A DNA stretch of 64,000 nt. Source: Gautieria morchelliformis. Lineage: Eukaryota > Basidiomycota > Agaricomycetes > Gomphales > Gomphaceae. Location: NCBI GenBank assembly GCA_015179125.1, contig WHVA01000369.1, positions 1 to 64,000 of the forward strand. The letters run 5' to 3'. The notes beneath the pieces are model-generated. The model searched no databases. It was not told the DNA's origin and saw nothing but the letters and a program-made list of their open reading frames with translations. Position 1 is the first letter of the stretch, and each line of letters opens with the position of its first letter. This document shows, in pieces, positions 1-64,000 of the stretch. The translations under genes and the position numbers were made by a program.

Positions 1-890
1 ACTGAATCCATGAGCAGAGTTGCAGAAGAGGCTTTAGCCATCTTTGTAGATGACATCAGAATAGATGGAAGATAATCCAGGGTATGGAACTGTATTTGGC
101 CCCATGCCTAGGCAATTGACGGATTATATTAGGTGAGCCAGTTGTGTCCTAGTACAACGGAACAGCTAGCATCTAGTGGAGTAATATAAAATGTAACTTC
201 ATGGTTGTCCCCGGTAGCAAAACGGATGGACAGGTCCACAACTGGTGAAATGGCTGTGTTGGATGACCCATCAAAAAGGACGAGCGAAATAGTCAGACTG
301 TTGTGGGTTGGAAGCTTGTGCTTGAGAACAAAGTCGGAATCAATGAAACAATGAGTTGAACCAGAGTCGATCAATGCAGTAAAAGGAGGTGCGGGAATTG
401 TGTCAGAGGTTAGTGAATCGAGAGGGAGTTGGAGGATGAAAAAGCGGACACGTTGAGTCAAACATTGTTAGTCGCACAAATGGGGTCAACACAGCCCTCA
501 GCTCGTGCAGAGGCTGCCACACAAGAGGCAAAGGTTGTTGTCCATGCGATGCTGGCATTCTGCAGGGGTCAGTTTTCCATCCTTCTCAAGTTTGTTGGAA
601 AGGTCAGGAGTGGTCTTCCAGGCGTTAGTGTTAGAACCGGAAGCCTGGCTGTTGTTGCACAGTGTGGGAGTGGAATTCCATGCTGGAGTTGGAGCTGGAA
701 TTGTTGTTGTTATTTCTGGAGTTGTTGTTTCCGGAATTGGTCTTCTTCTTGTCTTTTTCAGACTTCTTGTCAGAAGACTTGTCCTGCTTGCTCTGGGTGG
801 AAGTTTCACAAGTGATCTTTGAATGTCATTCCCAGTAGTGTGCATCGATGGATTAAGTGAAGTTGCGGAGGTTGGTCAGAGTGGCAGGTT
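1..890 (-). mobile_element. Ty3/gypsy fossil fragment: gag C-terminus and aspartic protease
   Basis: Minus-strand remains of a chromovirus-type gypsy element related to element A (1873-8866). The protease part (about 129-461) has the retropepsin signature ALIDSGSTHCFIDSDF and the later LGHNWLT motif. The part at about 498-845 matches the Asn-rich gag C-terminus with a degenerate zinc-knuckle region. Bases 1-70 align with A at about 7141-7212, so the copy continues beyond the left edge. It ends abruptly at the poly-T of the LINE tail at 892. It is a broken fossil with no LTR in view. Confidence 0.85.
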
Positions 891-1872
891 CTTTTTTTTT
901 GCCAGGGAGGGGAAATCTGCTAGCAGACAAACCCCCTTTCGGGAGACGGTGTGGGGGGGCTTTTACCCACTAAAACCCCCCCTCCTCGTCGGTCGGTCGG
1001 GCTCCCTTGTCACTGGCCCAGCTTTCGACGTTCGCCACCCCGCACTGGTAGCCCATAGGGGCTACAGTCAGGTGTTACGATCATGCTGCTCGACCATCTC
1101 TGCCACCTCTGGAACACCTCCACAGCACCTCCAACTCTATTCTGCAACCTCCACATCCCACGACCTCAACCCGTTGTTCTTCAGTACCCCTGGACGACTC
1201 TATTCATCGGCCTCCATACTCAACCCTTAGCACAGCAAGATACCATTTCCAGATTTCTGTGGGTACTGAAGGTTGGACGTCAGAGAACAGAGGTTGGAAG
1301 AGGCGGAAGACAGAGTATCAAGGCAGAGAGGGAGACAGAGGTTGCAAGACTTGCTGTGTTAAGAACAGGAGATAGTGCGAGGGAGTTCATGTATCAAAGT
1401 CGATTATCTGATTGCAGAAACGAAGACATACATGTGGGGTTTTTATACAAAGAGCTGAGACCACAGGTAATAGGGTGGTACTAAGCAAATCCTGGAGGGA
1501 GCAGAAATCGGATAGACATACAGGGCAAGTAACTAATGTGGAACAAGGGGACAACAAGGGGGTGCAGGGTAGAGTAAGAACAATGCCAAAAGAACAAAGG
1601 GTGTGTAAGTATAATGGACATCGGAACTCAACCTCCACCTCCTCCGACCTCCGGAACTCAAATCCGAAATACCTAGGACTATAGTTCATCAGGGGCGCAA
1701 CACATAAGTTGAAGCCACTGTCCTTTCTAGTTCCGATCTCCGGGATTTCCGATACGTAACATCAGGTTTGATGTGGATCTGATCCCAGCGGCTCCTGGCT
1801 ATTAGTATCAATAATCGTGATGATTTTGAAGTAATGTATAATATTTTTGTGTTTTTCTGTTTTCACCTATCT
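891..1872 (-). mobile_element. LINE (Tad1-like) 3' end, interrupted by a solo LTR
   Basis: Read on the minus strand this is the 3' end of a non-LTR retrotransposon. It ends in a poly-A of nine bases (poly-T at 892-900). Just before that is a strong hairpin (about 952-983): a C-run plus TTTTA pairing with TAAAA plus a G-run across a 5-base loop. Its body is split: 901-1072 and 1762-1872 join across a solo LTR flanked by TCAGG. No coding sequence is left. The element is 5'-truncated in this view because element A's LTR begins at 1873. The Tad1 assignment rests on remembered similarity to basidiomycete LINE tails and is tentative; a SINE using such a tail is the alternative. Confidence 0.55.
1073..1761 (-). 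repeat. Solo LTR of the A family, TSD TCAGG
   Basis: A 689-bp segment starting TGTTACGATC and ending GATACGTAACA, flanked by the 5-bp duplication TCAGG (1068-1072 and 1762-1766). Its right end is the reverse complement of the start of the LTR at 1873. Its middle (about 1335-1620) matches that LTR in the opposite orientation, so the copy is internally rearranged. No internal element sequence remains, so this is a solo LTR. It sits inside the LINE tail. Confidence 0.85.
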
Positions 1873-2473
1873 TGTTACATATCGAGATTTCCGCAAGTCA
1901 GAACTGGAAAGGACGATGGCTTCAACTTATATGTTGCACCCCCAATGATCTATCATCCTAAGTATTTCAGAATGCAGGTCGGAAGTCGGAAAGTATCGAA
2001 CTAAACAGAAGTCGGAAATTGAGTTGGAACTGAGTCGGAAGGTGGAAGGTGGAAGGTGGAGAGTCAGAGGTCTTGCAAAACTCACTGTGCTAAGAACAGG
2101 AGATAGAGTGAAGGAAATCACATATCGAAGGCGATTATCTGATTGCAGAATAACAGACATACATGAGAGGCTTTTATACAAAGAGCTGAGACAACATGTA
2201 ATGAGGTAGTACTAAGCAAATTCCGGAGAGAGCGGAAGTCAGATAGACATACGGGGTAATTAACTAATTGGGAACAAGGGGACTACAAGGGTTCAGGGTA
2301 GGGTAAAACAATGGCAAAAGAACAAGGGATCGGAAAACATATCTGACAACGAAACTACAAGGAGGATCGGACATAAGGTCTTGCTGTACTAAGAGGTGGA
2401 ATGTCGGAACTATCGGAGGGTCAGAACGTGAGCGGAACTGAGTGTTGGGAATCGGAACTGCACGGTTGTAACA
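1873..2473 (-). repeat. 3' LTR of element A with adjacent polypurine tract
   Basis: A 601-bp LTR with TGTTAC/GTAACA ends. Bases 2474-2487 read GTATCTCCCCTTTA; on the minus strand this is a purine-rich tract right before the LTR, as expected for the 3' side of a minus-strand element. A solo copy of the same family lies at 23715-24396 and a rearranged one at 1073-1761. The left flank TATCT would be the target duplication, but its partner is lost. Confidence 0.85.
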
Positions 2474-2558
2474 GTATCTCCCCTTTAAGGTTGAGCCCCA
2501 TGAGACCACAAGTCAGATCACGTGACCTGTGAACAACACGTCGGAGTTTGAAAGATAG

Positions 2559-3666
2559 GTGGGAAGAAGAATGCGTCTTGATCCTAAACCATTCACCATG
2601 TCGTCCAATCCTGACTTCTCCAAAATGACCAGCGTGCAAATGAAACAATATTTTGCCAATATGGTCGTGCAAGAAGAACTGGCGGAAAAACGTGAGGCCG
2701 AAAAGGCTGCATGGAAGGAAAAGCAACAACTGGAGGAGGAGTGCAAGGAGAAGGAGTGTAAGGAGAAAGAATGCAAGGAGCAGGAATGGAAGGACCAGGA
2801 ACGCCGCGAGAAGGAGGAGCATCTCCGCGAGGACAAGCGGAAATGCAACGCAGCCAAGAAGGCTGCAGAGGATAAGGCCGCCGCAGAGAAGGCGGAAAGA
2901 CAACGGGTGAGTCGGAAAGTTTCTGCAGAAATTCCATGGCTGCTAACGAAATTCCATCTAGAAAACCGTTGAATATGAATCTGAGACAGACTCGGAATCT
3001 TTGGTGGAAAGTACACCAACTCCCAAGGGCAAAAGGAAAAAGAAGGCGGCCGCCTCTTCACTGAACGTTGTGGAAGGACGGAAAGGAAGGGTGGACGAGT
3101 TCCAGCAGGCGAGGGTGAACAAATTTCAGCGGATGTTGGAACTACGGGAGATAGGTCCAGAGAACCCTGCGACCAAAAAGCGCAAGATGAGGGATGATGA
3201 TGAGGAATAAAAGGCCGCATGCGACCCATGCGAAGCAAAGGGCTCGATTGCATCTGGTCAGACAATCCACAGGAAACATCCTGTGAACAATGTCGGGACA
3301 ATTCCCCCGCTCAGCCCTGTTTTCAACCTTGGCATCCCAGGCCTGCCCATTTCAACTTTCTGTCTCTTTCCACGTTCCACCCTGGCAGAACACCCATCCA
3401 TGACACAGCACCTTTTCTAGGTGACCGGAACATCAGAGGCTGTGGTGTTAAACTGCTTTACCATGGCCTTGTCGCTCCTCGACATTGCGGGATGGATGAG
3501 GACTATGAGGGACCAACAAGGTGAAATCCAGGATATTCTGGCCGAACTGATGGAGATTCAGCAACATCAAGTCCTCTCAGTGCAGAACCAAATGACTGTG
3601 GTGTCCACCATTCTGGAGCAGTTGGTGTGGGAAATGCGATGGCGGAATGACTTGGTCCGGGTGTGA
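2559..3666 (+). CDS. Antisense accessory ORF of element A: coiled-coil protein with cysteine-pair remnants
   Basis: Plus-strand coding sequence inside a minus-strand element, between the chromodomain and the 3' LTR. The first part (2559-2906) is rich in Glu, Lys and Arg with repeated KEKECKE-type heptads, predicted as a coiled coil. GTGAGT at 2907 and a CTAAC...TAG ending at 2961 look like a short spliceosomal intron. Then comes an acidic and basic stretch with KGKRKKK (3001-3210). Around 3218-3320 closely spaced Cys codons (CDPC, CIW, CEQC) resemble the Zn2Cys6 cluster of the B counterpart at 10335-11686. A last segment (3421-3666) is helical and Gln-rich (QQGEIQDILAELMEIQQHQ). Its own function is unknown; the parallel with B is the best evidence that it was a gene. 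This copy looks decayed. Confidence 0.55.
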
Positions 3667-3971
3667 ATGAACACGTGACTGTGGGAAGAAGGGGCTGGGG
3701 CGGAAGCGGGTCCAAGCGCGAGAGCAGAAAGTGTGGCGAAAGGGAGGGAAAGGGTTGAAGGGGACTTGGACAGGATCGAGCAAGAGGAGGCAGAAAAGGC
3801 ATCGGAAACGGAAAAGATGGGTGGAGAGGAGACAATGAGGGAGGATGAGGTGACTTGTAATTAATTTCTTGAAGTGTCAGAAAGTAATGTAGCGGAATAT
3901 TAATTAGATTTGAACTTGATACTCGAACAATGTAAGGGAAAGGAAGTGTCGGAACTGAGGGTTGGCAATGA
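3667..3971. other. Spacer between antisense ORF and pol of element A
   Basis: About 300 bases between the end of the plus-strand antisense ORF and the end of the minus-strand pol. It would hold the convergent 3' ends of both. It is purine-rich in its first half. I see no ORF or motif I can support. Confidence 0.5.
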
Positions 3972-6900
3972 CTAAGGCGCGGAAATAGGGCCAGGCTTGG
4001 TGGGGTATGCCTTGTGGAAATCAGAGATGAGTTCAGAGGCATGGTCAAGTTCCATGGCAGAAATCCAGGAAGTCTCCTCATCGGTGTTTTCATAGCCTGC
4101 CCACTTGACTAGGTACTGGAGTTGGCAGCGGTATCGTTTGTTGAGCTTGGAGTTGAGAATTTCCGAGATTTCATATTCCGGTTCTCCGTCGATGATCACT
4201 GGTGGAGGCGGAGGTTGTTCTCAATTCGGAATTATGTTCGGAACTGCGGGCTCGAGCATGGAGACATGGAATACCGGGTGTACTGTGCGCATATTGTCAG
4301 GAAGTCTGAGAGTGAAAGAATGACTGCCAGCCTTAGCGATGATCTCATAAGGGCCAAGGTATTTTTCAGAGAGCTTCTTCGAGGGCCAAGTGGTGTGGAA
4401 GTTTTCAGCTTTGACAAAGACTTTGTTGCCAATCTCAAATGCTGGTTGCAGAAGACGTTTCCGATCGGCAAAAGTTTGGTATCTCTTTTGGGCAGCGGAA
4501 ATGTTCTCTCGGAGGTGCTGGTGAAGGTCGTTGAGTTCCACAATGAAGTCTTGGGTTCTGGCAGAGGCGAGGTCGTGTTCGGGGTGGATGACGAGATTCA
4601 GGTGGTAGGTAGCCCTTGTTGGTGTAGAAGGGCGAAATTCCACTGGTGGCGGAAGGTGCATTGTTGTAAGCAAATTCTGTGAGCGGAAGAAGGTCGGACC
4701 AGTTGCTGTGTTGGTAGTTGCAATAGACATGGAGGTACTGCTCGAGGGTTTGATTAGTATGTTCCGTTTGGCCGTCACCTTCAGGACTGGAAGTGAAGTG
4801 GAGTTTCATGTCAAGAGCCTTGCCAAGTGTGTGGAAAAAAGAGGACACAAATTCTGATCCATGGTTGGAAGTGACATGGGAGGGGATTCTGTGCTTGGAA
4901 AAGACGTGGTGTACGAAGAGCTGTGCGAGCTGGGCGGAAGTGATGGTGTTGTAAGTCGGAGTAAAGATAGACTGCTTTGTGAGGTGGTCAACAACAACTA
5001 GAATAGTATCATAGCCAGATGACTTAGGAAGTTTCTCGATGAAGTCCATGGATATCGAATTCCAGGGCTGTTCTGGGATTGGAAGTTGCTTCAGAAGGCC
5101 GTAGGGCTTGTGACGTTGAGGCTTGGCACACATGCAAGTGGTGCATGACTTGCAGTAGTCTTGGACCATCATGTGGAGGAGTGGCCAAGTGTAGGTACAT
5201 CAGCTGATGTCGAGGGTCTTGTTTTGGCCTTGGTGTCCTGAGAGCGGATGATCGTGGCTTTGCTGGAGTACTCGAAATTGTGGATCATTGATATCCGGAA
5301 CATAGATTCAGGACTTGTAGCAGAGGAATCCATCGGAATTGAGGGACCATCCAGGACTGGTTGGGTTATCGAGGTGGGTTGTGGAGATGGGGTTGGAACG
5401 AAGTGCGGAACGGATGTCGGAATGGAGAGACTCGGTGTCCATGATGATTGAGGCGTGGAGTAGCGGAAATTGCAATGCTGTGGCATGCATGGACGATGCC
5501 AGCTGCTCAGTCGAGAATACTGGGCAGAAATTGTGTGGATTAACGCTGGCATAGTTGCTACTTCCCTCTTTTGGGTAGATGTCCCAACGTCTAGTGAGCA
5601 CGTTGGGTTTTGCTCTGAGCTTTCCGGGGTGGAAGTGGCTCACCATATTGAACTGTAAGAGATATTCAGACCAGCAGACTTGATGGCGAGTCAAAATCTT
5701 AGTAGTCTCAAAATACTCAAGGTTTTTATGATCCGTGACAATGTCGATGGGATAAGTCGGACCTTCGAGGTAGTGTTGCCAAATCTTGAAGGCTTCAAAG
5801 ATCGCGAGTAGTTCATTATCGTGGATGTTGTAGTTGAGTTCTGGGGCAGAAAAGGTGCGGGAATGAAAAGCGATCAGATGAATTTCTCCGTTGTTGGGGG
5901 AAATGATTGAAAGAATGGCGGCTAGCGCATAGTCAGAAGCGTTGGTTTCGAGCACAAGTTGGGCATCAGGAATCAAGAAACCGAGAATAGGAGCCGTAGT
6001 GAAGGCCACCTTGAGGGCTTCGAATGCTGAACAGCATTCTGGAGTGAAATTCCATGGATCACCCTTCCTGGTGAGATACGTGAGCAGAACAGTAATGTCG
6101 AAAAAGTTATAAATGAAACGTCGGTAAAAGATGGTGAAGCCAAGGAAAGACTGTACATCCTTAACCCATCGGGGTTCCGGCCATTCTTGAATTACCTTGA
6201 CTTTGTCCTCTGCCATGGTGAGACCTGTTGGAGAGAGGATATAGCCTAGGTATTCCACCGTGTTGCGATGCCGTTTGCATTTCTCTGCTTTTGCATAGAG
6301 GTGGTGTTTGCGGAGGTGGCGGAGTACTTCGCGGACATGTTCCCAATGTTCTTCCGGTGTGTCAGAATAGATGAGGATGTCGTCAATGTAGACTAGGATG
6401 CATACATCGAGGAGGTTGGAAAATACATCATTCATAAATCACTGAAAAGCAGCGGGAGCATTGGTTAGACCAAAAGGCATGACAACCCACTCAAAAGCAC
6501 TGTAGCGAGTGCGGAAGGTGGTTTTCCACTCATCACCTTCGCGGATGCGGACAAGTGATAAGTGTGCCGGAGGTCGATTTTGGTGTAGATCTTTGCGCTG
6601 GGGGGAGTGTCGAGGAGGTTGGAAATGCGCAGAAGTGGATATTTATCCTTCTTAGTGAGGGCGTTAAGTCTGTGGAAATCGACGCAGAGGCGGAGAGATC
6701 CATCCTTCTTCTTGACGAAAAGGACCGGAGCGCCGTGCGGAGACAGCAAAGGGTAGATAAATCCCATGTTGAGGTGTTCATCAATGAACTCACGGAGAGT
6801 CTGGAGTTCACTTTGCAAAAGGGAGTAGATCGGTCCAAGGGGCGGAGATTCTCCTTCTTCCAAATCTATCTTCAAATCATAAGGTTGATGTTCAGCAGGT

Positions 6901-7247
6901 TTATCGGATTTGGCCTTGTTGAACACATCCGGGAAGTCATGGTATTCTTCCAGAACTAAGCTCATATTGACCAGAGCAGAAGTCGAGGTGGAACGAGCCT
7001 TGACTGAAGCTGAATTGGAGAGGTGAAGCTGAAAGACAGTCAAATCTTGTTGCCGTTGCAATATGCAGAAAGCGGTGGTGGAAACGAGAGCAATTCGAGG
7101 AGCTTCAAGGGACGGAGTTGCTAACGGGGGACCAGAGTGCAGAACTGAATCTACAAGCGGAATTGCAGAAGAGGCTTGAGCCATCTTTGCGGATGACATC
7201 TGAATAGACAGAAGTTGACCCGGGGTACCGAACTGTATCTGACCCAA
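3972..7247 (-). pseudogene. Element A pol fossil: RT, RNase H, integrase, chromodomain
   Basis: Broken pol of a Ty3/gypsy chromovirus. Reverse transcriptase: PVLFVKKKDGSLRLCVDF near the N-terminus and the active-site core YIDDILIYS (about 6360-6390). RNase H: TNASDYA and DHKNLEYF. Integrase: DFIEKLPKSSGYDTILVVVD with the later HTSSPEGDGQTEHTNQ region. The post-integrase segment has HPVFHVSMLEPA, followed by a chromodomain with EYEISEIL and YLVKWAGYENTDEETSW. The enzymes would copy element RNA and insert the cDNA, with the chromodomain targeting chromatin. This copy is broken and treated as a fossil. Confidence 0.9.
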
Positions 7248-7271
7248 TGCCCAGTTAATCGACGGATTATA

Positions 7272-8866
7272 TCAGGTGAGCCAATTGTGTCCTAGTCCAA
7301 CGGAACAGCTAGCATCTAGCGGAGTAACATAAAATGTAACTTCATGGTTGTCCCCAATAGCAAAATGGATGGATAGGTCCACGACTTGTGAGATTGCCGT
7401 GTTGGATGACCCATCAAAAAGGCGGAGCAGAATTGTCGGAATGTTGTCGGTTGGAAGCTTATGCTTCAAAACAAAGTCGGAATTGAGGAAACAGTGAGTC
7501 AAACCAGAGTCGATCAATGCAGTAAACGGAGGTGTGGAAATGGTGTCAGAGGTGAGCGGAATCAAGAGGGAGTCGGAGGACGAAAGAGTGGATGTGTTGA
7601 GTTTAACCTCTTTAGTCACACGAATGGGGTCAACACAGCCCTCAGCTTGTGCAGAGGCCGGAGGACTGCTGACTATTTTTTTGCATCCATAGTGGGAGTT
7701 GCTTCGGATTTCTTTTCCGTCTTCGCTACGCGGCCCTTGGCCTTTGCAGCGGAAGCGGTAGCTCGGGTGCATTCTGACCTTCTTTGCCGCAGAAGCAGAA
7801 GAGGCAAAGGTTGTTGTCCCTGCGACACTGGTGTTCTGCAGGGATTAGCTTTCCATCCTTCCCAAGTTTGTCGGAAAGGTCGGGAGTGCTTTTCTGGGCG
7901 TTGGTGTTGGAACCAGAGGCCTGGTTGTTGTGAGGTGTGGGAGTGGTGTTCTGGTTGCCGGAGTTGGAGCCGGAACTGTTGTTGTTGTTTCCGGTGTTGT
8001 TATTTCCGGAATTGGTCTTCTTCTTGTCTTTATCAGACTTCTTGTTGGAAGACTTGTCGTGCTTGCTCTGAGCGGAAGTTTCACGAGTGATTTCAGAATG
8101 TCTATCCCAGTAGCGTGCATCGATAGATTGGGCTAGGTTGCGGAGGTCGGTTAGGGTGGCGGGTTTTCTGATGCGGGTGATTTCATCCTTGATCTGGGAT
8201 GGCAGGCCCATGTAGAACTGTTAGTGGAGTGCGGTTCTCCCCATTGGACTCAAGGAGTGAGCTGCTGGAAAGTGACGATGTATTTAACTATCTTATGAAT
8301 GTCTTTCATATGAAGCTTATTGAGTTCATTTTCTTCCATAACCGAATGGTCCGAAGTTGTTGCGGAGTTCAGAAACGATGTTTTGGTAATCTCCGGCCCA
8401 GTCGACAACAGCGTAGGGGTCCATGAGGGTGGGTTCGAAGTAGTCAAGAGCCATGCCCCTAAGGTACGAAAGGGCGTAGTTGACCTTTTGCTCATCATCA
8501 GGAAAGGCGTCGGGACGATCGTGGAAGTTGAGCTGAAGCTGAACTGAAAAAGGCTGAAGCTTCTTAGGGTCAGAACCATTGAACTGATCTGGTTCATGAA
8601 ATTTTGTCTTGGGGTGTGGAGCTTGGGCCGGACGCTGGAGTTGGCTGGCCAGCATGGCAATAGCCTGTGCAAGATCCGGGGCTAGAGTGGGCGGAACTGG
8701 GTTGGCGGGATTTGGAGGTGAAGGCCTGCCGGGGGGAGGTCCTGGTGGTGGTGGTGGTGGAGGTGGGCATTGGAATGATGCTGCTGTCTGTTCGCCGCTG
8801 CTGCTCAATGAGTTTCTGTCGTAGTCAGTATTGTCGTCTGGATTCACGTCGGGAACTTTCCATTTA
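7272..8866 (-). pseudogene. Element A gag and protease fossil
   Basis: Minus-strand gag followed by protease. Gag begins in a Pro-rich segment (about 8750-8800), continues through the PDQFNGSDPKKLQPF motif typical of this chromovirus gag and an Asn/Ser-rich linker, and ends in NNLCLFCFCGKEG in place of a clear CCHC knuckle. The protease has ALIDSGLTHCFLNSDF and LGHNWLT. Upstream it abuts the integrase end of element E1, so the original start is gone. Broken. Confidence 0.85.
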
Positions 8867-9280
8867 TTATCGATCTTGGAGTCAAGGATTTCCGAGACTT
8901 CGAACTCGGGCTCGCCGTCGATGACAACTAGAGGCGGAGGAGGCTGAACTCGGTTTGGGATGGTGTTGGGCGAGGCTGGTTCGAGCATGGATATGTGGAA
9001 TACTGGATGGACTGAATGCATGTGTTCTGGAAGTTGAAAGGTGAAGGAGTGAGTACCCACTCGGGAAATGATCTCGAAAGGACCCAAAAACTTCTCGGCG
9101 AGTTTCTTAGTGGGCCAAGTGGTTCTGAAGTACTGTGCTTTTACAAAGGCGAGGGATCCTACTTGGAAATCAGGGCGGGTTTGCGACGAACATCGGCCGA
9201 GGCTTGGTAGGTCTTTTGAGCCTCGAGGATGGCGTGGCGAAGTTCTTGGTGAAGCTCGTCCAGGTCAACCACGAAGTCTC

Positions 9281-9699
9281 TGTTATTGATATATGAGAAG
9301 GGTTGGCGTCGCTGTGGCGAACGAAGCCGGAATAAGAGAACGCAAACTAATGCAAACACGAGTAAGGGAAGGATAGCCGATCTCACGGCACAGGACAACG
9401 AGAACAAACTGAAACACAAGCAATGAGGACACTGTTAACTCAGAGCTCAACAACCGGACTCCTCATGGGAGCGATGGGCTAAAAACCATTAGATTGTTTG
9501 TAACTAATGATCTACTACTTGTATATGACGGACATAGGGGTGGAAACCAGTAGAACATCATGGAACACCGGAATGGCAATCACCGGTGTTAGCAATGGTG
9601 ACAGGTGACGCAAGTGTAACAAGAAGAATACTACCTACAAGGCTAGGAAAAATAGTAGAAATAGCGGGAAAAATGCCGGACGATCCTCACTTCATAACA
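9281..9699. repeat. Solo LTR, TSD GTCTC
   Basis: A 419-bp segment from TGTTATTGAT to TTCATAACA, flanked by GTCTC (9276-9280 and 9700-9704), inside the E1 integrase sequence. It shares short blocks with the LTRs at 31969 and 42387 (GAGGACACTGTTAACTCA, TGGGCTAAAA, GGAACAT), so it is a diverged relative of that copia-type family. Confidence 0.85.
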
Positions 9700-9734
9700 G
9701 TCTCGAGCTCGTGCTGAGGCGAGGTCGCGCTCAG

Positions 9735-10207
9735 TGTTAAGAATGTAAGTCATACTTAAGATTCAACCTGAGGGCCGAGCTGAGGATAACCGAGGTTCGG
9801 AACAGAGGGCTTGGCTTCAACTTCGTAGGTTGTGCCCACTACAGTGTTCTGCCCTAATTTTGGAAACGGAATTGGAGACGGGTTCGGCTGGAAGCCAAGG
9901 TTTGGAAATGAGGATCAGACAGAGGAGTGGAAGATACAAGGAATCTAAGTTGATATCAGAACTGAGGGATTAGTGTACATGACGGGGGTTTATATACTAA
10001 TTTGCAAGGAACGGAAAGAGGGCATCAATGCCCGTATCGAGCAGGAAGCAGGGTTGACGGACGATCCTCAGAAATGGAACAGGACTATCTAGGAATGGGG
10101 ATCAGGGTGAATGATGAACCGATAGGGAACCCGAGTTAAGCCCGAAGGTTCCCGAGCAAGAACCGAGGCCGAGGCCTCAGGTCCAGACTCGGGAACGGGT
10201 CTTAACA
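9735..10207 (-). repeat. 3' LTR of element B with polypurine tract
   Basis: A 473-bp LTR, TGTTAAGAATG to GGGTCTTAACA. Next to it, 10208-10220 reads GTACCTCCCCTTT, a polypurine tract on the minus strand. The partner LTR is 29038-29502. A TATATA-like box (TTTATATACTAA) lies in the middle of the LTR. Confidence 0.92.
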
Positions 10208-10334
10208 GTACCTCCCCTTTATGGCCGAACCCATGAGGCCATAAGTGAGATTACAGAGATTGCCGGAATGGGGGTATTATGTAAACTTTGTTTCGCGTAT
10301 CTTTTTCTGCTTCTTCCCATCATTTTAAATTCCC

Positions 10335-11686
10335 ATGTCAGACATCCAAGACACCCAAGAGCCTACAATCGAGGAACTCGACGCAGAGCTCGAGCGCGAG
10401 GAACTTGAGGCAGAGAGGAAGAGGGAGGAACTGAAGGAGAAGTGTCACCTCGCCCAGGAGCGCAAGGACACGGCGGAAAAAAAGAGGAGGGCGGATGATG
10501 CCCAGAAAGTGAAAGAAGCCGAGGAGGAAAGGGAGTGGCTATGCAAGGCGAAAGCCGAGGAGGAGGAGTGTGAGAGGCGAGAAGCTGAGGAAGAAGCAAG
10601 GAGGACCCGGGAAGCCGAAGAAGAGGCTCGGGAGGCCAAGAAGAAGGCCCAAGAGGAAGAGGCCAAGAAAGCTGAGGTAGCTACCCGTGCTCGTCTAAGA
10701 CAACGTCTTGACGATATGATTAAGGAGTTTCAGGAGCGACAAGCCTCGGTCAGCCAAGAGATTCGGATACCATCGCCCGAGTTAGTGGTGGTGGATTGGG
10801 CTGCCGCGAAGGCACGCATCTTGATGTCAATGCAAGCTCGGGAGCGGAATCAAGCGAAGGCGAAGCCCAAGGCAACGGAGGCAAAGAAACAGAAGGTGGC
10901 GGAGGAGGAGTCGGAAGAGGAAGAAGTGAGTTTTCCGTTATGGTTCAGTTCGGCTACTGACTTGTGATTTAGGAATTCCCTTGTGACAACTGCTATCGGC
11001 GGAAAGTCTCCTGCATATGGGGGACTAATATGGCATGCCGAGACTGTAATGCCCGCAAGGTTCATTGCAGTTTTACTGAGGGAAAGCGGAAGCGCAGGGT
11101 CGGGGCCGAGGTACCGGCGGCAAAGACGCCAAGGTCAACGCCAATGAAGCCGACGGGTGCCAAACCGTCGGTTGAAATAAAAACGGGTCCTTCAGGGTCG
11201 GGATCCGGAAATGGATCTGGGTTGCCCACCGAGGCCGGGTGGCCTAAGTTGACGGGCCTTTCCAGGGATCAGGCCTCGGCGGCCATTCGGGAGCTTCTGG
11301 CTCAACAAAACGCTCTTTTCGAGCGAATGCACGATACACTCCAGGGAATACTGGAGTTTGCCGAGAGAACACATCGGCAAAACACTCGCCTTAGCAAGTG
11401 GGTTCAATGGTGGACGGGTGTGGCTGAAGAAGCTGGAGTTTGGGGTTCGGGTTCGGGTGCGGATTGGGAGGGGTTCGGGTTCGTGGGGGGATCGGGTTTG
11501 GGAAGTGGAGACAAGGGAAAGGAGAAGGAAGATCAGGGAGAGGAAAGAGCGGGGACCGATACGGGATCGGGATCGGGACATGGGGACGAGGATGTGGATA
11601 ATGCGAGGGAAGGGGGTTCGGATGCGGAGTCGGGAAATGAAGATGGGATGGATGCGGACGGGGATGCAACTATGAAAGAGGATTAG
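10335..11686 (+). CDS. Antisense accessory ORF of element B: coiled coil plus Zn2Cys6-type cysteine cluster
   Basis: Plus-strand gene on the antisense strand of element B, between its chromodomain and 3' LTR. The first part (10335-10926) begins MSDIQDTQEPTIEELDAELE and is a long Glu/Lys/Arg/Ala coiled coil of about 170 residues. GTGAGT at 10927 and TTTAG ending at 10973, with CTGAC between, define a candidate 47-bp intron that keeps the frame. The second part opens with CDNCYRRKVSC and CRDCNARKVHC, giving C-X2-C-X6-C-X7-C-X2-C-X6-C, the spacing of Gal4-type zinc clusters, with the usual basic RRK and ARK. Next come KRKRR, a helical segment (DQASAAIRELLAQQNALFER) and a Gly/Ser/Asp-rich tail. 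No stop interrupts it. A nuclear DNA-binding role is inferred from the motif. A diverged relative lies at 2559-3666 in element A. Confidence 0.75.
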
Positions 11687-11927
11687 AATAATAATGTTTG
11701 TTTTGGAAATTGTGAATCTTTTTTCTTGGTGTTTTTTTGGCTGGGGTTTGGAATCGGAAACGGGAGTGATAGATGAACAGGGAATGAGCGGACGGATGTG
11801 GGGCCGATAACTACAAGCGTAAATATTTGGCAAGGCGGCCGAGATAGGACATAGCAAAAGAGTGTTTGTCTAACTAAGAAAGTGACCATATAATGAGTGA
11901 AATGGAATGGGGAGCCGAAGCTCGGGT

Positions 11928-14685
11928 TCAAGGAACCCATGGTCCAGGCTTGGCAGGGTAGGCCGAGTGGAAGTCAGTCACGATCTCGGATGCATGGCCG
12001 AGTTCGGTCGCAAGGACCCATGACATCTCCTCATCGGTTCCTTCGTAACCAGCCCAACGGACAAGGTACAGGAGGTTACAAGGTCTATGGCGTCGGTCGA
12101 TCTTGGAATCAAGGATCTCGGAAATCTCGTACTCGGTCTCGCCGTCGATCTCGACTGGGGGCGGCGGAGACTGAACCTGGTTCGGAATGACATTCGGGGT
12201 TGCGGGTTCGAGCATTGAGACATGGAAGACTGGGTGGACTGCCCGAAGGCTGTCCGGAAGCCGCAATATGTAAGCTTGGGATCCGGCCTGGCCAATGATC
12301 TCGAAGGGGCCAAGGTACTTTTCAGCCAACTTTTTCGAGGGCCGGGTTGTCCGGAAGAACTGCGCTTTTACAAACGCTAAGGACCCAATTGCGAACTTGG
12401 GGGCGGGCGCACGACGCACGTCAGCTGAGACCTGGTACCGAGATTGAGCAGATTTGATTTGCTCTTTCAAGGCAGCGTGAAGCTGGTCAAGGTCGACTGC
12501 AAATTCTCGGGCCCGAGAGGAAGCGAGGTCCCATTCAGGGTGAACTGTCAAGTTCGGGTTGTAGCCTTTGTTGGCAAAGAACGGTGAAATGCCGGTGGTG
12601 GCACTGGGAGCATTATTGTACGCAAACTTGGCAAGCGGGAGCAACTCGGACCAATTGTCTTGTTGGTAGTTGCAATATACCCGGAGATATTGTTCGAGAG
12701 TTTAGTTTACACGTTCAGTTTGACCATCGCCTTCGGGGTGATAACCGGAGGTAAAATGTAAGTTCATGTCGAGAGCTTTGCCGAGGGAACGGAAAAAGTG
12801 GGATACGAATTCCAAACCTCGGTCCGATGTCACATGGCTTGGGACATCGTGCTTCGAGAACACATGCAAGACAAACAGGCGGGCTAGGTTGGCAGAAGTG
12901 ATCGTGTCGTACGTCGGAATGAAGATGCTCTGCTTGGTTAAGCGGCAGACTACCACGAGGATCGCAGTGAATCCCGAGGATGCCGGCAACTGCTTGATGA
13001 AATCCATGGAGATGGAATTCCAAGGTTGCTCGGGTATCGGGAGCTGCTTGAGAGTGCCATAGGGACAGTGACGCTGTGACTTCGAACGGGAGCAAGTGGT
13101 ACAAGACTTGCAGAAGTCAATGACGAAAGACCGAATTGCAGGCCAGGTGTATTCCCAGCGGATTAGAGCAAGGGTCTTGTTTTGGCCGAAATGTCCCGAG
13201 AGTACGTGATCGTGTTTGTACTGGAGTACTCGGAGCTGGAGATTGTCGGCATTGGGAACGTATATGCGGCCATCGTGGCGTAGGAAGCCGTTGTCGGTTT
13301 GCATCCATCTCGGGTCAGAACTATCACCAAGATGCCGGCAGGCAACAGGGTCAGATGTCAGGTTGGCTAAGATGTCGGCATGAAGCTTCTCGGAGTCCAT
13401 CATAGTGCTCGCTTGGAGGATGGGTGCAAGCAGGTAAGTTGCCCGGAGTGATTCCGATAATTGTTGGTTTGGGAAAATTGGTCGGAAGTTTTGCAGATTG
13501 ACTGAGCCATAGTCATTTCCTCCCTCTTTAAGGTAGATGTCCCATCATCTAGTTAAAGCGTCGGGTTTTGTACCAAGCTTTCCGGGACGGAACCGAATAA
13601 TGAGGTTAAATTGTGAGAGGAATTCAGACCAGCGGGCTTGTCGTCGGGTTAGCAATTTAGTGGTGGAAAATACTCCAAGTTTTTGTGATCTGTGACAACG
13701 TCAATAGGGGAGCCGGAGCCCTCCAAGTAATGTCTCCAACGTTGAAATGCTTCAAAGATTGCCAGTAGCTCTTTATCGTGGACATCGTAATTTAGTTCGG
13801 CACCAGAAAACGTTTGAGAGTGGAAGGTGACAGGATGAAGTTCGCCTGTGTCATCGAACAGGGACAGGATCACGCCGAGGGCATAATCCAAGGCGTCGGT
13901 TTCCACGACCATAGGTCGGTCGGGAACCCAGTGTGACAGGATTGGAGCCGAAGTGAAAGCCTCCTTGAGGTAATTGAAGGACTTTCGGCACTCTTCGGTA
14001 AATGCCCATGGGGTGCCTTTATGGGTAAGCCGGGTGAGGGGAACAGTGATGTTGGAATAATTGAAAATAAAGCGGGGGTAAAAATTGGCAAAGCCGAGGA
14101 AGGACTGTATGTCATTGACCTTCCGAGGTTCGGGCCAATTGCAGATTGTTTGGACTTTGTCTTCGGACATGGTAAATCCATCGGTAGAGAGCATATACCC
14201 GAGGAATTCCACAGAGTCACGGTGCCATTCGCATTTATCGGGTTTGGCGTAGAGGCTGTGTTTCCGAAGACGCCGCAATACTTCATGGACGTGTTCCCTA
14301 TTTTTGACCGGGTCGTCGGAGTAGATGAGTATGTCGTCAAGGTACACAACGACGCATACATCAAGCATATCTCCGAAGACGTCATTCATGAAACGTTGAA
14401 AGACCACAGGACCATTGGCAAGGCCGAACGGCATGACCAGCCATTCGAAAGAGCCGTAATGGGTCCGGAAAGCTGTTTTCCACTCATCGCCTTCGGCGAC
14501 TTGGACTAGATGGAATGCGTGCCGAAGGTCGATTTTTGTATAGATCCAAGCCTTTCGGGACGCATCCAATAAGTTGGTAATCAATGGAAGTGGATAGCGA
14601 TCTTTCTTTGTAATCTTGTTGAGTGCTCGGAAATCGACGCAAAGCTGAAGTTCACCGCTCTTCTTCTTGACGAAGAGGATGGGGG
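11928..14685 (-). pseudogene. Element B pol fossil, 3' part: RT, RNase H, integrase, chromodomain
   Basis: Minus-strand pol. RT with VVYLDDILIYS (about 14318-14350). RNase H with ETDALDYALG and DHKNLEYF. The integrase zinc-binding region has FCKSCTTCSRSK and the core has SDRGLEFVSHFFRSLGKALD and HPEGDGQTERVN. Post-integrase HPVFHVSMLEPA. Chromodomain with EYEISEILDSKID and YLVRWAGYEGTDEEMSW. It is split from the N-terminal part of RT by a solo LTR at 14686-15225 and is broken in a few other places. Confidence 0.9.
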
Positions 14686-15225
14686 TGTTGGGTGCATTTA
14701 TGCTCCTGCACCAAAATCAAGCCAAATAGATTCCACCATTTGTATTTCTTTTGATTTTGACTTGAAACCATGCTGACATTCATTCTATGATTTGTCAAAT
14801 TTTTCTTTGATTTTTTGAAGCTGTATTTCTACTTCTTTTCATGTTCTGTCCAACCGACCCTTTGTGGGTGGTTGTGGACAAGTTTCCTTTTTGAGCTGTG
14901 GCTGTTCACTACCGTGCTACGTTCTATGGGCGCTTAGCATGGCACACCGTGGCCTCACGGGCGCTAAAGCACCGGCTAGTAGTACATGTGCATGAGACAC
15001 ATTTCCCCCCTCTCTCAGTGACAACTAAATTCACTGAGAGAGGCAAGTAAATTAGTCTTGTTTCTTTTCGATTTGCTGACCTAGACATCCTGTAGTGAAT
15101 TAATTTATAGGTAGTGTATAATATATTTATAGTGACAACTAAATTCACTGAGAGAGTGAATTAATTTCTAGTCTTCTTTTGATCACCAAGTCCGAACCTA
15201 CTGCCTATAATTCCTGTCCTCTACA
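14686..15225. repeat. Solo LTR, TSD GGGGG
   Basis: A 540-bp AT-rich insertion in element B's RT, TGTTGGGTGC to GTCCTCTACA, flanked by GGGGG (14681-14685 and 15226-15230). It contains a perfect 11-bp inverted repeat, CTCTCTCAGTG (15010-15020) and CACTGAGAGAG (15032-15042). The block AGTGACAACTAAATTCACTG recurs near 15131. GGTGC...GCACC pairing occurs near the left end. No coding sequence was seen. Confidence 0.8.
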
Positions 15226-16073
15226 GGGGGCTCCGTGCGAAGACTGAGTGGGCCAAATGTAACCCATATTCAGATGCTCATCTATGAACGCTCAGAGCGT
15301 AGCAAGCTCCAAGGTAGAGAGTGAATATAACGGAGGCTGAGGGGGAGTAGCGCCATCCTCCAGAGCGATCTTGAGATCGTAGGGTTGGTGTGGAGCCAAG
15401 GTATCAGCTTTGGACTTGCTGAACACATCCGCGAAGTCGTGATACTCCGGAGGGACGTCCTTGAGGTCCACAGGTTGGGATTTTGCGCAAGCTGGGTGGG
15501 CCGAAGCCTCAGTCTCGGGCGTCGCCAGATTTAGCTGGAAGCACTGGGAACCCTCTAACTTCCAGGCATGGTAAAATGCCGCAGCATTAAGGAGAGCTAC
15601 CCGAGGGGCCTCCAGACTCGGGGGTGGCTCGGCCATTGCGGTGTGAGCCGAAGCTGGCGGGGGGTCCACAGGACTGTCCGGAAGGGAAGTTCGGAAAGTA
15701 ATACTGCCCAATACCCAGTCAATCAACGGATTGTAGCGGGTGAGCCAGTTGTGTCCGAGAACTACCGAAACAGACGAATCAAGGGGGTTGACATAAAAGT
15801 CTACGGAATGGGTGTGACCATTGGGGAAATGGGTAGGTAGCTCTACAGCTTCAGTAATTACCAATTTTGTACTACCATCGAATAAACAGAGTGGGATCGG
15901 GTCTATGGAACGGGTTTGGAGACTGTATTTACGGACAAAGACGGATTCTATGAAACAATAGGTAGAGCCGGAATCTACTAGTGCTTTAAAATTTTCGTTC
16001 TGGACAAGAGATGAGGACAAACTACTTACAAGAGATTTCGGAGAAAAGAGAGCAGAAGCATTGATTCTTACCT
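15226..16073 (-). pseudogene. Element B pol fossil, N-terminal part: protease and start of RT
   Basis: Minus-strand open segment with retropepsin motifs ALVDSGSTYCFIESVFV and VVLGHNWLT. A linker follows with the DLKDVPPEYHDFADVFSKSKAD region and the PYDLKIALEDGATPP sequence that precedes RT in these elements. It is cut on the right by element D (TACCT duplication) and on the left by the solo LTR at 14686-15225. Fossil. Confidence 0.88.
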
Positions 16074-16545
16074 TGTCAGGGGACACCCTGTTTTCCATTT
16101 CCAGTTCCGACACCACACCCAGTTCCAACTCCATTTCCGACTCCGCCTCCACCTCCACTTTCGGAAATGATTCCGCTTCTGGGAGAACTTCCACCAGTTC
16201 TGTTCGCCTTGCCAGTTCCACTCCAATTTCCGACTTCCACTCTCGGAACAGCGTCGGAAATCAAGCGACTCGCGTAATAGGTGGCATCAAGGGTCGATCA
16301 AGGGTCAGGGAGGTCAGGAGGATACAGGGTTGATGGCGGGTGCCAAGTGTTGTCCCTGGCTGCGCAGCGTAGTATAATATGGGCTCGCTGACATTGGGGG
16401 CCCTTAGACTTTTCTCTTTGGATTTCCCCTTGTCAGGTGAGAATCCCCTCTCTTGTATACTCTGTTCATTTATACATACTTTGGATTTCCCCTTGTCATT
16501 TGTGTGGTAGTGTGATCTCCACAACCAGCCAGGGTTGCCCTTACA
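16074..16545 (+). repeat. 5' LTR of element D
   Basis: A 472-bp LTR, TGTCAGGGGACACC to GGTTGCCCTTACA. A TATA-like AGTATAATATGG lies near 16371. The 20-mer CTTTGGATTTCCCCTTGTCA occurs twice near its 3' end (about 16426 and 16481). The bases after 16545 (GCAGAAAAGTCTCTCCCC) would be the primer-binding region; I cannot assign the tRNA. Confidence 0.9.
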
Positions 16546-16732
16546 GCAGAAAAGTCTCTCCCCTAGAGGACCGGCGGTCGTACTGCACGTTGCATTCGCC
16601 ATAGGTGCGTTCGGAATCGGAGACAGCGACTCAGAGATCGCAACCTCTTCCGCGCACACGGTATACGACAGCCCCTCTTCTTACATCGAGCTCCCAACCC
16701 CGGAAATCCCGTCCCATATTTCCCCTTCTGAC

Positions 16733-17908
16733 ATGGATCCGGATGATCGTCTTCAGAATGTGGAGGAGGAATTGACGCGGAACCAGATGAAGACCGACGC
16801 GATTGAAACAGCCTTACAAACGATTTTGGCTAAGTTAGATATTCCACAAGGTGTTGGAAATGCAATGCTGGATGAGCTGGATTTCGGAAAAGCGGAACTG
16901 GCGGAAGAGAGGATGTCCGCGAAGTTGGCAAAGGTCAAACCCGCAACTCTGGCGGACTTTGACGGAGATCGGGAGAAGGGATGTGCATTCTTCAACACAT
17001 GCAGCATCTACTTCGCAATTGTCGGAGACCTCTTTCCGAACGACCAGGCTCAGATTCACTGGGCATTGTCCTTTTTCAAGTCCGATCGCGCAGCCCGTTT
17101 TGCAAACAACGTGGTCCGACATGAAGCAAAGGGCAAGGGGAACTACTTCCAGGACTGGGACACCTTCGAGAAAACATTTTCCGACCAGTTCTGCCCGAAA
17201 AATGAGCAGCTCACAGCCCTTACGAATCTCGAGGGGACCAGCTGGTACCAGGCCAAGGATCCGGTCGATGACTACATTGACTGCTTCCAGGAGCTCATCG
17301 ACCTTGCGGAGTATGACGACAACAAGACGATCATCATCAAATTCCAACGAGGGCTTGATCCGACACTCCAGAACCAAGTGGCGCTGCTTGGGGATGGAGC
17401 TCTGGATTTCGATGACCCGGAAGGGTGGTACCAAGCTGCGTGGAGGGTGTCCCGAAACAGGGAAGCAAACGAGGCCTTTGTGGAGACAAACCGGAACATG
17501 ACATGCAGTTCTGTTCGTCCTACTCCACCTGTGCCAAAACCCAGAAGTGCATTCGTTCCCACATGGAAAATATTTCTGATGGTTGTTCCGCCTGCTCCTA
17601 TTAGGAACCCTAGCCCCCCTCCCTCGAAGAGTGGCCCTGCCCCAATGGACGTTGACCGCATGCGTGGAAAAGGCCACAGAACCATCACCTGCTTCCGATG
17701 TCGACAACCAGGCCACTATGCCCGCGAGTGCCCCCAAGCCTTTGACATCCAGCTTATGACCACAGAGGAGAAGCTTGAGCTCCTTCCAGAGTTCCTCGCA
17801 CTCGCAGACATAAGTGGAGTGCCCACTGCGGAAGGAATTTCCGAAAATGCGGAACATGGTGCATCGGAAATGGAAGATGCGTCGGATTTTGTGACGTGCA
17901 GCGGGTGA
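16733..17908 (+). CDS. Gag of element D
   Basis: Open gag of about 391 residues. It starts at the methionine of MDPDDRLQNVEEELTRNQMK, because upstream in-frame methionines lie in or beside the LTR. The N-terminal part is a short coiled coil. The middle has the retrotransposon gag fold (KGNYFQDWDTFEKTFSDQF, DDYIDCFQELIDLAEYD). The C-terminal part has PMDVDRMRGKG and a CCHC zinc knuckle, CFRCRQPGHYAREC. It would package element RNA in a cytoplasmic particle. This reading frame looks whole although the element as a whole is broken. Confidence 0.88.
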   Translation: MDPDDRLQNVEEELTRNQMKTDAIETALQTILAKLDIPQGVGNAMLDELDFGKAELAEERMSAKLAKVKPATLADFDGDREKGCAFFNTCSIYFAIVGDLFPNDQAQIHWALSFFKSDRAARFANNVVRHEAKGKGNYFQDWDTFEKTFSDQFCPKNEQLTALTNLEGTSWYQAKDPVDDYIDCFQELIDLAEYDDNKTIIIKFQRGLDPTLQNQVALLGDGALDFDDPEGWYQAAWRVSRNREANEAFVETNRNMTCSSVRPTPPVPKPRSAFVPTWKIFLMVVPPAPIRNPSPPPSKSGPAPMDVDRMRGKGHRTITCFRCRQPGHYARECPQAFDIQLMTTEEKLELLPEFLALADISGVPTAEGISENAEHGASEMEDASDFVTCSG

Positions 17909-18249
17909 GATGTGTGGCCCTGCTGCCTGTACATAACCGGTTTTCCTGTCTTGAAGTAGAGAATGAAAAGCCCCCACACCCCTCACTTCGTACAGACCCG
18001 CCGGATAAAGTCACACAAAAACCAAATCCGACACCCCATCCATCCCGCATCCGCCCTTGGGAGAGACGCCTCCCGAAGCGCTATGTTGTTGCTGCCACCC
18101 CTGGCCCCAAGTCACTAGTCATTAAGGTGGAGATCCAGATGACATATACGGCGGAAGTCAAATCCGGACCCGCCCTTGTCGATTGGAGGGCACCCCAGCC
18201 ACAGGGAGCCATCGTCCATGGACACGTCACTGACGCGTCCATGGACACT

Positions 18250-19540
18250 TAACCCTAAGAGACCATAAGGGTCCATAGGAGCCATTTCCAACCACCATGT
18301 CTTCCACGCCGCAGAAACTGCTCCAGACTCCATCTGTCGCCCTCACTGTTCAAGGAGGTGACCAACATGCCCTGCCTACATCCACACTCGATGCAAAACG
18401 CCATATCAAAGCTAATGTAAGTGCCTTAGGTGCTCCACACCGCCGCCTTCGCTGAACACTCGCGCCTCCCCCTTTTCCGCTCGTGATATACCCTCCTCCT
18501 TCTTGGATCTCACTCGCACATTTTGATGTGTTCTTCTGGCTGCTCGCATCACAGCTAAGGTGAGTGCCTCGTTGCTCCACAACGCTGAACACTCGCGTCT
18601 CCCCCTTTGCCATTCGTGGACATGTGCAGCTACGTCAGCGGCAATAAACACCGCCCACCTACAGTCATAGCTTCTTCCACAATCTGTTTGTACGACTCGC
18701 ACCAGCTGATCAATCACTCCGAGTCATCCTTGCCCCAATGAGCCTCGAGTAGCCTAACCATACCCCCGGTGACTTCGCTGCGAAGCTGCCACGTCGTCTT
18801 CTTGGTGCCGCTCCCTTCTCCAGCACAACCCGAACAACCCCATCACCGTTCGAATCACCATGCGCCATGCGCCATGCGACCGCTGCTGCCCAAGGGTGCT
18901 CCTTTTTTGCCCGGGTGGCTTCGGCGCCTCTCAGGCTTTTTTTCCTGGTGACATCTGCTCGACTTTCCGAACGTGACTATTCCGAAGACACGATACGTAT
19001 GCTGTTCCCATGCCAAGTCTCGTCCCGTCCGCCCCGCCTTTACACCGGGCTACGCAATGCTGTCCGTCCTCTTCGTCATGTCCTATGGCTTGCATGTCCG
19101 CTCCTGGCCAGACGCAGCTTCCGCCCTCCACCACGCTGTTGCGCCGTCCCCTCACCATGCTCGTCATCGCGCACACGCTGTATACACTCCACCTCCTACT
19201 CCATTCCTACAACTTTTGCGTAACGTACAGCCCGTGCCCGCCCGCACACTGGGCGCCGTGCGTGCACGTCTCGGACTTTGCCCTGTTCGTGCTCGCATCG
19301 ACTGTCCTGCCGTACCTCCGCGCTCTCGTCCTCACCTCGCTCCTCACCGCCCACTCGGCGTGCTTGCCGCTGCATTCTTCGCCGAGGTGTGGTGGGTCGA
19401 TGGTGAGATCGCGTTCCGTCTTTCACTGGGTTTTGGTGAATCAGCGTGCGGGACCGTATTAGGATGGAGGGGTGTGGCCTGGCCTGGTCTGCGGTGGGAA
19501 GGCAGCGGCGAGGAGGGTCATCCGTATTTCGCAATGGATC
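18250..19540. other. Left half of the KDZ element: no clear gene
   Basis: GC-rich internal sequence. An ATG at 18298 opens a short plus-strand frame ending at a GTAAGT (18418), which could be a first exon. A similar block follows around 18560 (GTGAGTGCC, then CGCTGAACACTCGCG in both). Several overlapping frames at 18970-19560 are Pro/Ser/Leu-rich with no recognisable motif. It may be captured sequence or filler replacing the transposase catalytic part. Confidence 0.35.
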
Positions 19541-20947
19541 CTATATTCCACTGTACATAACCGGCTCAAAACTAACAATTTTGATAAATACGTGCGGCAT
19601 TAGCACATTGCGATACCTCAATCTATGACGATCACCTGCTTCACAATAGGTTGAGCGACCGTTAGGTAGTGGGTTTTTGCATTCAATATCACCGGCACAG
19701 CAGGGATGTCCGAGAGTGACACCATCAGTGACCACCGATCGTATCCCATCTACGATGACAATTTAACAGGCGTTGAGAATAGAAAAGCACAGCTCACAGC
19801 TGATCCCATTGGCATCTTTAGAGACATGTGTGCACTTCTCACATGCATGATTCCAATGCTCCTGCCCAACTCCCATCATACAATCATTGCGTGCTTCAAG
19901 AGCGGGACGAAGGCGATCTGCTTGACTTGAGCACTGGTGAGGGATTTGTAATACATCCGAGCACACAGTAAGGTCAAGGAGGAGCGAATGGATATAAAAT
20001 GTGTTCCAGACATCTTCAGAGTAGCATGTTAGCTTGACCTTCCAATCTCGTGGCAAGATATTCTTGATGGTTGGAGACAGAAACACTTGATTAAATATTA
20101 TGTCACAATTCGTAGCTGAAGTCCTAAACGGAAGTTGATGATTATTGAGCATTCACATTACCTTAGGACTTACCAAGCTGAATTCATCATGGTAGCAAAG
20201 ATTTCACAAGCAGAAGATTGAAAGAAGAATTTTTGAGACACCTGGATAACATCAGGGACACCTGAGTAGTAAGTGCGTAATGATGCTTGTGCATGAACAC
20301 GGTAGTTGTGGTGATATCTTGTATGACAATCTCACAATAACCTTCAGTATTATTGTATACTAAAAATGTGTAACTCACTTCGGCAGTAGAATGAAGTTGT
20401 ATAGCATGGCATCAGTCCATAGTCTTTTGTCAGTAACGTTGCGGCATATGTACTGGGTTCTGTAAACGAGGACGAGCCCACTGGGGTGTACTTCCATAAT
20501 GCTGACATTCTGGATCAATGCAGACACGATGAGGTAGAAAGAATTCATAATAGGCTGCAAGTGATATGTTAAATACAGGCAGCGAACCACTCGGTCAGAT
20601 TTACCTATGCTATGAGCCGGACCATGCTTCAGAAATAAAGGTAGAAGTGAATTTGATCGTTGGAATTGAGGCTCTCTAGAATCGGTGGCCTTGGTCCAAG
20701 CCATATGCTTCCAAGTAAGCCAGATATATTTTACCATTTCGGTGTCCAGCCCCAGCACATCACATATAAAATTGTGCACAGAAATTGGCAGTGCATCTGG
20801 GGGACCAATGTAATCGTAAGGCTGGTTCCATTTTATTCGCTCGCAAAGGTGTTGGATAAGGTTGACAAATGTGATAAGCTGTTCAAAGCTGACAGCTTGA
20901 AGGAGACTGAGGTTGACACTAAGCAGTGAAAAAAGTGTCGACATATC
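19541..20947 (-). pseudogene. CxC5/CxC6 N-terminal part of a KDZ transposase, truncated
   Basis: Spliced minus-strand gene; the start is placed at MSTLFSLLSVNLSLLQ (20947). Exon 1 has the CxC5 N-terminal helical region (LITFVNLIQHL, LPISVHNFICDVLGLD, YIWLTWKHMAW). After short introns come FFLPHRVCIDPEC and SFYCRSE, then RYHHNYRVHAQASLRTYYSG, VPDVIQVSQKFFFQSSACEI and TSATNCDIIFNQ. The CxC6 part reads ALEARNDCMMGVGQEHWNHA with C-X2-C pairs, then VVTDGVTLGHPCCAG. These match the order known for cysteine-cluster regions fused to KDZ transposases in Agaricomycetes. The gene stops near 19620, before the catalytic KDZ domain, so it cannot make a full transposase. Introns are about 50-60 bp with GT-AG ends. 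The family assignment is from memory of these motifs. Confidence 0.8.
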
Positions 20948-21152
20948 GCTAGAGTAGATATATACAAACAGCGGAGCGATTCGTGCCACGGTAAGCTTAG
21001 GAGTGTGCTCATTGTGGCCGGCAATGAGTCCGTATGTAACGTTGTGGGCCTTAGGCCCACAGTCAACTATATTACCTAACACATTCTAGGGTTTGTCCAT
21101 GGACACGTCCGCGGACCGGCGCTCCCCATGGCTGGGGCGTTCTGGTCGATTG

Positions 21153-24100
21153 CGGGGCCACTGGTCAGTTTATAGACCGGGACTATGTGGAATGGAACCG
21201 ACTGACCACAGGGAAGTTGCAACGTGCAATCCCAGTGTTCAATGTGGATGGAAGCCCCAATGAGGCAGGGTCCATCATGGAGATAGTAGACACAATTCTC
21301 CACTACGATGGACACTCAGAACGTACTTCCTTTGCAGTCACCAGCCTGGGGAAGCAAGACATCATCCTCGGATTTACCTGGCTTCAGGAGCACAACCCGG
21401 AGATCAATTGGCAGACTCGGAAGGTACTGATGAGTCGATGCCCAGCCAAGTGTCACATGTGCTGGTCGGAAGTGCAGAAGGAGCGCCAGGAGCAGTGGAA
21501 GACCGAACGGCTCATACAGACATGTCGTTCTGGCCCCCATCCACTGCTTGCAGAAGAAGACTCGGAAGCGGAATTTGAACCGGCTCCCACTTCCAATTCC
21601 GATTCCGATTCCGATTCCGACTCCGACGTCATCCGACTCGGCCCGGAAGATACTCTGGCGGAAGGGGAGCGCTTGCTGTACGCAAACCTTCCACCGGAAG
21701 CGGAACACATCCGCGCCACCGGAAATATTTCGCAACGCCTTGCTGAAGCCTTCAAGAAGCATGATAGAGTGGAGGCGGAAATTCCGGAGTACCTGCGGGA
21801 GTTCGAGGACGTCTTTGCCAAGGAGTTGTTTGATGCCCTGCCTCCATGGAAGCTGTGGGACCATGCCATCGAGTTGGAGCCTGGGTCAAAGCCCACCAAC
21901 TGCAAAGTCTACCCGCTGTCACCCAAGGGGCAGGTAGAGCTCGATGCATTCCTTGCGGAAAACCTCCGTACAGGGAGGATCCGCCCCTCTAAGTCACCCA
22001 TGGCATCTCCGGTGTTCTTCATCAAGAAGAAGGACGGCTTGCTCAGGCTTGTGCAGGATTACCGGGTCTTGAATGCGATCACGATCAAGAACCGGTACCC
22101 CATTCCACTCATTTCTGAACTGATCACACAACTCCGTGGGGCAAGGTACATCACTAAGCTGGATGTCCGCTGGGGCTTCAATAATGTTCGGATCCGGGAG
22201 GGAGACGAGTGGAAGGCCGCATTCTGCACCAACCGAGGACTCTTTGAGCCACAGGTCATGTTCTTCGGCCTCACCAACAGTCCCGCCACATTCCAGACGA
22301 TGATGAATGACATTTTCCGTGACATGATAGCAGAAGGGGTTGTCTGCGTCTACCTCGATGACATCCTCATCTTCACAAAAACAATGTCGGAACATCGGGA
22401 AGTCGTGCGGAGAGTGCTGGAACGGCTCCGGGAATACAACCTGTGTCTCAAGCCGGAAAAGTGCAAATTTGAGCGGACACGGATAGAGTATCTTGGGGTG
22501 ATTGTGTCGGAAGGAAAGGTGGAAATGGACCCAGTCAAAGTTTCCGGTGTATCGGATTGGCCTGTGCCGCGGAACAAGAAAGAGGTCCAGTCCTTCATTG
22601 GGTTTGTCAATTTCTACCGGCGGTTCATCAAGGACTTCTCCTGCCACGCTCGTGCCCTCTTCAACCTCACCAAGAAGGAGGTTGGGTGGCAGTGGGGAGA
22701 GCCGGAACAGGCCTCCTTTGACAAACTCAAAGAGCTGATCACTTCCGCCCTGGTCCTGATCTTTCCCGATGACTCTCACCCTTATTGAGTCGAGGCAGAT
22801 TCTTCCGACACAGCTACCGGAGCGGTCTTGTCACAACAGTCATCGGAAGATGATGGGGGATGGCATCCGATTGCCTTCTTCTCTAAAAGCCTTAGTCCGG
22901 TCGAGCGGAACTATGAGATCCACGACAAGGAGATGCTGGCAATCATCCGAGCACTGGAGGAGTGGCAACACTTCCTCGAGGGTGCTCTATGCCCGTTTGA
23001 GATCTGGACAGACCACAAGAACCTCGAGTATTTCCGCACATCTAAGAAGTTGAACCGACGACAAGCACGGTGGTCCCTACACCTGTCCCAGTTTGACTTC
23101 ATGCTCCACCACCGCCCCGGCCGCACCATGGGCAAGCCCGATGCCCTATCCCACCGTGCGGATCATGGAAGCGGAAGTGGAGACAACGCGGATATGACAC
23201 TGCTCCACCCTAGCCTCTTTGCAATCCACGCCCTTGAAGGAGTGACTGCAGTTGGGGCGGAAGCGCAAATGCTCCGGGACATCCGAAGGCAGTACCGGAA
23301 TGGAGAGAAGGAGGAGTCGGTGGTGAAGGCAGTGGAGGAACTTCGGAAAGGGCACTCACGGTCTGTATGGGCAGCGGAATGGTCGGAACGTGATGGACTG
23401 CTCCACTTCAGAGGCAAGGTCTATGTTCCAGGTGGGGCGGACCTCCGCCGCTGCATTGTGTCCCAGCACCATGACACACGGGTCGCTGGGAATGCTGGCA
23501 GGTGGAAGACACTGGAGTTAGTGGCTTGGAATTACTGGTGGCCTCAGATGTGCCGCTACATTGGACAGTATGTGAAGACATGTGACCTTTGTCTCTGAAC
23601 CAAAGCACAATGACATCCACCCGTCGGAGAACTTGTTCCGCTCCCAATTCCCAAATCCCGCTGGGACACCATCAGTGTCGACTTCATCGTTGAACTCCCA
23701 GAGTCTCATGGCTATGTTACGTATCGAGATTTCCACTAAGTCGGAACTGGAAAGGACAGCGGCTTCAACTTATAGGTTGCGCCCCCAATGAACTATCGTC
23801 CTAGGTATTTCGGAAATGAGTCGGAAGTTGGAAAGTACTGAGCCAAAGGTTTGGTCGGAACTTGAGGCGGAACTGAGGCGGAAAGCGGAAGACGGAGAGA
23901 CTGAGATCTTGCTAGACTCGCTGTGCTAAGAACAGGAGATGGAGCGAAGGAAATCAAGTATCGAAGGTGATTATCTGATTGCAGAATAACAGACATACAT
24001 GAGGGGGTTTTTATACAAAGCGCAGAGCAACAAGTAATGGTGTTGTACTAAGCAAATTCCGGAGGAAGCGGAAGTCGAGTACAATGTGTGGGAACTAACT

Positions 24101-25486
24101 AATTGGGAACAATGGGACCACAAGGGGGGTTCAGGGTAAGGTAGAACAATGGCAAAGAACAAGGGGTCGGGAAAACATATCTGACAACGAACTACAAGGG
24201 TGACCGGATATATGGTTTTGATGGATGGCGAGGTGGGTCCGGTGGGTCCGGGTAATAGAGTCGAAAGAACAAGGGAAATGTACAAGGGGCGGAATGTCGG
24301 AAATGTCGGAGGGGCGGAACGTTGTGCGGAACTATTGGAGGGGCGGAAGGAGTGGCGGAACTGAGGGTCGGAAGTCGGAAATGAACGGTCGTAACAGGCT
24401 ACGACGCGATCATGAACATCGTGGATTCGGTAAGCAAGGTGTCCCACTTCATTCCAACACACATGATGATCACAGCCCTCGGAGCGGCCCGCCTGTTCCT
24501 TGCACATGTCTGGAAGTTGCATGGGCTCCCGAAGCAAGTTGTTTCCGACCGAGGTCCGCAGTTTGTCGTGGAACTGACTCGGGAGCTCTACCGCCTGCTC
24601 GGCATAAAGCTGGCTACCACCACAGCGTACCATCCGCAGGGTGACGGACAGACGGAACGGGTCAATCAGGAGTTGGAGCAATATCTCCGCCTCTTTGTCA
24701 ATGAGAGGCAGGATGACTGGGATGAGTTACTTCCACTGGCGGAATTCCAATACAACAACCATGTACATTCCGCCACACAACAGACTCCCTTCATGCTTGA
24801 CTCCGGAAGACACCCGCGGATGGGCTTCGAACCACGCCAGGCTGACTCCTGACTCGAGACGGTCAATGAGTTCCGAGACCACATGGACTCCACCCTTTCG
24901 GAAGCCAAGTCGGCCCTTGCGAAGGCCAAGGATGACATGGCAAGGTACTACAACCAACGCCGGGTTCCTGCCCCGGAGTACCAAGTTGGAGACAAGGTGT
25001 ATCTAGATGCAAGTGACATCCACACCACACGCCCTTCGCAGAAGCTTGCCCACCGCTATCTTGGGCCATTCACAGTGATGCGGAGGGTTGGACGGAATGC
25101 ATACCGCCTCCGACTTCCGATGTCCATGTCCCGCCTCCACCCCGTCTTCAACGTGGTGAAGTTACTCCCTATGCCTGAGGACCCAATTCCAGGTCGGAAG
25201 GCTCGTCCGCCACCTCCACCAGAAATTGTAGATGGGGAAGAGCACTATGTGGTGGAACGGATCCTGGACAGCCGGTTTGTGTGAGGACGACTCCAATTCC
25301 TCGTGAAATGGGAAGGGTATGGGTATGAGGAGAATTCGTGGGTCCCAGAGCAAGATGTTTCCGCTCCAGAAAAACTCCATGAGTTCTATAGGACACACCC
25401 CGGTGCCCCTCACCGAATCCGCTCGCTGGCATTTCAATCCCTTGTGTCCCGTGCTTCGAGGACGCAGCATGCTAGAGGGGGGGTGA
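21153..25486 (+). pseudogene. Element D pol fossil: protease, RT, RNase H, integrase, chromodomain
   Basis: Plus-strand pol. Protease remainder with GQFIDRDYVEWNRL and DIILGFTWLQEHNPEINW. An acidic linker follows with an SDSDSDSD run. RT has PVFFIKKKDGLLRLVQDYR and the active-site VCVYLDDILIFTKT (about 22347-22380). RNase H has IAFFSKSLSPVERNYEIHDK and DHKNLEYF. The integrase zinc-binding region lies near 23560-23600. The integrase core downstream of the solo LTR has VSDRGPQFV and YHPQGDGQTERVNQ. Chromodomain near 25240-25400 (VERILDSR, KWEGYGYEENSWVPE). A polypurine tract, GAGGGGGGGTGA (25475-25486), precedes the 3' LTR. Broken in about four places. Confidence 0.9.
23715..24396 (+). repeat. 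Solo LTR of the A family inside integrase of D, TSD GGCTA
   Basis: A 682-bp LTR, TGTTACGTATCGAG to ACGGTCGTAACA, flanked by GGCTA (23710-23714 and 24397-24401). It matches the LTR of element A at 1873-2473 along its length. No internal element sequence remains, so it is a solo LTR left by LTR-LTR recombination. It is younger than element D. Confidence 0.93.
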
Positions 25487-25976
25487 TGTCAGGGGACACC
25501 CTGTTTTCCATTTCCAGTTCCGACACCACACCCAGTTCCGACTCCATATCCGACCCCGCTTCCAGTTCCAATTCCATCTCTGCCTCCGCTTTCGGAAATG
25601 ATTCCGCTTCTGGGAGAACTTCCACCAGTTCTGTCCGCCTTGCCAGTTCCACTCCAATTTCTGACTTCCGCTCTCGGAACAGTGTCGGAAATCAAGCGAC
25701 TCGCGTAATAGGTGGCATCAAGGGTCGATCAAGGGTCAGGGAGGTCAGGAGGATGCAGGGTTGATGGCGGGTGCCAAGTGTTGTCCCTGGCTGCGCAGTG
25801 TAGTATAATACGGGCTCGCTGACATTGGGGGTCGTTAGACTTTTCTCTTTGGATTTCCCCTTGTCAGGTGAGAATCCCCTCTCTTGTATACTCTGTTCAT
25901 TTATACATACTTTGGATTTCCCCTTGTCAGTTGTGTGGTAGTGTGATCTCCACAATTAGCCAGGGTTGCCCTTACA
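25487..25976 (+). repeat. 3' LTR of element D
   Basis: A 490-bp LTR matching 16074-16545. It is 18 bp longer, mainly by one TTCCAGTTCCAA-type repeat unit in its pyrimidine-rich first part. It ends CCCTTACA before the TACCT duplication, after which element B sequence resumes. Confidence 0.92.
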
Positions 25977-25981
25977 TACCT

Positions 25982-28900
25982 CCCCTACTGCGCAAGTTGA
26001 GTCAACACAACCCTCGGTTTGCGCGGAGGTCGGAGGGTCGCTGACTATTTTTTTGCGCCCGAAGCCAATGATTTGGCCTTGTTATCGGACGTCTTCCCTT
26101 CAGAAGCCGTTGCAGCCCGAGCCGACGTGGCTTTCGGGCATTCTTTTGCATGGTGGCCACTCTGCGCGCATACTAGGCAGAGATTGTTGTCCATGCGACG
26201 CTGGCGTTCTTTGGGCGTGAGTTTGCCATCCTTGCCGAGCTTATTAGCATAGTCGGTTTTTTTCTGACCCTCGGACGCATTATTCCCCTTATGCTTGTCC
26301 TTGCCTTTGCCGTGATGGTTATTACCGGCGTTGGCCTTGGAGTTGCCGGAACTTTGACCTTGACGTCGGTCATTGTTCTGGGAGGCTCGGTTTTGGTTGG
26401 ACTTGTCCTTGGCCTCGGGTTTGGGTGCGGATTGAGTCTCACAAGAGGCTTCACCACGACGTTCCCAATACCTTTGGTCAAATTTCTGGACCAGATCTCG
26501 GAGGTCGTCAAGGGATCGGGGTTTGTCGAAATGCACCATTTCATCTTTGATTCGCTTCGGCAATGCAAGGTAAGCTCGGCAATGCAAAGCCGAGTTGTTG
26601 TGCTGAAGCATGGATGCAAGTCTGTAGAAGTCGACAAAAAACCAAGTCGCCTTGTGACTATCCTTCATGACGAGGTTTTCTAGCTCTACCTCGGCATCGG
26701 CAGCTTGGTCATAGGGGCTGAAGTTCAGGTAAAGCTCTTCCATGAAGATGCCGTAGTCTGAGGCCCAAAGGGGCTCATTGACGGGGTCGTCAGTGAGGAA
26801 GGGCTTGAAGTAATTGAGAGCCGTTCCCTTGAGGAAGGACAGGACATAGTTCACTTTCACAGAACCATCTCTGTGTCATGATTCGTTTATTCTGCGAATC
26901 ATCCCTCAGCACAAGGCGAATGACTTCCCGAACCAGCGAACGACTTCCTGAACCAGCGAATATCTCACCAAAATATTCATCGCCATACTGCCTTCGCATT
27001 CACTATTCGCATCATTCCTGCCAGCACGCCAGGTGTTGGAGCCCTCATCCATCATAGAACCCATCATCTGTTAAACTCCCACTCCATGACAGACCCACAT
27101 GCTCAGGATGCATTCGGATAGTGTCAGTTGCGGCCTCCATGCAGGTTGGACTCAATGGGACTCGTACCACTGCAGCGCAGGACGAATTAGCTTCGCTGAA
27201 GTTTTCACTACACAGTTGTCATGACACATTAATTTCCTGTATCAAGCTATCCCTGTTTTCCCTTTCACCACTCTTCCATGTTCGCTCGGCTTCGCTCCAT
27301 TCACTCCTTGCTCGATTCACTATTCGCCACATTCGCCAAATGACCATTCGCTACTTGCATCATTTGCCAGTAGCCATGTCATCAAACACGATCGACATCC
27401 TTTACCTGGATTGATGGTTCATCACTGGCCCTATCATGAAGTGCAAGGAGGTGCAGGCTGTCATGACTCATTTATTTCTTGTACCCAGCTATCCCTGTTG
27501 TCCCTTTCACCACTCTTCCATGTTTGCGTGTCTTCGCTCCATTCACTCCTCGCTCCATTCGCTATTCGCCACATTCGCCATATGACCATTCGCTACTCGC
27601 ATCATTCGCCAGCAGGCACGCCATCAAACACAATCGACATCCTTTACCCGGGTTGATGGTTCATCACTGGTCCCATCATCTTCTCAACTCAACCCCCTTT
27701 GGGTGTTCCTATGTCCAGAATGCATTCGCGGGGCATCCTACCCATAGGTCATGTGGGACCAACCCAGCAGATGAAGAGTCCGTGCAGGGTGGTGTATATG
27801 CAGGTCCCAAGGTGTGTTTTCGTACATAGGGGCCTTCGCCTTCTTTCCTCTCCATCGTTTCATGTTCGCACCCCTCTTCCATTCTATTGGATGTCTATTC
27901 CATCTATTATGTATCCTGACCCTGCACCCCTATCCAACCCTGACTCCAGACGGCCTCTTTCCTATTCGCTAGCACCGTATGAGCATTCGGTATAAGTAGT
28001 CTACATTCGCATGTATATTCTCTAGTTTAATTATCATACGTCCATCTTGTGCAAACTTGACCTCGCTGTGACTATCATCTTGAGCCCTCTCCTGTAGATT
28101 TCTATCTTCGACCAGAAGAGGACTTAGGCCTCACTGGTGAGTTCTCATACTTCATCTTCATTACCTTAGCCTTCGAGCTATTTTTTGTGCTGTCGGAAAA
28201 GGGCTCTGAAGGAGCACCTTCGCCGGCGAAGGGATTGTCGCTACTTAGACAACCCTTCCGTGACACCTTGCATGTCACATCGTCAAGTGCCACGGGCTAT
28301 TTCGCTATGACTGTAGATCAGGGTGAATTCCTTTCGAGTAACCCTCTTACCTTTTAACCCTTACCTCTTCGGTACTGTTCGCTGGGCGATTCGCTAGATC
28401 GCACACGCTATTCGGGCATTCGCCACTAACATGCGATATTAACGCCCAAAATCCAATCTTGACACTCTGAAAGCTTGGGGTTTGGCACGGAAATTCAACA
28501 TGCACTGGAGAGAAACCTTGGAGTTTTTTCGGGTCCGAGCCGTCAAATTGGTCGGGCTCCCGAAGTTTCACCTTTGAGTCGGTGCGGTCTCCCCCACCGA
28601 GTCCATTGTCGGCGAGCTTTTCCAAAGCCGTGAGCATATGGCGCCCAACCTGTTCCTCGCCGTCTGCCTCTGCATTCGGGTTGGGGTTCGGTCTCAGGGC
28701 CTCTGCATCGGGATCAGAATTGTGCTTGGAACCGGAGTTGTTATTGCCGCCATGACCACCGTCTCCAGGGTCGCTAGGGTCGGGGGACTCGCCGTGGGGA
28801 TCCTCAGGAACCTCGCTAATGTGTCCGTGACCGACACCTATAACTCGGCGTTGAGACCAGTTCGAAGACGGAGGGGGTTGTCATAGCGGTGACAGAATGG
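25982..28900 (-). pseudogene. Element B gag fossil, split by a solo LTR
   Basis: Minus-strand gag in two pieces, 28465-28900 and 25982-26873, separated by the solo LTR 26874-28464. The N-terminal part is acidic and Gly/Asn-rich, then KVKLREPDQFDGSDPKKLQ. The C-terminal part has FLKGTALNYFKPFL, an Asn/Lys/Gly-rich linker and a CCHC knuckle, CLVCAQSGHHAKEC (about 26150-26190). Upstream lies the leader and the 5' LTR. It is continuous in sense with the protease at 15226-16073 once element D is discounted. Confidence 0.87.
26874..28464 (+). repeat. Solo LTR, TGTCATGA family, three repeated 5' units, TSD CTCTG
   Basis: A 1591-bp insertion in element B gag, TGTCATGATTCG to CCAATCTTGACA, flanked by CTCTG (26869-26873 and 28465-28469). 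The TGTCATGA start recurs at 27217 and 27461, each beginning a unit of about 240-340 bp that ends near a GGTTCATCACTGG/CCCATCAT block, so the LTR start is present three times in tandem. A TATA-like CGGTATAAGTAG lies near 27988. Relatives: 29535-30777, 37536-38564 and 40113-41267. Confidence 0.85.
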
Positions 28901-29037
28901 GGGGTTTTCGGGGTGGTGTGAAGTACTTCGTGCGTGGCGGGCCTCTATGGTCGGGGTGACGCGGCTACCGCGGGCACTAGGTGTAAGATCTAGTGATAGG
29001 CATATTGAACAACTGCCTGTGGAGAGTTCTGATATAC

Positions 29038-29502
29038 TGTTAAGAACGTAAGTCGTACTTAAGACTCAACCCGAGGGCCAAGCTGAGGATAACCGAGGTT
29101 TGGAACAGAGGGCTTGGCTTCAACTTCGTAGGTTGTGCCCACTACAGTGTTCCGCCATAATTTTGGAAACGGAATTGGAGACGGGTTCGGCTGGAAGCCG
29201 AGGTTTGGAAATGAGGATCAGCAGAGGAGCGGAAGATACAAGGAATCTAAGTTGATATCAGAACTGAGGGATTAGCGTACATGACGGGGGTTTATATACT
29301 AATTTGCAAGGAACGGAAAGAGGGCATCAATGCCTGTATCAAGCAGGAAGCAGGGTTGATGGATGATCATCAGAAATGGAACAGGACTATCTAGGAATGG
29401 GGATCAGGGTGAATGATGACCCGATAGGGAACCCGAGTTAAACCTGAAGGTTCCCGAGCGAGAACCAAGGCCGAGGCCCGGACTCGGGAACGGGTCTTAA
29501 CA
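29038..29502 (-). repeat. 5' LTR of element B
   Basis: A 465-bp LTR, TGTTAAGAACG to GGGTCTTAACA, partner of 9735-10207. The bases to its left on the minus strand (GTATATCAGAACTCTCC) are where the primer-binding site should be and resemble an initiator-Met-type site only loosely. The right flank CTCGG resumes E1 integrase sequence. Confidence 0.9.
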
Positions 29503-29534
29503 CTCGGGGTGAACCACGAGGTTCAGGTGGTAAC

Positions 29535-30777
29535 TGTCAAGATTGGTTTTCAGGCGTTAATATCGTGTATTAGTGAACACAGCGAATGCCCAAATAACTT
29601 GTGCGAATAAGTATGCCGTTCGGCGAATAGGTGAACCAATGAATGTCCACAAGGTAAGAGGGTTTGCCTAAACGGGGTCACCCTATCTACAGTCGTAGCG
29701 AAATGGCCCGTGACTCTTGACGATGTAACGTGCAAGGTCTCACGGAAGGGCTGTCTAAGTCTCGACAATCCCTTCGCCAACAGCACAGAAAATGGTTCGA
29801 AGGCTAAGGTAACAAAGAAGAAGTATGAGAACTCATCAGTGATGCCTAAGTCCTCTACTAGTCAAAGATGGAAATCTCTAAGAGAAAGCTTAAGACAGTG
29901 TCCACGGCGAGGTCAAAGCTGCACAAGATGAACGACATATGATAATTGAACTGGGGAATATACATGCGAATGTAAACTACTTGTATCGAATGCTCGTAAG
30001 GAATCAGCGAATAGGAAAGAGGCCATCACAAGTCAGGGTTGGATAGGGGTACACAGTCATGATACAACATAGATGAAATAAACATACAATAGAATGTGAG
30101 AAGAGGGAGAACATGAAACAACGGAAAGTAAAGGTGGCGAAGGCACTTATGGACAAAACCATGTCTTGGGACCCGCATACATGCTACCCTGCACGGACTC
30201 TTGGTCTACTGGGTTGATTCCGCATGACCTATGGAAGGGATGTCCTGCGAACACACCTTGACCATACGAATGCCCAATGGGGGTGGATTAAGAAGACGAT
30301 GGGGTTAATGATGAACCATCATGCCGGGTGAATGGTATCGATCGTATTTGATGGCGTGCCTGCTGGCAAATGATGCAAGCAGCGAATAGTCGTTCGGCGA
30401 AATGCAAGGAAGGGCGAACAGAGGTGACATAGGGGAGGAGAGGTCGAGGTGGAGGGCGAAGCTGAGCAAACACTGAGGAGGAGTAGCGAAAGGGAAAATG
30501 GGGATACCAAGGTGCAGGAAATACACAGGTCATGACAATCCAGCTATCAGAACACCATCGGAAGAGGGTCGAGCAGAGGAGGTGATAGGCCCAGTGATGA
30601 CTGCCGAGTCAGTCCCAAGACGTCGATCGTGTGTTTGACGGCATGGCTATGGTAGTTGGCGCGAACAGCGAGAATTGGTTGCCGAACATGACAATGGTGA
30701 TCGGAACGAACACGAAGGTGGGGTGAGAAAATAGGGAAAATGAGCTTCTGAGTATGGGAAATAAACGCGTCATGACA
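29535..30777 (-). repeat. Solo LTR, TGTCATGA family, two repeated units, TSD GTAAC
   Basis: A 1243-bp insertion in E1 integrase, TGTCAAGATTGG to CGCGTCATGACA in plus-strand reading, flanked by GTAAC (29530-29534 and 30778-30782). It is inverted relative to 26874-28464. A second GGTCATGACA at about 30530-30538 marks an extra copy of the LTR-start unit (about 240 bp). Confidence 0.88.
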
Positions 30778-31968
30778 GTAACCCTTGTTAGCAAAGAACA
30801 GGGATATACCAGTGGTTGCGCTAGGCGCATTGTTGTAAGTGAACTCGGCTAGGGGGAGGAGCGAAGCCCAGTTGGACTGCTGATAGTTGCAGTAGATCCT
30901 GAGGTACTGTTCCAGGGTCTGGTTAGCATGCTCGGTCTGACCGTCACCCTCGGGATGATATCCCGAGGTGAAATGCAACCGCATGTCCAAGGCTTTCCCT
31001 AGAGAACGCCAGAAGTGCGAGACGAACTCGGAACCCCTATCCGAGGTGACGTGTGAGGGGACTCCATGCTTGGAAAAGACATGAAGGACGAAGAGGTGAG
31101 CGAGCTTTTGCGAGGTTATCTTGTCTGTGGTTGGGATGAAGATAACCTGCTTAGTGAAGCGGTCAACAATCACTAGTATGGAGGTGAACTTGGATGAAGG
31201 TGGGAGCTGCTCAATGAAATCCATAGAGATGGAATTCCAAGGCTTCTTGGGAACGGGGAGTTGTTTGAGGAGACCATAGGGCTTGTGACGTTGCAGCTTG
31301 CTTCACATACAAGTGGTGCAAGTCTTGCAATACTCCTTGACAAAGGATATAATCCTTGACAAAGGATATAATCCTTGACAAAGGATATAATCCTTGACAA
31401 AATAAACAAAGGATATAATCCTTGACAAAGGATATAATCCTTGACAAAGGATATAATCCTTGACAAAGGATATAATCCTTGACAAAGGATATAATCCTTG
31501 ACAAAGGATATAATCCTTGACAAAGGATATAATCCTTGACAAAGGATATAATCCTTGACAAAGGATATAATCCTTGACAAAGGATATAATCCTTGACAAA
31601 GGATATAATCCTTGACAAAGGATATAATCCTTGACAAAGGATATAATCCTTGACAAAGGATATAATCCTTGACAAAGGATCTAATCCCTGGCCAAGTGTA
31701 ATCTTGTCGGATCAACTCCAAGGTCTTGTTGACCCCCGAAGTGTCCTGAGAGAATGTGGTCGTGCTTGTATTGCAGGATGCGAAGTCGAAGGTTGTGTGC
31801 CGCTGGAACATAGGTTCAGTTGTCGAGCTTGAGAAAGCCCTCAGGGTCTGTGGTCCACCTCGGGTCATTAACCAAGCCGAGGTGCGACTTGGCTATGGGG
31901 TCCGAGGGGAGGTTCGCTAATATGTCTGCTCGGATCTGCTCGGTATCAAGCAGCGAAGCAGCTCAGAG
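30778..31968 (-). pseudogene. E1 integrase fossil with expanded minisatellite
   Basis: Minus-strand integrase of element E1. The core (30778-31224) has MDFIEQLPPSSKFTSILVIV, TSDRGSEFVSHFW and YHPEGDGQTEHANQTLEQY. The zinc-binding region (about 31290-31330, CKTCTTCM) is separated from its N-terminal part (31690-31968) by the 19-bp minisatellite at 31335-31685. Broken fossil. Confidence 0.85.
31335..31685. repeat. 19-bp minisatellite, 18 units, in integrase region
   Basis: Tandem units CCTTGACAAAGGATATAAT, almost perfectly conserved, with one 9-base interruption near 31395-31412 and a variant last unit (GGATCTAAT). On the minus strand all three frames stay open and give the same 19-residue cycle, because 19 is not a multiple of three. 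It arose inside the sequence coding the IRSFVKDY-type segment just before the integrase zinc-binding cysteines. Confidence 0.97.
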
Positions 31969-33556
31969 TGTTATTTCGTTATTTCATTGCCTTGCCAAAA
32001 TGGGAAGGACTGGGAGGAGTCTGCGCATTAACTCGAGCGCAGGAGATGTAGGAAAAGGAACTTGAGACTGATAGTGAGGACACTGTTAACTCACTCGACT
32101 GGACTCAACAATGTGAGTGAATGGGCTAAAACCAATGATTTGTTGTAGCTAAAGTCCTAGCTACTTATACAGTGGTGAACAGGGGTAAACCCTATGGAAC
32201 ATTGGATTAGGAGTGCATACATCACTAATGATGTCAATGATGATGCTGTGTGCCCCTAGGTGGATAATCCATTGATGATGGTGTATGCCCCTAGGAGGAT
32301 AATCCATTGATGATGATGCATGCCCCTAGGAAATACCCCTCTAGAATCCAATAACACTCCCCTCAAGCTCGATGTATCCCTAGACTCACTAGGATACAGA
32401 GAGCTTGCATATTGACAGTGGTTTTATGAATGGGTCAGGGGGGTGCTCATGGAAATGTACTTGGAGTCAGGATACACAGGAAACGGTGCCCTGGATAGGG
32501 CTCTCCATAATGCAAGACCCTGTGGCGGTCCTGAAGCTTATGGGTGCCTGGAATGAACGGTAAAGCCGTCAGGGCCTAGAGAAACATCCTTGGGTAGGTA
32601 AGTGAATAGTGAATGCCTTAGAAAATTCCAGGGTGCCGGTGAAAAGAGAAATCGAAGGGAATAAGGGTGTTGAATGAGTAAATGGTGAGCCCTGCATGGG
32701 GTGATGTTACTGGTGTCGTTTCACATGAAAATTGACATGGGAATCATGGAAACAGGGGTGGCATGCCCGGTGCAAGTCACAATCATAATGCAGTGAAAGC
32801 TGCGCGGCCGGCGCGGCTTATGCGTCGAAAGAAAGGGTCTGGGAACCTCTTTGTGCGTCCCAGAAATGTATGCACACTCCTTGAAGTGTGTGTCGTCGTC
32901 CATGCTGTCCTGGAGCGAAATAGAGCGCGGGTGCGGTCATAAATGACGATGGAGTGGCGGTTGAGGTCTATGCGCCATCCAGAAGGTATAAGGACCTCTT
33001 GATAGTCCCTAGCGATGAAGGATAGATGTGGAAAGGTTGAATCAGTGTTGTTGTTGGTCGTTGCACACGCAGTGTGCATCATAAGTGGTCGAAGACCGTC
33101 GTACGGTTTGTAAATCCGTGTGTCGTATAGAGAGAGAGCTCATGGTGAGACCATGAGACTCTTAATCTGTTATTTCGTTATTTCATTGCCTTGCCAAAAT
33201 GGGAAGGACTGGGAGGAGTCTGCGCATTAACTCGAGCGCAGGAGATGTAGGAAAAGGAACTTGAGACTGATAGTGAGGACACTGTTAACTCACTCGACTG
33301 GACTCAACAATGTGAGTGAATGGGCTAAAACCAATGATTTGTTGTAGCTAAAGTCCTAGCTACTTATACAGTGGTGAACAGGGGTAAACCCCTATGGAAC
33401 ATTGGATTAGGAGTGCATACATCACTAATGATGTCAATGATGATGCTGTGTGCCCCTAGGTGGATAATCCATTGATGATGGTGTATGCCCCTAGGAGGAT
33501 AATCCATTGATGATGATGCATGCCCCTAGGAAATACCCCTCTAGAATCCAATAACA
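31969..33556 (-). mobile_element. Small non-autonomous copia-type LTR element, copy 1 (TSD CAGAG)
   Basis: A 1588-bp element with LTRs 31969-32356 and 33168-33556, flanked by CAGAG (31964-31968 and 33557-33561), inside E1. The LTRs differ by one base of length, so it is young. The internal part is about 811 bp with no gag or pol. A polypurine tract, CTTGAGGGGAG on the minus strand, abuts the left LTR, so sense is minus. Near the 5' LTR an inverted repeat, CTCATGGT-GAG-ACCATGAG (33140-33158), forms a hairpin. Minus-strand frames of 99 aa (32783-33082) and 60 aa (32721-32903) have no known motif. TRIM-like in build. Confidence 0.9.
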
Positions 33557-33720
33557 CAGAGTACGATGGGAACAAGGTTAGTAGCTCTAAGGGATAATGC
33601 CAACTGGTGTTGAGTAAACACTGGCCGTAGGTTCTGTGGGTTTATGGTGGCATAGTCACTATTCCCCTCTTTAAGGTAGACATCCCATCATCTAGTTAGA
33701 AAGTCAGGCTTCGTTCCGAG
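33557..33720 (-). pseudogene. E1 remnant: RNase H to integrase linker
   Basis: Short minus-strand segment matching element B at about 13490-13580 (the shared blocks CATAGTCA and CTCTTTAAGGTAGA, and CATCATCTAGTTA). It shows E1 continuing past the small element and then ending near 33720, where unrelated sequence starts. Confidence 0.7.
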
Positions 33721-33954
33721 GCGCAACGCCTTCTGATAGGGAGTGGCTGATGGCATCCCAAAAGCTCTGTGGGAAATCCATTGCATCTGGTGCGTCCCTT
33801 GGCTCTTCCTGGGGTGGTATCAGATTCAGTTCAAGCATTATATTTTCAGAAGCTAAACGATCTAGGTCCTTGATGGAGTTTGTTAGCTCTACAGTCGCAG
33901 CCTGTATGCCTGGCGGGTGTGTGAGGCAGCCATTCGTGACAGTTGTGCATTTAG
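33721..33954 (-). other. Unassigned segment, possibly gag-like
   Basis: Minus-strand reading gives TVELTNSIKDLDRLASENIM and PDAMDFPQSFWDAISHSL, a helical stretch like some retroelement gag or spacer regions. I cannot tie it to E1 or to the YR element on its right. Confidence 0.3.
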
Positions 33955-34286
33955 GGTGAGCTATTTTGGCTCAGCCTCACGCACGAGATCAATGGGGCCT
34001 AGACCTCACCGATCAAGATGCGACAGGAACCAAGAAACAAAGTAGCAAATACAAGAGACAAGGAAGAAGGTGGGTGGGAGAAAGAATCACAAGTTCAAAC
34101 TTAGGTATAGAGGAGCGGAGGAAAGAAAGGTGTGATTACCAATCACATGTCACGTGTTCCTTATGTAAGTTCAACCGTACAGCTAGCAATCCTAGGTGGG
34201 AGACTGAGAGTAAGACACAATAGGTGGAGGGGTGAGCTATTTTGGCTCAGCCTCGCGCACGAGATCAATGGGGCCTAGACCTCACC
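33955..34286. repeat. Pair of 56-bp direct repeats beside the YR retroelement
   Basis: The same 56-bp block, GGTGAGCTATTTTGGCTCAG ... GACCTCACC, lies at 33955-34010 and 34231-34286 with one base difference. Each block starts GGTGAG and ends CTCACC. They stand on the 3' side of the minus-strand tyrosine-recombinase element. Ngaro/PAT-type elements carry split direct repeats there, so these are probably part of its terminal repeats. I did not find the matching 5' copy. Confidence 0.6.
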
Positions 34287-34387
34287 ACCCATCAGTTCCC
34301 ATAGGGAACAGACAGTCGGCCCATTGCTCGACTCACCCATATGTACAAAGAAGTGAATAAACAAACAAGAGACGCTACTGGAAGGTA

Positions 34388-36950
34388 TTACGATGCAAGA
34401 AGACGTTGTCTGAAGGCGGACATGGTAGTAAGAATGCTCGCATGTGACTGGAAACTAAACCCGATGAAGAGCGGAAGGATCTCCTTGCACCACCGCCAGT
34501 ATGACAGGAAAGATTGAGACCTCCAGCGTCCCTGCATCATGACAATCCATGGATCCACACCGAGGAGGAGAAGGAAGGTGGTGCCACCTATACGGAAGCC
34601 ATGGCCAAGGACAGGGGGGAGATCCGTTTGCGACCAGATCTCCTGGCAGCGATTGAGAAACCAGGTCCTGCGCATCGGAGCCCAAGAACCATCGGCAGTC
34701 TCAAATGCAAAAAGGGGAGCATCACCCGGTACAGCACAATTGGAGGACAAGATTCCGAAAGGCAGCGGTAGCTGAGCAGGCGCAGGAGGAGTCGGTCAAA
34801 TGAATGTCACCATTCGGCTTGGTCTTCGACCGGGGAATGCGAAACGTGATGTAAGCACATTGGTTGGCGGCAACACCATGTTTTATGCGGGTCGAGCGAG
34901 AGACGTGTTGACACAGATCGAAATGCCTGTCGATGAGAAGTTCGCCGAGCCACGAGCAGGACCAGAAGGCCATGCAGGCGACAGCAAAGATGGCAATGTC
35001 AAAGGAGTCAGTGAGGACAAGGTGTGAGTGGAGAGCATGGAGATGTTGCATGGTAACAGGGTCACGCTTGGGCAGAGATGACGAGGGCGGCGCGAAGTGA
35101 GTGGCGCCCTGAATAGACCTTTCAAGCATATGGCCACCAAGCCATGGCGCATTGTTGATCTGATGCCACAGTTTAAGACCCGCTAGCCATTGCCCCATTG
35201 CGGCTTTGCCGACAGAACCTGCACCCTGAGTAGTAATGAAAATGCTCAGCAACGCCTGGGAGGCAGGCATGCGCAAATCCTCGGGAATGTGGTAATCATC
35301 ACAAAAGCATGTGAAATGGACGAGGCCCGCAGAATAACTAGATAGTGTAGAACATTGTACAGAGCTAGCTAACATGAGCCATCTGCAAACTACTAAGGAA
35401 GGGGGCAAGGAGGAAGATTGGTCGGGCATGGCCCGCAGGCCGTAAGGAGAGACCCAATGAATGAAATGGTTGGGGGCAGAAACATATGGCCGGAGAGGGT
35501 TGGGGTCGATATTGGAGAGGGAAAGAGATCTGCACCTGGGAGAAGAGGAATGAGCAAACAGCAGTGCCACAATAGAGTTGGGGGTGGATATGCCAAAGAG
35601 ATCAGTGTCAGCTCTCCGGGCAGCCTCAGATTGGGGAGGAGACATGGGTGAGAAAAGGGGCGAGTTCCACAGGGAGAGAGAAAGAGTAGTGGAGATTGGA
35701 GGAGAAACCTGGGAGGACCCCATGTGAAATAGGGTCAGCTGGGTTGGCAGTGGAGGCAACGTAAACAGGAGTGATGAGAATGTTAGACGGGACAAGGGAG
35801 GCCATCATGCGTTGAATAGAGTCGTTGCGTGCAATGTTACGCGAGCGGTCGTTCTCAAAGGCAGCAATAACACCCGTGTTGTCACCGTGCACAATGACGT
35901 TGCAGTCCGATAGACCCTGAGAAAGGATCCAGAGAATGGCAAGTTCGAGAGCGATAGCCTCCTCCCAGCCAATGTCTCGGCCAGCTGCCCTCTAGCCATC
36001 ACACAGCCTCCAAGTGGCCCATTTGTTGCTGACCGACAAGCCGATACCCCACAAAGTAGATGCATCAACCGAAATGTCCAGATCAAGACGAACACGGGGA
36101 GTCAAGGAGCGAGAGGCATTGGGGACATGGAGCATGCACTCCCACCAACGAAGAGCTTCTTCGACCGAGGCTGGAACATGGTGAAGTGCCCAGTTGTTGG
36201 GAAATTTGGACAAGAAGGAGCATATAGGCAATAGGGAGTGATGGCTGTCTCGGTAGACGAAACAGATATGCTGCAAAGTGTCTAAGATGCTAGCACAGTC
36301 ACGATGGGTGACACGGTGATTAGACAAAGATAGAAAGGATGAGACCTTGGCCAGAGATCGCAAGCGCTTCTCCTCTGGTAGGGCAACAGAACGAGCTGAA
36401 CAATCCCATAGAAAACCGACAAAGACAAAGATGAATGCAAAGACACTGCCTTTGATGTGGACAGGATGCCAGGGGACACCGAGAGGAGTAGTTACAGCAA
36501 AGATACGATCCAAATCAAAGGAATAGACAAAGCCAGAGGTATAGTCAGGATCAGAGGACGGAACAGGGGAACAGAAAAAATGAAGTCGTCAACCCATTTA
36601 ATGACATACTCTATGCCATGAACTTGAGGATATCGATGAGGGCATCTGCAACCGAGCCCTGAATGCCACCGGCAGGAGCCAAACCAAAGACGGCACAATG
36701 CTCGACCCATATCTGATCACCCCACATGACAGCGAGGTAATGCTTGTGCATCGGAGCGATCGGGGAACTGCGGTAGCTTTGCTCGCAGGTCGCCCTCTGA
36801 GCATCGGTGAGCTTGGTTTTGTGTGCTGGTGAGCGTGATCGTCTCTTTATGCGGGTATTAGCTCTGATATCATTTGTGGTTCTATCTCTAGGCTTGAAAT
36901 CGCGGAAGTTGCAGTGTTTAGATGGAGAAGTCCGCATCCTGAGCACGTCG
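34388..36950 (-). mobile_element. Tyrosine-recombinase retroelement (DIRS/Ngaro-like), broken
   Basis: Minus-strand element with three recognisable parts. Reverse transcriptase (about 36946-36560): SPIAPMHKHYLAVMWGDQIW, CAVFGLAPAGGIQG and the active-site WVDDFIFS. RNase H-like region (about 36513-35800): LRSLAKVSSFLSLSNHRV, LDISVDASTLWGIG. Tyrosine recombinase (35600-34388): a core-binding segment with SYSAGLVHFTCFCDDYHIPE, then the catalytic part with GHGFRIGGTTFLL and GRWRSQSFLSYWR, which supply the H-x-x-R box and the tyrosine. YR elements integrate by recombinase rather than by a DDE integrase. It is a broken fossil with several interruptions. Confidence 0.85.
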
Positions 36951-37535
36951 GTCAGGGACGCTGGTCATGGATATGCGTCGCTATTCCTTGAGGGTCATCT
37001 AGGATCCACTTTTGTAAGAGAGGCGTTACGTCTTTCTTCATATTGCCGTAAGTGCTCGGCCTGTTCGAATCGCTCAGCTGTCTCTTCCAATGTTGCGAGA
37101 TCCGTGTATTCATCAGACAAACCAGCCTTAGTCCATTCCAGGTGAAGGTAGCTGTTGGCACCATTCCATAGCTGTTGAACAATGTGAAACTCCATAATAT
37201 CCGGCAGGGGTGTCGCCAGAGATCGCAAGTGTCTAATGTATTCTCATATCGTTTTCTTGCCTTGGTGAGCTTCATAGAATTTGAGACACATTTGTTGTCT
37301 AAAGCGTGCTGGAAAACAGAAGTCAAATAGTTCTTTACCCAGGGACTCTACTGTATAGGCATTGGGTTGAGGGGCCACAAATGTCATGTAGTATTTCGTG
37401 GCTTTTGCTTTCATAAACTCTTCATGTGTTTTACATGAAAATGCATTGGAAAAATAGTCATTTCAAACCAGGTATTTACCTCAAATTTCCATTGTTCGAA
37501 AGCGTTGAAGTCTGCGGAGCCGTCGTAAGGGTCTT

Positions 37536-38564
37536 GTCATGACCTGTCTATTTCTCTTACCCCGCTGCCTCTACGTGCCCCCTCGTCACTCCCTAGCATC
37601 TTCACCAGAGTTTGCCTCACCCTCCGACCACTCCTCCTCGACGTCCACTCTATTTGCTATTCGCCCCATTCTCCGAACCGCTATTCGCTGCTCGCACATT
37701 TTGCCAGCAGGCATGCCATCAAATACGATCAATACAATTTACCCGGCGTGATGGTTCATCACTAACCCCATCATCTTCTTAATCCAACCCCTTTGGGTGT
37801 TCATATGGCCAAAGTGTGTTCGCGGGACATCCCTTCCGTAGGTCGTGTGGGATCAACCCAGTAGACGAAGAGTCCGTGCAGGGTAGCATGTATGCGGGTC
37901 CCAAGACATGGTTTTGTACATAAGTGCCTTCGCCACCTTTACTCTCCGTCGTTTCATGTTCGCACTCTTCCCTCACTCTATTGTATGTTTATTCCATCTA
38001 CTTAGTATCATGACTGCAACCCCTATCCAACCCTGACTCACAACGGCCTCTTTCCTATTCGCTGATACCTTACGAGCATTTGATATAAGTAGTTTGCATT
38101 TGCATGTACATTCCTCAGTTCAATTATCATACGTCGTCCATCTTGTGCAAACTTGACCTCGCTGTGATCATCGTCTTGAGCCTTCTCCTGGAGATTCCTA
38201 TCTTCAACCAGAAGAGGACTTAGGCATCACTGGTGAGTTCTCATACTTCATCTTAGTTACCTTAGCGTTCGAACTATTTTCTGCGCTGTCGGCAAAGGAC
38301 TCCGAAGGAGTACCTTCGCCAGCGAAGGGATTGTCGCTACTTAGACAGCCCTTCCATGACACCTTGCACGTTATACCGTCAAGCGCCATGGGCTATTTCG
38401 CTACAACTGTAGATAGGGCAAGCTCCGTTCGGGCAACCCTCTTATCTTGTGAACATTTGTTGGTTCACCTATTCGCCGAACGGCATACTTATTCACACAA
38501 GTTATCCGGGCATTCACTGTGTTCACTAATACACGATATTAATGCCTGAAAACCACTCTTGACA
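37536..38564 (+). repeat. Solo LTR, TGTCATGA family, one unit, TSD GGTCT
   Basis: A 1029-bp LTR, TGTCATGACCTG to CCACTCTTGACA, flanked by GGTCT (37531-37535 and 38565-38569), in the gag remains. This is the simplest member of the family, with a single LTR-start unit. Confidence 0.9.
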
Positions 38565-39530
38565 GGTCTGACTCAGAGATTTTTATGCAGGACATATCCA
38601 CCAGCCTCTGTTTCAACTTCTTACGATAAGCTTTCTTTCGTAGTACTTTGGCTTTGTAAATACTAGGTGAGTCGCTAGATTTAGCTGAGGATACATCCAT
38701 CTCAGATTGTCGCTGAGTGTAGAGGTTTGTCATTCTGCCATTGAAGACATTTGCCAAATAGCTTTGGACTGGGATCTGGTCCATGACACAGGTCACGAGC
38801 GGGTAAGTGGTTGTCACTGTGTCCCTGTTACCTGGTTTCAATTGCCTGAGCTAATAAACCCCGGGGAGGACGCTTGCCATCTTATGGTGCGTATTCTCCT
38901 TAGCAGGGCTATTGGGGTCAGCGCCATTGAGTTCAACATGCAGCTGCTGAGCAAGCAGCTCGTACTTTTGGAGTTGACGATAAGTACGTCTATTGTTGAC
39001 ATTGCATCCCGCGAGCTGAAGTCACGCGCCCTTCACTTTTCTTTCTGTGCTGCAGTCAATCTAGGTGTCGCCCAAGGTGTAGACTTAGATTTTAGTGGCG
39101 TGGAAGGTGTGGTCAATTCTGATGTAGCAGTGTTATTTACTTCTGCATATTCAGACATGTGACGTGCGTGATCTTTTATCATCTCATGCAACGATTTCAC
39201 GTCCATATTTTCTAGTATACCAATCATGAACCGTCAATATGGATCATCATCTTGATCCAACATTGTTGGTGATGGTTTGCATACACACCTGGATTTACCA
39301 GGTGGGCATGATGTCCAAGAGGCCGGAATTTCGCCATAGGGGTCTTCAGACCCATCATAATTGGACCATGCTGGTGATTCACGACCAGCACGTTCAGGGG
39401 TGTCCAGTGTGGGGGCACGATGTGTGCTAATGCGGTCGGGGGGAGTCATTGGTAGGCCAGGACAGTGGTCTGAGAACCAGTCCTTGAAGTAGCGGGCATC
39501 CGACCTTATGATGGCATGGCCATTTGGAGG

Positions 39531-39880
39531 CTGTACTTTACTCCTGGTTCGTTGAGCAGGTAGGAAGAAGTGTGTTTAGAATGGAGAACAGAAAGAAAGA
39601 AAGAAAGAACATATGCGACGGACTAGCCGTCGACTTGTTCCACGAATCAGTGCGTCTCGAGCTCAGGCTCTATCTTGGTTCAGGGATGGGCCGACGGGCC
39701 GTTGGATCAGCTGCGTGTCCACAGGTTGATAGGGTATTGTGGTATGGGGTGTGTGATCGCACATGGGTTCAAGGGGGGGTGTGTAGGTTGGAGTGGGCTT
39801 GAAGTTGATGGGGAATAGAATATGTGTTTGTGTCGTAGACGTACTTGTTTTGACTTCATGACACTCCCCCTCAAGCCTAA
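39531..39880 (-). repeat. Probable copia-type LTR fragment with polypurine tract
   Basis: On the minus strand CTTGAGGGGGAG (39865-39876) abuts TGTCATGAAGTC, the usual polypurine tract to LTR junction of copia-type elements. The LTR would run left from 39864 to about 39531 (TGTACTTTACTCC). The left end is inferred from the TG start only. Right of it, to 40112 and again from 41268, lie imperfect tandem repeats of about 50 bp with a GTCAGCTCCATC core. Confidence 0.45.
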
Positions 39881-40112
39881 CGCATCCCTAGTATCCTGAC
39901 TTGACTCAGTGTCGATGTATTCATTGTCAACTTCAGCATCACTCGCAGAGCGGTGGTGATGGTTTGTCAAGTCAGCTCCATCCACGAAGCAGGGGCAACG
40001 GTCTGTCAAGTCTGGACCATCCACGGAGCGGGGGCGACATTCTATTGAGTCAGCTCCATCTGCTGGGCAGGGCAACATTCTCTCAAGTCAGCACCATCTG
40101 CAGGGTGGGGGC

Positions 40113-41267
40113 TGTCAAGATTGGTTTTTAGGCGTTAATATTGTGTATTAGTGAACACAGCGAATGCCCGAATAACTTGTGCGAATAAGTATGCCGTTCG
40201 GCGAATAGATGAACCAATGAATGTTCACAAGGTAAGAGGACTGCCCGAACGGGGCCCACCCTATCTACAGTCGTAGTGAACACAGCGAATGCCCGAATAC
40301 TTGTGCGAATAAGTATGACATTTGGTGAATAGATGAACCAATGAATGTTCACAAGGTAAGAGGACTGCCCGAACGGGGCCCACCCTATCTACAGTCGTAG
40401 CGAAATAGCCCGTGGCACTTGACGATGTAACATGCAAGGTCTCATGGAAGGGCTGTCTAAGTTTCGACAACCCCTTCGCCGACAAAGGTGCTCCTTCGGA
40501 GCCCTTCGCCAACAGCACAGAAAATGGTAGAAGGCTAAGGTAACAAAGATGAAGTATGAGAACTCACCAGTGATGCCTAAGTCCTCTGCTAGTTGAAGAT
40601 AGAAGTCTCCAAGAGAAGGCTTAAGATGATGACCACAGCGAGGTCAGATTTGCACAAGATGAACGACGTATGATAATTGAACTGGAGAATATACATGCGA
40701 ATGTAAACTACTTATATCGAATGCTCGCAAGGTATTAGCGAATAGGAAAGAGGCCATCGTGAGTTAGGGCCGGATAGAGGTGTGCAGTCATGATACTAAT
40801 TAGATGGAATAAACATACAATATAGTGAGGGAAGAATGCGAACATGAAACAACGGAGAGTAAAAGGGGGCGAAGGTACTTATGGACAAAACCATGTCTTG
40901 GGACCCGCATACATGCTACCCTGCACGGACTCTTCGTTTACTGGGTTGATCCCGCACGACCTATGGAAGGGATGCCCTGCGAACACACTTTGGCCATACG
41001 AACACCCAATGGGGTTGGATTAAGAAGATGATGGGGCTAATGATGAACCATCATGCCGGGTGAATGGTATCGATCATATTTGATGGCGTGCCTGCTGGCG
41101 AAATGCGCGAGCAGCGAATAGCGGTTCAGAGGATGGGGCGAACAGCGAGTAGAGTGGACATAGAGGAGGAGTGGTCGGTAGGTGCGGCGAACTCTGACGA
41201 AGATGCTAGGGAGTGACGAGGGGGAACATGGAGGTAGCACGGTAGGAGAAATAAACCGGTCATGACA
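40113..41267 (-). repeat. Solo LTR, TGTCATGA family, with 125-bp internal duplication, TSD GGGGC
   Basis: A 1155-bp LTR, TGTCAAGATTGG to CCGGTCATGACA in plus-strand reading, flanked by GGGGC (40108-40112 and 41268-41272). It has a single start unit, but a block of about 125 bp starting GTGAACACAGCGAATGCCCG is duplicated in tandem (40151-40275 and from 40276). Confidence 0.88.
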
Positions 41268-41640
41268 GGGGCAACATGTCATAACGTCGTGACAGTTCTC
41301 AGCTATGAGATCGTCAACGGGGGTTCTAGCCTCAACCTCTAGATGGGGTATGCGAGCATCTGTTGATTGAGAAATGTCAAGGGCCACGCCCTCCGCTCTT
41401 TCTAGGTTGGAATGTTCATCGTCACTTACTGGGGAAGTGCAATCTCAATATTGTCTCCCAGGTCCATCGAGGTTTCCTCGTGGCCGGGTTCTTGAGGCAA
41501 CTCGGTATAGGGGTTTGGTGTGTTTGTCTCAGCTGAAGCTGGACACTCTGAATATGCTTTTCCAGAGCGTGTGACCATTCTGTGGGTTTTCTTTGAGTTA
41601 CATGTAGTTGAAAAAAAAAATTTCAAGAAATCGGGTACTC

Positions 41641-41926
41641 AGTGGTTGATCAGGCCGTTGAGCTCGACGTTGATTGAGAATACGTCAAAAAATGTAACGA
41701 AGTGTGAATCAGAGCTTTAAGTAGTTGATAAGACTGGCTTAAGAGTGTAGTTTTTAGGCACTTAAGGAGACCAGTCGATAATCAACATGTATCAGGGGAT
41801 AGAAACTAAAGCTGAATATACATGAATGCTTGTGGGGCTTTTATACTATTTTCCTACTCTATTCCTGTCTTCAGTCAGTGCTTGCCATGTTGATGTCTGA
41901 AAGGGATCGGGGTTAGTAATGAGTCT
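41641..41926. other. Leader or LTR-like AT-rich segment left of the composite insertion
   Basis: AT-rich sequence upstream of the gag opening at 41626 (minus sense). It has a TTTTATACTATTTT box near 41838. It continues right of the insertion at 43977. It may be the leader or 5' LTR of the gag remains; no terminal repeat was found to prove it. Confidence 0.35.
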
Positions 41927-43976
41927 TGTTATTGGATTCTAGAGGGGTATTTCCTAGGGGCATGCATCATCATCAATGGATTATCCTCCTAGGGGCATAC
42001 ACCATCATCAATGGATTATCCACCTAGGGGCACACAGCATCATCATTGACATCATTAGTGATGTATGCACTCCTAATCCAATGTTCCATAGGGGTTTACC
42101 CCTGTTCACCACTGTATAAGTAGCTAGGACTTTAGCTACAACAAATCATTGGTTTTAGCCCATTCACTCACATTGTTGAGTCCAGTCGAGTGAGTTAACA
42201 GTGTCCTCACTATCAGTCTCAAGTTCCTTTTCCTACATCTCCTGCGCTCGAGTTAATGCGCAGACTCCTCCCAGTCCTTCCCATTTTGGCAAGGCAATGA
42301 AATAACGAAATAACAGATTAAGAGTCTCATGGTCTCACCATGAGCTCTCTCTCTATACGACACACGGATTTACAAACCGTACGACTTGTTATTTCGTTAT
42401 TTCATTGCCTTGCCAAAATGGGAAGGACTGGGAGGAGTCTGCGCATTAACTCGAGCGCAGGAGATGTAGGAAAAGGAACTTGAGACTGATAGTGAGGACA
42501 CTGTTAACTCACTCGACTGGACTCAACAATGTGAGTGAATGGGCTAAAACCAATGATTTGTTGTAGCTAAAGTCCTAGCTACTTATACAGTGGTGAACAG
42601 GGGTAAACCCCTATGGAACATTGGATTAGGAGTGCATACATCACTAATGATGTCAATGATGATGCTGTGTGCCCCTAGGTGGATAATCCATTGATGATGG
42701 TGTATGCCCCTAGGAGGATAATCCATTGATGATGATGCATGCCCCTAGGAAATACCCCTCTAGAATCCAATAACACTCCCCCTCAAGCTCGATGTATCCC
42801 TAGACTCACTAGGATACAGAGAGCTTGCATATTGACAGTGGTTTTATGAATGGGTCAGGGGGGTGCTCATGGAAATGTACTTGGAGTCAGGATACACAGG
42901 AAACGGTGCCCTGGATAGGGCTCTCCATAATGCAAGACCCTGTGGCGGTCCTGAAGCTTATGGGTGCCTGGAATGAACGGTAAAGCCGTCAGGGCCTAGA
43001 GAAACATCCTTGGGTAGGTAAGTGAATAGTGAATGCCTTAGAAAATTCCAGGGTGCCGGTGAAAAGAGAAATCGAAGGGAATAAGGGTGTTGAATGAGTA
43101 AATGGTGAGCCCTGCATGGGGTGATGTTACTGGTGTCGTTTCACATGAAAATTGACATGGGAATCATGGAAACAGGGGTGGCATGCCCGGTGCAAGTCAC
43201 AATCATAATGCAGTGAAAGCTGCGCGGCCGGCGCGGCTTATGCGTCGAAAGAAAGGGTCTGGGAACCTCTTTGTGCGTCCCAGAAATGTATGCACACTCC
43301 TTGAAGTGTGTGTCGTCGTCCATGCTGTCCTGGAGCGAAATAGAGCGCGGGTGCGGTCATAAATGACGATGGAGTGGCGGTTGAGGTCTATGCGCCATCC
43401 AGAAGGTATAAGGACCTCTTGATAGTCCCTAGCGATGAAGGATAGATGTGGAAAGGTTGAATCAGTGTTGTTGTTGGTCGTTGCACACGCAGTGTGCATC
43501 ATAAGTGGTCGAAGACCGTCGTACGGTTTGTAAATCCGTGTGTCGTATAGAGAGAGAGCTCATGGTGAGACCATGAGACTCTTAATCTGTTATTTCGTTA
43601 TTTCATTGCCTTGCCAAAATGGGAAGGACTGGGAGGAGTCTGCGCATTAACTCGAGCGCAGGAGATGTAGGAAAAGGAACTTGAGACTGATAGTGAGGAC
43701 ACTGTTAACTCACTCGACTGGACTCAACAATGTGAGTGAATGGGCTAAAACCAATGATTTGTTGTAGCTAAAGTCCTAGCTACTTATACAGTGGTGAACA
43801 GGGGTAAACCCCTATGGAACATTGGATTAGGAGTGCATACATCACTAATGATGTCAATGATGATGCTGTGTGCCCCTAGGTGGATAATCCATTGATGATG
43901 GTGTATGCCCCTAGGAGGATAATCCATTGATGATGATGCATGCCCCTAGGAAATACCCCTCTAGAATCCAATAACA
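41927..43976 (-). mobile_element. Rearranged copy 2 of the small copia-type element (TSD AGTCT)
   Basis: A 2050-bp insertion flanked by AGTCT (41922-41926 and 43977-43981). The right part is a complete copy: LTR 42387-42775, internal 42776-43587, LTR 43588-43976; the LTRs look identical by eye. Left of it are 71 bp of the 5' internal end in inverted orientation (42316-42386) and an inverted LTR (41927-42315). Both outer ends are therefore the same LTR end, TGTTATTGG on either strand. The polypurine tract CTTGAGGGGGAG abuts 42775 on the minus strand. Internal sequence matches copy 1 (31969-33556) base for base over the stretches I compared. Very young. Confidence 0.93.
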
Positions 43977-44785
43977 AGTCTGACACCACTTCCTTTCAGG
44001 ATCCTTGCTGCCAGCCAGCTACTTATTATATACATTGTGTTTCTGGTTTTCCCTGCTTCTTTTTTTTATCCTCAAGATATTCCCCTGTGGTATTGACTGT
44101 TTGTGAAATTGTTTATTTCATCAGTATCTCGGCCTCATGTCCTTTCTCATCCTGCAGATCATTATCTATGGGTATTATATTTTTCTTCCCCAGTTTTATC
44201 TTTGTCCCACCTCCTTTTATTTATCTTACATTTTCCTCCTTTTACACCTACATCTCTGCTATCTATTGCACTACAAAACACGTTGGTTTAAATAACATAC
44301 AAAGACACTTTTGACTTGATGAAGCTCACAGTTCCTCATGCTCTATGAAAGTGATCGCAGAAACGGAGTCGGGGACTGGCGCAAAAGCGCCGCAACAGTC
44401 CTGATCGACTGACGTGTGTATAGCCATACTTGTCAAGCGTGACTCCCACCAAAGCTCTTCACGACCGACTTATGTTCACAGCCCATACAAGACCTCATCA
44501 GACAAAAGCAGCTATATAATCATCACCTACAGGCAGTGAGCAATAATGCAGGTCCGAGTGTGATATATGAGTGTGTGGCCTAACGGGGAGGGCGTGGTGA
44601 TCGTATGTAATGCAGAGAGAGTGAGAGTCGCGAAGGAGAGGTGCGGAGCATTCGTGGAGAAAGAAAGAAGAAAAACGAAGGTAAATAGGAAAATCCGCAC
44701 ACAACGCATGAGCGTAAAGAGGGAAAAAATTAGACTACGAACATCTAGAGCCAAGGGAAATCCACAAAGACGACTAACGAGATAC
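43977..44785. other. Intergenic, no gene supported
   Basis: The transition from the repeat region to host sequence. 43977-44300 is T-rich and holds no convincing ORF. 44300-44785 is downstream of the minus-strand gene and probably includes its 3' UTR. No RNA gene or terminator could be identified by eye. Confidence 0.5.
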
Positions 44786-47684
44786 TCAACTCCTCGACAG
44801 ATCCAGCCGCTCGTCTTTCGACGGATAACGATAAGCGACAAAGTCTGGTTCTTGAGGAACAATATCATCTAACGGGCGGCGGGAAGACATACTCAATCCG
44901 TGCTGCGATAACGACCTCTCCGACAAAGACGGTGCCGTGACTTGCGCTGCAAAAGCATCGAAGCTTATCTCACGGGTCCGCGAAGCGGGTATTGCCATCG
45001 ACGCGTACTGGCGGTGTCCCCCAGAACCTTTTTCCTTCCGGCCCAACAGCGTTCCAATCCTGAATCGACTCTTCCGCTGACTCGGCGCGCCGGGTACAGG
45101 CTCAAACACAGCAACCGAATGGCGGCTGGCGCCAAAATCATCATATCGCATACCAGGCGTAATTCCTTTTCCAGCACCGCGGGGCAAATCGGGGCGAGAA
45201 TTTAGGTCATTGAAGCTCTGTCTTCGAACAGCGTCCTCGAATCGAAACCCAGAATCTGGTGCAGATAGCTCTCTCTGCGGGTGGTGCCCATATGATGCCA
45301 CGGGAAGCGTAGCGTCTGGGACGGTAACACTGCGCGGCCGGTCCGGAAACGGGTTTGGAGTGGGTGGCGCATGCTCCCCAGCAGGAAGTGGGGGTAGGCT
45401 CTTGTCGAGGCTCAATACACTCATAGGACGAACCGGGGACAATGGAGGTACTTTGATGGTAGGGACCGTGAACGACGATGAAGGGCTAATCCTTGCCTTA
45501 GGTGGCAGTGGTGGGCTTAGCATGGGCATTGGCACGGGTGAGCCTACTTGAAACTCGGGATCGGAAATGTTAACAACAAACGGGGGTGATGGGCTACCGC
45601 TAATTGAAGTTTTCGTTTTGAGTGCCAGTTCAGGATCCTCTTCATATGCACCATCCTCACGTTCGTCGCCGCTGCTATCTCGGTAAGGGAAGCGTACCTC
45701 TGTCGGCGACGGTAACAGACTGCTCTTGTCGCTAGGTGAGCTAAGACTGACACCAACGCCGCTTGGCGTAGAATTCGATCGTGGATGGTGCGCTCCATTC
45801 GAAAGCGTGAGACTGGGCATCGACACATGTCTACCCGTCCCCATCATACTCATCGAACGCTCGGACTGCGAGCTACCCCGATTGACCAAGTAAGATAAAG
45901 GCGGTGGAGGAGCAAGGGGTAGGTCTTCCTCTTCTTCGCCCGGAGGGGAATGGTCCATGTCTGGAAGTTCATGCTTTTTGTTCGGGGCACCTGTAATGAT
46001 CTTCCACAGTCTACCCAATCCGCGCCGTTTCTTTTTCTTGGCATGTGTAGAGGACCCACGATCTAAAGACGGGGGCCCGGGTGTCCCATCCTCCTTGCGA
46101 GGCCAGGCTTCACGCAACGAGGGCGCATTGCTCCCGATATCCACCTGAGGAGTCTGCGCAAGCTGCTTCTCCAGATCCAAGCCAAGGCTACACAAGATTG
46201 TCAGTCTGTTCTAATCTGGATGGATCTGGCCGGGTGACGTACTGCATATCTACCATACTCCCACTCTGCACAAGACTAGCGTTACTACCGAAATACCCAC
46301 TCCATTGTCTCATCCCGAAAAAGCGCCGTCGTGGGCTCGCCACTGAATCAAGACTTGTCTGGGATGCAAGACCCGGAGCCATAGACATGGGCCTATTGGG
46401 CACCGGCGGCTGCCACGACGAACTAGGAGTCGTATACATCGACCGGACACTGCGGTTTGTGCCCATACCGACAGACATGCTACTGTCGTATGGTAGTGTC
46501 GCACGCAGCGACGCAGGGCCCTCTGCAGCCTGAAAGCTGTATAGGCTTGTTACATCGCGCTCGCGGTCCCGGTTATCCATGGCGCTGAGACTATCTCGTG
46601 AGGCCTTGCGGGCACGGCGTTCCCCCTTGCGAACCCTCGCTTCCTCTTTGCGCACATCCACTCGCTCTACGATCATGCCATTTTCGAGAAGTGTAGTATC
46701 GCGCTTGTGAGAATTATTTCGAGCCTCGTCCCCGAAGCCAGTAGCACTGGGACTGCGAATTTTGACGCCGCCATCGTCAAGAGCTGACGCGCTTGCCCCT
46801 AGGTCGTAAGCTGACCGGCGCAGTTCTGAATAGGCGTCGCGCATCCTGTTATCAAGTTGGCGTGCCTCTTGTAATGCCTGGAGACGGGCCTTGTTTTCAG
46901 CAAGAAGGAGGTCATTTTGCGTATCAAGGTACGTGGTGAGGGTCTGTCTCCGAGAGGCGGGCTCACGGGGGTTCTGCGGGGTTGATGAGTGGTGCCAGTG
47001 ACAGGGTGGGTGTGCAGGACTCACCAGACTTAGCCAGACTTTCAGATTTCCTTCGGTCAACTTGGCACCGCGGGCGCGTGGACGAGAACAACTAACCGAT
47101 GAGCTCAAGCCAGAAGAGGAGTTGGGATGGAGGTTTTGGTCTCGGTCTCGGTCTCGTTCCTCCTCCTCCTCACGCTGACATAACTCCTCGTAATAAAAAT
47201 CACTCTCACGCTCCCAGACACCCGGCCCCGTCACGTCGACGTCTGCCATGTCTTCGTCACGCATCATGCACTCAACACATACTTCGCGAGGCGGGCCTGG
47301 AATCTGAGCTGGGCTATTAGGTGGCTGAATGGGGAGGCCTGGAGATTGGCCTGATGAGGCATACGGTGTGCCTGGGGGTGGGGGCGTACGAGGCTGAACG
47401 GGCGATGAGAGGGAAAGTGTTCTGTTGACGTTGTAAGAATACGGTTGCGAGGCGGGGTATGAAGCATTTTGAGACCGCCATTGCGCTGGATTGCGCTGTG
47501 GTGGGTATGAAGATTGCACTACCTCATCTTTGAAAACGGGGACAGTATCTCCATCAGAAAAGCGGAGCGGCTGCTTTAGGTCGTTTGCCATAGAAGGGTA
47601 AGGAGAGAAAGAACCCAAGTGGATGCTGGGCAAGACTATGTTGGCTGTGTGAGACTGGATTGCAGTCGCAGCGGCCATCGACAC
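44786..47684 (-). CDS. Low-complexity protein resembling a conserved Agaricomycete family, about 900 aa
   Basis: Host gene on the minus strand with two introns: 46974-47024 (51 bp, GTGAGT...GCAG) and 46188-46242 (55 bp, GTACGT...CTGAC...TAG). The ORF opens at 47684, but MANDLKQPLRFSDGDTVPVF at 47591 is the likelier start (about 899 aa). It has a Pro/Ser/Tyr-rich N-terminus. A Cys-containing block, EVCVECMMRDEDMADVDV, is followed by GVWERESD and an acidic EEEEER run. A helical segment reads LKVWLSL then NPREPASRRQTL...RMRDAYSELRRSAYD. Further on are TLLENGMIVERVDVRKEE and a basic KKKKRRGLGRLWKIITG, then a long Pro/Ser-rich tail. No enzyme motif or membrane segment. I recall similar proteins in other Agaricomycetes but know no function. 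The tail might bind partners or be phosphorylated; that is only a guess. Confidence 0.85.
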
Positions 47685-50600
47685 GATGCAGGGTTGATCT
47701 GGAAGATCAAATGCTAAGAGTGTGGGGCCGCTTAGGGCTCGAAGGATGTGTTCTAGGGGAGCACGTCGTGTAAGGAAGGAGCCAAGTCAACGAAGGGAAA
47801 GAAAACTGTGGGATGGAGGAAGGAAATAGCTTATGTGAGCAAACTTATCATACCGTCGGAATTTGAATGGGAGCGTCGGCAGTATCTCAGCTGTCCATGT
47901 CGGCCGGCTAAACCAACGGTCAGGTGATCTCCAATCGTTTTCGTCGATGCGCGTGGGTTTCTGAGACTAGGTGCACCACGGGAGAGGGCACGGCGCCCAG
48001 GCGCAGCAGATGATGCCCCCCTATCTGGACATTGCCATGGCATCATCCTACAAGCAAGCTAACATCTTCCGTTGATCTATGTCAGGGCTGCCCTTTCCGG
48101 ATGGAAATTCCGACGAGACCCCCAACCCCCGCACTATAGTAGCTTACAACAAATGTCACAATCAGTAGGCCGCCAGCCCGAAGACGGGCGCGCTTCGTCA
48201 TGACAGTGATGGTGCACGTGTGCGCGCGTGCCTTTGGAGGTCCTATCGGCCATGCGCGGTGGCTGGCGGATTGTTGACGCAACCTTGCCTTGATACGCTC
48301 CGAGCTGGACATACTCTTGTAGATCCATGGTAAGTAATCAGGTATCGCTGGCCAATGGGGTCGGGGGCTTGGGGTTACAAACCCAAAGATATCTCTGAAC
48401 AATTCTTCACAAGTAGATATGTTCTCAAGGCGCCTCTGCGAAGGCGATAGTAACACGATCTGGACCTGCCCGAAAGAAGACGGTACTACATGCTGATGGA
48501 TTCTCGGCCACCCTGCGCTATATGGTGCCATCGACCTCCCCTCCGGATGAGTATGTAGCCAAAGAGAATAATACAATCATGGCGATTTGGAAACCAACTG
48601 GGTGTAAGCTTTCCAAGCCACCCGACATGCCAACTTGATTGAATATTAAAGTTCCACGGCGTCAGGCTATGTATGTACCGTATATCGATATCACATGAAG
48701 GTCTTTGCCCTGAGCAAGAAAAGGTGAAGACACGGAAAGTGTGAAGGTACCCGCAGTTGAGCCAAGATGCACGTACTGTCGAAAGCAGGCGGGATCGGCC
48801 GCAATTGAAATAGCACGGAAAAACCATAGTGCCTTCCTTTTTTTTTCTCTTTTCACTCGACATCGACTTACACCAACTCACTACATCTGACAGTGATGAA
48901 TGAAAATCGTACGTCTATAGAGCTTGTACACGCTGGGATCCGAGGTGACGTTGGTTTCCCTACGCTGGCAGGGCTTATGGATTTATGCTGCTCGATCTGC
49001 ATGACTGAAGCTGGTGCTGCTATCGAGTGGACTCGAATTTCAAAGACTCTGAAGCCATAATCCTTGCTCTTAGCTTGATCTCGCACGCTGGGCATCAACT
49101 GGAGCAGTGGGTATTAGTATAATAATTATCATCGGAGGAGAGTGCATCTGGCACAGTGCAACCGCCCTCGCATCAGTACTCGAATGGTCAGCATACACCG
49201 CACTGCTGAGTGGGTCTTCTACTTCACTGTGGGGTTACTACCAGTACAAACATACAAGTGAAGGTGCCTGACCTTGGATGTTCTGCCTATCCTGTGCACT
49301 GGGTTAAACACGACACTGGCAACCTGGTGACGACCTTCTTTATTTAGTGAATATCCGGGGTCTCGGAATTGATTGCAGGTTGTTTTATCCGTGGACGTTT
49401 TGTTCGTCTGGAAACAAATAAGGAAGCGTCCCAGGCAGCCACAAACACGAGTAAGAAACATATCAGAAGGGCGAGGTGCGGATCCCGAGGTGAATGTACA
49501 GTCACACCCAGACGCTGGAGCACTAGACACTCCAGCCTCGAGGACTGGGGCCCCATATAATCCAGCGAGAATTCTGGTTTCATTCTTAGTCACGAGTCTC
49601 GCGCATGTGCACGCACATCTCCACGGTTAACCTTCCTGAGCAACACCAGGACGACCACCGTCCACATACTCCCCTCCAACTGGAAGGCAGTGTCGGCGAG
49701 GAGGATGCAAAGCAGCGGTACGGGTCGAAGGGGATGCGGGGCTGGCCAATAATACCCGGATCGCCCTGGTATCCGCAGCCTTCGACGTTGTGCTTCCACG
49801 CCATACGTTGCCCAAACGACGGCATATGCACGGCTCCAGAGGGAGCAGTGCGTGTCTATCATGCCGTGTCACACTTTAGTAATGCATTTGGAGTGAGCCG
49901 GTAGCATATGCTGAACATCGGCAGTCAGAAGACCCGAGAGCGTTAAGTGTTTCAGAGGAGGTTGGGGTATGTGCAAATACGGTGGTATCTAGCTAGACAC
50001 TCGTGTCGGGTCGGGTGTTGCCATTATCCGAGTGGCAGTCCGTGCTCCATAAAGAAATAGCGGTGGCAGCGCTGCTGAGCTGATATCCAACGCACGCAAC
50101 ATGGTCTTGGGTTTATAGCGCCATGAAAAGTTATATATAATGATGATGCCTACCTGGTTCGGGCCATAACAAACTTGCGAATTCGCCGGGAACCAGGATA
50201 CTCTCTTCCGGCCGCGCTAGCTAGCCTGATTTTCTGTTACAACTGCATGACGATGAAAGATGGCAGGGGGCATGCACCGGACATCATGATGTACGACTCG
50301 ATATCGTGATGGCAAGGGCCCAGGTCTGATAATGAGGAGATTCTGGCGTCCGATCACTAGTAGTCGCGCAGAGCGCTGGCAGAGCCAAGTATTGTAGACT
50401 CCAGGTACAGCGCATCGTAAAGCACGGTGGGCCGGCCGTCATATTAACCTCGACCCATTCCGAGTCTTCGTGCGCCAGCTGCGCCACTCCGCGTGCACGG
50501 TAGCGTATATATATGAGCGTATTGCCCTCCTTCGTTCCACGCCCCGCGCCTGACCACAGCCCAGTCGATTCGGAGGTGCACGGATCGAATGCAAGTCGAG

Positions 50601-53600
50601 ACTCGACGCCGAGTGGAAGCTCGACTCGGGCGACGGCGGGAGGTGGGCTCAGCTGGGAGGCGGGGCGGACCACGGCGGGCAGTAAGTCCTGAGGCGTGCC
50701 GCGGAGCGGTACTAAGGGCAAACGACTACCCCGGGTCTGGCGTGAGGCGCGGGGGGTGCAGCTGGTAGTAGTTGAAAGGCGGCACTAATGGCTAACGACT
50801 ACGTGGGGTACCTCTGGCGTGGGAAGCGGTGGGTGCAGCTAGCTACGCAGTGGGAAACCCGGGGAGCCTTGATTCTCGATGCGTGGCGCACCGGCGCCGC
50901 GGTGCACCCGGAGTGCGAGGTCGAGTCGGCGAATGGAGACGGGGACCAGGCGGGCCGGCCCTGAGCGGCGAGTCGTGAGCCGTGATTCGCGAGCCGCAAT
51001 GCCCCGCCTAGGGCCCAACAATCCTCGGTCCAGGAGTCTAGCCCCCCCCCCCCACCCCTGCCCAGTGCCCAGACCTCAAACGCTTAAACAGCAGCAGTGA
51101 TATGATATGGGGAGACCATCACCCAGCTAGAGGCCCATTCGCAGTCCCGAGGCGCCACATTTGAAACCCTGACCACGATCCATCCAGTGACTCGTCCCAA
51201 CGACGTCGCACCGCGTGCGCCAGTACTTTCGCTGTTTTCTGATGGTCCACCGTGACAGCCAGCCAGCCAGCATGGACATTACAGGCCCTCCCCCGAGTCC
51301 GAGCCCGCACTGCGGTCTGCGAGCCATCAGACGGAGAAGAACGCTGCTCCAGGAGAGAACACGTACCGCCAGTCACGGTAAACACGGGCATACCAGTATG
51401 AGCCGATGGTGCTGCTGCTCCGCTATGCACGCCTATGTAACATCTGCGACCCAGGAGTCGATCGATGAATACAGCCTGAGCAAAGGCCGATATCGCATTG
51501 GTTGAACAGGGGGGAAAGTCACCGAAAATGCGTCGACTGCTCCAGAGGTCAGGATAGCTGACCTCAGGGGACATATAACAGCGCACGAGACAGAGCTGAG
51601 GCCTGCGCCCCGAGCGAGTGCCAGTGAGCCCGATGGCAAGTCGAACTCGGTGAGTGGGTGAAAATTTTCATGCACGCACGCATGCCTCTACCCAGGGCCT
51701 GGGTAAACAAACAGTAAACGCCCCAACATCACAGCACAGCACAGCGCTTTTTCGCGCCGCCTATTTGTCCCTTTGTTTCAACTTACTTATTTCCTTGAGA
51801 ATCCCAGGCTGGGGAGAGAAAAAAAAAGTAAAATCACAGGAACAGCGGGATCGGCTGGGCTAAGTAGTGGTGGCTACGCACGCGTATTAATTGCCGGTGG
51901 TGCGCTGTACACTCGGTGAGGGCACTCTGTGAGGGCACTCTCACGCTGCAGCCGCGTTATCGTTATACCGTAGCGGGATATTATAGGTGGCTGGACTCAC
52001 CCCATTTGATGCAATGGAGTCACGTATGGATTGTTTTGTTTAAAATGTTGTCCGTGTCATGGTCGTCAACGACAACGCGCGGTGGCAGGCATACTCCACA
52101 GTGGAGTGGCCTTCCCATTCGCAGGCAGACCGCGCGGGTGACGCCTATACGTGTACCACCATCATATTCTAACACAGCACAGCACAGCACAACACATCGT
52201 GGCTATAGCACCCGGGCGCGAGTACCCATGCACACCCACCGCGACGGTCCCCGTCTCGCAGCATGAGGTCGCAGGTCGCTGCCACCCCGCCTCCTGAAGA
52301 CGAGCATGCACGGCCTCACACTGGCCCGCGAGGCCGTTTACGTTTACGTTACCGCGACGGCACCTTGCGCGCACGAACCATACTGTATAGGTGATATACG
52401 ATCCCGCTCATCGATATATATCCCGACGTCCAGCCAATTAACCTACTGGCATCACCGGCCCAAACGAATCGATCGTTAATACCAAGGTCGGTTCATACCG
52501 CCTTCCGCTCAGAGTCAGGGGGGTGGCCACTACTGCTGCCGCGCGAAAGAAATATATAGCAGAACGCACTGAAACGCTGGAGGCCCTGGTCGAAGTCGAA
52601 GTCGAAGTCGACTCAAGCGACGCTCGTGTCACAGGTGGGACGTCGCATCTACATAGGAGTACCCCACGCTTCCGAGGCCCTACGCGGGTGGCGAAGGTAA
52701 AGTCTATACGTCGGACAGAGAAGAGAAGCCAAAGGGCGCAGCGCACGTGGACGTACTCCACCCAGTATACCGCTAATATAACGGATTCCATCTGTTCGAT
52801 CCGGGTTAACCAGTTAATCCCTGTCGCGTCAATGTTGAATATCCAGTATACCGCTCATCTCGTAAAGCTTAGATCCGGATTAACCATTCATCCCTGTCGC
52901 GTCAATGTTGAATATCCAGTATACCGCTCATCTCGAGCTTAGATCCGGATTAACCATTAATCCTGTCGCGTCAATAAGCATTGAATATCGAATATTAAAT
53001 ATTAACTGGTTCGAAAAAACTAAGTCTGATAGATGTTTTTTTCCCGACCGTGTCGTGGGTACACCAGGGAGAGGATGAGAACAGCGAGCTAATTTAGACA
53101 ATGAGCGGCGTGTGCCGCTAGCTAGCCTAGCTAGGGATTAATATTAATAGCTGGAGTGATAAATCTCCCCGAATAACCTTGGGTGGGACGCAAACATGTA
53201 CACCTCCGCCCTGGCTCGTCGATGCTTCCATTTCGTGAGTCTTTCTGACGGACCCCCTGATTATGCTCGAATGTATGTCCCATTCAAAATTTCAAAGAGA
53301 TGCACGGATTCGGAATTAGAGTGTATCAGGATCAGCGTCCTGAAACATGGCCGCGAGTCCGAAGAGGGAACTCGACATGAGCGGGCAGAAGACACACAAA
53401 TCAGACGGGCGGGAGCAATAGTCGGACGGACATACTGTATACGGACGGGGGGTTACGTACGAGTCGCACGCCGGCGGCCGGTTTTCAAGATAATTATAAG
53501 ATAGTTGGGTAGTGCCGTGCCATTACAGTACAGATTATATTTTGGACGATACGAGCCCCTGCCGCGCAAGCCATAAGCGTGGATGAATTGATGGACGGTT

Positions 53601-55110
53601 ACTAAGTTGGGAGCATCCACCTGATGCTGGTGGAGATGGGAATCTGAATCGATACCACAATCGACTGGGCACGAGCCACTGAATTTTTTCACGCTGGACG
53701 GTGACTGGTGGCTGGGGCATGTAACGAGGTGGGGGCCACGATCAAGAGAAGGTGATGGGGATCAGCATGCATTTGATGGGTCGTGATATGCGATCGCCTC
53801 CCGTTTATGGGCAGCGTGGCCTGTCCTGGACGTATCCCCTTGGGCGTACGTCCGAGGTTTACGCCCCGCACGACCATAACGGGCGGGCTGGCAGCACGCC
53901 CGCGCCGGCGGCGGCGGCGGCGGCGGGGCATCGCAGAGGGAGTCGCCGCGCGAAAGGGCGCTCGTGTCAACGTGGGCTGTGAATCGCGCCAACATATTTT
54001 GCGACGCCAGCGATTTTGTGGGCGCAGCGACTGCTAGTATAACACGGCCACAAATGACACTCGATGCGCAGAGTCCGAAACGCAACAAATGAAGCCACTA
54101 TAGTGGAATAAGAGCGGGAATTGGTCATGATTTATTAGTGAGGGCTCCCGCACGGGTCGGAAAAAAACGACACAGCCACGGCGAGTCTGATGGATGAGAA
54201 AGGTGACGGGCCATTGCGCATCGCGTCCCGTGTGTTTGGTGCTCGCGCGCCGGGGCCCGGGAAGGCGGCGGGAGGGCGCTCGGGTGGGAGCCGACGGGCG
54301 GGTCCGCATCAGTTGGGAAGGTTCTGTGGTTCTGATGGCCTGTGAGCAGGGTGGGTGGGGCGCAATTGGGGGATAGATCAGCGGAGGGAGATGGTCACGG
54401 CGTGACACGGGAAGTCGAACGGGAAGCATGTACGTAGACACCGCTTGGCCGGGTACTGGCTCGGGTACTCAAGCAGCGGTCGTGAGCTGGAGGTCTGCAG
54501 TGGGGCCATGTGTTTCTTCGGTATTCTGTGCATCGTCTTCCGCGGGGCTGGGCGATTCTCGCCTACCAAGTTACCCGGGATGCGTCACCCCATACAGCTA
54601 GCGCAGCTGCTTCGGTCGGGTAGACAGATGGGCACAGGGCTCGCGTGGCAGGGCGCGTGATTCTGCTTCTCTGGCAGTTTCTGCTCCGGGACTGGCCAAC
54701 GGTGCTTCCAGAGACACCGTGGCCGCCCGCGTCTCTATTGAGTGGGGCGGGATGCCGTAACGGGTCGGTGCAGGGATGATGAAGCCGGCGTGCATATCAT
54801 GGAGACGGGCCCGGCGTGGCGTCCGGAATGATCGTCTGGAAATCCGGCCGCCGACTCGCGAGGAGTGTGGTGCCGGGTGACTCCGTGATGGGGTGGCGGG
54901 CGCACGCTCTGGGGACGCCTGGGGACGCCTGGGGACGCCAGATGCGCAACGATGCACGCCAAGCACCCATAAGACGCCGGCGATGCGCGCCATATCGGGC
55001 AAGCGCATATCGGGACAGTTGTGCCAACCCTGCGCGCCGGTCCGGCAGCCCCGCCAATTCGAACACCCTCCTTCCTCCGCTCACGCAAATTACGTAATTA
55101 GACGTCGCCA
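47685..55110. other. Long intergenic stretch, no gene supported
   Basis: Both strands hold only short frames without recognisable domains, codon pattern or splice logic. The longest are 48082-48576 minus, with one hydrophobic stretch, and 50284-50721 minus. The first few hundred bases would be the promoter of the minus-strand gene. Local repeats occur at 52762-52990, and an 11-bp unit GGGGACGCCTG is repeated three times near 54912-54945. A long non-coding RNA or an unrecognised small-protein gene cannot be excluded. Confidence 0.5.
52762..52990. repeat. Tandem repeat, about 72-81 bp, three units
   Basis: Units starting CCAGTATACCGCT at 52762, 52843 and 52915. Each contains GATCCGGRTTAAC and CTGTCGCGTCAATG. 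The unit is AT-rich with TTGAATAT blocks. Non-coding. Confidence 0.85.
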
Positions 55111-55118
55111 ATGTCTGC

Positions 55119-55216
55119 CTATAAAAGAGACGGGACCAGCGGCGGACACAGACAGCGACCAGCAGCCCCGCTCCCACCAGCCCCGCTCCCACCAGCCCCG
55201 CTCCCACCAGCCCCAT
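55119..55216 (+). promoter_or_regulatory. TATA box and 5' UTR repeat of the Mei2-like gene
   Basis: CTATAAAAG at 55119-55127 lies about 130 bp before the ATG at 55257, a good core promoter position. The likely 5' UTR holds a 15-bp unit, CCCCGCTCCCACCAG, repeated three to four times (about 55166-55216). TTACGTAATTA near 55090 is a palindromic candidate factor site. Confidence 0.55.
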
Positions 55217-55256
55217 CCTGCCCTCCCAGGCGTCGCCACTTTCCTTAACCTTCCCG

Positions 55257-58200
55257 ATGCTTCCCTCTCCCCGCGAGATTCTCTCTCTGGCGGTGCGTCC
55301 TCCCTCTTCCCGTGCTCCCGGCTCTGACTCCCCACAGCACCGCCGCATCCACTCCCCGCTCCCCGACCTCTGGCTCCCGTCCGCCCCGGGCGCGCCCGCC
55401 GCCCACAGCGCGCGGCCCGCCCTCAACGTCGCGCCCACCGTGTCTGACATGGACGCCCTCGCCCCACAAAACACCAGCCTGCACCACCCCCACCACGCTG
55501 CGACCTGCCCCACCCCACTCTCCGACCACAACGACCCCGCCCCGTCCGCGAGGAAGCAGCACGCAAACAGTCTCCCGCTGACGCCCCCCTTGACCCCCGC
55601 GAGTGTCCGGCCCGCGGCCGAGGCCCACCCCGAGGGCGAGCACGCCATCCAGCCTGCTGTGCCCGCGTTCGAGGAGGAAGACCACCGCGACGACGACGAC
55701 GACGACGACCCAGCCGTGTACGCGCAGTCCCCCGTCGAGTCTCCCGTCGCCTCTCCTACCGCCACCCCCGTCCCGCTCCCGGGCCCGGCTTCTGCACACC
55801 CCGTCCTCGCTGCTGCTGCTGCCGCCGCCGCCCTCCCGTCCCCCACGTCCCCCACCTATCCGCGTCACCGCTATACCGCCCCCGCGGCTTTCCCCGGTCT
55901 CCCCGCTGAACAGCTCCCCACCGACTCTGGCGCATATACCCCCCAGCGCGCCCCCGCCGACGAGGAGCACCCCACCCGCTTTCTCTTCGTGAGTCGCCGT
56001 CCCACGTGCCTGCGCTCCCCGCTCACCCACCCCAGGTCTCCAACGTGCCCCCCGCAGCGAGCTCCGCCGTGCTGAAAGCCGCCTTTGCCGTGAGTACCCC
56101 CACTGGCACCCGCCCGCCCCCGCTGACACACCGCACCCCCAGCCCTGCGGCGACCTCAAGGGCATCTTCGTCCGCTTCCAGGCCGCGCACGGCGTCGTGA
56201 GTCCCGCCTCGCACCCGCACGCTCACGCTCACGCCCCGCAGATTGTCCTCGCCTTCTTCGACCTCCGCCACGCCCTCCGCGCCCGCGCCCAGATCAACGC
56301 CGGCGCCGTCGTCCTCCCCACCGTCCCTCCCGACTCCACCACCACCACCACCACCACCACCACCGACACCGTGTCGCCAGGCGCCCTGGCCCTGCGCGCG
56401 CGCTTCGTCTCCCCCGCCGAGCTCTCCCACGTGCGTTGCGTCTCCCCCCACCGCTCTAACGCCCCCTTCTCATTCGTCTCCCAGCGCATCGGGCCCTCCG
56501 CGTTCGTCTCCCAGATCGACGGCGACCTCCGCGTGCGCGCCGTCCCCGTCGGCGGCGCACCCGCCCGCGACCAAGGCCGCGACGCGCCCGACCACGACCC
56601 CGCGCTCGACACCCCCGCGCTGCAGGGCGTGCTCGCCCGCTTCGGCGACCTCCGCGGCTTCGCCGAGGTCCTCCCGTGGGGCAGCAGTGCTGGTGCAGGT
56701 GCCGCATATGGAGACGGCCCGGACGCGACGAGGGTGCGTATGCGCTCTTTTCATGCTCTTTCCCTGTTTCGTGACCCCGCGCCGCACATCTATCTACCTG
56801 GCAGGAATTCACCGTGTCCTACTTTGACGCGCGCGACGCGGCGGAGGCCCTGGCTGCGCTGCACGGGCGCGTCGTGCTCGGCGTGAGGCTCGAGGTGCAA
56901 GTGAGTGCCGGGGTCGGGGAGGAGGCCGCCCCCGCGGGCGCCGCAGTGACGGCCCCCGCACCCGCACCCGCACCGGGTACGAAGAAGCCCGCCACCAAAA
57001 CCAAGACCAAAACCACCAGCCCCAAACCCAACCCCAACCCCGCGCCCGCGCCAGACGGCGACATCCGCATCCCGTTCCCGCACTTCGACCCCGACCCTGA
57101 GCCCGAGCCCGCGCTCGCGCCCGCGCCCGAGTTCGCGGCGGCGGGTGCGTATTACACCCCGTACGGCCACGGCCACGGCCACGGCGCCGCGTATGCCGCG
57201 TACGCGTACGACGCGGCGTATGCGCACGAGTATGCGCGCGCGTATGGGTACGGGTATGTGCAGCCGCACTACGAGCAGCAGCAGCCATACCAGTACCATC
57301 CACACCACGAGCACGAGCACGAGCACCAGGCGGACCAGCAGTACGAGCACGAGCACGAGCACCCGCACCCGACGCCCGCCGCGCTCGAGCGCCGCCTCTC
57401 CGTGGACTCGCTGCTGCACAACCTGCGCCACGCGGGCGCGCTGCAGCACTCTGTCTCCGAGCAGAACCTGCGTGCGCGCGCAGCCGCCGCCGCCGCCGCC
57501 GCCATCACCGCACCGACTTCAGGCTCACACCCCCCTCACGCAGACGCCGCGTCGCACCCACTCCCGCACCCGCACTACGCGTTCCCGCACCCGCACCCGC
57601 ACGCATACACCCCCGCCGTGCCCCAGCTGCACCCGCAGCTACAGCTCCAGCAGGCACAGCAGGACGCCCAGCAGCAGCAGCGCCCGCCGCGCGTGACGAC
57701 GCCCCCGCAATACATCCACGCCCGGCGCATCTCGAACATCTACCACTTCGACAGCGTGGGCAAGGCGCCGCCGCGCCCCATCGCGGTGGGGAGGCCGCGC
57801 AGCATCAGCGTCGCGAGCGAGGGAGAGGGCGGGCGCGGGGAGGTGGAGGGCGCCGGCGGAGACGCAGACGCGGTGGACGAGGTTGGGAATGCAGGCGACG
57901 TGCCGAGCGCGTGGGACGGAGAGGCAGAGGAAGCGGGAGGCACGCCGAGCCCCGTGCGGCGCGCGCTGCGCCTCGCGGGCGAGGAGGGTTCGTCTGTGGA
58001 TGCGGATGCGGAGGCGAGTCCGCGCGCAAGGGCGGGGTCGGTGGCGCTTGGCCTGGGCCTGGGGCTGGGACTTGGCCTGGACGCAGGCGCCACGCGCGCG
58101 CTGCCCCCGTACCAGGGCCCGCTCCCCGTGCCCGGCGCGGACGACCCGCAATGGCCCGCGTCGGAGCGCAGGGCCAGCGTGGGCGGCGACGGCGGCGACG

Positions 58201-59419
58201 CCCTCTATTTCATGGCGCCGCGCGCATCCCACTCGCACCAGCACGCATCCCACCACCACCAGCACGCATCCCACCACCACCAGCACGCGCACCACCACCA
58301 CCTCTCGGGCCCCGCGCGGCGCCAGCTCGGGCTCGTCCCCGTCCCGCGGCATGCGCACGGCTACGGACGCGACGCCCCGGGCGAGTTTGCGGAGCGCGAG
58401 AGCCCGCGCGGCAGCGGCGGGGGCGGAGGCGGCGAGCGCGATGCGCCGCCCGAGCGGAACAGGATCGACGTGGGCAAGATCGAGCGGGGCGAGGAGACGC
58501 GGACCACGGTGCGTGTCCCTTTCCGCTTCATTCGTCCTTTTTTTCTTTTTCTTATGCAGCCACGCACAGGTCATGATCAAAAACATACCTAACAAGATGA
58601 GCGACCGGCACCTGATCGAGTTCATCAACGGCGTGTGTCCGCGCAAGATCGACTTTCTGTACCTCAGGATGTGCGTCACGCACACAATGCTGTATGTATG
58701 CGAGCCGCTGACCGCCCGTGCTCGCTGTGCAGGGACTTCACGAACGGGTGTAACGTCGGATATGGTATGTGGCCGGGTTATGTACCGCCGTTGGTTTTGG
58801 TTTGCTGACGTCGTGCGTGGTGCAGCGTTCGTCAACTTCATCCGCGTGGAGGATCTGCTGCACTTTGCAAAGACGAAGCTCGGGACGAAGTGGTGCGTGC
58901 CCGCGCCCGCGGGATTCTGCGCTTGGGACTGATCAGATCGTGTGTGCAGGAACCTGTTCTCGTCCGAGAAGGTGCTGGGGATGAGCTATGCTAATTGTGC
59001 GTTGGCCTTTTATTCTTTTCTGTTATCGTGTGTCGCTCATCGCCGTGTCTTTCTTTGTTTTAGATCAGTGAGTGCCAGTGCGCGTGGAAGATATCGCGGC
59101 GCGTTCTGACTCTGTTGTTGCAGGGGCAAGGAAGCCCTCATCGATAAATTCCGCTCCAGTTCTATTGTATGTACCCCCATCCCCATCTCCGACCCCGCAC
59201 CTGCTGACACCGCCGCACCCGCAGATGGATCAGCGCGAAGCGTGGCGCCCCAAGCTGTTCTACTCGCACGGCCCCAAAAAGGGGCTCCCGGAGGACTTCC
59301 CGGCGCCGACGCACATGCGCCGCAAAGAGCGTGCGGGCCTCCTCCCGAGCGAGCTGCACCAGGGCAGGGCGCTGTTCCACCAGCCGTCCGCGTCCGTGTC
59401 CGGGGCGCGCGCGGGGTAG
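55257..59419 (+). CDS. mei2: Mei2-like RNA-binding protein, 13 exons, about 1156 aa
   Basis: Exons: 55257-55988, 56036-56089, 56143-56196, 56242-56430, 56485-56733, 56805-58508, 58570-58670, 58733-58764, 58826-58892, 58950-58996, 59064-59067 (4 nt), 59124-59166, 59225-59419. All introns are 45-71 bp with GT-AG ends and the frame holds throughout. A Pro/Ala-rich N-terminus with a poly-Asp run leads to a first RRM-like region from residue 242 (RFLFVSNVPPAASSAVLKAA) and a second near 385-450 (FTVSYFDARDAAEALAALHG). A long Ala/His/Gly-rich linker includes a triple HASHHHQ repeat. The C-terminal Mei2-type RRM (residues 995 to about 1110) reads VMIKNIPNKMSDRHLIEFIN, GYAFVNFIRVEDLL, QGKEALIDKFRSSSIM and RPKLFYSHGP. 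Mei2 in fission yeast binds RNA and drives meiosis; that role here is inferred. Confidence 0.92.
59064..59067 (+). other. 4-nt microexon ATCA of the Mei2-like gene
   Basis: Between TTTTAG (ending 59063) and GTGAGT (starting 59068) lie only four bases. Their inclusion links exon 58950-58996 to exon 59124-59166 in frame and gives SYANYQGKEAL, matching the Mei2 family pattern of Tyr-Ala-X-X-Gln-Gly-Lys. Skipping them shifts the frame inside the RRM. Confidence 0.8.
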
Positions 59420-62400
59420 GACGGCGGGCCGCGCGGTTTGACTGTTTGCTTTATGTCCATACCCCCGACCGACCCGACCCGTATCTGCCTGCACCCGCAC
59501 CCCACGTCCATACCGCTCCGACACCGCGCCCCGTACTCCAGACGTAATTGCTTAATGGAAAATTTTACTCCCCGCTCCTCACCGCGCCCGCCCTCTGCCG
59601 CCCGTAATCACAAGCGCCGCTCGCCCGCGCTAGCGCTCTCACTTCTCTCCCACAACATCCCACTATCCTGAATGCTCTTCTTTAAAACGTCTTTCGTTCT
59701 CCGTTGTGCTGTTACCACCTACGCTACGTTATCGATTCGTGCTTGCCCTCGCTGCCCGGACTTATCCTTGTTGCCATTCCAGCCTAGCACCCCATTCCCC
59801 ACGTTGCATATAGATACCAATAGCTGCATTCATTCTTCACGTTTTCCGCATATCACCTTTTGCAATTTGTTACATACATTCGGGTTTTGTTTCCTTTCTT
59901 TCTTATTTTTACCCTCCCCGGCCCGTCATTACTAGCTCCTTACCACCACTACTACTATCTGTCCGTCGCGAAGAACGCGCATCCTGTCGTCGTTCTCGCT
60001 GTCCCGGTCCTCCTCTCCTTCAAGTTTCCCGGTATCGATACGCCGTGATGCGTACATCATGTGTACCACTTATAACTTAGCTTACCGTTATCTCGATCAT
60101 ATGCGCGAAAGAGGCAGTCAATCGATCAATATATTTACAGACTGCACGATTATTTCTACTTGTGTGCTAGTTCGGATGCGAAGCTGCAGATGTCTTGGAG
60201 ACGAGGCGCCGGGCGCGGTAGTACCGTTGCCAATATCTGAGTTCTTCCCCGAGGCTCTACTGTACGTAATTCTCGGAACTGCCGGGTCCCAGAGTAGAGT
60301 GTCTTCTCTGCTCGAGACGCGTCAGAATCTATCCATACGGCTTACAGAACCTTCATCTTAATTAATTTCTTGTAGGAAACGTTTACTGCCAGAAATGATA
60401 CACGACTCAACTTGAGGCTTCTGAATCTACATCTTCTTCGACGCGTCTCGGGCTTACTTTACTTGTACATGCAATTGGTGAAACGCCGGCATATTGTCCG
60501 CGGGGGCCGGAACTGGCGATTGCAACAGCTGAAGTGCGCGGGACCGTGTGACTAGCCGCTGTCCGACACACGTGGGTTTTACGTACGTACAGACAATGGG
60601 GGACCTCCTCCTGGACAAAACCAATACCAATTCTCCGTACCATTTCAGGCAGCAGCCCAGGCGGGGCGTCTGATATCCCTGGGGACAACTTCAAGTTGGA
60701 GTGACGTGGGTCAATTTCAAATAGCGGCGAGAACAATGGGGCGTTTGCGCATGGTGATCATGCCCCTTGGATGGGACTCGCAAGGTATTCATCGGCGTGT
60801 CGGACAGTCGGTGCATGAATTCGACCCCGCGGCTGATGGCGTGCCACCGGGCGTCCTAGATTACGAGATACGCTCGAGGCAATTGCCAATTTTGAAGGCG
60901 TAAGTTAAAGTATTTAGTGAGTCGTCCATCACTTATTATGATCATAGTGGGAAACCTGCCACAGCCGCCGACCGACCGAAAATCCGGCTGTCAGCTGCCA
61001 GGCTCACTGGCCAGCCGTCAAGCTTCAAGCTTGAAGGTTGCCCTTTCAAATCTGCTCTTCTATTTTTCGCTGCAGTTCACGTTCGCCATGGACTTCTGAT
61101 TCTTCCTGGGGCGTTTAAGCCCCTCGTATTCAGTAGGATGAATCCAATCGCGTTGCTCTCCGGGGCTGCTGTCAGCCCTTGCTGGTCATTACATGCCGTG
61201 CCTCTCGCCCGTCATAAATATATCTCAGAAGTCACAGGAAGAGCCCTGGCTCTGGCTTGATAGAGAATGTAGGTGTGTTCTTGGTGCCTCAGTCCCGAGT
61301 CGACAGCTCACTGCACGCGCTCCGAACGTGTACTGGAAATGCTTTGAGCAACCTGTCAGGTCGACCATGGCGCCATCCGCCTAAATTTACCTTTACGCCA
61401 TTATACTCCGGATATGGCTGATTCCTGCTTGAACCAAATTCCCAGAATACACAGGGGACTCGTGTTGGGAGCCTGGGCCCGTCCGCAGACTCCTTTATGT
61501 CAGAAACACCATCTCCGCCGTCTTAACAATTGATTTGCCTGCGATTTTCAGCTCGGCTCGACAGCGTACGGCCAAGCGTTTACCAGGCTTGTTCTAATAA
61601 CGGCCAACTAGACCGATGTCTCGTTCCCAGCGCAACTGCCAGGTCCATGCAAAAATAGTAGAACTTCCCACCTGGGAATACTCGCTCTAAAGATATTACC
61701 CGAGAGTGGTAGTTTCCTTCGACGCGGACGAGCGGATCTAACAAGACATGTCAAGGGGTTGATTGTGCGTTTGCACTTATCTTGATCAATGATCGTAGAA
61801 TATCCGGGCAAAGAAGAATACCATGGTGACGGGGCCTGGGTAGTACCCACTAAGCTGTAGTTCGCAGCCCCACTGGCATGCTTCCACGAGTCTATTCGAC
61901 GGTTGATATAGCCAGATTCGGACCCAGGTCGCCATTTCAATGCAAGGTCACAGGACCCTGGCTTCGACACGGCTATATCACTCATTGGCTGCCAATGTTA
62001 GCCTCTTACCGTTGAAGGTGGATAAAGTTACCCAGGCCGATTAACTCTTCGGTTTGCATAAGCTCAGCTGCAAGCTAGCTATATCGATGTGATCTGCTTG
62101 GGAAATACAGAACATTTCATTCCATGGGCCATCTTGGCTTCCTTTAATATGATCATCGATTCACCAAAATACCCAACCATAAATAGTTCTGCATGATCTC
62201 CTCCCTCCTCCCTCCTTGCCCCGTCTTCTTGCTCCCAGAAAAACCGAGTGTCATGATAGAACCGCCATTCTGGCAAATGTCTTGACGGCCAGACTTCTGT
62301 CCGGACTAAAGGTCTCACCAGACAGCATTCGTTCTAGGTCGGGTCCACTTGCAGCTCAAGCTGGGTGCTTTCGAGTCGTCACTGCAGTTCCCAAGCTCCG

Positions 62401-62887
62401 CCTGTGCTGTGTTTGTCCTCACCGCACGAATGGGAAGCTGGTGACCTGCGTATAATCTGTCTTGCAGTGTGCGTAGGTGTCTCTGAGTCACGTCGTCGGA
62501 GAACCTGTGTTCCAGTGTTGTCGCCCCCGCCGCCCATGCAGCATTCAAGACTACTGTGGAACTCCACGATGGCCACCTTACGCTTTGGAACTTGAAGAAT
62601 TTTTCCAAGCGATCGAGGTGAACCTGCATCGCGTCTTGGATGCATTCTAATCCAGTAACATAGGTGCCCTCGGGAACACCTCCCTTACATGATAGCCAAA
62701 CGCCTTGCATTCTGTTAATTTGTTAAGTCAGAGACACTTGTTTCCGCAGATAGTAGTTTCAGAACTGAACGAATCTACTTCTCAAGGAACTCACTGGAGT
62801 CAGAGACGGCAATACAAAACACGACTAAGGCATTGTCTTCCATCTGAGCAGTCTTACCCTTGCATGGTTGTGTGCTCTTCAGCAGTT
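59420..62887. other. Intergenic, no gene supported
   Basis: The first 600 bases are pyrimidine-rich and likely include the 3' end of the Mei2-like transcript. Beyond about 60.0 kb only short frames without motifs are seen on both strands, the longest being 61608-61985 and 62315-62710 minus. The latter has a helical IQDAMQVHLDRLEKFFKFQS stretch that could be an exon fragment, but nothing supports it further. Confidence 0.45.
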
Positions 62888-63142
62888 TTACGAACACATA
62901 CAGGTTCCACAAAAGATACATGTTGAAACCAGATATGACAGGACTGATGAGCATTTGGAACATAAAGGGGGTGGAGTGGCCAACGTTATCTCCAACATCT
63001 TGAGGTTTTCTGTCGAAAGCGAGTCAATATCCAACATAAGGGCATTCGTGTCCTCTTTAGGGACTTTTCTAACTTTCCGGAAGACGCGAGGTGATGCGTG
63101 AGCAACCGTGGCAGCGGCTTTATGATATATGTGGGAGGCCAC
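62888..63142 (-). CDS. Unrecognised small Cys-containing ORF
   Basis: Minus-strand frame of 84 residues, MASHIYHKAAATVAHASPRV at the start and ending CSKCSSVLSYLVSTCIFCGT. The two C-X2-C pairs 14 residues apart look like a zinc ribbon. I do not recognise the family. It may be an exon of a longer minus-strand gene, or chance. Confidence 0.3.
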   Translation of the reverse strand: MASHIYHKAAATVAHASPRVFRKVRKVPKEDTNALMLDIDSLSTENLKMLEITLATPPPLCSKCSSVLSYLVSTCIFCGTCMCS

Positions 63143-63423
63143 AATGGATTCGAATTCGATGGAGGCTGAAATACCCTACGAAATAATCACGAAAGGAGTC
63201 CTGAAGATCGGCTCACGCCATTTCTTACAGTGATTGTGCTTGTGCGTGCCCTGAAGGCCCAACTGGTGGTCCACCTATAGCCTTGGTGAACATGGGAGGT
63301 AGATATATGCGGGACAAAATTTGTTTCCGAAACGTATCCTCTATTGTAAAGCATCCTGATCAAGTGCATGATATCAGAGCTTGGGAAATAAATTCCCCCC
63401 AATGGCGCTCACGTACTTATGAG

Positions 63424-64000
63424 TCAAGTACGGTTTGAATCGCGGTTGCCGATTTTCCAACGCCTCCAGCACCAAATACAGCGATCCGGTACTCGTTGAA
63501 TACCAGTCCTTGATGAGAGATGTACAAGCTTATCGACGGGGATCGCCACACTATGATCTGCCCAACTACGGGCCTCATTGTCCGGTACCTGGCGTAGATG
63601 AGTTAGGTCCGCCTTATTGGCACATAATACCGCAGGAACGGTGTCTAGACTTCTGAGGCGGCCGTAGATCAACTAGGGAGAGGTTAGTTGGTTTTTAATT
63701 GTATTTTAATTTTATCCATTTATGTCCTTGGGGCCGCGCCCTATATAGGGTAAGACGAGGCATACAAAAATTCTGTCCAGGCAAGTTGGTTTAAATATGA
63801 AGAGCTAAGAGACAAACAATGGAAGGCGCACACTGTGAGTTGTTTTGGTTTCTTCAAAGCTCTGATGTGACGTCATTGTGAAGACAATCAGATATGCCTG
63901 TGACAGCCTGTCAAAGATATCGAGAAGACACAGGCTGTCCCCTCTCGATCTGATATTGCTTTCCATGGATGATGGCAGCGCGGACACCTGCGTAAGTTAG
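63424..64000 (-). pseudogene. Ras-like small GTPase fragments, degenerate, cut by the window edge
   Basis: Read on the minus strand from the right edge: a segment with RAAIIHGKQYQIE and, in another frame, CLLDIFD, then AYLIVFTMTSHQSFEE (the beta-4 region), then after a probable intron TVPAVLCANKADLTHLRQV with the NKAD guanine-specificity motif (63607-63618). About 135 bp further on, in a different frame, comes EYRIAVFGAGGVGKSATAIQ, a P-loop (63450-63473) that belongs at the start of a GTPase. The DTAGQE switch II motif is absent between CLLDI and AYLIVF. These look like two tandem copies joined, one losing its end and one only begun. Host pseudogene, or a gene hit by rearrangement. Confidence 0.6.

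Follow-up and report, generated by a model that had tools for sequence, protein, structure and literature searches.

A candidate Zn2Cys6-type accessory gene carried in antisense by Ty3/gypsy chromoviruses of Gautieria morchelliformis

Two Ty3/gypsy elements in the window (the whole stretch analysed, 64,000 nucleotides of contig WHVA01000369.1 of Gautieria morchelliformis) carry a two-exon gene on the strand opposite to pol, in the interval between pol and the 3' LTR. By computation, the existence and position of the gene were established, as were its signals for splicing, selection acting on the protein and the likeness of its domain to zinc clusters. The reading that we favour, with a probability of roughly 0.55, is that it is an accessory antisense gene of a fungal Ty3/gypsy chromovirus lineage, encoding a Zn2Cys6-type protein that would regulate its own family.

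Results

Anatomy of the elements and their antisense genes

Element B extended over 9735-29502 of the window and was interrupted by a second gypsy element nested within it. Its 3' LTR (9735..10207, minus strand; ends TGTTAAGA...TCTTAACA) and 5' LTR (29038..29502, minus strand) were 93.7 % identical by blastn; the flanking 5-mers were CTCAG and CTCGG, and a PPT-like tract was present. On the minus strand were encoded a reverse transcriptase with RNase H (13649..14584; Pfam RVT_1 and RT_RNaseH_2), an integrase (12702..13403; Integrase_H2C2 at 64.9 bits, and rve at 30.6, slightly under its cut-off of 32.6) and an integrase C-terminus with a chromodomain (11928..12644; SH3_Tf2-1 and Chromo PF00385, the latter at 26.6 bits with a cut-off of 25.1). 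A gag-like ORF (26045..26860, minus strand) was seen in the sequence, with a zinc-knuckle-like CX2CX4HX4C; a Pfam search with this ORF gave no match. With RVT_1, Integrase_H2C2 and Chromo above their cut-offs and a pair of LTRs, element B is a Ty3/gypsy chromovirus.

The antisense gene of element B lay on the plus strand between the stop of pol (11928, minus strand) and the 3' LTR, convergent with the end of pol. Exon 1 (10335..10925) encodes 197 aa that are highly charged and helix-like, the intron (10926..10972) reads GTGAGT ... CTGAC ... TTTAG, and exon 2 (10973..11686) contains a Zn2Cys6-type cluster (10982..11068) with the spacing CX2CX6CX7CX2CX6C; the spliced product has 434 aa. The ORF and its cysteine pattern were as described in the earlier note on this DNA, made from the letters alone, and the short canonical intron that it had placed at 10927-10973 was confirmed one base upstream.

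Element A has a counterpart. Its 3' LTR (1873..2473, minus strand) includes 11 CGGAA/TTCCG words within 1871-2475, and its pol (3990..7247, minus strand; RVT_1 and RT_RNaseH on 5311-6435) is convergent with the plus-strand antisense gene. The counterpart had been proposed at 2559-3666; it exists, but it begins at the ATG at 2598 and the window copy is broken. Exon 1 (2598..2906) is open and is followed by an intron (2907..2961; GTGAGT ... CTAG), whilst exon 2 (2962..3666) is interrupted by an in-frame stop immediately ahead of the zinc cluster, by a shift of frame within the cluster and by a further stop after it. In sister A copies the six cysteines were all in frame, and copy L052 was open through to its own stop. 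The gypsy nested in element B (16074..25976, plus strand; LTR pair 90 % identical, flanks TACCT) has no space for an antisense gene between the end of its chromodomain and its 3' LTR.

Distribution of the gene in the genome

Sister copies were examined in one genome and comprised 30 loci of family B, 18 of A, 10 of T2 and one full locus of D. Homologues at the same antisense position were thereby found in other elements of the genome. Pol was opposite in strand to the antisense gene in 39 of the 40 loci whose retrieved flank included pol, and in all 58 matched gene-pol pairs of family D. D-like pol ends were paired with a gene in at least 58 of 99 cases, and it is on family D that the statement that most copies carry the gene rests. 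This family yielded 138 exon-2 matches, 127 of them long, of which 96 were stop-free; the window-like B copies were mostly decayed (4/27 stop-free). The antisense proteins of B and T2 were about 40 % identical, and that of D, compared by eye, had scarcely more than the cysteines in common with those of the other families. B and T2 were alike in pol but differed in ORF and LTR. A search for relatives in IMG/VR viral contigs gave three pattern matches, none of which was confirmed.

The predicted protein

Against the Pfam model Zn_clus (PF00172; curated cut-off 21 bits) the window B copy scored 18.5 bits, and 16.6 bits on exon 2, both under the cut-off. Thirteen sister places scored above it: the C324 copy, at 22.2 bits, and 12 others, one of them only with frame neighbours included. 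Scores fell below it for stretches of L040 in family A (17.6 bits) and of L067 in T2 (10.1 bits), and a Pfam search with exon 2 of family D gave no match. The zinc-cluster assignment proposed earlier is borne out by Pfam in sister places and not in the window copy itself. The classical zinc-cluster spacing is CX2CX6CX5-12CX2CX6-8C. In the loop between the cysteine triplets, B and T2 have X7 and A has X10, inside this range, whereas the X15 of D is outside it. The six cysteines were kept in 157 of 162 cells among 27 copies, and their codons switched between TGC and TGT in copies picked without regard to the motif.

A profile search of the PDB returned seven matches, all of them zinc-cluster proteins (best E 0.0048, the others at least 0.1). 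An AlphaFold2 model was built from a single sequence and had a mean pLDDT of 65 over the whole model, with 75-84 in the blocks of residues 1-30. When it was searched with Foldseek, 24 of 27 matches were zinc clusters (Leu3, Put3, Gal4, Hap1), with probabilities of up to 0.87 and no E below 0.4. The model also contained a long helix past the zinc cluster (H98-146, 11264..11410, plus strand; pLDDT 73-92 in blocks 101-140), a candidate dimerisation coiled coil. The best heptad pattern was likewise located C-terminal to the cluster. It scored 0.72 in A and 0.95 in D, exceeding the 95 % levels of the shuffles (0.70 and 0.65, respectively), but 0.65 in B, where that level was 0.70.

The 'long coiled coil' of the earlier note corresponds to a stretch of exon 1 (10392..10679, plus strand, limits set by eye) that is indeed charged and helix-like, its best 30-residue window being 77-83 % charged in B and A. 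With the best heptads past the zinc cluster, this stretch was downgraded as the main dimerisation part, and its composition fits a strongly charged segment resembling a single helix better than a coiled coil.

Selection and conservation of splice sites

Ratios of dN/dS were calculated by NG86, for B from 27 of the 30 loci and for T2 from 10 loci. Purifying selection was found between copies, with gene-frame values of 0.16-0.27 in B, A and T2: 0.27 overall in B (exon 1, 0.33; exon 2, 0.23), 0.16 and 0.23 in exons 1 and 2 of A, and 0.20 in exon 2 of T2. The frame with common third positions gave 0.32-0.41 in these families and the remaining frames 0.94-1.34. Under a GY codon model omega was 0.49 in B and 0.30 in A, with log-likelihood gains over omega = 1 of 130 and 244, respectively. 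The B intron had a GTRAGT donor and an AG acceptor in 30/30 aligned loci and CTGAC in 29/30; in sister A copies the GTGAGT donor was present in 18/18 and the AG acceptor in 17/18.

The low gene-frame dN/dS, the codon-model gain, the kept splice sites and the 96 of 127 long D matches that are stop-free together indicate that the gene is more than a chance frame, and the view that it is a retained accessory gene was upheld. A chance ORF, or a by-product of overlap with a sense-strand gene, was rejected since the reverse frames had dN/dS of about 1, barring the frame with common third positions.

Pol of family B gave a dN/dS of 0.67 (ratio of means) or 0.48 (median) in the same alignment, which seems too high beside a protein identity of 85-93 % in most loci. 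This was put down to indel misalignment, which makes it unfit as a yardstick.

CpG words in the elements

Each family was enriched in a CpG-containing word, measured against a uniform expectation. CGGAA occurred at 4.1 times expectation in family A (10.8 in the window A LTR), CCGAG at 3.3 times in B (7.9 in the LTRs), CGAGG at 5.9 times in D (7.1 in the LTR, one locus) and TTCGG at 2.1 times in T2, compared with 0.7-1.3 times for these words at host zinc-factor loci. In the window copy of element A the word count by orientation was 46 vs 12. In three of four A blocks and four of five B blocks the family word stayed in excess when synonymous codons were shuffled (fewer than 50 of 1000 shuffles, in one orientation or both); two blocks of A overlap in different frames. 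Families overlapped in their words, with CGGAA at 2.2 and CGAGG at 2.1 times expectation in B and CCGAG at 3.7 times in D.

Between copies a family's words outlasted other CpGs in 17/18 copies for CGGAA in A, in 26/30 for CCGAG and 28/30 for TTCGG in B, and in 9/10 for TTCGG in T2. Foreign words were also better retained in A (CCGAG 14/18, CGAGG 12/18) and in B (CGGAA and CGAGG, 20/30 each), and CCGAG in T2 in just 5/10; the differences in retention were small (e.g. 0.43 vs 0.35), the copies are related and the controls are imperfect.

The two- to sixfold enrichment of own-family CpG words suggests that the protein may bind its own element. The strongest CGGAA enrichment, 6.9 times, was found in the nested gypsy, which is without the gene, so the word is not strictly tied to gene carriage and does not pair one to one with the gene. 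For this reason, and because the families overlap in words, there is a serious chance, if somewhat short of even, that the words are unrelated to the antisense protein and reflect a host factor or mutation bias, the gene acting otherwise; this explanation is compatible with the other alternatives discussed below. A single genome-wide CpG context bias is nevertheless disfavoured by the different leading words among families of one genome. The untranslated LTRs are also enriched, most of the tested pol blocks keep their excess after codon shuffling, and a factor of family A could be shared with the nested element.

Discussion

The plant elements Retand, Grande and RIRE2 are described as having additional antisense genes in the interval from pol to the 3' LTR; such ORFs are called aORF-3R and include TRP28 of Retand and gene23 of Grande (PMC7264820, PMC11963269). 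The gene described here agrees with this class in position, antisense sense and conservation. According to these accounts the plant ORFs are likewise found in the pol-3' LTR interval of most copies and are suspected of a nuclear or DNA-binding role, but their domains are TRP28, SMC or none recognised, in place of a fungal zinc cluster in a spliced gene, and Retand is a non-chromovirus whereas the elements here are chromoviruses. Closer in host is Boty/BcGypsy1 of Botrytis, likewise a chromodomain-bearing gypsy of a fungus, whose additional antisense gene, brtn, is also placed between pol and the 3' LTR; the passages on it in PMC7264820, PMC8365987 and PMC4227169 report no domain or motif for brtn, which was compared by description only. 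The claim that no described element has this part must thus be narrowed to the zinc cluster: the passages cited describe none, and among the titles and abstract openings listed in searches on antisense and zinc-cluster retrotransposon genes (for example 15 of 236, 12 of 38 and 12 of 33 matches) none named a zinc-cluster gene borne by a retrotransposon.

The protein is predicted to share with Gal4-type factors (Leu3, Put3, Gal4, Hap1, Ppr1) a six-cysteine cluster with two short helices, a basic stretch, a linker and a helix past the cluster. Unlike those factors, it is encoded in antisense on a retrotransposon, its window copy is under the Pfam cut-off, a long charged N-terminal helix is predicted in A and B, and the loops of A and D are longer. 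HTLV-1 HBZ is a bZIP protein of an animal retrovirus, and the likeness is one of layout only. It is a nuclear regulator made from an antisense gene by the 3' LTR (PMC11963269, PMC7264820). The anti-silencing proteins called VANC, from the VANDAL elements of Arabidopsis, are also transposon-encoded and go with a short motif that is dense in their own family, mostly in one orientation (PMC5735166). The VANC motifs, as described there, belong to a DNA transposon and are found chiefly in its noncoding tandem repeats, whereas the words found here are also in coding parts of a retrotransposon, and none of the six proteins searched against Pfam had a VANC match.

We infer transcription, nuclear site, DNA binding, target word and direction of effect as follows. 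The gene would be transcribed in antisense from a start beside the 3' LTR, heading toward pol, and spliced once. Its product would be a nuclear Zn2Cys6-type DNA-binding protein, probably dimerising via the helix after the zinc cluster, and would most likely bind the LTRs of its own family, and perhaps the body, at CpG-containing words. Binding would promote expression of the family, the protein being either a transcription factor or an anti-silencing factor.

The same anatomy and words would be expected of a self-limiting repressor that binds its own element and shuts the LTR as copies accumulate, and the present evidence does not tell activation from repression. Products that restrict a retroelement and are encoded by the element itself are known in other systems, a precedent for such copy-number control. 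A strict repressor would be easily lost, yet the gene is retained in several families, and we consider repression unlikely. It is improbable that the protein acts at another step, such as bringing the integration complex into the nucleus or a chromatin-guided choice of integration site, with DNA binding secondary. Plant antisense ORF proteins have been discussed for nuclear import and accessory roles (PMC7264820), and the chromodomain of the same element already suggests chromatin targeting; such a role leaves the family-specific LTR words unexplained, as well as the difference of B and T2 in ORF and LTR over a like pol. Overlapping transcripts are expected from convergent genes, and antisense RNA is listed as a possible role in PMC7264820, but that the RNA alone matters, through double-stranded RNA and silencing with an incidental reading frame, is highly improbable given protein-level selection, the conserved cysteines and the stop-free long D matches (96/127). 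A chance open frame or a host passenger gene captured once, in keeping with the mainly decayed copies of the window's B family, can be practically dismissed in view of a position and orientation common to four families with diverged proteins.

A bolder form of the favoured reading, an own-family regulator, is offered tentatively. The antisense Zn2Cys6 genes may form a fast-diversifying family, each member recognising a CpG word that has accumulated across its own LTRs and body, and shielding these CpGs from silencing or driving the LTR; as a matched cassette, ORF and LTR would diverge or be swapped while pol stays constant, and the gypsy lacking the gene would live on the word of family A.

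Catalogues exist of the additional antisense genes in LTR retrotransposons, whose function is unsettled in the accounts available (PMC7264820, PMC11963269). With a recognisable DNA-binding domain, selection, many stop-free copies and candidate words, the function of an antisense gene becomes directly testable. If the words are the targets, these chromoviruses would represent a second VANC-like transposon-encoded system, in a different kingdom and a different class of element.

Structure and selection of the antisense gene

Element B, a Ty3/gypsy chromovirus on the minus strand of the window (from a genome of 122 Mb in 1113 contigs, taken as fungal on its zinc-cluster genes and the earlier note), possesses Pfam RVT_1, RNase H, Integrase_H2C2 and Chromo domains. 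Its 3' LTR (9735-10207, minus strand) and 5' LTR (29038-29502, minus strand) share 93.7 % identity, and the element is flanked by CTCAG and CTCGG. The antisense gene lies on the plus strand, starts 127 bases from the 3' LTR on its inner side and encodes 434 aa in two exons (10335-10925 and 10973-11686); as it ends 241 bases before the pol stop, gene and pol are convergent. A separate gypsy element (16074-25976; LTR pair 90 % identity, flanks TACCT) is nested within element B and is very abundant in the genome (40 scored of 1707 candidates, at 95-96 % identity excluding the window copy itself). A solo LTR of A type (23715-24396; 5-base duplication GGCTA) sits in the integrase of this nested element, and the stretch at 9280-9735, between the gag side of element A, the second chromovirus, and the 3' LTR of element B, resembles a further insertion.

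The two-exon structure proposed in the earlier note was borne out. At least 45 DNA matches to the B gene were found (40 of 109 candidates scored), and both the donor GTRAGT and the acceptor AG were present in 30 of 30 aligned B loci. Selection on the reading frame was estimated for families B, A and T2. The NG86 dN/dS of the B gene frame was 0.27 (27 loci spanning at least 90 % of the frame), compared with 0.94 and 1.18 in the other forward frames, 1.05 and 1.18 in two reverse frames and 0.39 in the reverse frame with shared third positions. In family A, from which L054 was dropped as only its pol side was present, the gene frame gave 0.23 for exon 2 (17 copies) and 0.16 for exon 1 (151 scored pairs), the shared-third-position frame 0.41 and the other frames 0.98-1.20; the corresponding values for T2 (10 copies) were 0.20, 0.32 and 1.00-1.34. 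Codon models gave an omega of 0.49 (B) and 0.30 (A). When omega was instead held at 1, on an unchanged tree and with kappa set to the best of seven values, the log-likelihood fell by 130 and 244 units, respectively; for B the best kappa, 5.0, was the highest value in the grid, and free estimation gave 5.5. Omega for B probably exceeds the pairwise ratio because terminal branches of dead copies were included, only four of the 27 B copies being free of stops. The gene, its intron, its position and the purifying selection acting on it are shown by computation, and support a retained gene rather than a chance frame, as first suggested.

Stop codons recurred across several B copies at codons 24, 106, 207 and 220, as if by shared descent or by repeated C-to-T change at CpG.

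Distribution among element families

Scoring 150 of 457 candidates gave at least 150 matches to the B exon-2 protein, most of them falling into two tiers of about 80-94 % and about 40 % identity, the latter constituting family T2. Relatives of element A form a third family. A fourth, D, was reached via the neighbourhoods of pol relatives; its pol, with frames open for up to 1249 aa, shows 71-74 % identity to B pol over the part that was searched, and in the one 3' end fetched the antisense gene has two exons in the same place as in B. D exon 2 gave 138 matches, some of them split. Among those of at least 700 bases 96 of 127 were stop-free, as were 44 of the 72 with less than 90 % identity. A D exon-2 match lay inside 1.5 kb of 58 of the 99 D-like pol ends typed, always on the strand opposite to pol (58/58) and at a distance of 117-324 bases. 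Of 47 loci with a recognised zinc motif (L001-L008 excluded as duplicates), 40 had pol in the fetched flank, and at 39 of these pol was opposite in strand to the zinc-motif gene; the pol match was not on the opposite strand at L024 and was on the far side at L045. A gene common to related elements in the same antisense place, originally proposed for A and B, is thus found in families B, A, T2 and D.

T2 pol was 82-87 % identical to B pol in seven of 10 loci, about the identity found among many B copies; the other three matches were short or broken pieces (66-90 %). A pol tree of 41 loci placed T2 within or beside B; support was weak (83/77), a single A branch was long and the bootstrap had not settled. 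The antisense proteins of T2 and B, however, were only 34-46 % identical (pieces of at least 90 residues), and their LTRs aligned only partially. Gene and LTR therefore differ jointly where pol does not, reflecting either rapid change or exchange of the 3' part.

Features of the predicted protein

Six cysteines were present in all four families, spaced CX2CX6CX7CX2CX6C in B and T2, with X10 between the halves in A and X15 in D. One comparison across families used 15 rows chosen for a matching motif; in copies not selected by motif, B retained the cysteine in 157 of 162 cells and A in 102 of 104, and the codons switched silently between TGC and TGT. The Pfam Zn_clus cut-off was passed at 13 places shared with the B exon-2 protein search (one only with frame neighbours). 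The window B copy fell below it, as did the stretches tested from a single A copy and a single T2 copy, and D had no Zn_clus match. A profile search of PDB gave seven matches, all to zinc-cluster proteins (best E 0.0048, others 0.1 or worse). AlphaFold2, run on exon 2 only and without alignment or templates, predicted a pair of short helices within the cluster (residues 1-30, pLDDT 75-84), a low-confidence linker and then a long helix, with a whole-model mean pLDDT of only 65. Zinc-cluster proteins, including Leu3, Pho7, Put3, Gal4, Ppr1, Lac9, Hap1, AlcR and CBF3B, occupied 24 of 27 Foldseek rows (highest probability 0.87; all E values 0.4 or above). Gal4-type factors are arranged as a zinc cluster followed by a basic stretch, a linker and a helix, as is the predicted antisense protein. 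Its domain resembles zinc clusters; the Gal4-type assignment made in the earlier note is probable from the sister copies and the structural matches, although the window copy itself scores below the cut-off. As for the long coiled coil it described, the very charged N-terminal stretch of A and B resembles a single helix more than a coiled coil.

The fungal element Boty reportedly carries an antisense extra gene, brtn. Antisense extra genes of retrotransposons are already documented, and for that of Retand, likened to retrovirus genes, a DNA-binding role has been suggested (PMC11963269). The main text of 'LTR Retrotransposons in Fungi' (PMC3248453) contains neither 'antisense' nor 'zinc' by term search, and no retrotransposon-borne zinc-cluster gene appeared among the listed titles and abstract openings from the open-access literature. 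The supposition that no described element has such a part needs qualifying for antisense genes as a class, and among those listed papers the zinc-cluster version appears new.

CpG words as candidate targets

Enrichment of 5-base CpG-containing words was calculated on both strands against a uniform expectation. CGGAA led in family A (4.1-fold; 10.8-fold in the LTR of window A) and CCGAG in B (3.3-fold; LTRs 7.9-fold), where TTCGG (2.5-fold), CGGAA (2.2-fold) and CGAGG (2.1-fold) were also raised. T2 showed TTCGG (2.1-fold) and CCGAG (1.9-fold), and D, from one locus only, showed CGAGG (5.9-fold; LTR 7.1-fold) and CCGAG (3.7-fold). Levels were 0.7-1.3-fold in host zinc-factor loci and 0.6-0.9-fold in window 32-64 kb. 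These family-leading words are shown by computation. A comparable build-up of motifs is known for VANC proteins (PMC5735166). CGGAA in A favoured one orientation, by 46 to 12 in the window copy. The excess in at least one orientation outlasted synonymous-codon shuffling in three of four A blocks and four of five B blocks; two of the A blocks overlap, read in different frames.

Between copies, own-family words were kept above other CpGs in 17 of the 18 copies of A, 26 and 28 of the 30 of B and nine of the 10 of T2; as copies of one family share descent, the word comparisons amount to few independent observations. Some foreign words were likewise better kept, namely CCGAG in 14 of the 18 copies of A and CGGAA in 20 of the 30 of B. 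T2's CCGAG was better kept in only five of 10 copies. L046, L053 and L057, family A loci whose zinc loop differs (grouped by zinc sequence only), had fewer CGGAA than most A loci and are a candidate case of joint change in word and protein; L040, with the common loop, also had fewer. The usual half-sites of zinc-cluster proteins are CGG triplets, which are present in CGGAA and CCGAG and absent from GCGAGG. The strongest CGGAA enrichment (6.9-fold) in copies was that of the nested gypsy, which lacks the antisense gene. This counts against a simple reading of the words as targets; either the nested element uses the family A factor or the words are otherwise caused.

Proposed role

We put at roughly 55 % the probability that the antisense protein binds DNA and regulates its own family so as to promote that family's expression. 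The full cassette model, in which antisense gene and LTR diverge or are exchanged as a matched pair, the protein reading its own family's word whilst pol is unchanged, is doubtful. As such a regulator, the protein would be made from a transcript that starts either within the 3' LTR or in the 127-base leader, would enter the nucleus, form a dimer and bind the words of its own family, and may thereby raise expression of the element, whether by activating it or by shielding it from CpG silencing.
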